From: an uncultured Candidatus Saccharibacteria bacterium
GTDB lineage: Bacteria; Patescibacteriota; Saccharimonadia; Saccharimonadales; Saccharimonadaceae
Length of the DNA: 58,280 bases
NCBI GenBank assembly: GCA_946804195.1
Contig: CAMPEU010000027.1
Coordinates: 1-58,280, forward strand
Reading direction: 5' to 3'
Within the stretch, counting starts at the first letter, position 1. Every line of letters begins with the position of its first letter. The notes under the pieces are model-generated. The model saw only the letters and a list, made by a program, of their open reading frames with translations, did no database searches and had not been told where the DNA came from. This document shows positions 1 through 58,280 of the stretch, in pieces. The position numbers and the translations under genes were made by a program.

Positions 1-1206
1 GTCATATAGATCAACCATAGTTGGTGGAGGCGACGTGTGTGTTAGCGGGTCGCTGGTAATTCCAGTACGTGCGTAGGTATCGATCAGTGCTTGATCGAGG
101 TCGGCTTCTTCGGCTGGCGTCATTGTAGTTATGTTCGTCTGACCACTCGCCTGTAGCGACGCACCACCGAGCATTAAACGCAATAATCCATGTAGCGTAA
201 CGAGGTTTGCACGGAGCGCATCGTCGGCTTCTTCGGAGTCTACGACATGTGGTAAATCGAATGGATTAACGCGGACATCAGAGTTGAGGCTGAGACGAAT
301 ATAACTACCGCCAACCGCATCTGATAATTTTTGGTATTCGTTTTCTGGGTCGATAATCAAGACGTCTGTTCCCATCATCATCGAACGTACAGCCTCGAGT
401 TTGACGGTAAATGATTTACCGGATCCGGACTTTGCAAATACCACCATATTGGCATTTTCTAGCGTAAACCTATCAAAGATAATCAGGCCGTTATTGTGCA
501 TGTTAATGCCGTATAGGATTCCACTTTCTTGGGTCAAATCGGCACTTGTGAACGGGAAGGATGTCGAGATTGCGCCAGTGTTCATGTTTCGACGAATTTG
601 TAACTGATCAGTCATCTGTGGGATTGTGCTATTTATACCTTGTTCTTGTTGGCTCGATGCAACCTTACTGAATACTAATTGCTGACCAAAGATTGTTTCG
701 ATTTTGTGCTGAATAAAGTTCAGTTCGTCCAAGCTATCTGCATACATCGTAATGTACAAACCATAGCGGAAGAATCGTTCTGATCCGACTTGGATTTCGT
801 CACGAAGTTCCTCGGCATCGTTAAGGGCGGCTTCGAGTCCTGGATCGCGGGTGCGACCCTTTTCTTCGTTAATCGCCATAGTGGCCTGCATTTGTGTTAC
901 TTTTTTGCGAAGGTTTTTTAGAACAACGTCAGATTCGACTGGATAAAAGAACATGCTGACATCCAGGACTTCATCGATATTGATAATACTACTCAGCCAT
1001 CCCGTGTAAATCTGTCGTGGATACGCATAGACGTAGATAGTGCGACCGTATTTCGTACCTAGGCGGAAATATCCAGCATGAATTTCCAGGCTAGATGGTG
1101 CAATCAAATCACGAAGAGTAGTGATGCCTTTTTGAAAAGCCTGCTCGACTTCGGCTTGTTCTCGTGCTCGCTGTTGTGCAGCGACATCAACTTTCGTTTT
1201 TGCCAT
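1..1206 (-). CDS. virB4: VirB4-family T4SS ATPase (partial, 3' end outside window)
   Basis: Conjugation-type ATPase expected to power assembly or transport by a type IV secretion system at the inner face of the membrane. The 402 visible codons start at an ATG (1206) and run off the left edge, so the C-terminal part (Walker B and beyond) is missing. A Walker A motif AKSGSGKSF lies at about residues 257-265, followed by a DVLIIDPENEY segment typical of the VirB4/TraC group. The first 240 residues match the N-terminal domain of Gram-positive-type VirB4 proteins. The start overlaps the end of the upstream TraC-like gene by 20 nt, so the two are probably translationally coupled. The VirB4 family call is firm; whether the system moves DNA or protein cannot be told. 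Confidence 0.88.
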   Translation of the reverse strand, partial: MAKTKVDVAAQQRAREQAEVEQAFQKGITTLRDLIAPSSLEIHAGYFRLGTKYGRTIYVYAYPRQIYTGWLSSIINIDEVLDVSMFFYPVESDVVLKNLRKKVTQMQATMAINEEKGRTRDPGLEAALNDAEELRDEIQVGSERFFRYGLYITMYADSLDELNFIQHKIETIFGQQLVFSKVASSQQEQGINSTIPQMTDQLQIRRNMNTGAISTSFPFTSADLTQESGILYGINMHNNGLIIFDRFTLENANMVVFAKSGSGKSFTVKLEAVRSMMMGTDVLIIDPENEYQKLSDAVGGSYIRLSLNSDVRVNPFDLPHVVDSEEADDALRANLVTLHGLLRLMLGGASLQASGQTNITTMTPAEEADLDQALIDTYARTGITSDPLTHTSPPPTMVDLYD

Positions 1207-2095
1207 GTAGCTCCTCCTCGCGTGTCAAATGAACTTTTGGCGCTTCGCCCTCGCCCTTGCGTACATACATTGCTGTAACACCTCCGAAATCACCGAGCGG
1301 TTCACGAACGGCTGTATCTGGATTGTAAAAGTTGTAATACAACTCACCCAGTTCTTTGGTGTTTAATTGTACGCACTTTATTCCCAGTTGGAACAATCCG
1401 CTCATAACAGCATCGGCATGATTTTTGATCTCGTCGATTGCTTTTTCGTATTGCTCGTGACTGACAACAATTGCACGTTGCTGCGGTGTACCGCCAAAAA
1501 TTGTACTAAATAAACTCTTGCTACCGCGTTTGATTGAATCAATATCACCATGCGGCCAATAAGGAACAACGATATAAAAACTCTTGTCCATGATATTTGC
1601 TTCTTGGGATAATGTATCAATAAAGTCGATGTAATCATCGGTGAGAACATTGAGGAGCATATTTTCTTGATCACGCCGGATGTTTGTGAGGCGTTCGATA
1701 TACGGCCCAATGTCAACTCGTTGAGAGCGAATCAAGATTTGAACTGGAAAATACAAAGAGTTGAGGAAATTTTGATAACTATATTCGATACCTTCACGTT
1801 CCTTGCTACTCATCAGGTCAAAGTTAATTGATTTACAAGCGATGACAGCCCGAAAACTGCCATCATTCATGATAACCATATTGTCACGAAGTTCAGAGAA
1901 ATGCAGGCTATTTTGGGTCGTATTTGGGTTGGCGGGAGGTGCAGGAGTTCGCGCCTCTCGTTGGTCTGCGGCTGGAGGCGGCGGGCCAGCAGGTTGGGCT
2001 GGTGCTTGCGCCATAGGAGCAGGTGTGGCGACAGGTGTTTCCTGCGCTGGTGCGGCTCTCTCTGGTTGTGCTTGTTGTTCTTCGGGCATGCCCAT
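1187..2095 (-). CDS. TraC-like T4SS component upstream of VirB4
   Basis: A 302-residue soluble protein with a Pro/Ala/Gln-rich, probably disordered N-terminus (residues 1-60) and a folded domain from about residue 65. The domain resembles the N-terminal region of VirB4/TraC-type conjugation ATPases, but there is no Walker A motif, so it is unlikely to hydrolyse ATP itself. It sits between the PrgI-family gene (12 nt upstream) and virB4 (20-nt overlap), an order common in CPR and Gram-positive conjugation-like modules. The start at 2095 is preceded by GAGGG; a second ATG at 2089 has better Shine-Dalgarno spacing and is equally plausible. Family resemblance is by eye; the role as a VirB4 partner is inferred from context. 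Confidence 0.7.
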   Translation of the reverse strand: MGMPEEQQAQPERAAPAQETPVATPAPMAQAPAQPAGPPPPAADQREARTPAPPANPNTTQNSLHFSELRDNMVIMNDGSFRAVIACKSINFDLMSSKEREGIEYSYQNFLNSLYFPVQILIRSQRVDIGPYIERLTNIRRDQENMLLNVLTDDYIDFIDTLSQEANIMDKSFYIVVPYWPHGDIDSIKRGSKSLFSTIFGGTPQQRAIVVSHEQYEKAIDEIKNHADAVMSGLFQLGIKCVQLNTKELGELYYNFYNPDTAVREPLGDFGGVTAMYVRKGEGEAPKVHLTREEELHGKNES

Positions 2096-2107
2096 TATCC
2101 CTCTTGC

Positions 2108-3142
2108 TTAATGTAGTGAAATCATCACTTCTTCGCCTTCGCGTAGAACCTTGTTATTGTCGGCAACTCGCTTTGCCTGGTGTGCAATTGTTGCTATTGT
2201 TACGCCCTCCTGGTCCGACAGGTCCTTCGCCTGTTGCTTGGTTAGTTCCATTGTATCAGTATCGGGGGTGGAAACGCTAGTGTCTACTTGTTTTGTTTTG
2301 GTTGGTTTTGGATGACTTTTTTCTTTGGTTGCACCTTCGGCGAGAGCGGTAGCATATGCTGCTACATCACGTCCGCGTTGATCCGCTATCTTTTTTACAG
2401 ATGCTGCTTCTTTGATGCGAAGTTCATCTTTTGTGAGTACATGCGTGACACTAGTATCGTCATCCGCGGTATTCGCAGTAACAAGGGTTGTACTGGGGGT
2501 GTCAGTTTTTTTCGTAGGTGCGGGTGCGGATTTTGGTTGCGCTTTTGCCGACGCCTGCATATTTTTCGTTGCCTCTTTCTTTTTGGTCGCGGTTACATCT
2601 TGCAGGCGTTCGGTGAGCGCCTGTGCTTTTGCGCTGTCCTCGGCCATGACGTCAGTTGCGCCCTTTGCTTCGAAATATAGGTCAGAACTAAGAGATGTAT
2701 CAGGAGTACCGGCCGCACCTCGGATAGCCCAGCCGTGTGAATCAACCAAATTCGCTAGGTAATCTAGGCGTTTTGTGGCTTCGACATTATCAAATTCTTT
2801 GGTGAGAATTCGATCAGAGTTTTTTGCCGGAATAATTGTCACATAAGAATCGATACCGTCCGGTTGCCAAAATCGTTTATGTGATTTGAGGAAATAGTAC
2901 GAAACGACCGCTGACAGATACGCCTCCATCGGCTGATCTTTGCGAAGAGGTAGCGCCAGCGCGCCAAAAAATACGATAATCGGCAAAGGTAGGATTGCGA
3001 GTACGGGAAAAAGTTGCCCCAGACCCCAGGCGCCAGCCATGGAAATGGCAACAACGATCAGATAAATAAACTGACGAAAACTAAACGGTCCGATCAGCTT
3101 GTCGTCCGCCTCGACGTCTTGAGGTACTTTATACACCGCCAT
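2108..3142 (-). CDS. PrgI-family T4SS membrane protein with long disordered tail
   Basis: The N-terminal 110 residues match the PrgI family of small T4SS proteins: a short leader (AVYKVPQDVEADDKLIGPFS), two transmembrane helices at about 25-45 and 50-65, then a conserved amphipathic stretch ending near KSHKRFWQPDG. PrgI proteins lie directly upstream of VirB4 in Gram-positive conjugation operons and act as inner-membrane scaffold components. This copy has about 230 extra residues rich in Ala, Lys and Thr, low in complexity and probably disordered, facing the cytoplasm if the family topology holds. A TATACT box (3153-3158) lies 10 nt upstream of the start, so the gene may also have its own promoter within the operon. 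Confidence 0.8.
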   Translation of the reverse strand: MAVYKVPQDVEADDKLIGPFSFRQFIYLIVVAISMAGAWGLGQLFPVLAILPLPIIVFFGALALPLRKDQPMEAYLSAVVSYYFLKSHKRFWQPDGIDSYVTIIPAKNSDRILTKEFDNVEATKRLDYLANLVDSHGWAIRGAAGTPDTSLSSDLYFEAKGATDVMAEDSAKAQALTERLQDVTATKKKEATKNMQASAKAQPKSAPAPTKKTDTPSTTLVTANTADDDTSVTHVLTKDELRIKEAASVKKIADQRGRDVAAYATALAEGATKEKSHPKPTKTKQVDTSVSTPDTDTMELTKQQAKDLSDQEGVTIATIAHQAKRVADNNKVLREGEEVMISLH

Positions 3143-3205
3143 ATCTGTTAATAGTATAGCGTATTACTTATGCTTTTACGAGAGGTGGTGTAGGTTAGCA
3201 ATTTC

Positions 3206-5353
3206 TTAAGGACTAGGAGGCGTATTGTTTACTCGTGAACCAGCGATTCTTACGATTGTTTCCTTGTTGTTTTGCTTTACGCCCTCGTGAGACTTTGCCT
3301 TTTGGGCACTTAATGCTGCCTGTTGAAGAGTTGTTTTTGTACTGCCGGTAGCCGCCGCTGTGACACGTTCCATTGCCTGTAAACTTGCCTTGCTTTGGCC
3401 GTTGATATGATCAGCGGATGCGTTAGTATAGGTACTCGCATTACCTTCCCATTGAACGAGTGATGCTATAGCGTTTCCGTTTTTATCCGTATTACTAGTA
3501 GCCCAGTTGTCGGCTGCTAGGGATGTGCTCTTGATACCGGGGTGTTTGAAGCGGGTATGTTTTTGCATTGCTCTAGACATCTTGCTATTTGCGCCTTCAG
3601 GGTTATCACTTTCGAAGTCTTTCATCACTTTTAACCATGCATCTGTACCCGTTTGCCCCATTTGAATCATGAGGTTTTCCGCGGCTTTTGCACCTATAAC
3701 ATCACTACCTTCCATTGCTTTTTTGAATTCACTCTGGAGTTTTCCTAGATCGCCTTCGGTGCCGCGATTGAGAACTGATTGCCTTTCCTGGACGTCCTTA
3801 TCCTCGAGCTGTTCTGCGGCGCCGGCGAACTGTCCAGCAAGTTTTTCATTTTGGTACTTAAAACGACTTGGTGCTAATTTTGATCGACCGATATTTCCAG
3901 CAACGCCTTGCGAAAGTATACGCGTGCCACGACCCCGCCAACTAGTGCCACTCATCTTGTCGGCATACTTTTCGGATTTACGGTCCTTTCGATATTGCTT
4001 ACGAGCCTCCCAGCCTTTACCGACCGACGACCCCTTGAGTCCTTCACCGGCTTTGTTTACGCCCTTATTGGTGTATGTATCGACTGCGCCACTAATTTTG
4101 CCACCGATTGCACCGGCACCTTGCAAGGCGGTCTTTAGAACGCTCCATACTGCTAGCATTGGTGCGACGGCAATCAGTGCTGCGACAAGTCCGAGCATTA
4201 CTGGCGTGGAACGATCACCACAAGAGCCGGTTTTAGCACCATTTTCTTGGTTATTAGTTTGATTACCGTCGGCATCAAGGATGGGCTCTGGTTGTTCGGC
4301 GCTAGATGGTAGCGTAATACATTGCCCGCCACCGTCACTGTAAAAGTTCTGATTGCCACTAGGAGAAGACTCACTACTAGTACCAGCCACTAATATGACG
4401 GCGCTCGCCAATTGACCTGCACCAAATAATAGTCCGATTACGGGGAAAACCATTAATAGTTTCCAGAACATACTTAACCATTTACGGAAGTATTGCTCGG
4501 TATTTGGTAGTAGATACAGGACAAAAGCGATAGGAGAAACGACGACGAGCAAGATGATGAAAGCCTTTCGCATTAACAGAATAATAATGAGAGTGATAAC
4601 CGTGATAACAATTACGCCAACTGCGGGAATCATAACAGACAGAATGAGCCATACTGCCACAACAGAGGCCAGGGCTATACCAGCGATTACAGCCAAGGTA
4701 CCTGTACCTCTCTGGATACCGGTATCGCTAGCGACCGGCATGGCAGTACGATCCGATACGTCACGTGCCATATCAACCAAAAAGTTCTGAACCTCATACC
4801 CTAGAATATTTGAAAGATCTACCATTGCCTGACAAATAAAGTACGAAACGTTAACTGCTACTGCAGCTATGATCAGCCGCGGTAGCATTTTTTTGATTCC
4901 GTAGTTGTCGAGTCCTCGTCCTGTAACTTGGGATAGAATAATTATCAAAAATGCAGCAATGAACATAACATTGGCGATGTTGCGTGCTAATTCCCACGAT
5001 TTGTAAGTGCCCGACGGTTCCTTGCCGGCACCGTATGTAGCGACTAGCTCGGGCTCGGTTTCTAGGAACGTCTTTGATAGGAATTGAAATGACTGATCAC
5101 CAATCCACGCCGCTTTTTCCATGAGCGGACATACTATCCACCCAATTTTATCGACGGCACAGGTGATGTCGTCATCACTTGCGTCAGCATTTGTTGTTGT
5201 TGGGTTCTGCTGTCCGGGCGTTACTGGATTTGGGCTACTCGGTTGAGCGAGAGCGATGTCGGTGTTGATATTGAGAGCAAAAGATAGCATCAAAATGATG
5301 CCTATAAATGCACTAGACAAAAATTTCACAATATTTTTTGTGTCTGTTGTCAC
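3206..5353 (-). CDS. VirB6/TrbL-like polytopic T4SS protein (paralog 1)
   Basis: A 715-residue membrane protein. Residues 1-37 look like a signal peptide ending at LAQ; a short Cys-containing segment (CAVDKIGWIVCP) follows, then five or more helices between about 120 and 420, and finally a long, charged C-terminal region rich in Lys, Gly and Ala. This architecture, an extracytoplasmic segment followed by a helix bundle and a large soluble tail, fits the VirB6/TrbL channel component. The protein at 11982-14081 is a clear paralog: both share GW(I/V)(V/I)CP, a W-E-x-x-R-x-I-A-N segment and the block LPRLIIAA(V/I)AVN(V/L)SYF. The start is GTG; the -10 box TATAGT ends 6 nt before it. Assignment to VirB6 is by topology and context, not by catalytic motif. 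Confidence 0.72.
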   Translation of the reverse strand: MTTDTKNIVKFLSSAFIGIILMLSFALNINTDIALAQPSSPNPVTPGQQNPTTTNADASDDDITCAVDKIGWIVCPLMEKAAWIGDQSFQFLSKTFLETEPELVATYGAGKEPSGTYKSWELARNIANVMFIAAFLIIILSQVTGRGLDNYGIKKMLPRLIIAAVAVNVSYFICQAMVDLSNILGYEVQNFLVDMARDVSDRTAMPVASDTGIQRGTGTLAVIAGIALASVVAVWLILSVMIPAVGVIVITVITLIIILLMRKAFIILLVVVSPIAFVLYLLPNTEQYFRKWLSMFWKLLMVFPVIGLLFGAGQLASAVILVAGTSSESSPSGNQNFYSDGGGQCITLPSSAEQPEPILDADGNQTNNQENGAKTGSCGDRSTPVMLGLVAALIAVAPMLAVWSVLKTALQGAGAIGGKISGAVDTYTNKGVNKAGEGLKGSSVGKGWEARKQYRKDRKSEKYADKMSGTSWRGRGTRILSQGVAGNIGRSKLAPSRFKYQNEKLAGQFAGAAEQLEDKDVQERQSVLNRGTEGDLGKLQSEFKKAMEGSDVIGAKAAENLMIQMGQTGTDAWLKVMKDFESDNPEGANSKMSRAMQKHTRFKHPGIKSTSLAADNWATSNTDKNGNAIASLVQWEGNASTYTNASADHINGQSKASLQAMERVTAAATGSTKTTLQQAALSAQKAKSHEGVKQNNKETIVRIAGSRVNNTPPSP

Positions 5354-5359
5354 GCTTAT

Positions 5360-5365
5360 ACTATA
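5360..5365 (-). promoter_or_regulatory. -10 box of leaderless promoter for the VirB6-like gene
   Basis: TATAGT, spacer ATAAGC of 6 nt, then the GTG start at 5353. There is no space for a ribosome binding site. Preceded by GCTTATGT, also seen before the -10 of the gene starting at 24049. Confidence 0.6.
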
Positions 5366-5399
5366 ACATAAGCGATACCGCTAAGAGAGTATCTAAGGC

Positions 5400-6284
5400 T
5401 TAAATATTTTGATCTATTAACAAATCAAGAGCTGGATTGTTGATCTGATTGAAAGTAAATTCATTGATTGCTATCGTATTACCTTCGACGTCGCTTCTAT
5501 TTACGAAAACAGAGTAACCAACCTTATTGTCAGTCGCTAATGACTTATGTCCAATCAGTCGTCCACCTTGATCATCTATAACCACGCCGTTTATTGATCC
5601 AGGCTTTAACTCCTTATTACTCAGTATGGTTGGAGTAGCTTCATATAGTTCTATAATTCCAACACCAGGGTTTTCTTTTATCCATGCTTCAAAGTTGCTA
5701 TATGTTTTTGAGCCAGGCCTTGCCAGCACGCTAAGGGATTGTAGGGCATCTTTTGGGTCTGGCTGAGCAGTTACGAAGTAGATACTTATTGACCAGTAGT
5801 TTAGGTAATCTTGGTCATTCCATTGCGATCGAGGCTTCTTTAGATCGGGCATGTAAAATGCACCCTTATCAACCATTTCTCTCTCGCCATCACTGTAAAT
5901 AGTGTATGCTGCTGGGGCGACCATGTCCTCATAAGAACTTTCAAAGTATTGACTGAAATATTTAGCCTGGTCATTTGCTCGAATAAATTCATCAAGTTCT
6001 GCATATGCCTTAGGGTTTAGATCGAATCTTTGCTCCTCGGTTAATTCGCTACCATTAGGTTTTTCAGCAGAAGTGATAGGAGCAATTTTTCCATCGAGCA
6101 CATCATCAACATCATAGGTTGCAGTTACTCTGCCGCTTTCGTCTGCGGCGTAGATTTTATCTCCAGTTGTACTACATCCGGCAAGAGCCGCGGCACCAAG
6201 TGCTCCGGCAGCGGCCAATACTGCGACGAATTTCTTTTCTCGAGTATAGCGGGGTTGTTTTTCGTGGTTTGATTGACGTTTCAT
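5400..6284 (-). CDS. Putative secreted lipoprotein of unknown function
   Basis: A 294-residue protein with a charged N-terminus (1-19), a hydrophobic Ala/Gly-rich helix (about 20-37) and a lipobox LAGC at about 35-38, so it is probably lipidated and anchored on the outer face of the membrane. The mature part is soluble and contains DQAKYFSQYFESSYEDM and a GVVIDDQGGRLIGHK segment that I do not recognise. It lies in the T4SS operon between the esterase gene and the first VirB6-like gene, so it may be a surface accessory factor. A TATAAT (6293-6298) ends 8 nt before the ATG, suggesting a near-leaderless own transcript. The lipoprotein call is well supported; function is unknown. Confidence 0.65.
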   Translation of the reverse strand: MKRQSNHEKQPRYTREKKFVAVLAAAGALGAAALAGCSTTGDKIYAADESGRVTATYDVDDVLDGKIAPITSAEKPNGSELTEEQRFDLNPKAYAELDEFIRANDQAKYFSQYFESSYEDMVAPAAYTIYSDGEREMVDKGAFYMPDLKKPRSQWNDQDYLNYWSISIYFVTAQPDPKDALQSLSVLARPGSKTYSNFEAWIKENPGVGIIELYEATPTILSNKELKPGSINGVVIDDQGGRLIGHKSLATDNKVGYSVFVNRSDVEGNTIAINEFTFNQINNPALDLLIDQNI

Positions 6285-6353
6285 TATTGTCTATTATACA
6301 CTAAAATACAATAAACGCAAGCGTTTTGATCAATATATTATGCGTAACAGGGG

Positions 6354-8441
6354 TTATTTTCCTCCGAATGCACTACCAATGTCGTTGAGGAAATCGGCAA
6401 ACTCTTGCAGTCCCGCTGGTGTTCCTGGGCCGTCCAAGGAGGCGAGTGAGGTGCAGTCTTGCTGACCGTTTTCTGGTTGCAAGATACTATCGAGGAAATT
6501 TAGTGTTGGACAAACAAAACGCGGGTCATAGTCTAGATGGTTACCAAACCCAGAATCACCTTCCGAGTTTCCCGGAATGACGAGTGCATCGGACCTGATA
6601 CCGAGTGATCGTAACTTGTCGCGCATACCGAATGCATTGTCCGGTGGAATAAGCTTGTCTGTTTCGAACCCTGCTAGAAAACTTGGCGCTGATTCTGGAC
6701 TCGCAAACAAGGCTGGAGATAGCGCTGTAAAGTTGTCGATACACTCGACAAGTTTTTTGCTAGATAAGTTCATAACGCCGCCTGACAAGCTAAGTAGTCC
6801 ACCACTTTCGAGTTGACCAGAAATCGACTCAAGATTTCGTCCTGTTTGTAGGGCGTATTGCCCTGCGGTTAACACGTCGGTTAGGAGGCTGATTGGATTT
6901 ATGCTGCTGGCATCAAAGCTTCGTCCTCCCAGATCGATACCTAGTCCCGATAGATCATTACTACTCAAACCCTGGCCGTATTCTGCAACATCGCCACTAC
7001 CACCGGTTAATAGGTCGGTAAAATTCGTAAGCCCAGCGAGATCTGTCGGTATGCAAGTTGAGTGGTACATGCCAATCAGGAAGCTTTCGAATGAGCGAAA
7101 TAGTGCCGTATAGCCATTTGTTGGCGCAGACCAGCCGACGGCGGCTCTGGCGCCCGATTTGCCACTTGCTGCGACACGCATCGACAAGCTACCGCCTGCG
7201 CTATCACCCCATACGACTATCCTAGTGGGATCGACGCCATACCAATCGGCGTGTTTGGTTATATGACTTACTGCACGCATAACATCTTCGAATTGATAAT
7301 AGACGCCGCCAGACCCAAGCCTATAGGTGGCATCAAATGCTGCGTAGCCACGTTTTTGGAGCTGTCCTCCTGATCGTGGGTCGTCTACGATTTTTTGACC
7401 CACTCCGTCATTCGCAATCCAGCCACCACCATTAAAGAATAGGATAGCTGGTGAATTACCCCTGCCCGGTGCATTGGGTAAAGGGATAATCTCTTGTTCT
7501 TTACCTGCACCATTGATGTAGTATCCATAACGGTCGGGTTTCTCGCTAGTATCAACGTCTGCATCTGGTCCTTGTTCGTGGAGTGTGTCGATGTACTTTT
7601 CTAACGAGTCTGCTTGATCGAGCTGGTCGAGCCATTTCAGAGGATTATTTTCGTCAGTCTTAGTATCCGTACCACCAGAACTACCCACTGTATCAATGAA
7701 AGTTTTTCCTGAAACAGCCCCGGTGATGCATGCACGTTGGTTAATCGTTGATCCTTGAAGTTCAGTCTTTGTCAGACAATCTTGAATTGATTTAGGCTTG
7801 CCTTCTTTGCCGTCTTGTCCTAGACCGCCGTATAGGCACCATAATGCAGCGGCGTCATTATTTTTGTAAGGTGCGCAAGCGTTAAGGATGGCTTCCTTGT
7901 ATGTGTCGGCGTCATTTTTTGTGTTGGTTGGCGGATTGATGATTTCATTCGGAACATCAATTGTCTTTATGCCCGCCCCTGTTGCGCAGGCATTGTACAA
8001 TTCGATATCTGTCTCGGCGACTTGCACTTCACATTTTTTGTACGAAACACCAATGGTACATGCGGTGTATAAATCACCGGTATATTTGTCGCAGGCCTTA
8101 TTGATATCCAGTACCGGCTTGTCGGTAATTTCACCACTTTGTTTTGCTTTTTTGGCAGTACGGCAAATGTTGGCGACAGATTCATCATAGGCGTCAGCAT
8201 AAGCGTCACACTCCTCGCCACCACGGGCACCGTCCTTGCAGGCGTTACGCTGTCCGCCGACTTTGTATTGACTACAGTAATCGTCGGCGGTGATTGCACT
8301 CGCCTGCTGCACGATACCACTCACACTACCAAGAGCAACCAAGATTGCTAATACTATAAGACGCGCAGAGCCAAGTAAACTATTACCACGGAACCATGCG
8401 TGATCGAAAAAGAGAAAAAGTCGTTTTGTTTTTTTGCTCAT
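6354..8441 (-). CDS. Secreted Cys-rich protein with alpha/beta-hydrolase (esterase-like) domain
   Basis: 695 residues in three parts. An N-terminal signal segment ends near QQASA (about residue 48). A region of about 200 residues follows with regularly spaced Cys (CSQY, ACKDG, ECDAY, ICRTA, ACDKY, ACTIG, KCEV, ACATG and more), likely disulphide-linked after export. The last 370 residues are an alpha/beta-hydrolase of the carboxylesterase/hormone-sensitive-lipase type: oxyanion-hole motif FNGGGW (about 338), nucleophile motif GDSAGG (about 413-418), a candidate acid in ETDKLIPP (about 595) and His in GNHLDYD (about 634). It sits inside the T4SS operon, so it may be a cargo or surface-displayed enzyme. 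The fold call is firm; substrate unknown. Confidence 0.78.
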   Translation of the reverse strand: MSKKTKRLFLFFDHAWFRGNSLLGSARLIVLAILVALGSVSGIVQQASAITADDYCSQYKVGGQRNACKDGARGGEECDAYADAYDESVANICRTAKKAKQSGEITDKPVLDINKACDKYTGDLYTACTIGVSYKKCEVQVAETDIELYNACATGAGIKTIDVPNEIINPPTNTKNDADTYKEAILNACAPYKNNDAAALWCLYGGLGQDGKEGKPKSIQDCLTKTELQGSTINQRACITGAVSGKTFIDTVGSSGGTDTKTDENNPLKWLDQLDQADSLEKYIDTLHEQGPDADVDTSEKPDRYGYYINGAGKEQEIIPLPNAPGRGNSPAILFFNGGGWIANDGVGQKIVDDPRSGGQLQKRGYAAFDATYRLGSGGVYYQFEDVMRAVSHITKHADWYGVDPTRIVVWGDSAGGSLSMRVAASGKSGARAAVGWSAPTNGYTALFRSFESFLIGMYHSTCIPTDLAGLTNFTDLLTGGSGDVAEYGQGLSSNDLSGLGIDLGGRSFDASSINPISLLTDVLTAGQYALQTGRNLESISGQLESGGLLSLSGGVMNLSSKKLVECIDNFTALSPALFASPESAPSFLAGFETDKLIPPDNAFGMRDKLRSLGIRSDALVIPGNSEGDSGFGNHLDYDPRFVCPTLNFLDSILQPENGQQDCTSLASLDGPGTPAGLQEFADFLNDIGSAFGGK

Positions 8442-8533
8442 ATCGACTGTATTTTAAGGATACACCACCTAAAGAGTAAGGACAAGCACGTTACTCTATG
8501 CGGCATTATGCTTGTGGTAGTATATATATAGAA

Positions 8534-9175
8534 ATGAAACAGTCGTTTTCTCATACAAAATTAGCGCTTTTTTTGAAAAAGCGCACGAAATACATTGCTT
8601 TGCCGGTAATGGCGCTTATTGCAATTAGTGTGATTGTTTTGGCTATTGTGGCTATTATGGTTATGCCGTTAGTCAAGGATCCGAATAGAGGTATTGGTGC
8701 GGATGGATTCCACGCTGGTATTGAAAAGGGCGCCGATCTGGGTGTCGGTAATATTGTTACAAAACAAGATGTTATTGATATTCTAGGCGAAAAGGCCAAA
8801 TCCGTAGAGAGTGCCGACGTTAGTAAAGTTTTTAATCTGAATGGTATACAGGGTCAGACTTTGACTTATGATTTCGAACGTTCGGATGGAGTCAAGAATA
8901 GTTTATATATCGACAAAAAGAAATTTGATAGTACAAGTACGCTCAAATCTGCAAACATACTAGCGAACACAACTAGTGCCGGTAAGGTGGGAGAATTCAA
9001 AGCATATTTCATGCATGCGGTGACTTTTGGATCAGACCGAGAGTACTACTTACTCGTCACAAAAGATTTAGAAGCGTACTTATTTGCGTTGGTCCAGCCA
9101 TCGCGACGCATTACTATTAGCGAAGTTTCTGCAGTCGCTGTCTTGAAACAGCTTGCCCTAAAAGCAGAGCTCTAG
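8534..9175 (+). CDS. Hypothetical single-span membrane protein
   Basis: A 213-residue protein, read from the ATG at 8534 because the upstream in-frame start would place an AT-rich TATATA promoter-like run (8521-8530) inside the coding sequence. A basic N-terminus (about 1-20) is followed by one strong hydrophobic helix (about 22-45), then a soluble domain with alternating strands that is presumably extracytoplasmic. No family recognised. It is transcribed against the secretion operon and converges with the 928-residue gene, whose stop lies 20 nt away, with no obvious terminator hairpin between them. It may belong to the envelope system around it, but nothing in the sequence proves this. Confidence 0.6.
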   Translation: MKQSFSHTKLALFLKKRTKYIALPVMALIAISVIVLAIVAIMVMPLVKDPNRGIGADGFHAGIEKGADLGVGNIVTKQDVIDILGEKAKSVESADVSKVFNLNGIQGQTLTYDFERSDGVKNSLYIDKKKFDSTSTLKSANILANTTSAGKVGEFKAYFMHAVTFGSDREYYLLVTKDLEAYLFALVQPSRRITISEVSAVAVLKQLALKAEL

Positions 9176-9195
9176 ACTAGTCATCACAATTCCTT

Positions 9196-11982
9196 TTACC
9201 AGGATGTATATAAGATGTCATTGTGCAAATAGAAAGGGTCGCTATAGTTAGCGGCGGTTGCGTTGTCGAGATCTGTGCAGTCTGTGCCCCCCGATAGCGA
9301 CCCATCAACCGAGCAGATCATTGTCCAGGCGCGGAAGTTCGTGAGCATCTCGCTTTGCTCGGTACATTTTTTACCTGTATACCAATCCTGATCAGCCGAT
9401 GCACCTTCGGTAATTGATGAAAAGCCCGCGATAGGATAAACCTTGTACGGATTACCGCTGTCATAGGGGCTAATCGGCTCGACGCCATTTTTTTTATCTT
9501 TTTGTTTTTCGCGTTGTTCTTCTTTGGAAAGTGCTTTGTATTGGACGTGCATTGCGCTTCGCCCCCACGGATCTTGTCGATTGACGCAATATTGGAGGAA
9601 CTTGTCATATTCACTTTCGGGAGTAGGTGCACCGGTCTTTTTGTCTATATACGGTTTTTGAGAAACGGAAACAGCTGAATTTAGTTGGCGTAGGACGTTT
9701 GGCGCATCGCCTTCTGGGTCGGCTTGAGCGAGACGTTCGGTTAGTTCATCAATCTTTTCCCTATATTCATCACTATGAGTATCGGTCATATAATCGATTA
9801 CAGTATTAACATCAGCTGCAAGTTCTAGACGACTAAAGCTGTAGCGTACGTTACATGCCGTATCCGCCATAATCAGGATTGCCAAATATTCAGGGTCGGG
9901 ACAAGATAGTCTGAGCGGATTGAACGGATCTGGCTGTAGGTAATATATAGCGTTTGCGCTTGGATCGAGTCTTTTGACTCCATCGGTTACGAGCGTCATA
10001 ACATTGGCAATTGTCGAGAATAACGGAGTCTTGTCATCGTAGACTGGCGTTAGTTTTCGTAGGATTGACCCAATGAACGAAAATTTATTATATGGATCGA
10101 ATGGATTTTTACGTCCGTCGTAGCGTGCGACTTCATCATAGTCTTTTTCTACTTCTGATTTTTTAGCCAAATACTCTGCCATAAATAGTGCATTACTCGG
10201 CATCATGCCGCGTGACATCGCCATATCTCCGAGGATTTGACCGGTACCTGCAAAAATAGCATCACTAGCGGCAACGCCTTTTGTTTGGGAAGTAAACAGT
10301 AATGAGGTAGCGTTTGCCCATGCGAGCACGTTTGCCCCAAATATTCCGGCAACATATGGTGAAAGCGTTTCGGTGGTTACTTTGAGCGAGGGTTGCATGA
10401 GGAACTCACCTCTCGTTCTTTTTTCTTTATCATCATAATGAGGTGGTGGGCAGGTTTCGTGCGCGACTTCTATAGCGCCCGCGAGAGCTCCTTGCCAGCC
10501 AGGCGTCGCGCTTGCTTCGATTTGGGGGATACAGGCTGTGTCTACATCCTTTTTAATAGCTGCGTGATTCGTTGTTTTTTCGCCTCCCAGGCAATATTCA
10601 CGATCACCTCCGATGAGGTTAACGGGGGGCATTGTTAGTTGGCCGGTAACATTTGATGCCGCACCCTGAGCTGCAGCGGATATCATAATTTGCGACCATG
10701 CTGGTGTAAGTGCAGCAATTAGATCAAATGTGTCTAGGTAATAAAAAAGTCCAAAAATTGATGGAATCGGTAGGTCGCCAAAAACGATAGATTTATACAT
10801 AGATGAATCTGTGGCGTTTGGTCCGGTATACCCTCCGAACGTACTCTCGGCTAGTTTGCTAGCAAGGACATTAGTTGGCACTTCGTCAGCAATACCTGCT
10901 TTGATTGAGTCAGCTGCTTTGAGATATTGCATAGCAAATCGCGCGACCGTAGCTGCTTTTGCGGACTTGGCATTATTGGTAACTGCTTTTGCGAATGAAT
11001 ACCACGAACATTGCAATCCAACGAATGAATTTGATTGGTTTGCGACGATTAACATGTAGGCCTCTAGTTGTGCGATTGTAATGGGACTACTGAGTGCCCC
11101 TAGGCTGATTCCGTTTTCAGAGCTTGGCCTACCGTAAATATCGATACCGCCCCCGTCTTTCACTGATCTATCAAATGACCTGTTGACGTTTTTTTCTGAA
11201 TTACCACCGACAGTTGGTGTTTTTGTCATGTTGTATCTTTGTTTAATAACCTGCCTGTACCGTGCATCTGTAAAAAAGCTAGATTTGGGATTAAATACAC
11301 TATACACAAGTGCTTTATTGGCACTACTTAGTCCTGCGTATAAAAATAGCATGTCACCGGTTGCGATGAGCCCGGGACTTTGGACGGGCGGAATGATTGC
11401 GGTGACTTGATAACGCTCCTCGGGCATGTCATTTTCGTATACTTGGTCATCTAGGTTGTCCTCTTTGACCTTTTGTCCCAGAACCGTAAAGCCCTGTTTT
11501 TCGAATGATTGTTTTTGTGCGCGACTCATTGTCGATAGTTTGCACTTTATCGAGTCTTGTTCTCCGCAATTGCTTGCACCTATCTTGTAGTTCATCATTT
11601 TTTTGTAATACGTATCTAGCGCAATTGTCGCATCAGACAAGTCATTTGTGTACATCTCTTTGATGTTTACGAGCAGAATATTTGGTGCAAAAATCGAACT
11701 ATACCAAACGCCGATAACGATCAAGCCGACTACAAACATAATTGACGACCCTTTGCGTAATTTGCCTGAGCGTCGACCGGTCAGTTTTAGGATACCTTTT
11801 TTGTTCGAATCTTTGTTGGATTTTTTAACGCTACCTTTCCAATCAGTATCGGGCGCAGATTCTTGAGATTTTACATCAGTATTCTTTTCGCTGCTGTCGT
11901 CTTTTTTTTTGGGATTGAATTTTGATTCGTAATCAGACTCGGCCGATGTTTGTTCGGCAGGGTTGAATGAGTTTTTCGCCAT
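9196..11982 (-). CDS. Large membrane-anchored T4SS-operon protein, unknown family
   Basis: 928 residues. The first 80 are polar, Lys/Ser/Asp-rich and presumably cytoplasmic; a single strong transmembrane helix follows at about 82-104 (FVVGLIVIGVWY), so most of the chain should be outside the membrane. The exported part has scattered Cys (for example SNCGEQDSIKCK), two moderately hydrophobic stretches near 400-440 and 545-585 that could be helices in or on the membrane, and a charged region near 740-850. I recognise no domain. Its start shares one base with the stop of the upstream VirB6-like gene (TAATG), so the two are co-translated. By size and topology it could fill a VirB8/VirB10-like bridging role or be a surface effector; both are guesses. 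Confidence 0.6.
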   Translation of the reverse strand: MAKNSFNPAEQTSAESDYESKFNPKKKDDSSEKNTDVKSQESAPDTDWKGSVKKSNKDSNKKGILKLTGRRSGKLRKGSSIMFVVGLIVIGVWYSSIFAPNILLVNIKEMYTNDLSDATIALDTYYKKMMNYKIGASNCGEQDSIKCKLSTMSRAQKQSFEKQGFTVLGQKVKEDNLDDQVYENDMPEERYQVTAIIPPVQSPGLIATGDMLFLYAGLSSANKALVYSVFNPKSSFFTDARYRQVIKQRYNMTKTPTVGGNSEKNVNRSFDRSVKDGGGIDIYGRPSSENGISLGALSSPITIAQLEAYMLIVANQSNSFVGLQCSWYSFAKAVTNNAKSAKAATVARFAMQYLKAADSIKAGIADEVPTNVLASKLAESTFGGYTGPNATDSSMYKSIVFGDLPIPSIFGLFYYLDTFDLIAALTPAWSQIMISAAAQGAASNVTGQLTMPPVNLIGGDREYCLGGEKTTNHAAIKKDVDTACIPQIEASATPGWQGALAGAIEVAHETCPPPHYDDKEKRTRGEFLMQPSLKVTTETLSPYVAGIFGANVLAWANATSLLFTSQTKGVAASDAIFAGTGQILGDMAMSRGMMPSNALFMAEYLAKKSEVEKDYDEVARYDGRKNPFDPYNKFSFIGSILRKLTPVYDDKTPLFSTIANVMTLVTDGVKRLDPSANAIYYLQPDPFNPLRLSCPDPEYLAILIMADTACNVRYSFSRLELAADVNTVIDYMTDTHSDEYREKIDELTERLAQADPEGDAPNVLRQLNSAVSVSQKPYIDKKTGAPTPESEYDKFLQYCVNRQDPWGRSAMHVQYKALSKEEQREKQKDKKNGVEPISPYDSGNPYKVYPIAGFSSITEGASADQDWYTGKKCTEQSEMLTNFRAWTMICSVDGSLSGGTDCTDLDNATAANYSDPFYLHNDILYTSW

Positions 11983-14081
11983 TACTTATCATCCTTGTTG
12001 CTACTCTTTTCTATAGTGTTATCGGCATCTGATATTTGTAATAGCTCATTTGGTTCATCAGGATCTTTTTTGTTCAGAATATCTTGTTTTTCTCGCGCCT
12101 CATCCAAGTCCTTCTCGGTATCAAACAGATATTTTTGTGCTCGCGCTTTTGCTTTTTCCTCGGTGCCACTAATCGGCGGCTGAGTCATATTATCAGGTGG
12201 ATGTTGTTGGCCTAACAATGACGAAGCATCAATTTGTACAGGTATAGCGACGGCTGTTGTTGCTTGTACGGGAGTTGAAGTTCCGGTAACGATATTTTCA
12301 TTTTGAGCAATTTGTGGAGCTTTGAAGCCGACGGTAGGTGCCGATGGGCTACTGCTGGACCCACCTCCACCACTACTGCCGGATCCTGCCGCAGGTGCAC
12401 CGGCGCTGAATTTACGTTCGCTATCCTTTGATTCGTGACCTTTTTTGCGATTCATTTGGCTAAAGAGGTCTTTGGCGGAGACGCTGTCGTCAGCTGCATC
12501 CGTAACACTCTTTTTACCATTCTTACTATCTTCGTTTTTGCCGCCAGTGGCATTGATTCCATCAAGATTAACGTCCTGGGCATCCGTGTTAAGGCGTGCG
12601 TTTTCTTGTTCTTGTTGTTTTTCGGCATCTGTCTTATCATCCTGGGGTTGTTTCTCGCCTAATGGATTCTGCGGAAGTGCCCGCTGTCCTTCGCTCACAC
12701 CCGCGGCGCTATATTGCTGCCCATCCAATATTGCATCTTGCGGAAGTACTCGTGATGGTTGCCCGGAGCCTCCCCCAGATAACGCGCTGTTACCGGGCGA
12801 ACGTCGTCTGCGGCTATGGGAATATGCTTGTCTACGATTGGGGGTTTCTCCTCCAAACATCCTCTTTATATTTTGGGCGCCGGCTGTAGCCTTGCCAGTA
12901 ACACGAGCTTCTTTGTCGTCACCGCCCCCGCGCCGTCCCTTTACCGCCGCAGTTAATCGAGATCCGGCAGAGCTCATAACGGTCGACATATTCTTGAACA
13001 GGAACCACACGCCCAGTAGCGGCAGTACGGCCGCTGCAGCCGCGGTTAGATCGGTAATAGCACTACCGGATCCACCAAGTGCCGAGGAGTAGCCATCGTT
13101 GGCTACGCGGTAATTCCTGAAATTTGGATCGCTTACTCCGACGCTGATAATCGTCGCGCTGACGATTTGTCCCGCACCGAGCAACAGGGCGATAATTGGA
13201 TAGAGCATCAGGAGTTGTAGGAATAATCTGACACCCTGCGTAAAGAATCGTTCGAGATTTGGTAGCAAATACGCAACAAATAATAGTGGCGACACGAGGA
13301 TGAGCATCGCAACAATAGTCTTTCGCATAATGAGCACAACAAGCATTACGGCAGAGATGGTGGCGATGGAAACAATAACGGCTGCGACGGGCGCCAAGAG
13401 GACCCAGGCGATACCAGGTTTTTGCATGACAGCCGAAGTAATAACTGTCAAAATACCATCATTAAAGGCGCTTCCAGTTTTGCCGATTGGCATGATTGTT
13501 GTACCGGTACGCTCTGCAATGCCGCGTAATATATTTATTAGAGAGTCACCGACAATGTTCGAGATGTCTATTAATATGACACATAAAAAATACGAGAGAT
13601 TAACGGCAATTGCGGCGATTATCAATCGTGGCAAAAGCCGCTTTATGCTGTATCCCCCACTGTTCTTGCCCGTTAATTGCGAATACACGAGTACCATAAA
13701 TGCAATCACAAAGGCAGCGTTTGCGATGGTACGCATGATTTCCCAGGCTGTATATGTTCCGCTATCGTTCGAGGCCAGGGCGTAATCAATACGCAAGAAA
13801 TTCTGATTCATATACGAAAAGCCATAGTCGGCGAGTTTTGCGATTGATCGCATAGTCGGACAAATAACCCATCCTACTGTTTCGATAGCACAGCTAGACA
13901 AACCATTAGTAAATGAGCCGCCGAGCGCCTGGAGGCCAGCGAGTTGTGCCTGTGCGGGTCGCGTCATGAGAGGTGTCATGACCATCATAATTGCGATAAG
14001 TGTGCCCATTAACAGCAACGTCCCACGCCGAAGATTTGCGCGCAGAACCTCGGTCACACGTTTTGACCAGCGCTGCATCAT
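11982..14081 (-). CDS. VirB6/TrbL-like polytopic T4SS protein (paralog 2)
   Basis: 699 residues, first gene of the leftward operon. A hydrophobic leader (about 18-45) is followed by the same layout as paralog 1: a two-Cys segment (CAIETVGWVICP), helices between about 110 and 370, and a long polar C-terminal tail rich in Gln, Asp, Gly and Ser. The middle helix block (KRLLPRLIIAAIAVNLSYF) is nearly the same as in the gene at 3206-5353. The family role is an inner-membrane channel component. Two adjacent ATG codons (14081 and 14078) are possible starts; TACTAT/TATAAG promoter-like bases sit just upstream. The 71-bp gap to the divergent pilin operon must carry both promoters. Confidence 0.72.
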   Translation of the reverse strand: MMQRWSKRVTEVLRANLRRGTLLLMGTLIAIMMVMTPLMTRPAQAQLAGLQALGGSFTNGLSSCAIETVGWVICPTMRSIAKLADYGFSYMNQNFLRIDYALASNDSGTYTAWEIMRTIANAAFVIAFMVLVYSQLTGKNSGGYSIKRLLPRLIIAAIAVNLSYFLCVILIDISNIVGDSLINILRGIAERTGTTIMPIGKTGSAFNDGILTVITSAVMQKPGIAWVLLAPVAAVIVSIATISAVMLVVLIMRKTIVAMLILVSPLLFVAYLLPNLERFFTQGVRLFLQLLMLYPIIALLLGAGQIVSATIISVGVSDPNFRNYRVANDGYSSALGGSGSAITDLTAAAAAVLPLLGVWFLFKNMSTVMSSAGSRLTAAVKGRRGGGDDKEARVTGKATAGAQNIKRMFGGETPNRRQAYSHSRRRRSPGNSALSGGGSGQPSRVLPQDAILDGQQYSAAGVSEGQRALPQNPLGEKQPQDDKTDAEKQQEQENARLNTDAQDVNLDGINATGGKNEDSKNGKKSVTDAADDSVSAKDLFSQMNRKKGHESKDSERKFSAGAPAAGSGSSGGGGSSSSPSAPTVGFKAPQIAQNENIVTGTSTPVQATTAVAIPVQIDASSLLGQQHPPDNMTQPPISGTEEKAKARAQKYLFDTEKDLDEAREKQDILNKKDPDEPNELLQISDADNTIEKSSNKDDK

Positions 14082-14136
14082 ATACCCTTATAGTATCTGT
14101 CAATCCGGTTATGGTGTCAATGAGCTAATGGTGCGA

Positions 14137-14142
14137 TATAAT
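14137..14142 (+). promoter_or_regulatory. -10 box of the pilin-array operon
   Basis: TATAAT ending 10 nt before the ATG at 14153, in the 71-bp divergent gap between the leftward secretion operon and the rightward pilin operon. The leader would be only a few nucleotides long. Confidence 0.5.
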
Positions 14143-14152
14143 TAAAAGTAAT

Positions 14153-15127
14153 ATGCAGCCAGAACAGCAAAATCAAACGCCCACGCCAAATAATATACCT
14201 GATTATTTGGGTATGGAACAGGTAACTAATTCCGCTGTAGCCAAACGAAAAAATAGGAAAAAGATGGTTATTGCTCTCTTGTTTTTAGTTTTTACCACCT
14301 TCCTTGTATTTGTGGGCATTGTTTTGTATTTATTGTTACAGCAGGATACGCCACAGGAAAGATTCTACCGGGCACTCGATAAGCAAATGCAAGTTAGTTA
14401 TATAAAACGCGACTTTGAATTAAAAAAAGAGGACGGCTCAATGACCGTAGTTATCTCCACCGATACCTCGAATCTCAAGCAGGCAAAGAGCGACATGCGC
14501 ACTACTGCGAGCAGCAAAGGCAAGGCGGTCCTGGACATGCAGACTATTGTATTGAGTAAAGAACGGTATATGTTCTCAATACAATCTACCGCGCAGGAAT
14601 CTTCTTTGGGTGATTTGGAAAAAGATAAGTGGTATAGTGCTCCATTTCATGCTGCTGATAGTAAAGAGGTTGGTTATTGGATAGATGAGACTAAGTCGCC
14701 ACTAGTATTAAACTCAGTTCAGGGACTGGTACCAACCGGTAACTTTACTGGTGATCAGCGTAGTCAGCTACTAGATTACATTCGGCTGAATGATATATAT
14801 CATATTTTAGATATACAAACGCGGTCGGATAAAGATACGAAACTAACAGGTTATATAATACGACTAGACATCGACAAACTTAACGAATTAAATGCCCAAA
14901 TCGTTAAACTACTTGGTCTTTCACCAACGCTTGTCATTCAAAAGCCATATCCTGAATATCAAGAGACAATCTTTTGGGTAAATGAAACAACGGGGATGTT
15001 AGCAGAGCTAACGTATAATAGTGGAAAAAGTAAGGATGATATAGATGTACGACAAACCACAGCCTTTACTTATCCCAATAAACTATCAATTTCATCTCCG
15101 GCGGGAGTAGAAGAGGTGTCATTTTGA
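14153..15127 (+). CDS. Hypothetical anchored protein at head of pilin operon
   Basis: 324 residues. A Gln/Pro/Asn-rich N-terminus (1-30), a basic patch KRKNRKK and one strong transmembrane helix (about 40-62) precede a domain of about 260 residues that is probably extracytoplasmic. The domain has alternating beta-strand-like segments and few Cys, loosely like lipoprotein carrier (LolA/LppX-type) folds, but I cannot support that by motif. The stop overlaps the start of the first pilin-domain gene by 4 nt, so it is the first cistron of the pilin array and divergent from the T4SS operon. A role in pilus assembly is inferred from position only. Confidence 0.6.
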   Translation: MQPEQQNQTPTPNNIPDYLGMEQVTNSAVAKRKNRKKMVIALLFLVFTTFLVFVGIVLYLLLQQDTPQERFYRALDKQMQVSYIKRDFELKKEDGSMTVVISTDTSNLKQAKSDMRTTASSKGKAVLDMQTIVLSKERYMFSIQSTAQESSLGDLEKDKWYSAPFHAADSKEVGYWIDETKSPLVLNSVQGLVPTGNFTGDQRSQLLDYIRLNDIYHILDIQTRSDKDTKLTGYIIRLDIDKLNELNAQIVKLLGLSPTLVIQKPYPEYQETIFWVNETTGMLAELTYNSGKSKDDIDVRQTTAFTYPNKLSISSPAGVEEVSF

Positions 15128-16371
15128 GGAATGCATCACCTAGGTTCGGGCACATCAAGAGCCTTAGTTTCTTTTTAGGAGCTGTCTTAGTCGCCCTTAT
15201 TCTAAGTGTCATGATTAGTCTCTCAACTAATCGAGTGGCGTATGCGTGGTGCGATAATCTAGGTATTAGTTTCGAACACCTTTGTGTGTCAGAAAACTAC
15301 GACTCATTGCCGGGTAATATCAAGAGTACGACTAATATTGATGATTTTAGGGAAATTGCTAATAGCTGTATGGAGAGCGGTAATGCGTATGGTATTGATT
15401 ATGGCATCAGACAGGGTGGATGCGCCGATGCGGCAACATCTTGCCTCAGGCATATAGTAGATCCCGAATATTGTACGGGCGATGTAATGGCGAGTATGGT
15501 TGGTGGTTTATTTTCTGAGGATTCGATCTTTGGAGGTTCATGTAATGACGGCAAGTTGACGGATAACGGTGATCAGGATTGTTCTCCTCTCGCAAAGGCA
15601 AACAAGGCCGCGATTGATGCCGATACTGATGCAGCAGTTGCAATAGCCAAGGGGGCGTGTACAGTACCTACGACTGGATCTGAAGCGGATAAAACAATCG
15701 CAGCACAAGCGTGCACCAAGTCTATTGAAGAAGCTTGTACTAAGCCAGAGCTTAATAATAATGGCACTTTGAAAAATGATGCCGACTACACTAGCTACAA
15801 AAAGTGCCTCAGTAACGCGCTATTTGATAATGCTAAAGATGAAAATGAATGTACGGGCAGAGGTGGTAAGTGGACACCAAAGCAAGGACCCGCCCTACCC
15901 GGGCAAGGTTTGGGTGGAGCATGTGTCGCTGCGCCTCCCACTACACCAACAGACCCCTGCGAGGGACATGGTGGAACGAACGCTGCCACAGGTAAGTGTA
16001 ATGATGGTACCGACCCAAAGGAAGCCGACTGTCCGAAAGTTCCCGGTACCAATACGTGCGCCACAATAGGACGCGTCAGTGACCGTTGTGGTGAGGCACG
16101 AGTAAATATTATCGTTTGTGGCGATGAGGGTGGCAATGTGGCGCTGAACAATGTTCTCAAGATTGTTGTAATGGTTCTCTCGATTACCGTTGGCGTTGCT
16201 GCGGTTGGTGGGCTGGCGTGGGCGGCTGTACTTTACTCCAAGGCCGAGGATAACGAGGGTAACGTTAGCGAGGCAAAGACACTCATACAAAACATCGTAA
16301 TTGGATTAATAGCCTATGTCTTTTTGATCGCATTAATTAATTGGCTAGTGCCGGGATCGGTGATAACGTAA
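15124..16371 (+). CDS. Large Cys-rich protein with C-terminal T4SS-pilin-like domain (pilin 1)
   Basis: 415 residues. A signal peptide (about 1-40, ending near VAYA) leads into a Cys-rich domain of about 270 residues with many Cys and a Pro/Gly-rich linker, then a C-terminal module of about 75 residues with two hydrophobic helices around a short polar loop (SKAEDNEGNVSEAK) and ending WLVPGSVIT. This module is the same as the whole mature part of the following small pilins. The start is TTG at 15124, overlapping the previous stop by 4 nt; no later ATG would keep the signal peptide. It may be an adhesin-bearing tip or minor pilin. Pilin likeness is clear; the tip role is conjecture. Confidence 0.65.
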   Translation: MRNASPRFGHIKSLSFFLGAVLVALILSVMISLSTNRVAYAWCDNLGISFEHLCVSENYDSLPGNIKSTTNIDDFREIANSCMESGNAYGIDYGIRQGGCADAATSCLRHIVDPEYCTGDVMASMVGGLFSEDSIFGGSCNDGKLTDNGDQDCSPLAKANKAAIDADTDAAVAIAKGACTVPTTGSEADKTIAAQACTKSIEEACTKPELNNNGTLKNDADYTSYKKCLSNALFDNAKDENECTGRGGKWTPKQGPALPGQGLGGACVAAPPTTPTDPCEGHGGTNAATGKCNDGTDPKEADCPKVPGTNTCATIGRVSDRCGEARVNIIVCGDEGGNVALNNVLKIVVMVLSITVGVAAVGGLAWAAVLYSKAEDNEGNVSEAKTLIQNIVIGLIAYVFLIALINWLVPGSVIT

Positions 16372-16838
16372 TGATGAACAAAATAAAGATCGCAGTAATA
16401 GTAATAGCAACTATGTTTATGACGAGCGCCTCACCCGTCCACGCACAGGGTTTTTTGAGTGGACTATTAGGAGGTGGCGGTAGTAGTAGTGATAAGGGCA
16501 ATGGTTGTGGCGGTACGCAAACTCACTTTATAGAATGCAGCAGCGAGGAAGGTGGCGTTGAAGCCATAGGCGATGTTATTCGGATTGTTATTATTGTTAT
16601 GACCTTTTTGATTGGTATCATAGCGACCGGTGGACTTGCCTACGCGGGCATATTGTACGCTAGTGCACGTGATAACAAAGAAAAGGTTGCCGAGGCTCTA
16701 GGGGTCGTACGCAACGTGGTTATCGGCCTATTGTTATATGTGTTTACCATAGCGATTATTAACTGGTTGATACCAGGCAGCGTAATAAGTGGTGGGCCAG
16801 AACCGTCGCCGAGCACTTCTGTGTCACCTACACAGTAA
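16371..16838 (+). CDS. T4SS-pilin-like protein (pilin 2)
   Basis: 155 residues from the ATG at 16371, which shares one base with the preceding stop (TAATG); a second ATG follows directly. A signal peptide ends at about residue 24 (SPVHA/QG). A short Gly/Ser segment with a Cys pair (CGGTQTHFIEC) comes next, followed by two helices (about 66-95 and 110-132) around the polar loop SARDNKEKVAEA, and the ending WLIPGSVIS shared with pilin 1. The layout matches VirB2/TrbC-like major pilins and what I recall as the CPR 'T4SS_pilin' family. A Pro/Ser-rich tail of about 15 residues follows. Confidence 0.7.
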   Translation: MMNKIKIAVIVIATMFMTSASPVHAQGFLSGLLGGGGSSSDKGNGCGGTQTHFIECSSEEGGVEAIGDVIRIVIIVMTFLIGIIATGGLAYAGILYASARDNKEKVAEALGVVRNVVIGLLLYVFTIAIINWLIPGSVISGGPEPSPSTSVSPTQ

Positions 16839-16879
16839 TAGATTGATTGATTTTATGAGGACATGGTAGGATAAGAATT

Positions 16880-17341
16880 ATGAAACGTTTTGTCGTCAGT
16901 CTTGCAGTATTTGTCATAATGTTTATGACAAGCCTTTCAGTACTACCCGTAGCAACCGCAAGTGCATTATTACCAGGAGCACAACGATGTCCTAATCAAA
17001 GCGACTTTTTGCCTAGTTGGTACGACAACATGTGCAAAGACAAACAAGGTAACATAGTCTCGCCAAATGAAAAAGGCAGTAAAGATGCGAGCACTACCGG
17101 GAACAATATCGGCGGTTGGTTAGCACAGATAGCGATAAACCTAGTAACGATGCTTTTGACCCTGGTCGCCTACATTGCCTTGGCGTATGTAATATTCGGT
17201 GGCTTTAAATTTATGACGTCAGGCGATAATAGTAGTGGCACGCAAGCAGCGCGCAAGACGATTACTAATGCGCTGATTGGTTTGGTTATTTCGATTATGG
17301 CAGTAGCGATTGTTAAATTTGTCTCGGGGGTAGTTGGTTAA
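16880..17341 (+). CDS. T4SS-pilin-like protein (pilin 3)
   Basis: 153 residues with a signal peptide (about 1-28), a mature N-terminal segment with two Cys, and the two-helix core at about 78-105 and 125-150 separated by a polar loop (TSGDNSSGTQAARKT). The motif FGGFKFMTSGDN corresponds to GGIRYTTSNGD in its downstream paralogs. AGGA 9 nt before the ATG is a weak ribosome binding site, and a 41-nt gap separates it from pilin 2. Membrane-inserted pilin precursor by analogy with VirB2 proteins. Confidence 0.7.
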   Translation: MKRFVVSLAVFVIMFMTSLSVLPVATASALLPGAQRCPNQSDFLPSWYDNMCKDKQGNIVSPNEKGSKDASTTGNNIGGWLAQIAINLVTMLLTLVAYIALAYVIFGGFKFMTSGDNSSGTQAARKTITNALIGLVISIMAVAIVKFVSGVVG

Positions 17342-17342
17342 C

Positions 17343-17693
17343 ATGTTTAATTGGATTACTGATTTGTTTGGCGGTGGTGGTGACAAAGCCAAAACCGATT
17401 CGACTATTTCTATCTCTGCCAATGATTTGGGCTTGCCTAACGCACCTACGCAAATTGGCGGTGGTGAGGTTGTTGCGATACTGAACCTGGTTTATGTAGT
17501 TGCTGGTATCGTTGCGGTTGTCGTAATAATTATTGGCGGTATCCGGTACACGACCAGCAATGGTGACAGTAATGGTATTCAATCTGCAAAGAACACCATT
17601 ATGTATGCAGTCATTGGCCTTGTTGTTGTTATTATTGCGGCGGCGATCACTAATTTTGTTATAGAAATAGTAGCGAGAGGAAATACAACATAA
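17343..17693 (+). CDS. T4SS-pilin-like protein without signal peptide (pilin 4)
   Basis: 116 residues from the ATG at 17343, one base after the stop of pilin 3; an in-frame TTG at 17334 lies inside pilin 3 and is less likely. Unlike its neighbours it begins with a Trp- and Gly-containing amphipathic segment (FNWITDLFGGGGD) and no signal peptide. The core has two helices (about 47-66 and 88-108) around GGIRYTTSNGDSN. If exported at all, it would insert through its first helix. It could be a structural variant placed at the base of the fibre; this is inference. Confidence 0.68.
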   Translation: MFNWITDLFGGGGDKAKTDSTISISANDLGLPNAPTQIGGGEVVAILNLVYVVAGIVAVVVIIIGGIRYTTSNGDSNGIQSAKNTIMYAVIGLVVVIIAAAITNFVIEIVARGNTT

Positions 17694-18136
17694 TGAAACA
17701 TTTACTTCAACTAACATTTGCTAGCGTTATTTTGGCTGCTGGCTTATTAGTGACGCCACTTGCTACTGCGCAAGTATCTGCTGTCGATGTGCTATCAAAA
17801 TCATGTGGCGCTGCAGGTGGTAGCGGTACCGCCGGAGCTGGGTCTGGAGCTGGCGAGAGTACGGGTGGCGATACATCACCGCTTTGTAACGCAGCTGGAA
17901 AAGATGAACTTCCCGAATTGGTGAAGAACCTCGTTAATTTACTGCTCGCTGTTTTGGGCTTTATCGCCGTTATTATGATTATTATTGGTGGTATCCGGTA
18001 TACGACCAGTAATGGCGATAGTAATAGTACCAAGGCGGCGAAAGATACGATCCTGTATTCCGTTGTTGGTCTAGTTGTTGCGATACTGGCATATGCAATC
18101 GTCAATTTCGTTGTAGATTTTTTTATAAATAGTTAG
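17693..18136 (+). CDS. T4SS-pilin-like protein (pilin 5)
   Basis: 147 residues; the ATG overlaps the previous stop by one base (TAATG). A signal peptide (about 1-27, ending TATAQ) is followed by a low-complexity Gly/Ala/Ser-rich stretch flanked by two Cys (about 39 and 65), then the two-helix core around GGIRYTTSNGDSN. The core is nearly identical to pilins 4 and 6, also at DNA level around 17980-18010, which points to recent tandem duplication. Confidence 0.72.
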   Translation: MKHLLQLTFASVILAAGLLVTPLATAQVSAVDVLSKSCGAAGGSGTAGAGSGAGESTGGDTSPLCNAAGKDELPELVKNLVNLLLAVLGFIAVIMIIIGGIRYTTSNGDSNSTKAAKDTILYSVVGLVVAILAYAIVNFVVDFFINS

Positions 18137-18152
18137 GTAATCAAGGAGGAAT

Positions 18153-18524
18153 ATGAAAAAAATATCAGCAATAGTGGCGAGTTTGGCAATTATGTTTGGC
18201 GTCGTAGCCTTGCCGCTTGCCTCAGTGGTGCATGCAGACGCCGCGTCTGTTATCAAAGATAGCGTTGAAAAAGTTAACGAAGGTAACGATACTCCGCTAG
18301 AGGAACAGATAAAAACCGTCGTGAATGTACTACTCTTTATCCTCGGTGTGATTGCCGTCATTATGATCATCATCGGTGGTATTCGATACACGACCAGTAA
18401 TGGTGATCAAGCCAATGTAAAAGCAGCAAAAGATATCATCCTCTACGCGGTTGTTGGTTTGGTAGTAGCCATACTCGCCTACGCTATCGTTAACTTTGTT
18501 CTCGATGCATTTGCCAGCACTTAG
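18153..18524 (+). CDS. T4SS-pilin-like protein (pilin 6)
   Basis: 123 residues with a strong ribosome binding site (AAGGAGGA, 18143-18150). A signal peptide ends near residue 29 (VHADA), a short charged segment follows, then two helices around GGIRYTTSNGDQ. It is the most compact family member and contains no Cys. As the copy with the best ribosome binding site in the array it is a candidate for the major pilin subunit; expression data would be needed to say so. Confidence 0.74.
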   Translation: MKKISAIVASLAIMFGVVALPLASVVHADAASVIKDSVEKVNEGNDTPLEEQIKTVVNVLLFILGVIAVIMIIIGGIRYTTSNGDQANVKAAKDIILYAVVGLVVAILAYAIVNFVLDAFAST

Positions 18525-18648
18525 ACCGAGGCTTATTAATACTCGTCGTGTTGAACGGCTGTAACTTGGTGTCAATTTGCTCTTAACAAAACACAAGCTT
18601 TTTGGTATAAGTAGACATAGACTAATACAAAGCGAAAGGTATTATAGA

Positions 18649-19065
18649 ATGAATAAGTTAAAAAAATTAATATCGACGGCCCTCATGGTTCCGGCATTTG
18701 CAGTGGGCGTTGGCCTGTTTGCAGGCGCTGTACCGGTGTACGCCGTTTTTGACCAGGGCCTACAAGATGGCGCAAACGCCGCACAGGGTAAAGATCAACA
18801 AGGTGACGCATCTAGCCTATTCGGTGAAGGTGGCCAAGGTGGTATCTTCCGAACAATCACTAACGTAATGCTCTTTGTCATTGGTGCAATCAGCGTTATT
18901 ATGTTGATTGTTGGTGGTATTCGCTATGTCGTGTCCGGTGGTGATTCAACCAAGGTGCAAGACGCAAAGAATACGATTCTTTATGCAATTGTCGGTGTTG
19001 TCGTGGCGATCCTCGCCTTTGCCGTCGTCAACTTTGTTATTCAGAGCTTTACTGACGGAGCCTAA
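18649..19065 (+). CDS. T4SS-pilin-like protein (pilin 7)
   Basis: 138 residues from the ATG at 18649. A signal peptide (about 1-31, ending PVYA), a Gly/Gln/Asp-rich mature start, and the two-helix core with GGIRYVVSGGDS in place of GGIRYTTSNGDS. It lies 124 nt after pilin 6, and TATAAG (18606-18611) plus an AT-rich stretch just upstream suggest its own promoter. A strong bidirectional terminator at 19084-19113 ends the array. It could therefore be expressed separately from the other six. Confidence 0.72.
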   Translation: MNKLKKLISTALMVPAFAVGVGLFAGAVPVYAVFDQGLQDGANAAQGKDQQGDASSLFGEGGQGGIFRTITNVMLFVIGAISVIMLIVGGIRYVVSGGDSTKVQDAKNTILYAIVGVVVAILAFAVVNFVIQSFTDGA

Positions 19066-19083
19066 AAAGGTTTCGGGCGATAT

Positions 19084-19113
19084 AAAAATCCCCGCCGATT
19101 GGCGGGGATTTTT
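19084..19113. terminator. Bidirectional rho-independent terminator
   Basis: Perfect stem CCCCGCC/GGCGGGG with loop GATT flanked by A5 and T5, so it works on both strands. It closes the pilin array from the left and hsp20 from the right. Confidence 0.9.
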
Positions 19114-19131
19114 GATTGATCAAAATTCTGT

Positions 19132-19602
19132 TTAAAGAACTTGAATCTTTTTGGCTTGTTCTTGCTTTACCTTGCTGAAGGTGATTGTCAGAACACCGTC
19201 CTTTAGAACAGCTTCGACTTCATCTTCTTTGACGGCAACCGGTAGTGCTAGAGTGCGACTAAATTCGCCCCAATAGCATTCTTGAATGTGCCAGTTTGTT
19301 GTTCCTGTCTCGTCACCGCTACTCAGAGTACCGCTAACAGTCAAGATACCATCACTGATACTGACGTCTAGGTCATCCTTGTTTACGCCAGCTGTACGAG
19401 CCTTCACAACTAGCCTGTCTTCGGTCTCGTAGACATCGACAGCAAGCTGACCCGGGAAGTCGTCATCGGTAGACTCATCGTCGGTTGTTGTTGTCGCGGG
19501 GGCGGTATTATCGCCATCGTTTAGGTCGTCATCGTCGTTTAGAAACGCTGCGGCCAACTCATCCTCGATTAAGAGATCGTCGTCGTTTTGTTTACGGGCC
19601 AT
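19132..19602 (-). CDS. Hsp20 / alpha-crystallin family small heat-shock protein
   Basis: 156 residues from the ATG at 19602, chosen because GGAGGA sits 4 nt upstream at 19607-19612. The first 50 residues are very acidic (runs of Asp and Thr) and disordered. The alpha-crystallin domain follows, beginning at FPGQLAVDVYETEDRLVVKA and ending with the conserved GVLTI strand. Members bind unfolding proteins as ATP-independent holdase oligomers. The usual I-x-I/V C-terminal motif may be IQVL at the extreme end. The gene stands alone between two terminated units; no CIRCE-like repeat is visible upstream. Confidence 0.9.
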   Translation of the reverse strand: MARKQNDDDLLIEDELAAAFLNDDDDLNDGDNTAPATTTTDDESTDDDFPGQLAVDVYETEDRLVVKARTAGVNKDDLDVSISDGILTVSGTLSSGDETGTTNWHIQECYWGEFSRTLALPVAVKEDEVEAVLKDGVLTITFSKVKQEQAKKIQVL

Positions 19603-19709
19603 GGGATCCTCCACTTTTTACTCTTGGCTCTTGACAAATAGTCCTCTACAGTATAACTAATACTAGTAGGATAATCAACCAATGAGCGCATGGATACGTA
19701 AAAATTACA

Positions 19710-20378
19710 ATGATTGACAGTGGCATCGCTTTTCTTGCTCCCCACCTCTGTTCTGGCTGTGGAAATCTGGGCGTGCTATTGTGCGGTAGTTGTAAAAACG
19801 ACATCATGGATGAGCCTTTTTTACTGTGTATTGCTTGTGGGATTGGTCTACCGGGAGCCAACGGAATATGTCGGGTATGTGATGTGCCGTATGACCGTGC
19901 GTGGTGCGTTGCCGATCGTCGAGATCACCTACAACGACTAATTGGCAATTTCAAATTCACCAATGCGAAGTCTGCGTATAAGCCACTGGCTGATTTACTA
20001 GACTCATACCTACCCGAGCTACCTCGTAATACGATTATCGTTCCCATTCCTACCGTCAGCTCGCATATCAGGCAACGGGGATATGATCACATGCTTTTGG
20101 TTGCACGCCATCTTGGAAGGTTACGCAAAATTCCGCTCGATACGGGGTTATATCGTACAAGTACAACTCAGCAGAGGTCGGCGAGCCGAGGACAACGCAT
20201 AACTCAAGCGAAAACTGCCTTTGCATGCAAACAAAGTCTTGATCCGACAAAGATATATTTGCTTGTTGATGATGTTGTCACCACGGGCGCGACGATTAAA
20301 TACGCAGCACAAACACTTAAAGATAACGGAGCGACCTCTGTTTGGGTAGCGTCAATTAGCAGGCAGCCATTGGATTAA
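19710..20378 (+). CDS. ComF-family phosphoribosyltransferase-like protein
   Basis: 222 residues. Two zinc-ribbon-like Cys clusters (CSGCGN with CGSC near 15-33, and CIACG with CRVC near 42-62) precede a type I phosphoribosyltransferase domain with the PRPP-binding motif LLVDDVVTTGATI (about 187-199). This is the ComF/GntX layout, a family linked to DNA uptake in competent bacteria; the biochemical reaction is not settled in general. A TTGACA at 19631 with TATAAC/TAACTA about 16 nt later may be its promoter. Followed directly by a tRNA gene. Confidence 0.85.
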   Translation: MIDSGIAFLAPHLCSGCGNLGVLLCGSCKNDIMDEPFLLCIACGIGLPGANGICRVCDVPYDRAWCVADRRDHLQRLIGNFKFTNAKSAYKPLADLLDSYLPELPRNTIIVPIPTVSSHIRQRGYDHMLLVARHLGRLRKIPLDTGLYRTSTTQQRSASRGQRITQAKTAFACKQSLDPTKIYLLVDDVVTTGATIKYAAQTLKDNGATSVWVASISRQPLD

Positions 20379-20413
20379 CAGTAGTAATCTGGTAAAATAT
20401 TCTATGCTGACGA

Positions 20414-20503
<90 letters not shown>

Positions 20504-20511
20504 GAATGAGT

Positions 20512-20535
20512 CGACCCCAGTGGGGTCGTTTTATT
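20512..20535 (+). terminator. Terminator after tRNA-Ser(UGA)
   Basis: CGACCCC/GGGGTCG stem with loop AGT followed by a T-rich stretch, 9 nt after the tRNA. Confidence 0.75.
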
Positions 20536-20591
20536 ATCTAAAATATTGCGTTTAAACTTATGCTTCTGTATCCTATACCTAGGAGATAATC

Positions 20592-20819
20592 ATGAAAAAA
20601 TACATCACAAACACAACAATTGTCATCGCATCACTTTATGTAATATTTGCAGGTCTTTCGGCGGCCGCAGTTGTCCTCGAATGGACCACGTGGGATAAGG
20701 TGGGCGACTGGTTGGCTAAAGCTCTCGCATTAGCGGGGATTGTTTTAGCAATCAATATCGTCGTTTCTTTGATAACGCAATTTTTACCTCATTCCGACCA
20801 AGTATCTAAGAAAAAATAG
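20592..20819 (+). CDS. Small two-helix membrane protein
   Basis: 75 residues with a clear ribosome binding site (AGGAG, 9 nt before the ATG). Two hydrophobic helices (about 8-29 and 43-67) flank a Trp-containing loop (LEWTTWDKVGDW); the C-terminus is basic (KKK). No family recognised. It stands alone between a tRNA terminator and the next small gene, with a TATACC/TTATGC promoter-like sequence just upstream. Confidence 0.6.
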   Translation: MKKYITNTTIVIASLYVIFAGLSAAAVVLEWTTWDKVGDWLAKALALAGIVLAINIVVSLITQFLPHSDQVSKKK

Positions 20820-20897
20820 ACAAAAGTTTGTCAGAAACGAGTACGCCTTTTCGCCTATAGCGCATGGTATACTGCTTGTAATAAATAGGAGGAAATT

Positions 20898-21212
20898 ATG
20901 GCGAATGTTGAGTATATAGAAAAGCTTTTTACACTACATCCTGACGATGAGTTACTTGCTCGTCTGTGGGAAATTGATGCAGAGACAATGTCGCGACTCA
21001 TGCCAGAGATTGGCAACGAGACAATGGAAGAAATAGACGCAGAGGTTCCAAAATTAAAGAGCATTATCAACTTTGCACTAAATAGTTTACGAGTAACGAT
21101 GGCGCGAGAGATACGCCTAACACCTAGGCAGCGTATGAGGGAAGCACGTATTCAATACGAGGATGTTCAAGAAGTGTCCGAATATCAAAACCTTGAAGAC
21201 GACTTGCGCTAG
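20898..21212 (+). CDS. Hypothetical acidic helical protein
   Basis: 104 residues, ATG preceded by TAGGAGG at a good distance and a TATACT box about 30 nt upstream. The sequence is charged, has no Cys, no membrane helix and no signal, and looks mostly alpha-helical. I do not recognise it. It is followed 47 nt later by a tRNA gene. Confidence 0.6.
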   Translation: MANVEYIEKLFTLHPDDELLARLWEIDAETMSRLMPEIGNETMEEIDAEVPKLKSIINFALNSLRVTMAREIRLTPRQRMREARIQYEDVQEVSEYQNLEDDLR

Positions 21213-21259
21213 CACTACCCCTGATTAAGTGTTATAATCTATCGAGTCAACCGAGATGA

Positions 21260-21352
21260 GGAGGAGTACCCAAGTGGCTAAAGGGGACGGTTTGCTAAAT
21301 CGTTAGTTCGGGGAGACCTGGAGCGGGAGTTCGAATCTCCCCTCCTCCGCCA
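21260..21352 (+). tRNA. tRNA-Ser (GCU anticodon)
   Basis: 93 nt with encoded CCA. Acceptor GGAGGAG pairs with CTCCTCC, anticodon loop TTGCTAA gives GCT, long variable arm, T loop TTCGAAT. Decodes AGC/AGU. Confidence 0.95.
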
Positions 21353-21393
21353 AATGAAAAAGGTGTGCGGCTGCACACCTTTTTCATTTGGCG
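21348..21393. terminator. 46-nt perfect inverted repeat overlapping the tRNA 3' end
   Basis: Two 21-nt arms (21348-21368 and 21373-21393) with loop GGCT. The left arm begins with the CGCCA that forms the tRNA 3' terminus. The arms contain A5 and T5 runs, so the inner part works as a strong terminator; the outer part extends into the tRNA. Confidence 0.8.
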
Positions 21394-21440
21394 AAATGGA
21401 GAAATACTCCTGCATTTTTATGTATTGTATAATGAGAATC

Positions 21441-21941
21441 ATGAAGTGGGCACAAAAAAACAAAAACGGATTTACTATTGTTGAACTACTAATTGTTGTT
21501 GTCGTCATTGGTATTTTGGCGTCTATCGTGACGGTTGCCTATAGTGGCATAACTCAGAGTGCAAGAGATTCAAAGCGTCAAGCAGATATGAAATCAATCG
21601 AAAGTGCACTTGAGCTGTATCATCTCGACAACGGAGGCTACCCAGCGTGTAACAACACGCCCTATGTACCGGGCGGTACTTCAAATCGCGTATGCCCTAT
21701 GAGCTCGCTAGTAAGCTCACTTGTGCCCAAGTATATGTCTTCGATACCGGTAGACCCAATTAACAGCGGGAATGATATATATAGATATGCTGTTGGGTAT
21801 AAAAAAACCACTGCCACTGGGTTCTCTAGTGATTTATCGGATAACTTTATAACTGGGATGAAACTAGAAACTGTATCAACCGTTGTAAGTGGTTGGACAT
21901 CACCGAATTACTACACATACCTGGGCGGCAGTAACAACTAG
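21441..21941 (+). CDS. Type IV pilin / pseudopilin-like protein
   Basis: 166 residues from the ATG at 21441. The N-terminus carries a class III prepilin signal: a basic leader (MKWAQKNKNG) cut before FTIVELLIVVVVIGILASI, with Glu at position 5 of the mature protein. The remaining C-terminal domain has the GGYPACNN and PVDP-type segments common in GspG/PilA-like pseudopilins, with Cys near the middle. No prepilin peptidase or PilB/PilC gene is in the window. TATAAT (21428-21433) ends 7 nt before the ATG, so the mRNA is probably leaderless, which also favours this start over the upstream ones. Confidence 0.82.
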   Translation: MKWAQKNKNGFTIVELLIVVVVIGILASIVTVAYSGITQSARDSKRQADMKSIESALELYHLDNGGYPACNNTPYVPGGTSNRVCPMSSLVSSLVPKYMSSIPVDPINSGNDIYRYAVGYKKTTATGFSSDLSDNFITGMKLETVSTVVSGWTSPNYYTYLGGSNN

Positions 21942-21974
21942 AAACAATAGTTAATTCATCCATTTCGCTCATGC

Positions 21975-21980
21975 TATACT
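21975..21980 (+). promoter_or_regulatory. -10 box of leaderless promoter (gene at 21987)
   Basis: TATACT with TGC just upstream (extended -10), spacer GTTATC, then ATG at 21987. Confidence 0.6.
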
Positions 21981-21986
21981 GTTATC

Positions 21987-22745
21987 ATGCAACCAAATGA
22001 GCCGCAGGATTTACAGCGTCCCGGACAGGGTTTACCCGTCCAGCCTGTTCAACCTATGCAGCCTGCTCAGCCCGTCCAACCGGCTACTCAGCCGCTTAGT
22101 CCAGTCGTTTCGCCAGCACCAAATCCTCCGGCTGCGATTATTGATTCAGCTACTTTGCAATCAGCATTGAATGACCCACCCCAAGTTGCTGCCCCCGAAC
22201 CGGCACTAGACACACCTCAGTTGCAAGCCGTTGATCAAGTACCTGTTGGCGAAGACGACGATCAGAATCAGTCAGGCAACGAAGAATTCGAAGGTGATGT
22301 GACGTGGACCGCCAATGAATATCTTCATCAAGAGAAAGGCACTAAGTGGCTAGCGCTATTTATAGCGGTCTGTCTCGGTTTTGTAGGATTATCCGTATGG
22401 ATGCGGGCATGGTCATTTACCGCAGTAATCGTGGTCATTGCCTTCATCGTTATTGTATATTTGCGTCGACCACCTCGCGAACTTGCCTATTCTTTGACAG
22501 AGGAAGGTCTAACGGTAGACGACAAGCTTCATAAATATGAAGAATTTAAGTCGTTTGGAGTAATTGAGGACGGCGAAGAATATTCGGTGATGCTCATTCC
22601 GACTCAACGATTTCAACCGAGTGTTACGGTGTATTTTCCCGAGGAAGTTGGTGATGATATTGTTGATGTCCTCGGCGAGCGTTTACCTATGAAAGATCTC
22701 AAGTTAGATGCCATTGATCGCTTAGTCCGCATGCTTCGCTTGTAG
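21987..22745 (+). CDS. Hypothetical membrane protein with Gln/Pro-rich N-terminus
   Basis: 252 residues. The first 95 are rich in Pro, Gln and Ala with repeats of PVQP/PAQP type and are likely disordered. Two close hydrophobic helices follow (about 119-138 and 142-160), then a compact C-terminal domain with a PH-like strand pattern (LAYSLTEEGLTVDDKLHKYE). The layout resembles small bacterial membrane-bound PH-domain proteins, but this is only a resemblance. Transcript probably leaderless. Confidence 0.55.
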   Translation: MQPNEPQDLQRPGQGLPVQPVQPMQPAQPVQPATQPLSPVVSPAPNPPAAIIDSATLQSALNDPPQVAAPEPALDTPQLQAVDQVPVGEDDDQNQSGNEEFEGDVTWTANEYLHQEKGTKWLALFIAVCLGFVGLSVWMRAWSFTAVIVVIAFIVIVYLRRPPRELAYSLTEEGLTVDDKLHKYEEFKSFGVIEDGEEYSVMLIPTQRFQPSVTVYFPEEVGDDIVDVLGERLPMKDLKLDAIDRLVRMLRL

Positions 22746-22800
22746 CAGCATCTTGTCACCTCTGTAAAATTATGATAAACTTGCGAAGTTGCGTAAATAC

Positions 22801-22877
22801 GCACCCGTAGCTCAGCTGGATAGAGCGTCGGCTTGCGGAGCCGAAGGCCGTACGTTCGAATCGTATCGGGTGTACCA
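22801..22877 (+). tRNA. tRNA-Arg (GCG anticodon)
   Basis: 77 nt with encoded CCA. Acceptor GCACCCG pairs with CGGGTGT (first pair G-U), D arm GCTC/GAGC, anticodon stem TCGGC/GCCGA with loop TTGCGGA giving anticodon GCG, T loop TTCGAAT. By anticodon it reads CGC (and CGU by wobble). Bacteria normally use ACG, deaminated to ICG, for these codons, so GCG is unusual. The rest of the molecule is typical of bacterial tRNA-Arg. Confidence 0.9.
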
Positions 22878-22884
22878 TGAAAAA

Positions 22885-22910
22885 CGACTCACATTCGTGA
22901 GTCTTTTTTT
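22885..22910 (+). terminator. Terminator after tRNA-Arg
   Basis: Stem GACTCAC/GTGAGTC with loop ATTC followed by T7. Confidence 0.85.
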
Positions 22911-22948
22911 GTCCTGTTAAGGATATTGCACAAAGTAGTGATATATGG

Positions 22949-22954
22949 TATAAT
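22949..22954 (+). promoter_or_regulatory. -10 box of leaderless promoter (gene at 22961)
   Basis: TATAAT, spacer CTGACT of 6 nt, then ATG at 22961. Confidence 0.65.
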
Positions 22955-22960
22955 CTGACT

Positions 22961-23374
22961 ATGTCAGAGCAAAAGCCATCAACTCCATCAGTAGAGGAAT
23001 TGATGGAGATATTTTCAAGAGTGAGCGATCAAGATTCGTTAATCGATGGATTGGTTTATTCTGCCTTGGGGTTTGTGGGTGATGGTGACTACGTTGGTCT
23101 TGCGCATGTAGCGTTTGGCTTTGGTGGAATCGAGCAAGTTGCAGAGGCCGAAGCGCGTCTGCGTATCATCGGTGATTATGATTGTCGCCGGCCTGAAGGT
23201 GAACATTATTCAGTTGATAAGGAAGCAAGACGGAGGCGAACAGTTGGAATTAATGCGATTGTGAAGAATCTGGATGAAAATCAACAGGAATTATTTTATA
23301 ACACCATGGACGATGAAATGATGCGACTCGAGTTTGAGCATACAAACGTTAGGGGCGAAACTCCCAGATCATAA
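22961..23374 (+). CDS. Hypothetical protein
   Basis: 137 residues, soluble, moderately acidic, without membrane segments or signal peptide. It contains a Gly-rich hydrophobic middle (VGLAHVAFGFGGIEQVAE) and an Arg/Lys-rich segment (EARRRRTVG) but no motif I can name. The transcript appears leaderless. A bidirectional terminator follows and is shared with the convergent tRNA-Ser(CGA). Confidence 0.6.
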   Translation: MSEQKPSTPSVEELMEIFSRVSDQDSLIDGLVYSALGFVGDGDYVGLAHVAFGFGGIEQVAEAEARLRIIGDYDCRRPEGEHYSVDKEARRRRTVGINAIVKNLDENQQELFYNTMDDEMMRLEFEHTNVRGETPRS

Positions 23375-23400
23375 AATACGCCCAATCGGGCGTATTTTTT
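23373..23400. terminator. Bidirectional terminator
   Basis: AAAATACGCCC/GGGCGTATTTT stem with loop AATC; serves the gene ending at 23374 and, on the other strand, tRNA-Ser(CGA). Confidence 0.85.
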
Positions 23401-23488
23401 TGGCGGAGAGAGAGGGATTCGAACCCTCGGTGAGTTACCCCACACCGCTTTTCGAGAGCGGCCAGTTCAACCACTCCTGCATCTCTCC
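23401..23488 (-). tRNA. tRNA-Ser (CGA anticodon)
   Basis: 88 nt with encoded CCA. Acceptor GGAGAGA pairs with TCTCTCC, anticodon stem CCGCT/AGCGG with loop CTCGAAA giving CGA, long variable arm, T loop TTCGAAT. Decodes UCG. Confidence 0.95.
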
Positions 23489-23518
23489 CCGCTCGATTAT
23501 TTTAACAGATTAAACTAA

Positions 23519-24049
23519 TCATTTAGTGGAGTCGGTTGACTTTGCCTCATAGCGATATACTTGATCGTGTTGTTCGTAATCAAATTTACTAAAGGCAAAG
23601 CCAATCTTTTTGAGTAATTGCGTACTCGATATGTTGTCTCGTGTGACGTGCGCAACAACGTCATAGCCTTGATGAGAGGCCCAATCAACGACCGCACCGA
23701 CTGCCGCTTTGGCGATTCCTTGCCGAGCATGGTCGCTATCTGTGTAATATGAGATTTCTAATTCAGTTTTGCTATCCATGCCAGCGTTTATTCCACCGAC
23801 TAAGTTGCCGTTTAGCCAGACACCCAGGCCATACGTTCCGTCAGGTTGGGTGTTTTGGGCTGTTCTTTCGGCGAAATCAGTAATACCGGCAGGTTGAATT
23901 CTTCCGTTTGTTAATGGGTCTCTATTCTTTAAGGCTAGTTTCATAACTTCTTCGATATCATCGGGAGTGTATTCTCTGACGATGACGTTCGGCATTTCGG
24001 TTGATAGTGAAAGTCGATTACGCTCTGTAGTAGAAGTATTTGAACTCAT
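23519..24049 (-). CDS. GNAT-family N-acetyltransferase (RimJ/RimL type)
   Basis: 176 residues with the GNAT fold: an N-terminal strand-helix (VIREYTPDDIEEVMKLA), central strands (LGVWLNGNLVGGINAG), the acetyl-CoA-binding segment around DHARQGIAKAAVGAVVDWA (about 131-149, the Q/R-x-x-G-x-G/A type loop), and the C-terminal AHVTRDNISSTQLLKKIGF element found in enzymes that acetylate protein N-termini or other amines. Acceptor unknown. TAAAAT (24056-24061) with a 6-nt spacer to the ATG implies a leaderless transcript. Confidence 0.85.
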   Translation of the reverse strand: MSSNTSTTERNRLSLSTEMPNVIVREYTPDDIEEVMKLALKNRDPLTNGRIQPAGITDFAERTAQNTQPDGTYGLGVWLNGNLVGGINAGMDSKTELEISYYTDSDHARQGIAKAAVGAVVDWASHQGYDVVAHVTRDNISSTQLLKKIGFAFSKFDYEQHDQVYRYEAKSTDSTK

Positions 24050-24055
24050 ATATTA

Positions 24056-24061
24056 ATTTTA
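24056..24061 (-). promoter_or_regulatory. -10 box of leaderless promoter (GNAT gene)
   Basis: TAAAAT, spacer TAATAT, ATG at 24049. Upstream bases GCTTATGT match those before the -10 at 5360-5365. Confidence 0.55.
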
Positions 24062-24114
24062 ACATAAGCATATAAAAATGTCAATTACATACAGGGGTGA
24101 GCGGTGGTGTAGGG

Positions 24115-24120
24115 TATAAT
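24115..24120 (+). promoter_or_regulatory. -10 box of leaderless promoter (HIT-rlmH operon)
   Basis: TATAAT, spacer TAAATC, then ATG at 24127. Confidence 0.65.
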
Positions 24121-24126
24121 TAAATC

Positions 24127-24546
24127 ATGCAAGATTCAATATTCACAAAAATTATCAAAGGCGAAATACCAGGTGAGGTCATCTACAGGGATGAAACATG
24201 TTTTGTAATCCTTACGATTCAACCGTTGACTGAGGGACATATGCTGGTTATTCCACACGAACAAACTGATAGTTTGTGGGATGTCGATCAGCAGGTATAT
24301 GCTCATCTGTTTGATGTAGCGAAACAAATGCAGACAAAGCTAAAAAACGCATATCCCAGCTATGAACGGGTTGGTTTGTTGGTTGAAGGTTTTGGCGTAC
24401 CCCATGCGCATATTCATGTACTCGGCTTTCATGAACCACTGGAACCAACTATCCAAAAGCATGTTGAATGGAAAACGGGTACCAATAGCCCTGTCATGTC
24501 TAGCGACACACTGCGAACAGTGGCCGAAAAGCTTCGAGCAGAATGA
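24127..24546 (+). CDS. HIT-family nucleotide hydrolase/transferase
   Basis: 139 residues with the histidine-triad motif HAHIHV at about residues 94-99 (consensus HxHxHxx) and the family N-terminal block SIFTKIIKGEIPGEVIYRDE. HIT proteins cleave nucleoside phosphoramidates and related dinucleotides using the middle His. The stop overlaps the start of rlmH by 4 nt (ATGA), so the two form an operon. The mRNA is probably leaderless. Confidence 0.92.
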   Translation: MQDSIFTKIIKGEIPGEVIYRDETCFVILTIQPLTEGHMLVIPHEQTDSLWDVDQQVYAHLFDVAKQMQTKLKNAYPSYERVGLLVEGFGVPHAHIHVLGFHEPLEPTIQKHVEWKTGTNSPVMSSDTLRTVAEKLRAE

Positions 24547-24998
24547 TTACTGTTGTCTCGGTTGGTAAAAAGCATGAACAGTGGGTTAGCGGTGCCGTTA
24601 AGCATTACCAGGATCGTCTGAAAAAGCCGTTTGATATTGATTGGGTCTTTTTACCACATAGCTCGTTGCAGGACGATATAGCGCGTCAGGACGAGTCTGA
24701 GCGCATACTTTCACGGTTGAATGGTGATGACTTCGTCATATTGCTGGATGAAGCCGGAAAGGCGATTGACTCCCCTGCCCTATCAAAATTATTGGGTGAT
24801 ACTTTTGTGTCTGCAAAAAAGTTAACGATTATTATTGGTGGCGCTTATGGTGTCGACGAACGATTACATGACCGAGCGGGCTTCGTTTGGTCACTCTCGC
24901 CTCTTGTGTTTCCCCATCAGTTGGTGCGATTAATTTTGACAGAACAGATCTATAGGGCACAGCAGATCAGCATGAGCCATCCGTACCATCACCAGTGA
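24543..24998 (+). CDS. rlmH: 23S rRNA (pseudouridine1915-N3)-methyltransferase RlmH
   Basis: 151 residues, the usual RlmH length. SPOUT-fold methyltransferase features are visible: a strand-rich N-terminus (MITVVSVGKK), the SAM-binding knot segment FVILLDEAGKAIDSPA, the IIIGGAYGVDERL loop, and the signature end SMSHPYHHQ. It methylates pseudouridine 1915 in helix 69 of 23S rRNA at the subunit interface. Second gene of a two-gene operon with the HIT protein. Confidence 0.95.
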   Translation: MITVVSVGKKHEQWVSGAVKHYQDRLKKPFDIDWVFLPHSSLQDDIARQDESERILSRLNGDDFVILLDEAGKAIDSPALSKLLGDTFVSAKKLTIIIGGAYGVDERLHDRAGFVWSLSPLVFPHQLVRLILTEQIYRAQQISMSHPYHHQ

Positions 24999-25063
24999 GT
25001 TAGTAGCTAGTGAGCTACTAGTTACAAACTATGTTTTAGAGGGTGTCATACTAGTCAACTAAG

Positions 25064-25092
25064 TTGACAATTAATACAGCTTATGCTATTAT
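25064..25092 (+). promoter_or_regulatory. Sigma-70-type promoter with extended -10
   Basis: TTGACA (25064-25069), 17-nt spacer, TATTAT (25087-25092) preceded by TGC. Leads to the gene at 25118 with a leader of about 20 nt. Confidence 0.7.
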
Positions 25093-25117
25093 GAAATAGT
25101 AAACCTAAAAAACAAAT

Positions 25118-25441
25118 ATGCTCACAACAGTAATACAACGAACACTTCTGACTATCGGCGTTATCATCACGCTCGGTATTTTGGTACATGACACCAAGTT
25201 TGACCGTGCCGTCACACTTGCTTTGCCTATCGCAGCAGCAACTTTTGGAATCGGTACATTTGCACTCGAGCATGGTGCCGATCATTCACACACGCATGTA
25301 GAACGTGCCTCATTACAGCATGCATTTGCGGGAATTCCGAGGGCGCAAGCTCGTGATGATCATCGAAAATATGGCGCGTCAAAGCATTTTGGACGAAATA
25401 ACTACCTCGGTGGCAACGGAATTATTTGGCCGAGCGCATAA
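25118..25441 (+). CDS. Hypothetical small membrane protein
   Basis: 107 residues. Two hydrophobic segments (about 8-22 and 30-50) are followed by a His-rich polar tail (ALEHGADHSHTHVERASLQH) and a Gly/Asn-rich end. The His cluster could bind metal, but no family motif is visible. It is driven by a good consensus promoter and converges on valS, whose stop lies 4 nt away. Confidence 0.55.
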   Translation: MLTTVIQRTLLTIGVIITLGILVHDTKFDRAVTLALPIAAATFGIGTFALEHGADHSHTHVERASLQHAFAGIPRAQARDDHRKYGASKHFGRNNYLGGNGIIWPSA

Positions 25442-25445
25442 TATA

Positions 25446-27998
25446 CTAATTGAGTACGTCTAGCTCTCGCTCTAGCTGAGTAATGAGGGCTTTTTTCTCG
25501 TCTATTTGCTTATGCGTTTCTTCGACTAAATGTTCTGGGGCTTTTGCGATATAATTTGGATTTTCTATACGTGCAGATAGTGTTGCTAGCTGTGTCTTTG
25601 CCTCACCTAGACGATTCTCGAGGTTAGATTGGTGTTCATAAAGGGTTTCTTCGTCGACATCTAGCCATGCTTCTCTATTCGAGGCAGCCAAACGTAGGCC
25701 TTTTGGCTGATCGGTCGCCTCTACGCTTGCAAGTCGCGTTAACCATGTAATGAGTGCTTTGTTGTCGGCAATGAGGGCGTCGTGTTGATATAGAAGAGTG
25801 TGGCGCTTCTTTGTTGGCAATTCACTGAGGACATAGCGTGCTTCAACGACGAGCTTTTGTAACTGTTCAAATTCAGCCGCCGCGATATCATTGTATTTCA
25901 TTTCTTGTGGCCATTTGCTTTGGATGAGCATTTCACCCGTATGCCATTCGAGTGTCTGCCATATGGCCTCGGTTGCAAAGGGGGCGAAAGGATGTGCAAT
26001 ACGAAGAGCGGTATCGAGAACCCAGCCCAATAGCTGAGGATTTGCCTGCTTTTTGCTTGCCTCTACGTACCAATCGGCAACATCATCCCAGATAACGTGA
26101 TAGACAATGTCGTTTGCCTCTGCAAAACGGTAGCTTTGTAGTTGATCGGCAATAGAGGTCGCGGCATTGTTGAGTTGGCGCACAATCCAGTGATCGGCAA
26201 GGCTGGTCGGCAATGGATTGCCAAGAGTGAAATCCTCGGGGAGCGTTCCTTCGATGTAGCGTGCAATATTCCATAACTTGTTACAGAAATTACGACCGGT
26301 GACAACGCGAGATTCACCAAATGCTTGGTTTTGTCCGGCGCTACGACTAGCGACTAGACCGAGCCGTAATGCATCTGATCCATGAGCGACAATCATTTCC
26401 ATTGGATTAACGACATTACCCTTACTTTTACTCATTTTTTGTCCGTGTTGATCGAGAACGAGTCCGTGCAAGTATACTTCTTTGAATGGCACCTGATCAG
26501 TTGCGTAAAGGCCAAACATGAGCATACGGCTCACCCATGGAAACAAGATATCGTAGCCGGTCTCCATAACGCTAATCGGATAGTACTTTGATAGATCACC
26601 TTTATCGAGAAAGTCAGTTGTAATAAATGGCCATTGTCCGCTAGAGAACCAGGTGTCAAACGTATCTTCTTCACGTTTATATGTTGTGCCATTTACATCA
26701 ATAGTCTCTTGATCTACCCTGTCATCGAATATCCAATCCTTGTCATCATTGATGTTTTTAAATGCCGGGATTGGTATTCCCCATGGAATTTGTCTACTGA
26801 GGTTCCAATCATGAATGTTGCGCAAGTAGTTGATAAGTGCACTCTTTTTACTTTCAGGATAAAATGTGACCTGATCTGACATAAGGCTTTCAATAGCGCG
26901 CTCTGCCAGCGGTTTCATCTTTAGAAACCATTGCTTTTTCAGGAGTGGTTGAATGGGCAGACCGCTCTTGTAGTCGTATCCGACGGAATGCTCAATCTCG
27001 TCCTCGCCACGCCGTAGTTCGGCCGTTTCAAGCGCTTTTAGAATTCGTTTTCGTGCTTCTTCTACCTCGAGTCCATCAAACTGAGGCGGAACGTTCATCA
27101 TTTTGCCGTCAAATCCAATGACCTGAATACGTTCGAGACCGTGTCGATTACCTATTTCAAAGTCGTTAGGGTCATGTGCGGGCGTTACTTTGACTGCACC
27201 CGTGCCAAATGATGGGTCAACGTGTTCGTCAGCGATAACAGGAACCTCACGATTTGTTAGCGGGACAACGACATGCGAACCAATCAAGTGTTTATAGCGT
27301 TCATCATCAGGGTGAACGGCAACAGCGGTATCGCCCAATAGCGTCTCTGGTCGAGTTGTCGCAACGACGATTTCGTCAACATGATCCAATACGGGATAGG
27401 CGATTCGCCACAGCATACCTTTTTCGGTTTTGTGCTGTACCTCGATATCTGCGTATCCAGTTTGGTACTTTGTGCTGTAGTTAACAACTCGCTCATCCCT
27501 GTAAACAAGTCCTTCATCCCACATCTTTTTGAATGTCTTGTATGCCCTATCGACAACCTTTTTGTCGAGTGTATAAACCAAATCATCCCAAGAGGCGCTC
27601 GCCCCGAGAGCGCGAATTTGTGACTGTGTGTTGTGGCGATGCATGTCGACAAAATCGCGAACATTAGCGTAGTTCTCTTCTCTGCTGAATTGCAGACGAG
27701 ATTTGCCTTGCTTCTCTAGATCTTTTTCGTAAACGACCCAGGTCTCTAGTCCTGCATGGTCTTCCCCGGGAATGTAGATGACATCCCTACCCTGCATGCG
27801 ATAAAAACGCGCCAGGATATCCTCTAACCCAACGGTTAGCGCGTGTCCAATGTGAAGATTTCCGTTTGCATTTGCGGGTGGCATAACGATGCTATAGGGA
27901 TCGCCTTTGCCGCTCGGTTTGAATGCGCCAGAAGTCTCCCACATCTGATAAATTGTCGGTTCAAAGTCTTGTGGACTGTAGGTTTTTCCAAGCTTCAT
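25446..27998 (-). CDS. valS: Valyl-tRNA synthetase
   Basis: 850 residues, class Ia aminoacyl-tRNA synthetase charging tRNA-Val. The HIGH signature appears as NLHIGHALT (about 46-54), the editing (CP1) domain includes TTRPETLLGDTAVAVHP, and the KMSKS loop is KMSKSKGNVVNP (about 519-530). A tRNA-binding helical domain follows and a C-terminal coiled coil (about 785-845) matches the ValS tail. GGHE-type and WCISRQ segments are replaced by SRQIPWGIPIPAF, still in the expected place. AGGAAAAG lies upstream of the ATG. Monocistronic and convergent with the gene at 25118. Confidence 0.95.
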   Translation of the reverse strand: MKLGKTYSPQDFEPTIYQMWETSGAFKPSGKGDPYSIVMPPANANGNLHIGHALTVGLEDILARFYRMQGRDVIYIPGEDHAGLETWVVYEKDLEKQGKSRLQFSREENYANVRDFVDMHRHNTQSQIRALGASASWDDLVYTLDKKVVDRAYKTFKKMWDEGLVYRDERVVNYSTKYQTGYADIEVQHKTEKGMLWRIAYPVLDHVDEIVVATTRPETLLGDTAVAVHPDDERYKHLIGSHVVVPLTNREVPVIADEHVDPSFGTGAVKVTPAHDPNDFEIGNRHGLERIQVIGFDGKMMNVPPQFDGLEVEEARKRILKALETAELRRGEDEIEHSVGYDYKSGLPIQPLLKKQWFLKMKPLAERAIESLMSDQVTFYPESKKSALINYLRNIHDWNLSRQIPWGIPIPAFKNINDDKDWIFDDRVDQETIDVNGTTYKREEDTFDTWFSSGQWPFITTDFLDKGDLSKYYPISVMETGYDILFPWVSRMLMFGLYATDQVPFKEVYLHGLVLDQHGQKMSKSKGNVVNPMEMIVAHGSDALRLGLVASRSAGQNQAFGESRVVTGRNFCNKLWNIARYIEGTLPEDFTLGNPLPTSLADHWIVRQLNNAATSIADQLQSYRFAEANDIVYHVIWDDVADWYVEASKKQANPQLLGWVLDTALRIAHPFAPFATEAIWQTLEWHTGEMLIQSKWPQEMKYNDIAAAEFEQLQKLVVEARYVLSELPTKKRHTLLYQHDALIADNKALITWLTRLASVEATDQPKGLRLAASNREAWLDVDEETLYEHQSNLENRLGEAKTQLATLSARIENPNYIAKAPEHLVEETHKQIDEKKALITQLERELDVLN

Positions 27999-28154
27999 AT
28001 GCTTTATCTTTTCCTGATTCTATTTTCTAGAGATACTACTAGACCATTTTTTATGAATTTTTCACGTGCAAAAACAGATATTCGTCGATTTGCAAGCATA
28101 GCTGTTTTCACATGTGTATCTCTGTCTATGAGTATACCATAGCGACAAGCGTTG

Positions 28155-28160
28155 TATAAT
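28155..28160 (+). promoter_or_regulatory. -10 box of leaderless promoter deciding the start of the first FemX-like gene
   Basis: TATAAT, spacer GGGGGT, ATG at 28167. A TTG at 28152 is in frame but would place the -10 box inside the coding sequence. Confidence 0.65.
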
Positions 28161-28166
28161 GGGGGT

Positions 28167-29150
28167 ATGATATCGTTAAAAGAGTGTGTTAACAGAGAAG
28201 AATGGGATGATTTTGTCTTAGAGAGTGACGGGCATCCGCTGCAGCTCTGGGGTTGGGGTACAACAAAGGCGATGCACGGCTGGAAGGTTGAAAGGCTACT
28301 TGCTTATGATATGGATGACAAGAGGATAGGGGCGGTACAGATACTGATTCGACGTTTACCTTGGCCGTTTGGTGCGTTAGCATATGTGCCACGAGGTCCA
28401 GTTGGAGATATTCGTCACGCCGGAAATGTGTTGGATGCGGTGTCTAGCTATGCCAAGTCACATTACAGTGCGGTGGCTGTTAGTATCGAGCCAGATTGGG
28501 CCGATTTGCCTGTATTGCCACACGGTTGGAAAAAGGCGGAAAACACGATCCTGATCCCTGATACGTTGATTCTCGATTTGCATAAATCCGAAGAAAAACT
28601 GCTAGAACCTATGAGCAAAAAAACACGCCAATACATACGAAAATCCAGCAGTGAAGAAGGTGTTGAGATTCGTCAGATAAAGAATAGGGAAGAGTTGGAA
28701 AAGTGCATGAAGGTGTACAAGGAAACAGCTGATAGGGCAGGTTTTGCGTTACATGATGATCAGTACTATTACGATGTGTTTGAAAATTTGGGCGACGCAT
28801 CGCCAGTTTTTGCTGCCTACAAACTGGATCAGCCGATTGCATTTTTGTGGCTGGCTATTAGTGCCCATACGGCCTTTGAGCTATATGGTGGTATGAATGA
28901 CGCAGGACAAGAGCTTCGAGCTAACTATGCACTGAAGTGGCACGCAATTCGAAAAATGCGTGAATGGGGATTGGTGCGTTATGACATGAACGGTCTGGTG
29001 TCAGATGGTGTCAGTAACTTTAAACGAAGTTTTGCTGATCATGAGGACAAGCTGGTTGGGACATATGACAAACCACTATCACCTCTGTATATTGTGTGGG
29101 TAAAGGGCTTACCGTTGGCAAAGAAGCTTATTCGTTTGATCAAACGTTAG
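28167..29150 (+). CDS. FemAB/FemX-like peptidoglycan bridge aminoacyltransferase (1)
   Basis: 327 residues of the FemAB family, GNAT-like enzymes that transfer amino acids from aminoacyl-tRNA to the stem peptide of peptidoglycan precursors. Family marks are QLWGWGTTKAMHGW near the N-terminus, YVPRGPVGD (about 72-80), the KKTRQYIRKSSSEEGVEI block, ELYGGMN and the C-terminal YDMNGLVSDGVSNFKRSF segment. The tail is basic. The 3' end overlaps tsaD (opposite strand) by 11 nt. With the second copy at 35786-36829 and the murE-like gene it suggests cross-bridged peptidoglycan; which amino acid is added cannot be told. Confidence 0.88.
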   Translation: MISLKECVNREEWDDFVLESDGHPLQLWGWGTTKAMHGWKVERLLAYDMDDKRIGAVQILIRRLPWPFGALAYVPRGPVGDIRHAGNVLDAVSSYAKSHYSAVAVSIEPDWADLPVLPHGWKKAENTILIPDTLILDLHKSEEKLLEPMSKKTRQYIRKSSSEEGVEIRQIKNREELEKCMKVYKETADRAGFALHDDQYYYDVFENLGDASPVFAAYKLDQPIAFLWLAISAHTAFELYGGMNDAGQELRANYALKWHAIRKMREWGLVRYDMNGLVSDGVSNFKRSFADHEDKLVGTYDKPLSPLYIVWVKGLPLAKKLIRLIKR

Positions 29151-30333
29151 CCCAGGCCGTCTTTGTCATGGACAAACTAGGTATAACCTCGAAATCATAT
29201 GGATCTGATGGATCTATTTTTTGTGCCATAAAGTAGCCGAGGGTGGCAATCATCGCTGCATTGTCGGTGCATAGCTGAGGTGGAGCATATTTGATCGCAA
29301 TAGGTAGGCGATTACTTAGTTGGCGGCGGAGTTCTTGATTTGCGGCAACACCACCAGCGATGACAACGCTAGCGGGTGAGTAGTCATTGAACGCCTTTTC
29401 AGCCTTGTCTACCAAGGTTTCGACTGCGATGTGCTGGAAACTTGCAGCAAAATCATTGCGCATGACGTCGTCTAAGAGCGCAGAAAGCTGGTGTGAAGGA
29501 AATGTGTAATCATGGCCTGTTTCGTGCTGAACGGCCCTCAGAAGCGCCGTCTTTAGCCCTGAGAACGAAAAATCATAAGGGTTTTGTAATCGTGACTTTG
29601 GTAATTGATACTTTTGCGGATCACCATGTGATGCGGCCTTGGCAATCGAGGGACCGCCAGGGTAGGGTAGCCCGAGAATTTTTGCTACCTTGTCGAATGC
29701 TTCGCCAACGGCGTCGTCCTGTGTTTGTCCCAATAGTTCGTAATCGCCATGGTCACGGAACAGCATCAACTGTGTGTGTCCACCACTGACGATGAGTGCT
29801 AGCATGGGAAAACCCGGTTGTTCGTTAGGAAGTTCTAGGTCGCCGTTTCGACTACCGTTCGCCCTGAACGGCTTCACGTCGGACTCAGGCGAGGGTCCCG
29901 ACGCCCCGACGAGTTCGGTTTGCAAGTGTCTACCAACGGTAGAATTCGCCTCGTTCTCACTTTTTTCAATAATAAAATTAGCGTACACGTGCGCCTCTAC
30001 ATGATGTATTGGATACAACGGTTTGTTGTGAATGATTGCAAGGGTTCGTGCGGCTAGGGTGCCGACTAACAGACTACCGATAAGTCCGGGTGCATAAGTG
30101 ACAGCAATAGCGTCGATGTCGTTCCATGTGCAATCAGCATCAGAAAGAGCTTGATTGATGACGGGGTTGATGACTTCGATGTGGCTTCGTGCAGCTACCT
30201 CTGGCACAACGCCGCCGTATTGTTTGTGTATATCAATTTGTGTCTGTACGACAAATGACAAAAGCCTGCGTCCATCTTCTACGACGGAGGCTGCTGTTTC
30301 GTCACAACTACTTTCAATACCAAGGATTTTCAT
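29140..30333 (-). CDS. tsaD: tRNA N6-adenosine threonylcarbamoyltransferase TsaD
   Basis: Transfers the threonylcarbamoyl group to A37 of ANN-reading tRNAs (t6A). ASKHA-fold features: GIESSCDETAASV at the N-terminus, the metal-binding HHVEAH (about 110-115), LIVSGGHTQL (about 180-189), and AGGVAANQELR near residue 320. At 397 residues it is about 60 longer than usual; the excess lies between HHVEAHVYAN and the VSGGHT strand (about 121-173), a polar insert whose DNA contains several inverted repeats (see finding). The start overlaps the upstream gene by 4 nt. The partner TsaC is two genes away; TsaB and TsaE are not in the window. Confidence 0.94.
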   Translation of the reverse strand: MKILGIESSCDETAASVVEDGRRLLSFVVQTQIDIHKQYGGVVPEVAARSHIEVINPVINQALSDADCTWNDIDAIAVTYAPGLIGSLLVGTLAARTLAIIHNKPLYPIHHVEAHVYANFIIEKSENEANSTVGRHLQTELVGASGPSPESDVKPFRANGSRNGDLELPNEQPGFPMLALIVSGGHTQLMLFRDHGDYELLGQTQDDAVGEAFDKVAKILGLPYPGGPSIAKAASHGDPQKYQLPKSRLQNPYDFSFSGLKTALLRAVQHETGHDYTFPSHQLSALLDDVMRNDFAASFQHIAVETLVDKAEKAFNDYSPASVVIAGGVAANQELRRQLSNRLPIAIKYAPPQLCTDNAAMIATLGYFMAQKIDPSDPYDFEVIPSLSMTKTAWANV

Positions 30334-31070
30334 ACTGTCTCTCTAAAAGGATACAGCATTTCGACATTGGTGCGCTTAGCGTGTTCTAACGCCTGGTCGG
30401 CGTGCTCGACTAGTGTTTCGTGTGAGGTACTGACGGCAGGAGCTGATTCTAGTGTGTGTGCAAGTTGCATGCGAGCGTACTGGGGAATTGTAAATGTGGA
30501 TAAGCGGCGAGCTGTCGAAATCTGTGACCGTACTTCGTCCATGGGGATAGTCCAAGCGTGCCTTACCCGTTCCTGATCTACAAAGTAGGTGGATGAACCC
30601 AGGTAAATATTGCCAGCATATGTGTTCGATGTCGGATCATCACGAAGAGCATAGTAGTTTCTGTCGCCGAGTTGTTTTATAACTCCGACGGCTTGATCGT
30701 TTCGTGTAACGACGATAGGAGATTGCTGATCGTTATCTGTAACCGTATTCGGATTCAGGGAATTTGCGATATGTGGTTCTGCGTCCTGGCATGTTCGTGT
30801 CGAGGCATGCCCCTGGTTTTTTGTTCGACACAAGAACAGCATGCGTTTGCCTAGTTGAGTGACCAGCTCTGATTCTTGCGCAGAGGGTTCAAAGTTACTG
30901 GTTGGGTCGTGGGCTGCGACTATGTTTCTTGACAGATTGAGGACCGCTGCGAACAAAAGGCTGTACGAACGAACATCGCGAGGTTCGATAAAATTAATCG
31001 CTACAATCGGTGTATCGTGATTAAAGCCAAGCGTATCCCAGTCTTGCTGAAGTTCCTCAAAGTAACTCAT
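30330..31070 (-). CDS. Hypothetical protein co-transcribed with tsaD
   Basis: 246 residues, soluble, with no signal peptide or membrane helix. It contains FIEPRDVRSYSLLFAAVLNL and a conserved-looking NIYLGSSTYFVDQERVRHAW segment and ends overlapping tsaD by 4 nt. I do not recognise the family. The tight coupling suggests a shared regulation with t6A synthesis but proves no functional link. A TAATAT box ends 7 nt before the ATG. Confidence 0.6.
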   Translation of the reverse strand: MSYFEELQQDWDTLGFNHDTPIVAINFIEPRDVRSYSLLFAAVLNLSRNIVAAHDPTSNFEPSAQESELVTQLGKRMLFLCRTKNQGHASTRTCQDAEPHIANSLNPNTVTDNDQQSPIVVTRNDQAVGVIKQLGDRNYYALRDDPTSNTYAGNIYLGSSTYFVDQERVRHAWTIPMDEVRSQISTARRLSTFTIPQYARMQLAHTLESAPAVSTSHETLVEHADQALEHAKRTNVEMLYPFRETV

Positions 31071-31108
31071 TATTTTGATATTATCGCATTAACAGATGAA
31101 AATGTCAA

Positions 31109-31678
31109 TTATTGCAGAGTTATGCTGCCCTGGCGTAGGACCTCAAGGCCATCATCGGTTGGTCGTACGATTGTAGAGGGTTGAACGTTTGCGATGGTGC
31201 CACCGTCTAAGTAGAAATCAATGCTATCGCCAAAGTAGGCGACTGCCTCATCGATATTGGTTGCGGGTGGTTTGCTGGGCTGATTGGCACTTGATGTTAT
31301 CAGGGGACCGGTTTGTTCCAGCAATTTAGACAACTCGGGCTGAGCGACGACGCGCATTGCTAGAGTAGTAACTCCTTGGTGCAGGTAATTGTGGCCATCG
31401 ATAGGCAGCACGGCACTGAGCGGGTTTGGCCACCACTTACTCACCTTGTCTATATTTGACTGTGTGACCCCGAGCTCTACTAGCTGCTGGGTATTTGCTG
31501 CGATTAGCGTTCCTGGTTTCTTCTCGCGTTTTTTTAGCGCGTACATCTTTTGCACGGCGTGTTTATCATCCGCACGAGCGACAATACCATAAACGGTATC
31601 TGTTGGCATGATGCCAACTTTTCCATTCATCAGTTGTTTGATGACCTTGTCGTAGGTAACGATATTCATATCGTCCAT
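31109..31678 (-). CDS. tsaC: L-threonylcarbamoyladenylate synthase (TsaC/Sua5/YrdC family)
   Basis: 189 residues from the ATG at 31678, giving the normal length for TsaC-type enzymes; longer in-frame reading would cross the divergent murE-like start. Makes the threonylcarbamoyl-AMP used by TsaD from threonine, bicarbonate and ATP. Family motifs: GIMPTDTVYGI, KMYALKKREKKPG (the KRx type basic block), AMRV, and GPLITSSANQPSKPPA near residue 133. No Sua5 C-terminal domain. Divergent from the gene at 31734. Confidence 0.93.
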   Translation of the reverse strand: MDDMNIVTYDKVIKQLMNGKVGIMPTDTVYGIVARADDKHAVQKMYALKKREKKPGTLIAANTQQLVELGVTQSNIDKVSKWWPNPLSAVLPIDGHNYLHQGVTTLAMRVVAQPELSKLLEQTGPLITSSANQPSKPPATNIDEAVAYFGDSIDFYLDGGTIANVQPSTIVRPTDDGLEVLRQGSITLQ

Positions 31679-31721
31679 GGTACCACGGTAAATTGGCGTG
31701 CGCTGGAGTGGCGGTCGATGA

Positions 31722-31727
31722 TAGAAT
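31722..31727 (+). promoter_or_regulatory. -10 box of leaderless promoter (murE-like operon)
   Basis: TAGAAT, spacer AAAATC, ATG at 31734. Confidence 0.6.
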
Positions 31728-31733
31728 AAAATC

Positions 31734-33017
31734 ATGAAGAAATTATTAGTTAGTTCTGCACGAAAAGCGCTACCCATGGGAGCGGTTCGTCGGCTCGAAG
31801 AGGGTTATCGCAAGAGTCGAGTGCGATTGGTACGCGCGCGTTACGGTGATCCTGCAAAAAACTTGAACGTTATTGCCGTGACGGGTACAAATGGCAAGAC
31901 TACGACACTTTGCTATCTGAACGAGATCCTCAAAGAGGCTGGATACAAGACGGCAATGTTCACGACGGCGGTCATCGAAGTTGCTGGTAATAGCCGAATA
32001 AACGATTTGAATGCAACGGTAGCTTTGACCTCTGAAATGCAGCGATTCTTTCGTGATGCGAGGCGGGCGAAGGTTGATTACACTCTGCTAGAGGTGACGA
32101 GCCATGCCTTGCAGCAGCACAAACTCGATGGTGTGCCGATAAAGGTTGCGATTATGACTAATTTGACTCAAGACCACCTGGACTATCACAAGACGATGGA
32201 GAACTACGCAGCTGCAAAGGCGAAACTATTTCAGGGCGAGCCAGAGTTTATTGTTTTGAATCGTGACGATGAATGGTTTGAATATTTTGACAAATACCAT
32301 GCGGGTGCACAAAAAATTACGTACGGTAAATCGGATGATGCAGAGGCAAAAATTGTTCACACGAAGCTGTATCGTAAGGGTAGTGAGGCGCGTGTTGTTG
32401 TCGATCATCAAACGACAATCAACCTGGCAACAGCATTACCGGGTGAGTTCAATGTTTACAATTTGACTGCAGCTACAGCTGCTGCGTATCTGTTAGGACT
32501 TAAGGTTGACGATATTATAGAAGGCGCTGCCAATCTAGAGGGAGTACCGGGACGATTCGAACGTGTCGAAACAGACAAAGACTTTGATGTTATCGTCGAT
32601 TATGCACATACGCCAGATGGTCTAGAGAAGTTTCTGATTGCATCAAAAGCGATTACAAAAAACCGAATCATTTTGGTGTTTGGTGCATGCGGTGATCGCG
32701 ATCGTGAAAAACGTCCGATTATGGGCGAGATTGCTGCGAAATTAGCGGACAGAATTATTTTGACAGATGAGGAGAGCTATAACGAAGATCCCGATAAGAT
32801 TCGTGCGGAAATCATGAAGGGTATTGAATCTGCAAAGGGTGACGGCAAGACGACAGAGATTTCGGATCGTCGCGAGGCAATCAAAAAAGGCTTGGACGCC
32901 GCCAAAAAAGGCGATATGGTCCTGATCACGGGTATGGGGCACGAGAAGTTTCGTATCATCAAGGGTGAACGCGAACCGTGGAATGATGCGGACGTTGTTC
33001 GGGAGCTATTGAGCTAG
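31734..33017 (+). CDS. murE: MurE-like Mur ligase (UDP-MurNAc-tripeptide synthetase type)
   Basis: 427 residues with the Mur-ligase central and C-terminal domains: ATP loop VTGTNGKTTT (about 49-58), TSHALQQHKLDG, NLTQDHLDYH, DYAHTPDGLEKFL, GACGDRDREKRPIM and LTDEESYNEDPDKIR. The N-terminal UDP-binding domain of normal MurE (about 490 residues) is mostly missing. The position of the DNPR motif that marks diaminopimelate-adding MurE reads EESY, so neither the DAP nor the usual Lys signature is present. It adds the third stem residue if it is a true MurE; another Mur-ligase-type activity is possible. The first gene of a likely three-gene operon. Confidence 0.85.
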   Translation: MKKLLVSSARKALPMGAVRRLEEGYRKSRVRLVRARYGDPAKNLNVIAVTGTNGKTTTLCYLNEILKEAGYKTAMFTTAVIEVAGNSRINDLNATVALTSEMQRFFRDARRAKVDYTLLEVTSHALQQHKLDGVPIKVAIMTNLTQDHLDYHKTMENYAAAKAKLFQGEPEFIVLNRDDEWFEYFDKYHAGAQKITYGKSDDAEAKIVHTKLYRKGSEARVVVDHQTTINLATALPGEFNVYNLTAATAAAYLLGLKVDDIIEGAANLEGVPGRFERVETDKDFDVIVDYAHTPDGLEKFLIASKAITKNRIILVFGACGDRDREKRPIMGEIAAKLADRIILTDEESYNEDPDKIRAEIMKGIESAKGDGKTTEISDRREAIKKGLDAAKKGDMVLITGMGHEKFRIIKGEREPWNDADVVRELLS

Positions 33018-33021
33018 ACGT

Positions 33022-33777
33022 ATGACTGTCATGGTGGACGACAAGGTACAAGCAATCAAGAGGTTTATTCGAACCTACGCTGTAGCTGTAGTGGCAACGG
33101 TTATTTTGATAATAATTTTGGCTATTTTAATCATCGCACGATACAATGCTCTATCTAGTATCCGAGATCTTTCAAAGCTAAATCCGTTGATTACATCCGA
33201 ACAGAACGAATTGGTGGCAGGGAAGGATCTAAGTGGTGTTATTGAAGTAGCAAAGGTTGATAATACCAAAGATAATGATAAAAAGGACATCACTGATAAC
33301 AGCGGCACGAAGTCCACTAGTACAACGACTGGTGGTGGGAGCTCTAGCGGTGGAAGCAGTAGCGGTAGTTCATCCGGCGGCGGCGGTTCATCTGAAAGCG
33401 GAGGCGGTGGTGGATCCGGTGGTGAAGGTGGCGGTGACAATCAGCAAGAATCATTTTCTGCGAGTATTCATGGTAGCATAACACTAATAAAATCTAAGAC
33501 AAAGAGCATCCTGGGTCTAGGCGCAAGATGTGAATATGAATTTACAGCTAATATCCTAGGTCATAATTCGCCAGGTACAGTAACATACAGGTGGGAACAG
33601 AGCAACGGTTTATCGAGTCAGGGTGAGGTATCTTTTGATGATAGTGATTCGCAGAAAACAATAGTACACGAATGGGAAGGGAATATTCCTAGAGATAGTA
33701 CTCCTTGGGTAAAATTAAAGTTACTCACGCCAAATCAGGAAGAAAGAGGGCGCGAATTTAATGAAGGATGTGGCTAA
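33022..33777 (+). CDS. Hypothetical secreted/anchored protein with Ser/Gly linker
   Basis: 251 residues, starting 4 nt after the murE-like stop. A basic N-terminus and one transmembrane helix (about 18-40) lead to an extracytoplasmic part: a charged segment, a long Ser/Gly-rich linker (about 95-145), and a C-terminal domain of about 100 residues with beta-strand pattern and a Cys near ARCEYEF and another at the very end (EGCG), possibly disulphide-linked. No family recognised. The stop overlaps the reading frame of the kinase gene by 10 nt if that gene starts at 33768. Confidence 0.6.
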   Translation: MTVMVDDKVQAIKRFIRTYAVAVVATVILIIILAILIIARYNALSSIRDLSKLNPLITSEQNELVAGKDLSGVIEVAKVDNTKDNDKKDITDNSGTKSTSTTTGGGSSSGGSSSGSSSGGGGSSESGGGGGSGGEGGGDNQQESFSASIHGSITLIKSKTKSILGLGARCEYEFTANILGHNSPGTVTYRWEQSNGLSSQGEVSFDDSDSQKTIVHEWEGNIPRDSTPWVKLKLLTPNQEERGREFNEGCG

Positions 33778-35789
33778 TAAGGGTTATGAAATTACGCTTA
33801 TTCAGGGAGTCAAAAGGAATAAAACATACTGGCCTGCAGTCACGCTTTTTGTTTAGAGTACTTTTGCCACCATTTTTTGTGCTTGTCATTGTCAGTTTGA
33901 CTGGTTTTGTCGTATTTAGCTCGTCTGTTCGTGATAGCGAAACTGCGAATCTGCAACGAACTGCCGTTGCAACAGCCGCAAAATTAGAGCGTGAGTTTGC
34001 ACTGCGTCAAGTTATTCTAGAGAATACAGGAAACGAATTGTTTGCGATCAAAAAAGAACAACAGACAATTCGCAAGGATCTCGAGAACAACTACAACAAG
34101 TGTAGAAAATATATCACGACCGATGATGATTTTACGTCTGCTCCGGACGATGCCTGTAGGCCGTTTTATTCACAGTTCGCAGTGGCGCTACAAAAAAACA
34201 CCAATCCTCAGGCGGCAATCAACGCTGCTTATACCGAAAGAACCGATGAATTTCTCGCTGAAGAACAGGCCGCAGTTAATAATAGACTCAAAGAATATGT
34301 AAAATTCTTTCCTGAAACGACTACTCTTTTGATTACAGACGAGGAGCAAGGAGTCATTAGTAGCGTCGTTAGTGGAGATTCAAGCTCGACGGCGTATTTA
34401 GAGCGTATCGCGGATGTTGCCAATAAAGCACTGAAAGAACCAGTCGAAGCGCTCGCCACGACGGATGGCAATACACGACAGATGGTTTTTGCGTATCCTA
34501 TAGAGGGCGGTTCTGTTTTGGCTGCTTATGATTTGGATAACGCAGAATTTTTGTACACATCATGGAAGAGCGCGCCAATAGACAACAGCAAGGCATATAT
34601 TGTCATAGCGGACTCTGCTAGCAAGACAAGCTATCCAAAGCTCAAAGATGACACGCTGTATCGTTCAGCTATGGAGGCGAGTAACGCCACGGGTAGGGCG
34701 GACTTTTCTAGCTCTAGCATTGACTATTTAGCGACGTCAGAGCCAATAGGCAAAACGGGTTGGTTTGTCATAGTATCATCTCCGACGGCGATAGCCTTGG
34801 AGTCATTAGCGAATACGCAGATTCTTGCCGTGCTGGTTGCGGGGGTTTTGTTGGTTAGCTTTATCTGGATGGGCTCAGTCTTTATCAAGCGGACTGTTGG
34901 GAGTATTTTGGGGCTGGTTGGCGGAGCGGTCGTTTTTTCCAGCGGGGGATTGAATCATAGGATAGATACGACAAAAATGAGCGATAAGGAATTCTCGCAA
35001 TTGGCGGATACGATGAATCATATGGCGGTGAAGATTCAGGATGCCGAGGCTGCAATTGATCGAAAGAACAAGGAGTTCATTAGCGTTGCAACACACGAGA
35101 TAAAGGCGCCAATAACAGCTATTATCGGTAACTTATCGATGATGCTTGATGATGGTATGGGCACTATAGATGACATGGCACGAAACCTATCAACTCAGGC
35201 GTACAGCGGGACGATTCGACTACGCAATCTGGTGAACGAATTACTCGATATCGCACGTCTCGAATCGGGAAGTACGCGGTTTGATTTGGAATCTATTGAT
35301 CTGGTGAAAACGGTCAGAGACATGATAGAGATACAAAAAACGCCGGCAGCAGAAAAGGGCATTGGTATTGAGTATTTCCCATCGGTAGACAAACCGACTG
35401 CCGTGCTCGTTGATAAGACAAAGCTAGAAATAATCCTGACAAACTTCATTAGTAACGGTATCAAATACAATAGACAAGCAGGTAAACTAACAGTTCGGCA
35501 CGAGATAACAGGGGGCCAAGTACAGGTGATGATTCAGGATACCGGCCTGGGTATTCCGGCTGAGCAACAAGCGCAAATGTTCCAAAAGTTCTTTCGTGTT
35601 GAGGGTACTGACAGAGTAAAAATCCCTGGCACGGGACTAGGTATGTTTATCACAAAACAATTCATTGAAGGCATGGGTGGCAAGTTATGGTTTGAATCCG
35701 AGCACGGCAAGGGTACGACATTTTACTTCACCCTACCTCTTGTAACAGCTGAAAATCAGCCACCACCTCCTGTAACTAGAAGTACCTAG
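33768..35789 (+). CDS. Membrane sensor histidine kinase
   Basis: Up to 673 residues (a start at the ATG 33786 is equally possible). Order: transmembrane helix (about 30-53), an extracytoplasmic sensing region of about 290 residues resembling a Cache-type domain, a second helix (about 350-370), a HAMP-like segment, the HisKA dimerisation domain with the phospho-acceptor His in SVATHEIKAP (about 443), and the ATPase domain with NFISNGIKYN (N box), DTGLGIP (G1) and GTGLGMFI (G2). Autophosphorylates on His and passes phosphate to a response regulator; none is encoded nearby. The last gene of the murE-like unit; its 3' end overlaps the opposite-strand FemX-like gene by 4 nt. Confidence 0.92.
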   Translation: MWLIRVMKLRLFRESKGIKHTGLQSRFLFRVLLPPFFVLVIVSLTGFVVFSSSVRDSETANLQRTAVATAAKLEREFALRQVILENTGNELFAIKKEQQTIRKDLENNYNKCRKYITTDDDFTSAPDDACRPFYSQFAVALQKNTNPQAAINAAYTERTDEFLAEEQAAVNNRLKEYVKFFPETTTLLITDEEQGVISSVVSGDSSSTAYLERIADVANKALKEPVEALATTDGNTRQMVFAYPIEGGSVLAAYDLDNAEFLYTSWKSAPIDNSKAYIVIADSASKTSYPKLKDDTLYRSAMEASNATGRADFSSSSIDYLATSEPIGKTGWFVIVSSPTAIALESLANTQILAVLVAGVLLVSFIWMGSVFIKRTVGSILGLVGGAVVFSSGGLNHRIDTTKMSDKEFSQLADTMNHMAVKIQDAEAAIDRKNKEFISVATHEIKAPITAIIGNLSMMLDDGMGTIDDMARNLSTQAYSGTIRLRNLVNELLDIARLESGSTRFDLESIDLVKTVRDMIEIQKTPAAEKGIGIEYFPSVDKPTAVLVDKTKLEIILTNFISNGIKYNRQAGKLTVRHEITGGQVQVMIQDTGLGIPAEQQAQMFQKFFRVEGTDRVKIPGTGLGMFITKQFIEGMGGKLWFESEHGKGTTFYFTLPLVTAENQPPPPVTRST

Positions 35790-36829
35790 TACCAGTTCTG
35801 GTGATGCTTGCGCCACCAGTAACGCTTGACCAGACGTTCACCAAACTTTGCCCATATGCGGTATTGGAGGGGTCGAACGGGGAAATCATACGCACCAACA
35901 TAATCAGTGACCTGTTTGTTAAAGCTAGTTTTGAACCGTCCAATGCCATAGTGAGGATGTGTTTCGTCGGTGATACGGCCACTTGGTGGTGATCCGCCCA
36001 GGTCGTGTTGCTTTGACCCTTGTTCGCGCGCCCACTGAATGATATGCCATTGCATCAGATGGTTGGCGCCATAGACTGTTTTTTCTCGAACACTTGCAGC
36101 ATCTTTGTAGAGACTTTTTTTGCCGAATACCATTGCGAATCCACAAGCAATCAAATTGCCGTCGTAGTAGGCAAAAAATAACTGACCGAGTCCTGCATCT
36201 GTATATCGTTGCCAAAATTTGTATTGATAATCATAGGGACGAATCATAAAATTGTGAGCTTTTGCTGTCTGAGAAAACATTTTGTAGAATGTCTTGCAGT
36301 TTTCGTCAGTTGCCTTTACTCGTTTGACTGTGACACCGTCACGTTCAGCCCGTCGTATAGCGTGACGTCCTTTCTGGTTCAATCCTGCCATGATATCGTC
36401 AAGGTTTGGTGATATATCGACTAGTACCGTGGAGTTATGAGGCTGAATCGGAGCTACGGGTAACAGATTCATTTTTTTCATTACAGTAGTCGTCTCGTCA
36501 GTTTTTTCTAGTTCGGGTTCGATTTTTATCACGAATACCCTGTGAGTTTTTGCAAACGACACTAGCTCGGATAGCAAACTCTTCATCGAAGTCAGCGATT
36601 TAACCCCTGGTCCCTTGGGGATGTACCACATACTGCCTAGACCTAGGACGTGCTTTTCGAGTACCGTTACGGCAAGTTTATCAATGAAGATGTACCGAGG
36701 AGTCCAACCGCCTAATTTTTTTTGTTCAGCGAATTCGCCACCCTGAAATATATTGCCACCGTCGGGGTTGGCTAGTATTCGAGTATTCCATTCGGCTATT
36801 TCGGTAGCGGAAGCGAATTTTATATTCAT
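35786..36829 (-). CDS. FemAB/FemX-like peptidoglycan bridge aminoacyltransferase (2)
   Basis: 347 residues from the ATG at 36829, selected because TATAAT (36837-36842) ends 7 nt before it and would be coding with the ATG at 36838. Family blocks: GNIFQGGEFAEQKKLGGWTP, MWYIPKGPGV, LNQKGRHAIRRAERDGVTV, YKDAASVREKTVYGANHLMQW and the C-terminal HDLGGSPPSG region ending in a basic tail. Probable role: addition of an amino acid to lipid-linked peptidoglycan precursors from aminoacyl-tRNA. Only moderately similar to the copy at 28167, so the two may act at successive steps. Confidence 0.87.
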   Translation of the reverse strand: MNIKFASATEIAEWNTRILANPDGGNIFQGGEFAEQKKLGGWTPRYIFIDKLAVTVLEKHVLGLGSMWYIPKGPGVKSLTSMKSLLSELVSFAKTHRVFVIKIEPELEKTDETTTVMKKMNLLPVAPIQPHNSTVLVDISPNLDDIMAGLNQKGRHAIRRAERDGVTVKRVKATDENCKTFYKMFSQTAKAHNFMIRPYDYQYKFWQRYTDAGLGQLFFAYYDGNLIACGFAMVFGKKSLYKDAASVREKTVYGANHLMQWHIIQWAREQGSKQHDLGGSPPSGRITDETHPHYGIGRFKTSFNKQVTDYVGAYDFPVRPLQYRIWAKFGERLVKRYWWRKHHQNWY

Positions 36830-36836
36830 ACCGCTC

Positions 36837-36842
36837 ATTATA
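36837..36842 (-). promoter_or_regulatory. -10 box of leaderless promoter (second FemX-like gene)
   Basis: TATAAT, spacer of 7 nt (GAGCGGT), ATG at 36829. Confidence 0.6.
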
Positions 36843-36890
36843 ACAGTTACGATTATGCAAATAGTACTTTAGAACTATCAATGAGACCTG

Positions 36891-36896
36891 TATAAT
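36891..36896 (+). promoter_or_regulatory. -10 box of leaderless promoter (degenerate mutase gene)
   Basis: TATAAT, spacer of 7 nt (TAGCTAA), ATG at 36904. Confidence 0.6.
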
Positions 36897-36903
36897 TAGC
36901 TAA

Positions 36904-37341
36904 ATGAGTACAATTTTTTCAACATATGATATCAGAGGCCGCGCAGGCGACACATTATCAGCAGAGCAGGCATGGAATGTTGGTAAGGCATTTGCCGAAT
37001 GGTTGCCCGAAAACGGAGCAATCGTTGTAACAAAAACACCGGAAACAAACGAAACCATACTCCACGCTCTCATTGAGGGCATGTTGTTGCAGGGACGAGA
37101 TATCCTCGACGGAGGTGATGGAGACAAAGAGAGCCTCACGAGCTATTTAAATGAAGAAAAGGCCGTTGGAGGCGTGTATGTGCGTCATGAAGCGGCGGAT
37201 AATCTAGAGATCATCACCTTACTTGACCGAAGTGGGGTAGACGTGACGGACCAAAACGGACTAACACAAATTAGTCAGATGGTGATGTCGGGTAATTTAC
37301 CACCAGCCAATGTAAAAGGTAGTGTTCGCCCCGCTAAATAA
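36904..37341 (+). CDS. Stand-alone, catalytically degenerate phosphomannomutase domain I
   Basis: 145 residues. The first 110 align with the first domain of alpha-D-phosphohexomutases: FSTYDIRGRAGDTLSAEQAW corresponds to the FRAYDIRG start, GKAFAEWL to the first helix, and HALIEGMLLQGRDI to the next helix-strand. The active-site phosphoserine loop (TASHNP in the family) is replaced by VRHEAADN in the GGVYVRHEAADNLEI segment, so the serine is lost. Domains II-IV are absent, and no remnant is visible downstream. Not an enzyme in the usual sense; possibly a regulatory or binding relic. Transcribed alone from a leaderless promoter. Confidence 0.7.
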   Translation: MSTIFSTYDIRGRAGDTLSAEQAWNVGKAFAEWLPENGAIVVTKTPETNETILHALIEGMLLQGRDILDGGDGDKESLTSYLNEEKAVGGVYVRHEAADNLEIITLLDRSGVDVTDQNGLTQISQMVMSGNLPPANVKGSVRPAK

Positions 37342-37351
37342 TCCGGAAAGA

Positions 37352-37645
37352 TTAAAGCTGTTCAGTTGGATGCATACTCAGGATAAGCATGCGATTTTCT
37401 GTATTAATAACAGCAGGAGTCATGTCTCGTGGATCGTCTGAACTGTCGCTTGCCAAGCCAAAGAATGTTTCTCCGTCGGCCTCGTCCCCCCCGTTACTGC
37501 CGGTCGATTGAGTATAAAACCACGCTGGTTTCGTTGAGTCACTGGTAGCGATGGTAATCTCTATAACCTTGCGGCTAATGACAGCAAGAGCAAGCTTCTC
37601 TCTCAGCTCATATATATCACGGGTTGCAACAACAAACTCACTCAT
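37352..37645 (-). CDS. Small hypothetical protein
   Basis: 97 residues, soluble, no Cys, no membrane segment. A basic helix-like N-terminus (TRDIYELREKLALAVISRKV) is followed by a Gly/Asp/Ser-rich middle. TGCTATAAT lies about 10 nt upstream of the ATG. Converges with the mutase-like gene (10 nt apart). No function can be given. Confidence 0.5.
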   Translation of the reverse strand: MSEFVVATRDIYELREKLALAVISRKVIEITIATSDSTKPAWFYTQSTGSNGGDEADGETFFGLASDSSDDPRDMTPAVINTENRMLILSMHPTEQL

Positions 37646-37670
37646 ATTTATGCATATTATAGCATAAAAT

Positions 37671-38579
37671 TTAATAATTGACTAGGGCTTTTTGGGTGTT
37701 GCTGGTGTTGTCGCCTGAAGCACGCAAAAGTTCATCGAGAACATGAGGCAAGACTTGTTGGACTGCTTCGTGTTTTGGGCGCCATGGATTGTCGTTTGAA
37801 AAGTCGTTCATTCTAAAACCAGAAAAGAGAATGAGCTCGTTTTTTGGAGGTTCTTTACCTAGATTTTCAAAGTAGTCACGTTGCTCTTCGCGGCCCTTTC
37901 GCTCTAGTTCTGGCGATGCTTTCACATCAATATAAACAATCGTGCCATTTGGACAACCGACAATGTAATCGGCGCCATGGGCATCATCGTTTTCCTCATG
38001 AATCTTGAATCCCTCGGGTAAGTAATATAGGACGGATTCAAAGGCGAGTTCGTGATTCATTCCGATGATTATTCCGCGAGTTTCACCCAGAATCATCTCG
38101 ATCTCCCTGTCTGTGTATTTGTATCGCTGTGCCGCAGATGTAACGATGGCGGTGATATCAGTGGGCCTGATTTTTGGGTGCTGTTCGATAATTGATCGAA
38201 TAATATCATTAAATGCAATAAGCTTATCAACCTCTGCTGCATGCTCGGTCTTGGATAGTCCATAACCGTGCACACGCTTGCGTGACTGTGTGATTTTTTG
38301 CTTTGCGTCGATAAAGTCCGGCAGGGCACCGAGAATATTTGCATACACCTTGCCGACATGATCATAGGGTAGCTCATCCGAGAATTTTTGTGATGCTCGC
38401 GCAGTGTTGTGTCGGGCTTTATAGCTAGATGCATCGGGTGATGCACCATGTACGGCATGATTTGCTAGATGCACCCTCTCTTGCACCGTATTCCATGTAC
38501 GTTGAAAATTCTGCATATGAAGCAGATTCGGATTGACGTTTTTTCGTTGTTTATCGTGGTGGTAGGTGCGGTGTTCCAT
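37671..38579 (-). CDS. Putative PD-(D/E)XK nuclease-fold protein
   Basis: 302 residues. The N-terminal half is helical and charged. The second half shows a possible PD-(D/E)XK core: Glu in NHELAFESVLYYL, then GADYIVGCPNG followed by a hydrophobic strand TIVYIDVKAS (about 208-217), that is D-x(n)-D-x-K, the usual metal-binding pattern of restriction-type and repair nucleases. A strand-like segment NELILFSGF follows. The fold call is by pattern only. Divergent from the gene at 38690, with a 110-bp gap holding both promoters. No methylase or other restriction partner nearby. Confidence 0.5.
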   Translation of the reverse strand: MEHRTYHHDKQRKNVNPNLLHMQNFQRTWNTVQERVHLANHAVHGASPDASSYKARHNTARASQKFSDELPYDHVGKVYANILGALPDFIDAKQKITQSRKRVHGYGLSKTEHAAEVDKLIAFNDIIRSIIEQHPKIRPTDITAIVTSAAQRYKYTDREIEMILGETRGIIIGMNHELAFESVLYYLPEGFKIHEENDDAHGADYIVGCPNGTIVYIDVKASPELERKGREEQRDYFENLGKEPPKNELILFSGFRMNDFSNDNPWRPKHEAVQQVLPHVLDELLRASGDNTSNTQKALVNY

Positions 38580-38654
38580 GTTTGTTTTCTTTTTTAGTAA
38601 CTAGCACTAGATTAGCATAAACTTTACAAAAAAGCAACCTTAAGCATAAGGATA

Positions 38655-38683
38655 TTGACAAAATCAAGCGTAAGAGCTATAAT
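38655..38683 (+). promoter_or_regulatory. Full consensus promoter of a leaderless gene
   Basis: TTGACA (38655-38660), 17-nt spacer, TATAAT (38678-38683), then AGTATT and the ATG at 38690. A perfect sigma-70 consensus with no room for a 5' leader. Confidence 0.8.
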
Positions 38684-38689
38684 AGTATT

Positions 38690-39343
38690 ATGAACAAACT
38701 AGAAAAACCTCGAACAAACAGAGCTGGAAACTTTGATTTCCAGGGTCAAGATCACGGTACAGCAGCAACTAGAAAGGGTCATTTCTCTGACCTATATGAA
38801 AAAAGCTGGAGTCAGCGTGGTGAACGAAAAGCTGATCGTCATAATAAACAGTATGATGTCACTTCAGGCATCGATGAATATAATGTTAATGAGAGTACAG
38901 AAAATCAAGATGAGCATGTCGCCAACAATGCTCGAGTAGAGTCATCTGAATATGAAGAGTACGCAACACATGAAAGTACCACGGATGAATGGGACAATGT
39001 GAGCGAGTCAGACTACCTCGATGCTTTATATGAAAAAGTTAGTCATTTGTTAAAGGAACGAAATAATTTACCGCGAACGGCAGACGGTGATACGTGGACG
39101 CAGACTCAGCTTGACGCACAAAAGGATGAACTCGATGCAGAGATGGATTCCTTGAAAGATAGAATCGAAGATATTGAAGGTCACTCTGCATTACCGACCG
39201 ATGAGACAGTAGGGCTCTGGACAAAGAAAAGAAAAGAGGACTACCTGCGCAAAGAACACTCGATGCACGGTGATAATGAAGACGATTTGGGTCTTGATAC
39301 GGTAGATGACTCAATACGAGCATACAAAATACCAAAGCACTAA
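38690..39343 (+). CDS. Hypothetical charged coiled-coil protein
   Basis: 217 residues, highly charged and hydrophilic with no signal peptide. The first 110 residues are Asn/Asp/Glu-rich and probably disordered; residues about 110-165 form a probable coiled coil (LYEKVSHLLKERNNL and QLDAQKDELDAEMDSLKDRI). No family recognised. A perfect consensus promoter suggests strong expression. Located just upstream of the groES operon but separated by its own CIRCE-controlled promoter region. Confidence 0.6.
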   Translation: MNKLEKPRTNRAGNFDFQGQDHGTAATRKGHFSDLYEKSWSQRGERKADRHNKQYDVTSGIDEYNVNESTENQDEHVANNARVESSEYEEYATHESTTDEWDNVSESDYLDALYEKVSHLLKERNNLPRTADGDTWTQTQLDAQKDELDAEMDSLKDRIEDIEGHSALPTDETVGLWTKKRKEDYLRKEHSMHGDNEDDLGLDTVDDSIRAYKIPKH

Positions 39344-39363
39344 TAACCATTCGAAAAAATAAA

Positions 39364-39390
39364 TTAGCACTCTCGACTTGCGGGTGCTAA
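39364..39390. promoter_or_regulatory. CIRCE operator (HrcA site) upstream of groES-groEL
   Basis: TTAGCACTC, 9-nt spacer, GGGTGCTAA: the CIRCE inverted repeat with one mismatch to the consensus right arm GAGTGCTAA. It predicts HrcA repression of the chaperonin operon. Confidence 0.9.
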
Positions 39391-39454
39391 TTTTTTTGTC
39401 TACAATAGACATACTATTAGTTTAATGCGAGCTAAACGGAGGAGTACGCTTATT

Positions 39455-39727
39455 ATGAATGCGCCATTAAAACCCCTTGCCACGCGTGTGGTAGCTGTCC
39501 GTGAAAAAGCACAGACAAAGACTGCAAGTGGCATTTATTTACCAGATACGGCAAAAGAAAAGCCGGTTATTGCTACCGTTGTTGCGGTCGGTCCAGATAC
39601 AAAGGGTATCAAAAAAAATGACCGGATTGTATATAAAGAGTACGCAACAACCGAGTTAAAAGTTAATGACACGGAATATTTGATTATTAATGAAGAAGAC
39701 ATACTAGCGACTGTTGAGGAGAAGTAG
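39455..39727 (+). CDS. groES: Co-chaperonin GroES
   Basis: 90 residues from the ATG at 39455, placed by GGAGGAG at 39438-39444. Ten-kilodalton lid of the GroEL chamber. Family marks: LKPLATRVVAVREKAQTKT at the N-terminus, the mobile-loop region SGIYLPDTAKEKP, VVAVGP, and the C-terminal YLIINEEDILATVE. Two nucleotides separate its stop from groEL. Under the CIRCE operator at 39364-39390. Confidence 0.95.
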   Translation: MNAPLKPLATRVVAVREKAQTKTASGIYLPDTAKEKPVIATVVAVGPDTKGIKKNDRIVYKEYATTELKVNDTEYLIINEEDILATVEEK

Positions 39728-39729
39728 AA

Positions 39730-41379
39730 ATGGCAAAGCGAGTTTTTTATGATGATGATGCAAGGGAGCGGGTACTTGGTGGCGCAAAGGCATTGTATGA
39801 TGCTGTAAAGGTAACATATGGGCCAAAAGGTCGAAATGTTGTAATTGCAAAGGGCTATGGTGGACCAACGGTTACTCACGATGGTGTGACGGTTGCTGAA
39901 GCGGTTGATTTACCAGAACTGGACGACGAAACTCTCGGATATAAGACTGGTGCGGAATTAATCAAACAAGCTGCGAGCAAATTAAACAAGTCGGCCGGTG
40001 ACGGTACGACAACCGTAACTGTATTGACATATAATATTCTGGAACAGGCGAATCGCATGATTGCTGCAGGTCACAATCCGATGGAACTACGTAAAGGAAT
40101 CGAATCGGCGGGGGCTGAGGTTATCAAACAACTAGACAAGGTGTCTGAGGGTATTTCCGGTAAGGCGGCTCGTGTCGCCGAAGTTGCGACTATCAGCGCT
40201 GGCGACAAAGAAATCGGAGACAAGATTGCGGGTGTTATCGAAAAGGTGGGCAAAGATGCAGTTGTCACGGTTGAGGCTGGTCAAGGCCTGGAACTAGAGG
40301 CTGAAGTTGTTGAAGGATTTAATCTGGATAGAGGCTGGTCTAGCCCATTCTTCGTGACCGATACCAATCGTCAAGAAGCTGTTTACGAAAAACCAGCAAT
40401 TGTTTTAACTGACAAAAAAATCAGTAATGTATCTGAATTTTTACCATTGATTGAAAAGCTAGCCGCAGCAGGCAAGAAAGATCTAGTGCTGGTCGCCGAC
40501 GAGGTAGAAGGTGAAGCGATGAGTATTTTGATTTTGAACAAACTAAAGGGCATGTTGAATACTGTTGCAGTCAAGGCGCCTTCTTTTGGTGATCGTCGTA
40601 AGGAAATTTTGGACGATATGGCAACGTTGACGGGTGCAACCGTTATTAGCGAGGACAATGGTTTTACTTTTGAAAACGTTGATTTAAATGTTGTTGGTAG
40701 TGCGCGCAAAGTAATTGTTGGCAAGGACAGTACGACTATCATCGAAGGTGCCGGCAAGGCGGCATCAGTAAAGAGCCGCATTAAGCAAATCATTGCACAA
40801 GCCGAAAACGCCAGTAGCGAATATGACAAAGAGCAGTACGAAAAGCGTGCTGCAGCACTATCTGGCAAGGTTGCCGTTATTAAGGTTGGTGGTGCGACCG
40901 AGACTGAAATCGATGAAAAGAAGTTTCGCGTTGATGATGCGGTTGCTGCAACCAAAGCGGCACTGTCTGAGGGAATTGTGCCCGGTGGTGGCGTGACATT
41001 GGTTAATCTAGCAACAAGTTTAAATGCCGACGGCTCTGACAGTATTAGTGCTGGTCGTCAGATTCTCAAGTCTGCACTTCGTGTGCCATTCACACTGATT
41101 ACCGCAAATGCAGGTCTCAATAGTGAAGCGTTATTAGCACAAGTGGAAGCTGCAAAATCTGGCATGGGTGTTGATGTGAACAATCCTAGCGCCAAACTAA
41201 TTGATGTGAAAAAAGTTGGTGTTATAGACCCAACTCGTGTCACTCGCGAGGCTGTCCAAAACGCCGTATCAATTGCTGGAACAGCAATTACTATGGGTGC
41301 CTTAGTTGTTGAAATCCCTGAGCCTGATGCTCCTGCCCCTTCTATGGGCGGCGGTATGCCTGGTATGGGAATGATGTAG
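39730..41379 (+). CDS. groEL: Chaperonin GroEL
   Basis: 549 residues, full length. ATP-driven folding chamber subunit (14-mer). Visible marks: GPKGRNVVIAKGYGGPTVT and the DGTTTVTVL nucleotide-binding loop near residues 86-94, the apical region with ILILNKLKG, the VPGGGVTL loop, and the Gly-Met-rich tail ending GGMPGMGMM. One conserved difference: the common MLxxGVxxL region reads in the expected place without gaps. GAGGAG within the end of groES serves as the ribosome binding site. Confidence 0.97.
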   Translation: MAKRVFYDDDARERVLGGAKALYDAVKVTYGPKGRNVVIAKGYGGPTVTHDGVTVAEAVDLPELDDETLGYKTGAELIKQAASKLNKSAGDGTTTVTVLTYNILEQANRMIAAGHNPMELRKGIESAGAEVIKQLDKVSEGISGKAARVAEVATISAGDKEIGDKIAGVIEKVGKDAVVTVEAGQGLELEAEVVEGFNLDRGWSSPFFVTDTNRQEAVYEKPAIVLTDKKISNVSEFLPLIEKLAAAGKKDLVLVADEVEGEAMSILILNKLKGMLNTVAVKAPSFGDRRKEILDDMATLTGATVISEDNGFTFENVDLNVVGSARKVIVGKDSTTIIEGAGKAASVKSRIKQIIAQAENASSEYDKEQYEKRAAALSGKVAVIKVGGATETEIDEKKFRVDDAVAATKAALSEGIVPGGGVTLVNLATSLNADGSDSISAGRQILKSALRVPFTLITANAGLNSEALLAQVEAAKSGMGVDVNNPSAKLIDVKKVGVIDPTRVTREAVQNAVSIAGTAITMGALVVEIPEPDAPAPSMGGGMPGMGMM

Positions 41380-41415
41380 TCGGAACGGCAGTGAATAGAT
41401 TGTGAATTTGGGGAA

Positions 41416-41444
41416 TTGACATGCTTGTTTGAATCCGCTAGTGT
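41416..41444 (+). promoter_or_regulatory. Sigma-70-type promoter
   Basis: TTGACA (41416-41421), 17-nt spacer, TAGTGT (41439-41444), upstream of the small Pro-rich gene at 41471. Confidence 0.6.
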
Positions 41445-41470
41445 TAAAGAGAACTAAACAGGATAAAACT

Positions 41471-41758
41471 ATGCAACCATCAGATAGCCAACCACCGCAA
41501 AAAGAAGAAAAAGTCAGCTTTTGGGCAAAACTCTTTGGCAAAAAACCAAAGACTCCAACGATGCCTCCGCGCGAATCACTAACGCCACCACCCCAGCTAG
41601 GTAATGACACCGAAGTAAGTGCACCACCTGTTCCGGGTGCTGTGCCTCCTCCGGTTGATTCTGGCGTAAGCGAGGGTCCATCGGTACCTGACGGAACTCC
41701 ACCGGTTAATCCCGGTGCACCCGATGTGCCAGGTTCGAACGAGCAAAAGCCTCTGTAG
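41471..41758 (+). CDS. Small proline-rich hypothetical protein
   Basis: 95 residues from the ATG at 41471. A charged N-terminus with one short amphipathic segment (KVSFWAKLFGKKPK) is followed by an almost wholly disordered region rich in Pro, Val and Gly. There is no signal peptide or membrane span, so it is probably cytosolic or peripherally membrane-bound through the basic Trp/Phe patch. Own promoter and own terminator; not part of the groE operon. No function can be given. Confidence 0.55.
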   Translation: MQPSDSQPPQKEEKVSFWAKLFGKKPKTPTMPPRESLTPPPQLGNDTEVSAPPVPGAVPPPVDSGVSEGPSVPDGTPPVNPGAPDVPGSNEQKPL

Positions 41759-41770
41759 GATATAACCGAC

Positions 41771-41799
41771 AAATACCCCGCTGTTCAAGCGGGGTATTT
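41771..41799. terminator. Rho-independent terminator
   Basis: AAATACCCCGC/GCGGGGTATTT stem with a 7-nt loop and A/T runs on both sides. Confidence 0.85.
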
Positions 41800-41802
41800 T
41801 AT

Positions 41803-41831
41803 TTGACATTCTAAAGAGGTTATGCTAGGAT
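41803..41831 (+). promoter_or_regulatory. Sigma-70-type promoter with extended -10
   Basis: TTGACA (41803-41808), 17-nt spacer, TAGGAT (41826-41831) preceded by TGC. Starts a leader of about 30 nt for the gene at 41870. Confidence 0.7.
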
Positions 41832-41869
41832 GCGAACAGAGCTAATAAAAAACAAAAAAAGTATCAAAA

Positions 41870-44059
41870 ATGGCAACATCCGAATCTGCACCCGGTAAAC
41901 AACCAGATAAAAATCCGCCCAATGATCGCGTGGTGAGAGCTGTGCGTGGACTTACTGACGGGCAACTTTTTGGCATGCCTAGTAAAGAAGTTGAAAAAGC
42001 AAAAATTCCAGTCGAAGCACCTGTTGATGAACCCAATGAAGAGGTCTTGGAAGATAATATAGAAGAAGCAGGACCCAAGCGCCCTAAAAATATCAAGTCG
42101 ACCGAAGATATAGCCGATGAATATGCCGATGAACTAGATAAACCACTACGTGAACGGATCATCAAGAAGCAAAAGAAACTCGCATATTTACGAGAAGAAA
42201 TGGCACGCGTTGGTTCACAACGAGGAACGAGATTATTTGGTAAAAAGAACCGAGAACGTCCATTTGAAGTTATTCAAGGTGAATATCAAAAAACATTACG
42301 CAAATTAGCAAAGCTAAAACTGAAGTCCGATATAGAGCTAAAGGAACTTTGGAACAACAAGGATCTCAGCGATGACGAAAAAAAGCGCCTAGAAACGCTT
42401 GCCTTCCAAAAAGGCATGCAGTTCATGGACGTAGAGCAAACGAGGCTTCGTAATCGTACAAATGAACGCATGAAGAAAGGTCTCGTTGGTAAGCTGGCGA
42501 ACTTTATGAGTAATGGTGGCGTCGCACGCCATTTGATTGTTATGGGTGCTGGTGTCGCAGCTGGTGTCACGGTAACTCTTGCAACCGGTGGTATCGCCGG
42601 TGGCGTTGCAGTAGGTTTGGGCGCCAACACATTCATACGTGGCTTTCGTAGCCTGGCAATGGGCGAGAAAAAGCGCGGACGTACGCTTGATGAACATGAA
42701 CACGATATAACGTATGAACAACTCAAAGAACTTCCCGTTAGTTTGAAAAAGATGCTAAAGGAAGGCACATACACTCTAGGTACTGGCTATAATCAGGCAG
42801 TTGAAAAACGACGAAAGAATTTTAAATCTTCTCTGCGTTGGGCTGTTGGTATGACCGCAGCTGGTGGTGCCATAGGTACCGCTCATCAGTTTGGTTTATT
42901 TGATCGTTTGGCTGGTATCGGCGGACACGGCAGCGGTGATGTACGGCAAGATTCTGGCACGAGTGTTGGAGATCAACACGCGTCTGGCGCAAACGGCGAC
43001 CCCGCGCTCAAGGATGTACTAGATGGTCATAACAGTGAAGTTAATGGATTAGACGTCGATGATTTCGGCTATAAATCTGGCGAAAATCCGTTTTATTTGG
43101 ACAAAGAGAGTACGCACGGCATGGGACCGCGACTACATCCTGATGTAGCATTAGATAATGGTCATCCCGGGCTTAATGATTTGACACAGAACCGTTGGGT
43201 TAATTCGCCTCATCAATTATCATCTATTATTCATGCGATGCACCTGGACAATCTTCCTGATGATATGCAGTCGGCAAATTCCTTGGCCGAGACCTTCAAA
43301 ATCAAGCCTGATTTGATGCAAGATATGCATTCGCGCGTTTTGGATATTATTAATGACCCATCAACGCATATAGAAACGGGTGTGCCAATCAAAAACGCCT
43401 ACGAGAGTGAGTGGGGTATTGATCCGCAATTTGAAAATACAGGCCAGGTAACACCAGGTAGCGATTTCGAATTGGCGTGGGATAATTACGTTAATCATGC
43501 CGAGGGTAATGGAACGAAAACCATTATTACCTTCAAAAATCCAAATCCGCCACACGCAATGGAAACCATAGAGTTGCGTGAAGATTGTGGTGGTCAGCGG
43601 ATCAAGGAATTACCTCCGCCTCCACCCCCTGCACCAGTCCAGCAATATCAGCCAACGTATAGGGCGCCTGTTCGTGAATATTCTCCTCCGCCATCTTATA
43701 CGCCACCACCTAATTCGCCCCCGCCGCCTCCTAATCTACCTCCACCACCACCTAATTTACCCCCGCCGCCTCCGCCTCCGGAATTACCACCTCCGCCTCC
43801 ACCCCCACCGATGCCGGACAAGCCGAGGAATAATCCGCTTGACAGCGTTATACCTGATATATTTAAACCGCGTCCTGTTGGTCCTGGGCCTGTTAATGTT
43901 CCGCATAGTTCACCTCCAAATGTGTACACACCTCCTAGTTCGGGCGGTAATGGCGGCGGTCTGGCACCCGATGCAGCACCGAGTCGACCAACCCCGAATG
44001 TTAAACCGGCTAGTCCAGGCTTGAATCCTAGAAGTGGCCGTAACAGCGGACTAGTATAA
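41870..44059 (+). CDS. Large proline-tailed membrane-associated protein
   Basis: 729 residues. A charged region with coiled-coil tendency (about 75-175, Lys/Glu-rich) precedes a Gly/Ala/Val-rich hydrophobic stretch (about 220-255) that could be one or two membrane helices, then a second short hydrophobic segment (about 320-345). A soluble region of about 230 residues follows, and the C-terminus (about 580-729) holds long runs of proline separated by Asn/Leu or Glu/Leu (PPPPPNLPPPPP type). The topology suggests a cytoplasmic N-terminus and a stiff proline-rich arm outside, as in some surface or secretion-linked proteins. No enzyme motif seen. The LPxTG-like gene starts 20 nt downstream. Confidence 0.6.
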   Translation: MATSESAPGKQPDKNPPNDRVVRAVRGLTDGQLFGMPSKEVEKAKIPVEAPVDEPNEEVLEDNIEEAGPKRPKNIKSTEDIADEYADELDKPLRERIIKKQKKLAYLREEMARVGSQRGTRLFGKKNRERPFEVIQGEYQKTLRKLAKLKLKSDIELKELWNNKDLSDDEKKRLETLAFQKGMQFMDVEQTRLRNRTNERMKKGLVGKLANFMSNGGVARHLIVMGAGVAAGVTVTLATGGIAGGVAVGLGANTFIRGFRSLAMGEKKRGRTLDEHEHDITYEQLKELPVSLKKMLKEGTYTLGTGYNQAVEKRRKNFKSSLRWAVGMTAAGGAIGTAHQFGLFDRLAGIGGHGSGDVRQDSGTSVGDQHASGANGDPALKDVLDGHNSEVNGLDVDDFGYKSGENPFYLDKESTHGMGPRLHPDVALDNGHPGLNDLTQNRWVNSPHQLSSIIHAMHLDNLPDDMQSANSLAETFKIKPDLMQDMHSRVLDIINDPSTHIETGVPIKNAYESEWGIDPQFENTGQVTPGSDFELAWDNYVNHAEGNGTKTIITFKNPNPPHAMETIELREDCGGQRIKELPPPPPPAPVQQYQPTYRAPVREYSPPPSYTPPPNSPPPPPNLPPPPPNLPPPPPPPELPPPPPPPPMPDKPRNNPLDSVIPDIFKPRPVGPGPVNVPHSSPPNVYTPPSSGGNGGGLAPDAAPSRPTPNVKPASPGLNPRSGRNSGLV

Positions 44060-44079
44060 TACGTAATGAGGAACAAATA

Positions 44080-45387
44080 ATGAAAACAAAGATATACCGC
44101 GTTGCCCGTACAATCATTACTAGTCGAATGGCGCTCGTCACCGTTATAATATCGGCACTTATCGTAACAAGTGGAGTTGCGTCAGCCTATGGGCCTGAAC
44201 GCGCGACATTTACGACACAAAATGCTGCTCCATATATTACATTTGACTCCATAACAAATAATGGTCAGTATGGCGATGAGCGTAATTTCATGCTGATCAA
44301 GGATGCGAGCAATACCGGTGAGGGTGGCTGGAAGGACGAAATTAGTGTCCAAGACGGTAAAGAATATTGGGTGCGTATTTTGGTACACAATAACGCCAAG
44401 CCTCAGTTAAATCTGGTTGCAACGAACACGCGTGTATCCGTGAGTGTACCGACAACGCTGAGTGATAATATTCAGCTAGACGGGTTCATTACTTCGGACA
44501 ATTCAAATCCAAAAAAGATTTGGGACCTTGCTGTTATGACGGCCGATAAAAAGTTCAACGTTGCTTATGTCAACGGTTCGGCGTCGTACCTGAATCAGAT
44601 AAAGCCAACGAACGGATTTAAATTGTCCGACAACATCGTCACAAATTCTGGTGCGTTGGTCGGATACGAATCGATGGATGGCAATATTCCTGGATGTTTT
44701 GATTATTCCGGTTACGCTACTTTCAAAGTAAAGGTGACAATGAATAATCCTGGATTTGAAGTAAAAAAGAGCGTTCGTTTACACGGCACAACTAAGTGGC
44801 ATGATAATATTACGGCAAATCCGAGTCAAAAAGTTGACTACCAGATTTACTACGAAAATACCGGTGAGGCCAATCAGGATGACGTCGTTGCTATCGACAA
44901 ATTACCAAAGGGGGTTACGTATACCAGTGGTTCAACGACAGTGCGTAATGCGGCCAATCCAAATGGAGATGGCCTGTCACTCAAGATCAACGATGTGGTT
45001 AAAAGCGGTATCAATATAGGTAGTTATGCTCCAGTTAGCAATGCATATGTTCGCTTTACGGCAACCTTGCCGAGTTCGGCAAAACTAGAAGTTTGTGGCG
45101 CAAACAAACTGGTCAACACGGGTACGATTGTTACTCAAAACGGTGAAAAGAGCGATACTGCGACGGTAACAATTACAAAAGAGTGTGTTGGTGAGCTACC
45201 AACGACAGGGCCCGTTGAAGTTGTCGTGGGACTAGTGGGCGTAGCAGCGATTACATTCGGTGTCGTCTATTATTTCAGAAGTCGTAAGGACCTTGACCAC
45301 GCAGTGATGGATGCCCAGATTCACTCAAAGGTTGGCAAGGCGCCAATTGATCCACCCGTTCATCACGAGCATACTCACAAAAAATAA
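44080..45387 (+). CDS. Secreted surface protein with DUF11-like domain and LPxTG-like anchor
   Basis: 435 residues with GAGGA about 8 nt before the ATG. A signal peptide (about 1-37, ending ASA) is followed by beta-rich extracellular domains; residues about 250-350 match the DUF11/conserved-repeat pattern (VDYQIYYENTGEANQDDVVA then LPKGVTYTSGST). Near the C-terminus come LPTTG (about 380), a hydrophobic helix (about 387-403) and a charged tail: the classic sortase substrate signal in the wall-anchor arrangement, here with a longer tail (about 32 residues, His-rich end). No sortase is in the window. Likely a surface-exposed protein co-transcribed with the Pro-tailed gene. Confidence 0.75.
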   Translation: MKTKIYRVARTIITSRMALVTVIISALIVTSGVASAYGPERATFTTQNAAPYITFDSITNNGQYGDERNFMLIKDASNTGEGGWKDEISVQDGKEYWVRILVHNNAKPQLNLVATNTRVSVSVPTTLSDNIQLDGFITSDNSNPKKIWDLAVMTADKKFNVAYVNGSASYLNQIKPTNGFKLSDNIVTNSGALVGYESMDGNIPGCFDYSGYATFKVKVTMNNPGFEVKKSVRLHGTTKWHDNITANPSQKVDYQIYYENTGEANQDDVVAIDKLPKGVTYTSGSTTVRNAANPNGDGLSLKINDVVKSGINIGSYAPVSNAYVRFTATLPSSAKLEVCGANKLVNTGTIVTQNGEKSDTATVTITKECVGELPTTGPVEVVVGLVGVAAITFGVVYYFRSRKDLDHAVMDAQIHSKVGKAPIDPPVHHEHTHKK

Positions 45388-45399
45388 AACGTGACATAT

Positions 45400-45427
45400 A
45401 AAAACTCCTCCGATCGGAGGAGTTTTT
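45400..45427. terminator. Bidirectional terminator
   Basis: AAAAACTCCTCC/GGAGGAGTTTTT perfect 12-bp stem with loop GATC, between two convergent genes. Confidence 0.9.
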
Positions 45428-45430
45428 AGT

Positions 45431-46006
45431 TTACTGATCTTTTTTATGCGATAAGTAGTCAATTTCTTTGATGATGTCCAGCAGTGCTTGCGCACGACGA
45501 GCTTCGTCTTCTATGGTCTTTGCAACTTCGTGAGCTGGCTCAATGAGACTCATGTCGTCAGTACTGCGAATCAACAATAGATAGGTATCAAACTTTTCCT
45601 CTGCCTTTATATCTAGCTTGTTGACGAGTGGTCGTAGTTCGTTGAGTGCATCATTTTTGATAGCATCGAGGGGTCCGTCTAATGAATCAGAGCTAGCTTT
45701 GGTATCCTGTGTTGGTGGAACCGGAACATTAACAGTGGCGGCGGTGCTGTTATCAGTAGCACTAGCGCCACTGCTTTGAGGCACCTGTGACTGTGCGGTT
45801 GATGTTGTTACGGGTACGACGGTTGTTGGACTATCGCTTTGCATAGCCTGTGGAGCCACAGGAGAGTCGAGGGGCACAACTGGTTGCATGCCACCATCAT
45901 GAACGCTATCGTTCGTGCTTGGCTTTGTTGGAGTCATCCCACCTAGGTTCACGACGTTATCAAGCGCCTTTGCTAGTTCTTGTTCATCTGTTGTTGTTTC
46001 TGGCAT
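45431..46006 (-). CDS. Hypothetical Thr/Pro-rich protein with helical C-terminus
   Basis: 191 residues from the ATG at 46006; an in-frame GTG at 46012 is an alternative, as GAGGTGG lies very close to either. The first 120 residues are rich in Thr, Pro, Ser and Val and are likely disordered; the last 70 look helical and contain AEEKFDTYLLLIRSTDDMSLI. No signal peptide or membrane segment. Not recognised. Opposite in direction to the sugar isomerase gene. Confidence 0.5.
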   Translation of the reverse strand: MPETTTDEQELAKALDNVVNLGGMTPTKPSTNDSVHDGGMQPVVPLDSPVAPQAMQSDSPTTVVPVTTSTAQSQVPQSSGASATDNSTAATVNVPVPPTQDTKASSDSLDGPLDAIKNDALNELRPLVNKLDIKAEEKFDTYLLLIRSTDDMSLIEPAHEVAKTIEDEARRAQALLDIIKEIDYLSHKKDQ

Positions 46007-46094
46007 GCCCACCTCGAATATAACTTATGCTTTAACTACAAAAAGTGTATCATAGTATTAGTATGAATCGCAATATGCGAAAACAGGAGGTGAC

Positions 46095-47135
46095 ATGCTA
46101 GACGATGCAAATGTATTGAAACAGCGTGATCCGGGTGGGGCGCTTGCAATAGCGGCAGATCAGTGGCAACAGGTACAGTTCGATGTAAAAGTAGTTGATG
46201 GAGATCACGACAACAGAGAAGTGACGCGAGTCGTTGTTGCCGGTATGGGCGGGAGCGCGCTTGCCGCTCTGTTGGCAAAAACATGGCTCGAAGAAAAACT
46301 GAACGTGACGTTCGAAGTTGTTCGTGAATACGAGCTACCATCATATGTTAATGAATCAACTCTGGTTATTGCTAGTAGTTATTCTGGCAATACCGAAGAA
46401 ACATTGGCATGTTTGGAGCAGGCGCAAAAGCAGTCTGCGCAAATTGGTGTCTTGGCTGCGGGCGGAAAATTGGTTCAACGTGCCGAAGAGGGCAAAATAG
46501 CTCGTGTCGTTATTCCGAGTGGTATGCAGCCACGAATGGCTATGCTATTTAATCTACGTGCGTTAGTGCTGATGCTGGGTAATTTTGGTGTTGTCGACCA
46601 CGCGCTGTTAGACGAAGTCGGAGCGGCGGCCAAATGGTTACACTCGGAGACAGAAAACTGGCTACCAGATGTGTCGACTGACAAAAATCTCGCTAAACAA
46701 CTAGCATTGCAGGCAGTTGGAAAGACACCTGTGTTTTACGGTGGTCGTTTGACCGGTCCAGTGGCGTATAAGTGGAAGATTAGTTGGAACGAAAATGCCA
46801 AGAATGTGGCGTTTTGGAGCGTGTATCCCGAGGCGAATCATAATGAGTTTATCGGCTGGTCATCACATCCTGTCGACAAGCCATTTGCCGTTTTTGACTT
46901 GAAGAGTTCATTCGAGCACCCACGAATATTAAAACGATTCGAAATTAGTGATCGATTACTCAGCGGTAAGCGGCCAAAGGCAATTCCGATCGATTTGGCG
47001 GGCGATACACCACTTCGACAGTTGTTGTGGGGATGTATTTTTGCCGATTTTGTTAGCATTTATGTCGCTATATTGAACGGTGTCGATCCAACACCTGTAG
47101 ATTTAGTAGAGAAACTAAAAAAAGAATTAGCTTAA
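46095..47135 (+). CDS. Bifunctional phosphoglucose/phosphomannose isomerase-type SIS protein
   Basis: 346 residues with a SIS (sugar isomerase) fold: VVVAGMGGSALAALLAKTWL, the sugar-phosphate loop SSYSGNTEETLACLEQA (about 94-110), a second SIS half, and EANHNEFIGW (about 253), where the Glu and His of the family act in ring opening and isomerisation. The length and layout match the archaeal/bacterial bifunctional PGI/PMI family (interconverts fructose-6-P with glucose-6-P or mannose-6-P). AGGAGGTG precedes the ATG. Monocistronic; supplies sugar phosphates for glycolysis or envelope precursors. Confidence 0.85.
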   Translation: MLDDANVLKQRDPGGALAIAADQWQQVQFDVKVVDGDHDNREVTRVVVAGMGGSALAALLAKTWLEEKLNVTFEVVREYELPSYVNESTLVIASSYSGNTEETLACLEQAQKQSAQIGVLAAGGKLVQRAEEGKIARVVIPSGMQPRMAMLFNLRALVLMLGNFGVVDHALLDEVGAAAKWLHSETENWLPDVSTDKNLAKQLALQAVGKTPVFYGGRLTGPVAYKWKISWNENAKNVAFWSVYPEANHNEFIGWSSHPVDKPFAVFDLKSSFEHPRILKRFEISDRLLSGKRPKAIPIDLAGDTPLRQLLWGCIFADFVSIYVAILNGVDPTPVDLVEKLKKELA

Positions 47136-47142
47136 AAATTGA

Positions 47143-47188
47143 AACCGCCCTGGACGACTGACTGATAGTCAGCGCCCATGGGCGGGTT
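47143..47188. other. Nested inverted repeats between convergent genes
   Basis: An outer AACCGCCC/GGGCGGGTT pairing (one bulge) encloses two hairpins: CTGACT/AGTCAG (47158-47172) and the palindrome CGCCCATGGGCG (47173-47184). There is no T run, so it is not a standard terminator; it may stop transcription or form a stable RNA end. Confidence 0.5.
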
Positions 47189-47199
47189 CGTTCGACGGA

Positions 47200-47586
47200 T
47201 TAGAGACTGTAGGCGTGCCTGATGACTTCTGCTAGACCACGGGTCGGCCGCAGGGGTTCTCCTTCGGTTGGCCATGGTACATCAACGATGAACCGGCCAC
47301 CGAGTTGAACATGCAACAGGTCTGTAATGTTCGTTTCGATGTCCATAGCGCTGATCCAGAGCCTGAACCAGTAGGTTTTGTCTTGCCGACGGGGTAGGCC
47401 AACAATGTCGTTGCGGTCTGGTCTGACCCTGACAATCAACTGTTCGGGTCGACTCGGTTCCTGCCAGGTCCACTCAAAGCCGTAGATATCTCCACGGTTG
47501 ATCAGTGGCGTGCAGCTGATTGGACGGTCTTGAACAATCTGTGGCACCCAGTGGTACCGCGTTTTTTGGCAAACGTCGTTGTCCAT
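47200..47586 (-). CDS. Hypothetical protein with atypical composition
   Basis: 128 residues rich in Trp, Arg and Pro (WTWQEPSRPEQLIVRVRPDR, KTYWFRLWIS). GAAGGAG lies 9 nt before the ATG. No signal peptide, membrane segment or recognised motif. Codon choice looks more G+C-rich (CGG, CTG, GGT) than in the neighbours, which hints at acquisition from another genome; this was judged by eye. A C-terminal helix ends EVIRHAYSL. Confidence 0.5.
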   Translation of the reverse strand: MDNDVCQKTRYHWVPQIVQDRPISCTPLINRGDIYGFEWTWQEPSRPEQLIVRVRPDRNDIVGLPRRQDKTYWFRLWISAMDIETNITDLLHVQLGGRFIVDVPWPTEGEPLRPTRGLAEVIRHAYSL

Positions 47587-47657
47587 TGTTGCTCCTTCGA
47601 ACGAGTCTCGGTAGGGGTTCTACTGAGACGATTTGATTATCATACCATGAATCTAGG

Positions 47658-48899
47658 TTAATGATACTGACGAAGTGATTTGATAGGGTCTTTGCGAGCT
47701 GCCCGAATGGCAGGATAAAGTCCAAATAACAAACCAACGACGAGTGCAATTCCAAGAGTCATTCCGACGATTTCCCAGTTGAATACGGGATTGAATGTTA
47801 GGAATGTTCTGGCGACGGCGAATGCAACAACGTAGCCGAGTCCATAGCCCAAGAGACCGCCCAGCAAGCCCATGACTAGTGATTCTAGCAAGAACTGCCA
47901 CACAATGTGACTATTTGATGCTCCTAGCGCCTTTCTGATACCTATTTCGCGCGTTCGTTCCGCAACACCAACGAGCATGATGTTCATGACACCAATCCCG
48001 CCGACTAACAGGGATATACCGGCGACAATTGTCAAAGTAGCACCAATCGCATAGAACAATTCGCTGGCCGGACGGGCGAGTTCGCTACCCGCAAGAATGG
48101 TAAAATCTTGTTCACCGAAGTGGTTTTGGGCAATTTTTTTGTTCACTTGTTTGATAATGCTCGGCAGCTGCTCATTGTTAATAGCGCGAATATTAATTTG
48201 TTGAATAGACGCGACGTTTTGGTTAAACAGCTTACCACTCTCCAGACTAATGATTGCAGCATGGTCAAAGTCGACGTTGTTATAGTTGATTGGATTATTT
48301 GAACGCTTCAAGATACCGATGACAGTAAATGTCTTGCCATGAGTTTGGAATGTGCGACCGGCGGCTTGTTCTGTACCAAACAAATCGACGGCTAGCTGCG
48401 CGCCAATGACGGCTGTTTCGCGGCTGGTAACGGTGTCCATGAACTGTCCTTCGCGTATTGTTAGGTCAGTAACGTCGATCAGCTCGGGGGTTGTTGCAAT
48501 AATCGAGACTTCTTTTGGTGTATTGTCACCGGCCGTGACGTCTCCACCAATAATCATCAACGGTGCCGCACTGGTAATACCTTTTACTTCTACGACGTCT
48601 TCTAAGTCGTATTCGGTCAGATTACTAGCGGTTTTGTTACCGGCAAGAGCGGAGGTAATGTTGTTGAGTTGAGGTTCTGTGTCGGTAGTGCCGGGTCGAA
48701 CGACGGCAACAGCACCACCCAAATTGTCTACTTGATCACTAATGATGCGTGAAGCACCCGCACTGAGCGCCATGATGACGATAATACTTGCGATACCAAT
48801 TGTTACGCCTAGAATTGTCAAAATCGTACGGGAGCGATTACTGCGCAGTGATTCATAAGCGCAGCTCAAATGGTACAGAACGAGTAATCGCATATGCAT
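47658..48899 (-). CDS. MacB-like ABC transporter permease
   Basis: 413 residues. An N-terminal helix (about 22-45), a large extracytoplasmic MacB-type domain (about 60-280), and three C-terminal FtsX-type helices (about 290-400, GIGVMNIMLVGVAERTREIG) then the end motif DPIKSLRQYH. MacB-type permeases couple ATP use by the neighbouring ATPase to mechanical release of substrates outside the membrane. The start codon shares one base with the end of the ATPase gene, so the two form a translation-coupled operon. Substrate unknown; peptides or lipoproteins are usual for the family. Confidence 0.88.
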   Translation of the reverse strand: MHMRLLVLYHLSCAYESLRSNRSRTILTILGVTIGIASIIVIMALSAGASRIISDQVDNLGGAVAVVRPGTTDTEPQLNNITSALAGNKTASNLTEYDLEDVVEVKGITSAAPLMIIGGDVTAGDNTPKEVSIIATTPELIDVTDLTIREGQFMDTVTSRETAVIGAQLAVDLFGTEQAAGRTFQTHGKTFTVIGILKRSNNPINYNNVDFDHAAIISLESGKLFNQNVASIQQINIRAINNEQLPSIIKQVNKKIAQNHFGEQDFTILAGSELARPASELFYAIGATLTIVAGISLLVGGIGVMNIMLVGVAERTREIGIRKALGASNSHIVWQFLLESLVMGLLGGLLGYGLGYVVAFAVARTFLTFNPVFNWEIVGMTLGIALVVGLLFGLYPAIRAARKDPIKSLRQYH

Positions 48900-49708
48900 T
48901 ATTTAGCTCCCTTTTTCGACTTTTTGGGAGTCGTTTTCTTTGGTTTCTTTACCGTTTTACGTTGTGCGTCCAGCCGACGTTTGAGCGCAGATTTTGATCG
49001 TTTTTGTCGAGGCGCCTTGGTGTCGGTGGCAATTTTGCCATCGAGCATCGTGATGACTCGGCTGGCATAACTAGTAAGGTTGGGGTTGTGCGTTACCATA
49101 ATAATTGTGTTTCCACGTTGGTGAATATCAGATAGTTCTTCCATGATGACGTGGCTCGAACGACTGTCTAGATTGCCTGTAGGCTCGTCTGCCAAGATAA
49201 TCGATGGATCATTAACCAATGCGCGTGCAATTGCAACACGTTGAGATTGTCCGCCTGATAATTGCCATGGCATGTAATATTCACGTTCAGAGAGATGAAA
49301 TGTCGAAAGTATCTTACTTGCTTCGAGTAATCGCTTTGTTTTGCTAATGCCTTTGTAGGTGAGGGGAAGTGCGACGTTGTCGATAACGTTTAGGCGGGGA
49401 ATGAGGTTAAAACTTTGAAAGACAAAACCAATTTGTTCGCTACGAATTCGTGCACGTCGTCCGTTGGATATCGTATCGACGGAACGTCCATCTAGTAGAT
49501 AATCACCATCGTCGGCATGGTCAAGTAGGCCGAGTATATTCAATAGGCTTGTCTTGCCGCAGCCACTAGGTCCCATGATAGCGATGAATTCGCCTCGTTC
49601 AATTTTGAGGTCGATTCCATCGAGCACTGTTTGCTCGGCATCACCCATTCCATACCTTTTTTTGAGGCCTTTGAGGGCAATAACTGGTGGGGTAGTAGCG
49701 GCAGACAT
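48899..49708 (-). CDS. MacB/LolD-like ABC transporter ATPase
   Basis: 269 residues. Walker A GPSGCGKTS (about 45-53), ABC signature LSGGQSQRVAIARAL, Walker B IILADEPTGNLDS and switch HNPNL are all present and intact. The last 45 residues are an unusual Lys/Arg-rich tail (KKPKKTTPKKSKKGAK), longer than in LolD/MacB ATPases. TATAAT (49716-49721) ends 7 nt before the ATG. Partner of the permease at 47658. Confidence 0.93.
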   Translation of the reverse strand: MSAATTPPVIALKGLKKRYGMGDAEQTVLDGIDLKIERGEFIAIMGPSGCGKTSLLNILGLLDHADDGDYLLDGRSVDTISNGRRARIRSEQIGFVFQSFNLIPRLNVIDNVALPLTYKGISKTKRLLEASKILSTFHLSEREYYMPWQLSGGQSQRVAIARALVNDPSIILADEPTGNLDSRSSHVIMEELSDIHQRGNTIIMVTHNPNLTSYASRVITMLDGKIATDTKAPRQKRSKSALKRRLDAQRKTVKKPKKTTPKKSKKGAK

Positions 49709-49715
49709 TACGCCT

Positions 49716-49721
49716 ATTATA
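49716..49721 (-). promoter_or_regulatory. -10 box of leaderless promoter (ABC exporter operon)
   Basis: TATAAT, spacer AGGCGTA of 7 nt, ATG at 49708. Confidence 0.55.
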
Positions 49722-49774
49722 GATATGCGCCTATCGAATACGCAACCATATGCGAGGTGTTATTTATACAACTG

Positions 49775-50482
49775 TTAGTTTTTGCGCCCAAATATCTTGG
49801 ATACGGCTAGTACGCCTATAAGTGCGGCGACACTACCGCCGATTACTGCGAGAGTCTCAAAAAAGCGTTTTGAATCTGGTGATAAGGGTGAAATACCGGG
49901 TGGTGTTCGACGGACAAATTCGTTAATACGAGGTTCAGGCGACAGGCGCACCCGTTCGTCTCGCTGTGCTTTTATAATTGCCGGCTTGCTGTAGGTAATT
50001 TTGCGAGTCTGTTCACGATAGGATGCATTAGGAACAAAGTTCGATTTGGCAGATGCGATGTGTATGGAACCGCCGTCGTTCAAAAGCCTGACGAGTGACT
50101 GTACCATTACTTTGTGGCGTTCATTGTTGAGGTTGTCGAAATCAGGTGCATAACCATAAATACGGTCGAATTGTTTTTCTTCAAATATGTCATCAAGCTC
50201 ATCGAGCTCGTATGTTTGAAAATCGATATTGTCTTCGAATCCGGTATTGATCTCGGTCGCATCGTAGCTGGGTGCAACATTGGTCCACTGGACATCTCTA
50301 CGATAAAAAGCAACGTCTTTGCCCAAGGCCGCAATGGATGCCCCGATGCCTAGTACGTGCGCCATATGAGGAACGTGATCACGTTGGGATAGTAATTCAA
50401 CGCTCGAAACATCGAGTTTGCGTGCTAATTCAACTGCGCTCAGTGGCGTATGAGGCGTGTTGGGTGATTGTTCGCTACCCAT
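49775..50482 (-). CDS. Tail-anchored protein with methyltransferase-like fold
   Basis: 235 residues. The middle (about 30-160) shows a strand-loop-helix pattern like Rossmann-type SAM-dependent methyltransferases: HVLGIGASIAALG for motif I, ASYDATEI/DNIDFQTYELDEL for the following strands, and a DGGSIHIAS strand near residue 138. The usual acidic-Gly-x-Gly motif is degenerate, so activity is doubtful. A single C-terminal helix (about 208-228) with a basic end (FGRKN) suggests membrane anchoring with the main domain in the cytoplasm. No substrate can be guessed. Confidence 0.5.
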   Translation of the reverse strand: MGSEQSPNTPHTPLSAVELARKLDVSSVELLSQRDHVPHMAHVLGIGASIAALGKDVAFYRRDVQWTNVAPSYDATEINTGFEDNIDFQTYELDELDDIFEEKQFDRIYGYAPDFDNLNNERHKVMVQSLVRLLNDGGSIHIASAKSNFVPNASYREQTRKITYSKPAIIKAQRDERVRLSPEPRINEFVRRTPPGISPLSPDSKRFFETLAVIGGSVAALIGVLAVSKIFGRKN

Positions 50483-50548
50483 TGCGGTTATTTATAGCAT
50501 TTTCATTTGTTTTTGAACAGGGCAGGAGTGGTATCATAGAAATACTAC

Positions 50549-50638
50549 GGAGAGGTGTCCGAGTGGTTGAAGGAGCACGCTTGGAAAGCGTGTGTGCGAG
50601 CAATCGTACCGTGGGTTCGAATCCCATCCTCTCCGCCA
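50549..50638 (+). tRNA. tRNA-Ser (GGA anticodon)
   Basis: 90 nt with encoded CCA. Acceptor GGAGAGG pairs with CCTCTCC, anticodon stem CACGC/GCGTG with loop TTGGAAA giving GGA, long variable arm. Decodes UCC/UCU. Confidence 0.95.
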
Positions 50639-50673
50639 TTTAAAATAACGTCCATTTGGACGTTATTTTAAAT
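50638..50673 (+). terminator. Terminator after tRNA-Ser(GGA)
   Basis: 16-bp perfect stem with loop ATTT, beginning at the last base of the tRNA; arms contain AAAATAACGTCC and its complement. Confidence 0.8.
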
Positions 50674-50754
50674 GATTGATTTTTATCATAAAATTCAAGT
50701 CCACTGCATGATGATGCCTATGTTGAGTCTTGAAATCGAGCGTCTTCGCGATGC

Positions 50755-50760
50755 TATACT
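50755..50760 (+). promoter_or_regulatory. -10 box of leaderless promoter (gene at 50767)
   Basis: TATACT with TGC upstream, spacer GAGCGC, ATG at 50767. Confidence 0.6.
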
Positions 50761-50766
50761 GAGCGC

Positions 50767-51120
50767 ATGGTTTTACAGATATTTATAGCACTAGCGACCT
50801 TTGTTTCGGTGATAAAGTTTTCCGGCGTTTTCAACTGGCGGCCCGTAACTAGTGCAATCATTACGGTTCTTGTTCCAACCACTTTTAGCACGCTAATACA
50901 GTATATTTATATATCCGGTAATAATTTACCGCTGTTTCAAGCCCTTACAGTACAGGACGGAATTATTACATTTTTACAGTTAATTGTAGCTATTATTGTT
51001 TTTTACGTCCTAGATCGGTATGAGGATTCCTTTGATGCTTGGTTGACGATTGCCGTGCTGGGCGGGTTTGCTATTACTGTATTTTTACCGTTTATATTAA
51101 GAATTGTTGTTTTAGGTTAG
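50767..51120 (+). CDS. Small polytopic membrane protein
   Basis: 117 residues, strongly hydrophobic with four probable transmembrane helices (about 2-18, 27-46, 60-80, 90-114) and no soluble domain. No motif recognised. Transcript probably leaderless. Converges with the NadD-like gene across a gap of 38 nt. Confidence 0.55.
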   Translation: MVLQIFIALATFVSVIKFSGVFNWRPVTSAIITVLVPTTFSTLIQYIYISGNNLPLFQALTVQDGIITFLQLIVAIIVFYVLDRYEDSFDAWLTIAVLGGFAITVFLPFILRIVVLG

Positions 51121-51158
51121 AGTAAGTTATTAAATAATTTTCACCGTACCATTTTCAA

Positions 51159-51686
51159 TCAAGAGTGTTTGTTGCGTACCTGAGACGAGGATATATGTCG
51201 TGTTTTTGGTGTGTGAATAATTTTGTAGTTCATTTCTATGCCTAGTTTTTTCTTCGTTTTTTGGGCGATAGCATGTATATCGTCGGCTGTATCGTGTCCG
51301 CGCAGACCGACCGCAATATCTATACCGCCTAGTAATATTTCGACGTCATTCCAATCGGCTATGTTTTTGAAAACATCAGATCCAACCAACATTGTGAATT
51401 TTGTATTTTCGAATTCATTCGACAGTTCGGGCAAGGTTTCCTTGGTAGTATATTGTTCGGATAAGGGACAGAATACTCGTAAACCTGCGGACTTTGCTAG
51501 TTCATACTCTAGTAATCGGGCGCGCTCGCCTATTTCGCCTGCATTGGGTTTATTGCGGGGTCGGGGCTCGGGCAAAAAGTATATCTCGTCTAGTTTGCAT
51601 TCCCGCATCGCCTGAGTGGCAAATGCGATATGACCCGCATGTACGGGGTCGAATGTTCCTGGATATATACCAATATGACGCTCCAT
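51159..51686 (-). CDS. nadD: NadD-like nucleotidyltransferase
   Basis: 175 residues of the cytidylyltransferase-like family: GTFDPVHAGHIAFA (ATP-binding GTFDPxHxGH, about 10-23), YFLPEPRPRNKP, FTMLVGSDVFKNI, and the C-terminal ISSSQVR (about 166-172; ISSSxxR) motif. This set matches nicotinate-mononucleotide adenylyltransferase, which makes NaAD in NAD synthesis. It is shorter than the usual 190-215 residues, and the middle diverges, so a related adenylyltransferase remains possible. Two residues precede the strand start, giving the ATG at 51686. Confidence 0.75.
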   Translation of the reverse strand: MERHIGIYPGTFDPVHAGHIAFATQAMRECKLDEIYFLPEPRPRNKPNAGEIGERARLLEYELAKSAGLRVFCPLSEQYTTKETLPELSNEFENTKFTMLVGSDVFKNIADWNDVEILLGGIDIAVGLRGHDTADDIHAIAQKTKKKLGIEMNYKIIHTPKTRHISSSQVRNKHS

Positions 51687-51719
51687 CAGGTCTGATTATA
51701 CGCCTTGCGCGTTTTTTGC

Positions 51720-51725
51720 TATGAT
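51720..51725 (+). promoter_or_regulatory. -10 box of leaderless promoter (gene at 51732)
   Basis: TATGAT, spacer ATGCTT, ATG at 51732. Confidence 0.5.
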
Positions 51726-51731
51726 ATGCTT

Positions 51732-52142
51732 ATGGCTAAGCAAAAAGTCAACAAATCACAACAGCACGGATTGTTGATTTTGATTACTGCTTTTATCTTG
51801 TTGGTTATTGGACTCATGGTTATATTGATCGACAAAAACGCTCGACCAGAACATCTCTTGGTTGTACCGCCCGCCGAAGGGGCGATACAGATTCAGGGTG
51901 AGGCAATGTGTCTTCCGCACAAAGACACGAGCGGCCCTCAGACAGAGGAGTGCGCATATGGGATTCAGGATGATCAGAATCGTTATTATTCATTGAGCGA
52001 TTCCGATCCAGACTACAAAAATATTGATAATTTACCTATTAATCAACAAGTTGTCGTTACGGGTACATTTCAGCGAGGCGAAAGTACGCTCTATCCAACG
52101 GTTGGAACAATTGAAGTAATCAACGTTTCGCCACCAAAGTAG
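51732..52142 (+). CDS. Hypothetical single-span membrane protein
   Basis: 136 residues from the ATG at 51732; the in-frame ATG at 51726 or a farther upstream start would overlap the promoter. A transmembrane helix (about 13-33) precedes a soluble, outward-facing domain of about 100 residues with a Cys pair (GEAMCLPHKD and EECAYGI) and strands suggestive of an OB-like fold (QQVVVTGTFQRGES). No family can be named with confidence. It precedes an alpha/beta hydrolase gene by 23 nt. Confidence 0.55.
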   Translation: MAKQKVNKSQQHGLLILITAFILLVIGLMVILIDKNARPEHLLVVPPAEGAIQIQGEAMCLPHKDTSGPQTEECAYGIQDDQNRYYSLSDSDPDYKNIDNLPINQQVVVTGTFQRGESTLYPTVGTIEVINVSPPK

Positions 52143-52153
52143 AGAGTATTTGA

Positions 52154-52159
52154 TACAAT
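52154..52159 (+). promoter_or_regulatory. -10 box of leaderless promoter (alpha/beta hydrolase)
   Basis: TACAAT, spacer AGCCTC, ATG at 52166. Confidence 0.55.
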
Positions 52160-52165
52160 AGCCTC

Positions 52166-52879
52166 ATGCGAAAGCACGAGCTGACACTGCAAGGTGAAAC
52201 GCGCAAACAAGCCGCCTCGTTGTTTACAACGAAGGAAAATAGCGGTGCTGGAATCTTGATGATGCATGGGTATACCGGTAACCGGTTGGATTATGCCGAT
52301 TATGCATCTGAATTAACTAATCGTCTCGGTGCGACATGCCTATCAATCGATCTAGCGGGTCACGGAAAAAGCGGAGGTGATTTTCAGACACTAACGCCAC
52401 AGCAGTATTTTTATGACACACTCGAGGCCTATGACTTTTTATCAGATTTACCCGACGTCGATAGCGCGCGTATTGGTGTCGTAGGTGCTAGCTTTGGTGG
52501 CTATTTTGCGGCGTTGATTGCGGGTGCGCGCTCGCCAAAGAGCGTGCTACTACGTGCGCCTGCAATTTATGAAGATCATCAGTATGATCAACCCCGCGAA
52601 AGCCTCGACTATCAAGACATGCAAGATTTTCGTCACAGCTTGGTACATTCATTGCCAGAATGTAACCTAGCATTGGATGCAATTGCAGAGTACGAGGGTA
52701 GTGTAACGATCGTAGAGTCAGAACATGACGATTTGATTCCACCTGCAGTTATTCAGGCGTATCTGAGTGTCGCGCAAAACGGTCTACACAGATTCATTGC
52801 TGGTGCACAACATAGCTTAGAAGGCGCGCATCGCCAGACGTTTCGTGAGATGCTGGTCGACTGGGCGCGTGAATTATAA
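52166..52879 (+). CDS. Alpha/beta hydrolase (cytosolic esterase/lysophospholipase-like)
   Basis: 237 residues. MMHGYTGNRLDYADYA is the oxyanion-hole segment, GHGKSGG the following loop, VGASFGGYFAAL (about 109-120) holds the nucleophile Ser in GxSxG, EHDDLIPP (about 188-195) the acidic residue and AQHSLEG (about 213-219) the catalytic His. Intact triad, no signal peptide, so it acts in the cytosol. Substrate unknown. Probably a leaderless mRNA. Confidence 0.9.
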   Translation: MRKHELTLQGETRKQAASLFTTKENSGAGILMMHGYTGNRLDYADYASELTNRLGATCLSIDLAGHGKSGGDFQTLTPQQYFYDTLEAYDFLSDLPDVDSARIGVVGASFGGYFAALIAGARSPKSVLLRAPAIYEDHQYDQPRESLDYQDMQDFRHSLVHSLPECNLALDAIAEYEGSVTIVESEHDDLIPPAVIQAYLSVAQNGLHRFIAGAQHSLEGAHRQTFREMLVDWAREL

Positions 52880-53026
52880 TTGCTATCTAATTCGTTATTT
52901 GTAAGCCGAGTGACGAGTTAGTATAACGTTCTATGTTGATAAATGAACGTAAGATTTTCGAATTAAGACAGGAACTGTTGATAGCGGCTTAGGCAGGTAA
53001 ATCCATTTAGCCGATCGCGAATGGTT
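52880..53026. other. 147-nt gap without a recognisable gene
   Basis: No ORF, tRNA or clear terminator. It contains a GGCT/AGCC hairpin around 52990-53015 but nothing I can name. Confidence 0.5.
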
Positions 53027-53428
53027 CTAAAAACATGATTCGATGATTTCCAATGTCATTGGCGTAAGGTTGAGTTTTCGAATTTTATTGATGCTAAGCC
53101 ACTCAACCTTTGCTGTACCATCTAATGGCTTCGGCTCGCCTGATGAATGCTCGGCAACATAAACAAGATACAGTGCTCCACCTTTTTCGCCCTTATTGTT
53201 GATATTGTTTGAGATAAGTCTGATATTCTCGATCCCTATACCAACTTCTTCTAAGCATTCACGGGTTAGTGCGGCTTCAAGCGTTGCATCGATTGGCTCG
53301 ACGGTGCCACCGGGAATTCCCCAGTAACCCGGAAAGACCTCCTCGTCGTCAGCACGCTTTATGAGTAGAACGTCATCGGCTTTCATGATTACCACACTTA
53401 CGTTAACTTTAAAGGGTGGGTGACTCAT
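53027..53428 (-). CDS. Nudix hydrolase
   Basis: 133 residues with a near-canonical Nudix box at about residues 37-60: GGTVEPIDATLEAALTREC then LEEVGI. The metal-binding core R-E-x-x-E-E is intact; the Glu usually found at the fifth position after Gly is Asp in a slightly longer loop. Such enzymes hydrolyse nucleoside diphosphates linked to another group. AAAGGAG lies 5 nt before the ATG, and TATAAT at 53451-53456 is a likely -10. Substrate not predictable. Confidence 0.88.
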   Translation of the reverse strand: MSHPPFKVNVSVVIMKADDVLLIKRADDEEVFPGYWGIPGGTVEPIDATLEAALTRECLEEVGIGIENIRLISNNINNKGEKGGALYLVYVAEHSSGEPKPLDGTAKVEWLSINKIRKLNLTPMTLEIIESCF

Positions 53429-53450
53429 ATGATCTCCTTTGTGTTGAATT

Positions 53451-53456
53451 GATTAT
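53451..53456 (-). promoter_or_regulatory. -10 box upstream of the Nudix gene
   Basis: TATAAT followed by a leader of about 20 nt carrying AAAGGAG; a conventional, non-leaderless promoter. Confidence 0.5.
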
Positions 53457-53566
53457 AGATTATTCCTAGCATTGATATCATATTTTTTATTAGAAACCAC
53501 TACTTCTCTTGAATGCAAAACATGTATTTTACACACTGTCGATGACCAAGCAGCCATTGCCGATGG

Positions 53567-53998
53567 CTAGCCAAGTTTATCGATGTTTCTTTGCAAAGTT
53601 TCGATATGATTCATCAGATTCGTTTGATGGTCGTTGTCCGCAAAGACGTTGAACACATGATTTTCTAGTTGTTCGATTCCGGTCTGGATTTTTTGTTTGC
53701 CGTCACTAGTGACCCGTAGCTGTTGCGTGCGACGGTCGTTATCTTTGTGGACGACTTTGACCCAGCCGTTTTTGACGGCCAGTTCAACTTGGCGACTGAC
53801 GGCAGCGGGTGTGATGTCCAAAAATCTTGCTACTGTTGATTGCGTGGCGGGTTGGTGTTGCCGTACCGACAGTAATAGGGTGAATTGCGACAAACCGATA
53901 CCCGCATGCTGGCGTAGGGCAGTGTCGAATGCTTGGTCTAACGAATTAGTGAGACGGTGCATTTTGTATAAGTACGTTTGACTAAAATCAAGTGTCAT
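53567..53998 (-). CDS. MarR-family transcription regulator
   Basis: 143 residues with the winged-helix MarR layout: dimerisation helix (HRLTNSLDQAFDTALRQHAG), recognition region TQSTVARFLDITPAAVSRQVELAVKNGWV (about 72-100) and the wing KVVHKDNDRRTQQLRVTSDG. GGAGAATAAT precedes the ATG. Two TTAACAyGTyAA palindromes directly upstream overlap its promoter, so it probably represses itself and perhaps the 452-residue gene whose end they reach. The ligand is unknown. Confidence 0.92.
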   Translation of the reverse strand: MTLDFSQTYLYKMHRLTNSLDQAFDTALRQHAGIGLSQFTLLLSVRQHQPATQSTVARFLDITPAAVSRQVELAVKNGWVKVVHKDNDRRTQQLRVTSDGKQKIQTGIEQLENHVFNVFADNDHQTNLMNHIETLQRNIDKLG

Positions 53999-54018
53999 TA
54001 TTATTCTCCTGCAGAAAT

Positions 54019-54046
54019 GTTAACATGTTAACTATTAACACGTCAA
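54019..54046. promoter_or_regulatory. Tandem MarR-type operator
   Basis: Perfect palindrome GTTAACATGTTAAC (54019-54032) and imperfect TTAACACGTCAA (54035-54046), 16 bp apart centre to centre. They overlap a TTGACG-type -35 and a TAACAT -10 for marR and reach the stop of the upstream gene. Confidence 0.65.
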
Positions 54047-55401
54047 CTATTTTCGGAAATTACAATATAACCACTGTTTTGCACAGCGGCCCAACGACTC
54101 AAAAATTCTTGCTTTGGCATGGTGTATGTATCGGTATGTCGAGGGTCGATGACGTACATTTCGTCTACGCCGGCACCCAGTAGGACAATACGGTGTTGAG
54201 CACGGCTGAATTCGTTACCTTCGGTACGGAGGCCGGCGACGGCGTAAATATTTGCTTGGGGGCGTTTTTTGCGGATGGCTGTTGCGATTTCGGCGATCTT
54301 TTCTAGGCTCATACCGGCGTAGCAATAACTTTGCACACGTTTGCCATATTCACGTTCGAACGTTTCAGTTTGAAAGATTTTTAGATAATCTTCGTCGTGT
54401 ACGACATCGGTGCCATGTGCTCGTCGGAGGTGTTGACGCGTTTCTTCTTCGGCAACAAGGTGACCAGAAACTGCACGATGGATAATTCGAAATACAGCGG
54501 TCGAGCAGGCGATTGGTTTGGTTTGTCCGGCTGGGTCTGGCTGGTCGAGTAGGCCGACTGGAATAGTCTGAGCCATGTCGATATCGATAAATTCATGCAT
54601 CGATGATTCGAGCGCATCGATCCGCGATTCTGCGAGCATATTGATGCGCATTGATGCATGCGGACCGAGGCCGATTCTTAGACCCACCACATCCATACTT
54701 TGGTAGTGATTTGCTTGGAATACCTCGTGGTTTAGTCGTGGATCGATCGCAGCGAGTCGTTGTAAGTAGGTTTGTGTGATTGGTTCGAAGATTTTTTTGT
54801 AAGGACCTGTGATGTATTTGCCCTGGTACGGTTGGTCGATTGATTCGTGGATCGCAGTGTTTATTACTTGGTCATGATATTTCAAATCATTGATTTTCAT
54901 GCGTAGGTCGTCGAGATCCGCAGGGCCTGGAACTAATTCTGAATTTGTGTAGCACGACATAAACTTTGTAAAGGCGGCGGCGTGCTGCTCTTGGTTACCT
55001 GTGATTGCATGGATTTTGCCACTTTGAATACTGTCAACGATGCAGTTCGTATCGATGGAAGTAATCTTGGATAGGTCGGCATCGTTGTTGACCAATCCGC
55101 TGGCTTGCCACACCGCTGCGCGTGCACCGCTGGGAATGTCGGGGAGGGGATTATATTGATTGATAAAGTAATCCATGTAACAGGCTGCAAAGTGTTCCCA
55201 TAAGTTACGGACGAGCATGGCTTCTTTGTGGTCGAGCCATTCTAGGTCTTCAAACGCCTTGAGGTATTCATGTTTTTGATGCGTTGTAATCGAGGCTGGG
55301 GTTCTCTCTAGCTCGCGACCATTGGGGGTGATGAAATATTCAGGCCGCTTTTGCGGTCCAGAAACGGGAGTTTCGTAGCCTGTCACCTCTGGGTTTGTCA
55401 T
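54043..55401 (-). CDS. Hypothetical protein with C39/papain-like cysteine protease domain
   Basis: 452 residues. The N-terminal 300 are helical and unlike any family I know. The last 160 resemble a C39/transglutaminase-type fold: a Cys at the start of a helix (ACSTAVFRIIHRAVSG, about 297-312), then a His in RAQHRIVLLGAG (about 414) and an Asp in MYVIDPRHTDT (about 429), the order Cys-His-Asp. No signal peptide is visible, so it acts in the cytosol or needs a special export route. Transcribed ahead of marR, with the MarR sites at its 3' end. The protease call is pattern-based; substrate unknown. Confidence 0.55.
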   Translation of the reverse strand: MTNPEVTGYETPVSGPQKRPEYFITPNGRELERTPASITTHQKHEYLKAFEDLEWLDHKEAMLVRNLWEHFAACYMDYFINQYNPLPDIPSGARAAVWQASGLVNNDADLSKITSIDTNCIVDSIQSGKIHAITGNQEQHAAAFTKFMSCYTNSELVPGPADLDDLRMKINDLKYHDQVINTAIHESIDQPYQGKYITGPYKKIFEPITQTYLQRLAAIDPRLNHEVFQANHYQSMDVVGLRIGLGPHASMRINMLAESRIDALESSMHEFIDIDMAQTIPVGLLDQPDPAGQTKPIACSTAVFRIIHRAVSGHLVAEEETRQHLRRAHGTDVVHDEDYLKIFQTETFEREYGKRVQSYCYAGMSLEKIAEIATAIRKKRPQANIYAVAGLRTEGNEFSRAQHRIVLLGAGVDEMYVIDPRHTDTYTMPKQEFLSRWAAVQNSGYIVISENS

Positions 55402-55407
55402 AGTAGT

Positions 55408-55413
55408 AGCATA
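55408..55413 (-). promoter_or_regulatory. -10 box of leaderless promoter (452-residue gene)
   Basis: TATGCT, spacer ACTACT of 6 nt, ATG at 55401. A weaker match than the others in the set. Confidence 0.4.
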
Positions 55414-55484
55414 TAATGATTGACCGGCAAAAAAAATTGCTCACGTTTTAATTATTGAACGAAGGTGTTGGGTATGCATTTTTG

Positions 55485-55506
55485 ACCACACCACATGTGG
55501 TGTGGT
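55485..55506. promoter_or_regulatory. 22-bp perfect palindrome in the divergent gap
   Basis: ACCACACCACA followed by its exact complement. It lies between the divergent 452-residue gene and nrdA and is flanked by T-rich sequence; an operator site or a hairpin are both possible. Confidence 0.5.
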
Positions 55507-55591
55507 GTTTGTTATTTACAACACTATTTGCATATCTAAGGTGTTAACGTGAGCGGAATGGGCGTGTGGTTAAAAAAACCTATAAAAAGAC

Positions 55592-55620
55592 TTGAAACCC
55601 ACATATATAGGGTCTATAGT
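55592..55620 (+). promoter_or_regulatory. nrdA promoter with palindromic operator in the spacer
   Basis: TTGAAA (55592-55597), 17-nt spacer, TATAGT (55615-55620). The spacer contains ACCCACATATATAGGGT (55597-55613), a near-palindrome resembling NrdR boxes in its AT-rich centre. Repressor binding here would block polymerase. Confidence 0.6.
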
Positions 55621-55626
55621 CGTATG

Positions 55627-55803
55627 TAGACACTACGTAGTAGTAGTTCAACAAAAATACACATTGTGCAAGACGGAGGGAAACCACCGCCCCGCATCTG
55701 TATCAGATAGGGCGTTTTCTTGCACCGCCGGGACGTACCTGAGAGACACGTCGGAGTCGGGAGCAAGTGCAAAGGAAAAATAACTAACACCAAAAGGGGG
55801 AAT
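55627..55803 (+). ncRNA. Structured 5' leader of nrdA (candidate cis-regulatory RNA)
   Basis: About 177 nt between the predicted transcription start and the nrdA ATG. Elements: an 8-bp helix GTGCAAGA (55666-55673) with TCTTGCAC (55718-55725) enclosing a stem capped by a GAAA tetraloop (55674-55689) and a hairpin ATCTG/CAGAT with CCC/GGG below; then a GACGT/ACGTC hairpin (55732-55752). A second GTGCAA at 55767-55772 could compete for TCTTGCAC, giving two exclusive structures. I see no B12-box, so it is not a standard cobalamin riboswitch. The ribosome binding site AGGGGG lies after it. Confidence 0.5.
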
Positions 55804-58215
55804 ATGGGCATATCTGTGGTAAAACGCGATGGTACTCGCGAACCATTTGACGCTAATCAAGTCAATCTCGCCCTGGTCGAAGCCAGTGAGGGGCTTGCTG
55901 ATCAGATACAAAAAGTTGTTCAGGTGGCAACAGAGCTACAGCTGACATTATTTGATGGTATTACAACGCAACAATTAGATGAAGCGTTGATTCATACCGC
56001 ATTGCAAAACGTCAAAGACGATCCAGATTTTGACAAGATCGCAGCACGTTTATTGTTAAAAAATATTTACAAGAATACTTTGGGCAAGTACAAAGATGCT
56101 GCCGAGCTCAAGAAACTACACGAAAAGCACTTCGCAAAATACCTTCGCGATGGCGTTACCGATGGCTTGCTGGACAAGCGCATGAATGCCAAAGTATTTG
56201 ATCTCAAAAAATTAGCCGCAGCAATCGACCCGGACCGCGATTATCTGAGTAAATATTTGGGTGTTGTTACAAACAAGAATCGTTATGCATTGCGTAAACA
56301 AAGTGGGGAACCATTAGAAGTTCCACAGTATACCCATATGCGAATTGCGATGGGGTTGAGCTATAACGAAAAGAATCCGACAGAGGCTGCGCTTGATTTT
56401 TATGATCACATGAGTCGATTGGAATACGTTCCGGGCGGAAGTACTCGTGTGAATGCTGGTGGTTCATTTCCTCAGTTATCAAATTGTTTCTTGTTCAATA
56501 TTGATGACGACATGGAATCAATTGCACGTGGCGTTCGCGACACAATGTGGATTGCAAAAGGTACGGGCGGTATTGGTATCGGTATCACGAAGTTGCGTGC
56601 AGCTGGTAGCCCAGTAAAGACGACAAACACCGAATCAACAGGTCCAATTCCGTTCATAAAGATGATTGATACGGCGCTGTTTGCCGTCAGCCGAAAAGGT
56701 AAAAAGCAAGGCGCTGCCGCAATTTATATGGAGAACTGGCACCTGAACTTCCCGCAGTTCTTGGATCTAAAGCAAAACAGCGGTGACCCGTATCTGCGTA
56801 CACGAATTGCTAATACAGCCGTTTATTTGAGTGATGAGTTCATGAAACGTGTTCAAAAAGACAAAGATTGGTATTTGTTTGATCCAGCCGATACGCCCGA
56901 TTTGACCGAGTTATACGGCGAGCAGTTCAGCAAGCGATATAATGAATACGTCAAATTAGCCGACAAAGGTGAAATGCGCGATTACACAAAGACAAGTGCT
57001 CGTGAACAATACCGTCAGATTTTGACAGTATTACAGGCAACGAGTCATCCATGGCTGACCTGGAAGGACACAATCAATGTTCGTGCGCTGAATAATAACA
57101 CTGGTACGATTCATCACAGTAATTTGTGTACTGAAATTACATTGCCTCAGGATAGTGAGAATACGTCCGTTTGTAATTTGGTCAGTATCAATTTGTCTGC
57201 TCATTTACTCGAGGATAAATCATGGGATTGGGATCGTTTGGCTAGTTCATCACGGAGTGCAGTTCGCCAGTTAGATAACCTTTGTGACATTACGAATACA
57301 CCGATTCCACAGGCGATGAATAGTAACAAGCAAAATCGTGCGTTGGGCTTGGGACTCATGGGCTTTACTGATGTTATCGAGAAGCTAGGTTATAGTTATG
57401 AATCCGAAGAGGCCTACGATTTGATCGATCAATTGACTGAATTTATCAGTTATCATGCGATCGATGCCAGCGCCGATATGGCCAAAGAACTAGGTAGCTA
57501 CCCGCAATATAAAGGTAGCGGTTGGAGCAAGGGCGTCTTGCCAATCGATACGATTGATCAACTAGATTTGGATCGAAATGTTCGTGTTGATATCAAGCGC
57601 AAAGCGCGCATGGACTGGGAAAAACTACGACCAAAGGTAAAGAAAGGTATGCGAAATGCGACGCTGATGGCGATTGCGCCGACGGCCAACATCGCGCACA
57701 TTGCCGGCACAACACCGGGCTTGGATCCGCAGTTTGCACAGATATTTAGTCGTGCAACATTGAATGGTAAGTTTCTCGAGGTTAACGTCAATATGATTCG
57801 CGACCTCCAGGAACTTGGTTTATGGGACAAGGTGAAGGATGAAGTATTGCGCCGACAAGGTGATATCCAACCAATCGTCGAGATTCCTGATGACATCAAA
57901 GCAGTATACAAGACGAGTTTTCAACTGAGCCCATATGCATTTATCGAGGTTGCAGGACGCGCGCAAAAATGGGTCGACCAAGCGATTAGCCGAAACATGT
58001 ATTTAGAGACACGTGACTTGGACGAATACGAAAAGATTTACATGGAAGCTTGGAAAAAGGGCCTAAAGACGACATACTACCTACACGTCAAACCGCGTCA
58101 TACGGCCGAGCAGAGTACGGTGAAAGTCAACAAGGCTGAATCGGAACCGGGCGGAGGTCCGCGAAAGAAAGGCTTTGGCTTTGCCAAAAAACAAACAGTT
58201 GGGACGGGGACATGA
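55804..58215 (+). CDS. nrdA: Ribonucleoside-diphosphate reductase, class I alpha subunit
   Basis: 803 residues from the ATG at 55804. An N-terminal ATP-cone (about 1-90, VVKRDGTREPFD) senses dATP/ATP. Catalytic residues are present: the redox Cys of LSNCFLF (about 228), the thiyl Cys in NLCTEI (about 442) with Asn and Glu around it, the second redox Cys in SVCNL (about 457), and the radical-transfer Tyr pair in TTYYLH (about 757-758), which identifies a class I enzyme needing NrdB rather than a B12-dependent class II. The C-terminal CxxC tail that relays electrons from thioredoxin is not visible; the protein ends in a basic Gly/Lys-rich stretch. A second start candidate farther upstream lies in the leader and is unlikely. 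nrdB should follow beyond the window. Confidence 0.95.
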   Translation: MGISVVKRDGTREPFDANQVNLALVEASEGLADQIQKVVQVATELQLTLFDGITTQQLDEALIHTALQNVKDDPDFDKIAARLLLKNIYKNTLGKYKDAAELKKLHEKHFAKYLRDGVTDGLLDKRMNAKVFDLKKLAAAIDPDRDYLSKYLGVVTNKNRYALRKQSGEPLEVPQYTHMRIAMGLSYNEKNPTEAALDFYDHMSRLEYVPGGSTRVNAGGSFPQLSNCFLFNIDDDMESIARGVRDTMWIAKGTGGIGIGITKLRAAGSPVKTTNTESTGPIPFIKMIDTALFAVSRKGKKQGAAAIYMENWHLNFPQFLDLKQNSGDPYLRTRIANTAVYLSDEFMKRVQKDKDWYLFDPADTPDLTELYGEQFSKRYNEYVKLADKGEMRDYTKTSAREQYRQILTVLQATSHPWLTWKDTINVRALNNNTGTIHHSNLCTEITLPQDSENTSVCNLVSINLSAHLLEDKSWDWDRLASSSRSAVRQLDNLCDITNTPIPQAMNSNKQNRALGLGLMGFTDVIEKLGYSYESEEAYDLIDQLTEFISYHAIDASADMAKELGSYPQYKGSGWSKGVLPIDTIDQLDLDRNVRVDIKRKARMDWEKLRPKVKKGMRNATLMAIAPTANIAHIAGTTPGLDPQFAQIFSRATLNGKFLEVNVNMIRDLQELGLWDKVKDEVLRRQGDIQPIVEIPDDIKAVYKTSFQLSPYAFIEVAGRAQKWVDQAISRNMYLETRDLDEYEKIYMEAWKKGLKTTYYLHVKPRHTAEQSTVKVNKAESEPGGGPRKKGFGFAKKQTVGTGT

Positions 58216-58231
58216 GTATGAGAGACACATC

Positions 58232-58280
58232 ATGAACGCGAATCGCAAAATAACACACCACATCAACACAACAAACGAAA
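58232..58280 (+). CDS. Possible start of the next gene (partial)
   Basis: ATG 17 nt after nrdA opens a frame that runs to the window end (about 16 codons, MNANRKITHH). In most genomes nrdB follows nrdA, but this stretch is too short to recognise. Confidence 0.25.
   Translation, partial: MNANRKITHHINTTNE

Follow-up and report, generated by a model that had tools for sequence, protein, structure and literature searches.

The seven consecutive genes at positions 15124-19065 (+ strand) of the window, the whole stretch of 58,280 nucleotides that was analyzed, form a real pilin array and encode type IV secretion pilins (VirB2/PF18895-like), designated P1 to P7. P1-P7 are probably non-interchangeable VirB2-like subunits of a chromosomal, monoderm-type type IV secretion system (T4SS) in a Saccharimonadia epibiont, with P1 as the contact subunit. 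A new observation is that, across Saccharimonadia, the class comprising P1 and P2, unlike P3-P7, repeatedly bears large exodomains. The genome is 0.99 Mb in 28 contigs (99.8% complete), and the window is part of its contig C27.

Results

Seven pilin genes within a T4SS cluster

All seven proteins share a two-helix pilin core, as proposed in a preliminary description of this DNA. The positions of the genes and their neighbors are listed in Table 1. The bit scores against PF18895 (T4SS_pilin; cut-off, 26.6 bits) are 15.2, 20.3, 26.5, 43.1, 50.9, 51.8, and 41.7 from P1 to P7. P4-P7 exceed the cut-off and P3 is borderline (26.5, and 28.3, a passing score, in the six-frame genome search). P1 and P2 are below the cut-off; they align to the same core and are joined by a profile of P1/P2 cores (A8). 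The best NCBIfam family is the Mbov_0395 pilin-like conjugal transfer protein of integrative and conjugative elements (ICEs), the cut-off of which is exceeded by P6. The P6 structure model is a helical hairpin with a core pLDDT of about 85-94. Identity as type IV (T4P) pilins was rejected, as none of P1-P7 matches N_methyl (PF07963). Separately, the gene at 21444-21941 does carry an N-terminal methylation motif (PF07963). Rfam, promoter, and terminator scans gave nothing exceeding chance.

Table 1 Features of the T4SS cluster and the pilin array in the window
Feature	Positions	Strand	Remarks
VirB4-type ATPase (TraG P-loop)	1..1206	-	Truncated by the first base of the window
PrgI-family T4SS protein	2108..3142	-	
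VirB6-like polytopic protein, first copy	3206..5353	-	
Alpha/beta hydrolase (BD-FAE)	6354..8441	-	Cys-rich N-terminus
928 aa protein	9196..11982	-	
VirB6-like polytopic protein, second copy	11982..14081	-	Transcribed divergently from the pilins; assigned from its location and its likeness to the other copy, without a match in Pfam
Membrane-anchored 324 aa protein	14153..15127	+	Opens the + strand run; place conserved, sequence diverged
P1	15124..16371	+	415 aa; signal peptide, Cys-rich ectodomain, and T4SS pilin core
P1 ectodomain, type A	15247..16086	+	About 280 aa, 18 Cys
P1 two-helix pilin core	16132..16347	+	P1/P2-type loop
P2	16374..16838	+	P1/P2-class pilin; short N-terminus, CG..T....C
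P3	16880..17341	+	Pilin; conserved N-terminal motif of PxWYxxL type
P4	17334..17693	+	Pilin without signal peptide-like N-terminal segment; start TTG 17334 or ATG 17343
P5	17693..18136	+	Pilin core; Gly/Ser-rich N-terminus with Cys pair
P6	18153..18524	+	Pilin
P7	18649..19065	+	Pilin; ATG 18649

The loop between the two helices should be noted. The preliminary description took a loop of GGIRYTTSNGD type to be common to all copies. This sequence is found exactly in P4-P6 only, P7 and P3 have the variants GGIRYVVSGGD and GGFKFMTSGDN, respectively, and P1 and P2 have a different loop (GGLAWAAVLYSKAEDN / GGLAYAGILYASARDN). Based on these differences, the pilins fall into three subgroups: P1 and P2 (core identity of 51%), P3, and P4-P7. 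The net charge of the loop is positive in P2-P7 and negative (-2) in P1.

The gene of P1 begins with a TTG codon and overlaps the stop codon of the upstream ORF. VirB4, PrgI, and VirB6-like proteins, the last without a named profile, are all present, which corresponds to a monoderm (MPF-FATA-like) T4SS set, and a TraC-like fragment is also found among the neighbors. At strong similarity, both the 928 aa protein and the hydrolase are limited to genomes with the large P1, nine of this genus and four others (G047, G051, G055, and G066); distant homologs are found elsewhere. Since these genomes probably constitute one clade, the shared occurrence counts as a single evolutionary event.

Position-specific orthology of the pilins

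The order of P1-P7 is retained in congeneric genomes wherever the contigs permit. In 45 of 49 comparisons, the window core has its nearest counterpart at the corresponding position, and the four exceptions are all P5, whose sister is P6. Mean core identities are 64-93% between orthologs, P7 being the best conserved (93% among congeners), and 17-76% between paralogs within the window. The median alignment score for the 45 residues preceding the core is 62 for orthologs, while it is 22 for both paralogs and shuffled sequences. The dN values are 0.03-0.24 for the cores and 0.10-0.93 for the ends. In almost every comparison, dS is either saturated or undefined, which leaves dN as the usable measure; the suggested dN/dS comparison between cores and ends yields higher dN in the ends but no usable ratio. 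The positional core match, the N-terminal scores, and dN show that the N-termini are position-specific and conserved, and evolve faster than the cores. The higher dN in the ends represents faster change after ancient divergence and is no signature of cassettes. The idea of a constant core with differing ends therefore holds, in the form of conserved cores with N-termini proper to each position.

A tree of the short cores (172 rows, 90 columns, many open forks) gives SH-aLRT values of 100 for P1 and P2 together, 99 for P3, 95 for P7, 97 for P1 of the genus, and 95 for P2 of the genus. P4-P6 had been described as close at the DNA level, implying recent duplication. The closeness is weak (75% identity over 103 nt between P4 and P5, and 73% over 198 nt between P5 and P6), and recent duplication was rejected, because positional orthologs are found in the same order in congeners and synonymous sites are saturated.

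A six-pilin set and P1 as the seventh

Copy numbers were compared among relatives; most carry six or seven pilins, and the cores of these are conserved. The array would have been doubtful if relatives had single copies or unconserved cores. Six is the prevailing number in the family members farther removed (a P1/P2-type pilin, P3, P4, P5, P6, and P7), usually with an inverted P7-like gene beyond; a small number of them carry five, or more than seven. The short form of the P2 type is also found in most of the family, and P2-P7 in the window are the six-pilin set of most of the family. P1 and P2 occur together in this genus, G066, G051, and G047, while G055 has a single P1/P2-type copy with a large N-terminus; the rows of the genomes with both and of G055 group together in the tree (95). 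The seventh pilin is P1, derived from duplication of the P2 type.

The ectodomain of P1

P1 is a subunit with a large ectodomain, as had been pointed out from the DNA, and 18 of its 20 Cys residues are within this ectodomain. Ectodomains of the same type (type A) are found in the window, six congeners, and G066 (eight orthologs). Their identity to that in the window is 20-32%, with nine invariant Cys residues in the ectodomain and two more adjoining the core. Two other congeners (G004 and G005) have another ectodomain (type B) resembling that of G055. A profile comparison of types A and B by hhalign detected no homology (probability of 0.3%), and the P1 cores of G004 and G005 are inside the P1 clade of the genus. 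These observations show that the ectodomain of P1 has been swapped for an unrelated one while the core has been retained.

The AlphaFold model of P1 indicates a mainly helical ectodomain with modest confidence (mean pLDDT of 61, pTM of 0.43). No relatives of the ectodomain were found in Pfam or PDB. Sequence searches of PDB gave nothing meaningful with either the ectodomain profile or that of P6/P7. A Foldseek search of PDB with the P1 model (low confidence) and the P6 hairpin model gave no significant match. With respect to VirB5-type tip proteins, the P1 ectodomain has no sequence match in PDB and no fold match from the low-confidence model.

Large exodomains in the P1/P2 class

Profile A8 matches 233 of 245 Saccharimonadia genomes with completeness of at least 90%. 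Among roughly 150 best matches listed, about 30 are in ORFs of at least 300 aa, measured stop to stop. In the arrays and loci fetched, ORFs of this size account for 14 of 37 P1/P2-class members and none of 135 P3-P7 members (Fisher p of 5e-11, with non-independent rows). In the class-wide search with the P6/P7 profile, the longest ORF among the best matches listed, likewise measured stop to stop, is 231 aa.

Various Pfam domains are found with T4SS_pilin in these ORFs, though the pilin matches of several fusions are under the Pfam cut-off, as in P1 and P2 of the window. The domains are Y_phosphatase3 (L072, L096, L098, and L099; E values of 1e-30 to 6e-40), alpha/beta hydrolase (L097; 2e-8), the carboxypeptidase VanY (L149, 9e-18; L150, 3e-12), GDSL lipase (L151; 8e-10), phosphodiester glycosidase (L155; 2e-13), SLH (L156; 1e-7), and Big_2 (L141, 2e-14; L142, 1e-10, with the pilin recognized by A8 only). 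The catalytic motifs, among them HCxxGKDRT, SNHQxGxAIDF, GDSL, and LDGGGS, have been preserved intact. Most fusions have a signal-like N-terminus ahead of the pilin core, and the enzyme or adhesion module is C-terminal to the core in most and N-terminal in L151. Judging from motifs, the C-termini of L100, L102, L103, L144, L146, and L151 (second ORF) may be CHAP/NlpC-like; Pfam gave no confirmation, and NCBIfam gave a sub-threshold NlpC/P60 match for L103 only. Several enzyme-fusion genes have no pilin array alongside within the stretch fetched, and these could be stand-alone membrane-anchored exoenzymes.

Discussion

In the VirB2 family, both ends of the pilin are expected to be outside and the loop inside. 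The pilins in the window would be inserted in the membrane in this manner as two-helix hairpins; for P1, the placement of the loop inside is deduced from homology, because this loop is net negative. P2-P7 would build a mixed pilus or a channel exposed on the surface where the host cell is contacted, and co-assembly of the pilins into one fiber is what we infer. P1 is a duplicated P2-type subunit that gained an ectodomain, predicted to be helical and rich in disulfides; as the subunit in contact with the host, it probably caps or studs the assembly. The fact that the P1/P2 class alone repeatedly bears large exodomains indirectly favors the position at the tip. P1 is most likely a swappable contact subunit of the T4SS pilus, the assembly and the tip position being the presumed parts of this view.

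The array could alternatively serve antigenic or host-range variation, with exchangeable exposed ends that are alternately expressed or recombined, as raised in the preliminary description. The faster evolution of the N-termini and the replacement of the P1 ectodomain within the genus are in line with this possibility; for Bartonella Trw such variation has been proposed, and a suggestion to this effect exists for Patescibacteria (PMC12102498). However, the order is fixed, orthology is positional, and the N-termini are conserved by position over the genus, those of paralogs being no more alike than shuffled sequences; six or seven copies are found in most relatives, and near-identical or mosaic copies, or ends untied to position, are absent in the between-species comparison. 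The conserved N-termini of orthologs, the fixed order, and the unlike paralogs favor a fixed heteromeric set, and we reject antigenic variation as quite improbable.

For the P1/P2 class in particular, the hairpin may merely anchor exodomains in the membrane outside the pilus or T4SS channel. Such stand-alone anchors would agree with the fusion genes that have no array alongside, but P1 and P2 are located within the T4SS cluster, genes of their type stand first in the arrays of most family members, and their core is strongly constrained (dN of 0.14-0.24), which makes this explanation unlikely. The best NCBIfam family, a pilin-like conjugal transfer protein of ICEs, and the proximity of VirB4 and PrgI would suit pilins for DNA transfer in an integrative element. 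The array is present in nearly all class members with the same neighbors across the family, which rather fits a chromosomal core locus, and the published system of S. epibionticum has no recognizable coupling protein or relaxase; a conjugative element is thus very improbable. We therefore retain the fixed set of specialized pilins with P1 as the contact subunit.

The pilin array as such is of an already-known kind, and antigenic variation has likewise been published as an idea. Arrays of 2-11 VirB2 pilins are known from 383 assemblies of Patescibacteria (Quinonero-Coronel et al. 2025, PMC12102498), where, in analogy to antigenic variation, they were suggested to provide versatility in adapting to hosts. 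The array in the window resembles these in its divergent tandem pilins with a mean identity of about 25%; it differs in that each position is orthologous with its own N-terminus, and fusions of the P1/P2 class are described here. In Southlakia epibionticum, a six-pilin T4SS cluster is essential for epibiotic growth according to Tn-seq (PMC10633639, PMC12857230), and the cluster of strain ML1 is SEML1_0006-0019 (Wang et al. 2023, PMC10633639). Both are chromosomal saccharibacterial T4SSs with a series of VirB2-like pilins, six in ML1 and in most of the window's family, whereas the window has in addition the P2-derived seventh pilin with a Cys-rich ectodomain of 280 residues, and its cluster also contains a 928 aa protein and an alpha/beta hydrolase. 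The Trw T4SS of Bartonella is similar in having multiple VirB2/VirB5 copies, its amplified pilus genes being proposed to contact host cells. Contrarily, no VirB5 is seen in the window, where the copies diverged long ago and keep fixed positions.

Evolution probably hangs enzymes and adhesion modules on the P1/P2 class, leaving P3-P7 as structural subunits, and the P1/P2-class subunits would display these exodomains at the outer end of the pilus or on the surface. We tentatively propose, as a possibility still in some doubt, that the P1/P2-class pilin of Saccharimonadia, as a part of the T4SS pilus, is a swappable carrier by which adhesins, cell-wall hydrolases, lipases, glycosidases, and phosphatases reach the host cell, in which case P1 in the window would be one member of such pilin-effector fusions. 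'Evolved' VgrG proteins of the type VI secretion system have C-terminal effector domains on a tube or tip subunit. The carrier pilin would work alike, though the protein family and the machine are unrelated. No report of pilin-phosphatase or pilin-hydrolase fusions was found in the literature searched, subscription journals and preprints being mostly outside its coverage, nor is a set of fixed specialized subunits with a carrier class bearing enzymes or adhesion modules described there.

A pilus of several components, and not a series of antigenic variants, is what the positional orthology predicts. With its dedicated carrier subunits, such a monoderm T4SS pilus would be unlike the VirB2/VirB5 pili of Gram-negative bacteria and also unlike the pilus-less conjugation systems of Gram-positive bacteria. 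If true, pilin-effector fusions would be a delivery principle undescribed for any T4SS in the literature searched, and the enzyme-fused pilins with intact catalytic motifs are testable candidates for what the essential T4SS of Saccharibacteria presents or delivers to host bacteria.

Pilin genes with additional domains and pilin genes outside the array

At five loci (L143, L145, L147, L148, and L154), the cores of P1/P2-class pilins are preceded by large N-terminal domains of about 280–330 aa. These domains, unassigned to any family, are seemingly related to each other. The pilin array at another locus, L101, includes a 623 aa pilin, the N-terminus of which comprises 500 residues and is Cys-rich. 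A tandem arrangement of apparent pilin cores is found in a single ORF at L097.

The genome of the window holds further pilin genes on contigs C2 and C8. In the 479 aa protein encoded at L034, the second T4SS locus of this genome, a T4SS pilin core at the N-terminus is joined to a polytopic VirB6-like part, and pairs resembling those of L034 are found at L029 and L031. The lone pilin at L035 has a counterpart at L032.

Locations of the array-adjacent genes and of the pilin loci outside the array
Feature	Location	Description
Alpha/beta hydrolase (BD-FAE)	window 6354-8441	within the T4SS cluster; N-terminal region Cys-rich
HSP20	window 19132-19614	convergent to P7
Type IV pilin-like	window 21354-21941	N-terminal methylation motif present; few kb from the array
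Second T4SS locus	L034:1508-6231	contig C2, genome of the window; small pilin, 479 aa pilin/VirB6-like fusion, PrgI, VirB4 ATPase
Lone pilin	L035:3673-4083	contig C8, genome of the window; P7-like, outside the array
Single ORF	L097:99-1121	340 aa; apparently three pilin cores in tandem; genome of another genus
Pilin array	L101:1870-7208	nine genes

Genes neighboring the array

The alpha/beta hydrolase is a candidate secreted enzyme. Among the family loci examined (L068–L083), almost all carry the HSP20 gene, at 72–82% identity, in convergent orientation to P7, and an inverted P7-like pilin lies beyond HSP20 in many of the genomes. HSP20 is a small chaperone with a fixed place at the pilin array.
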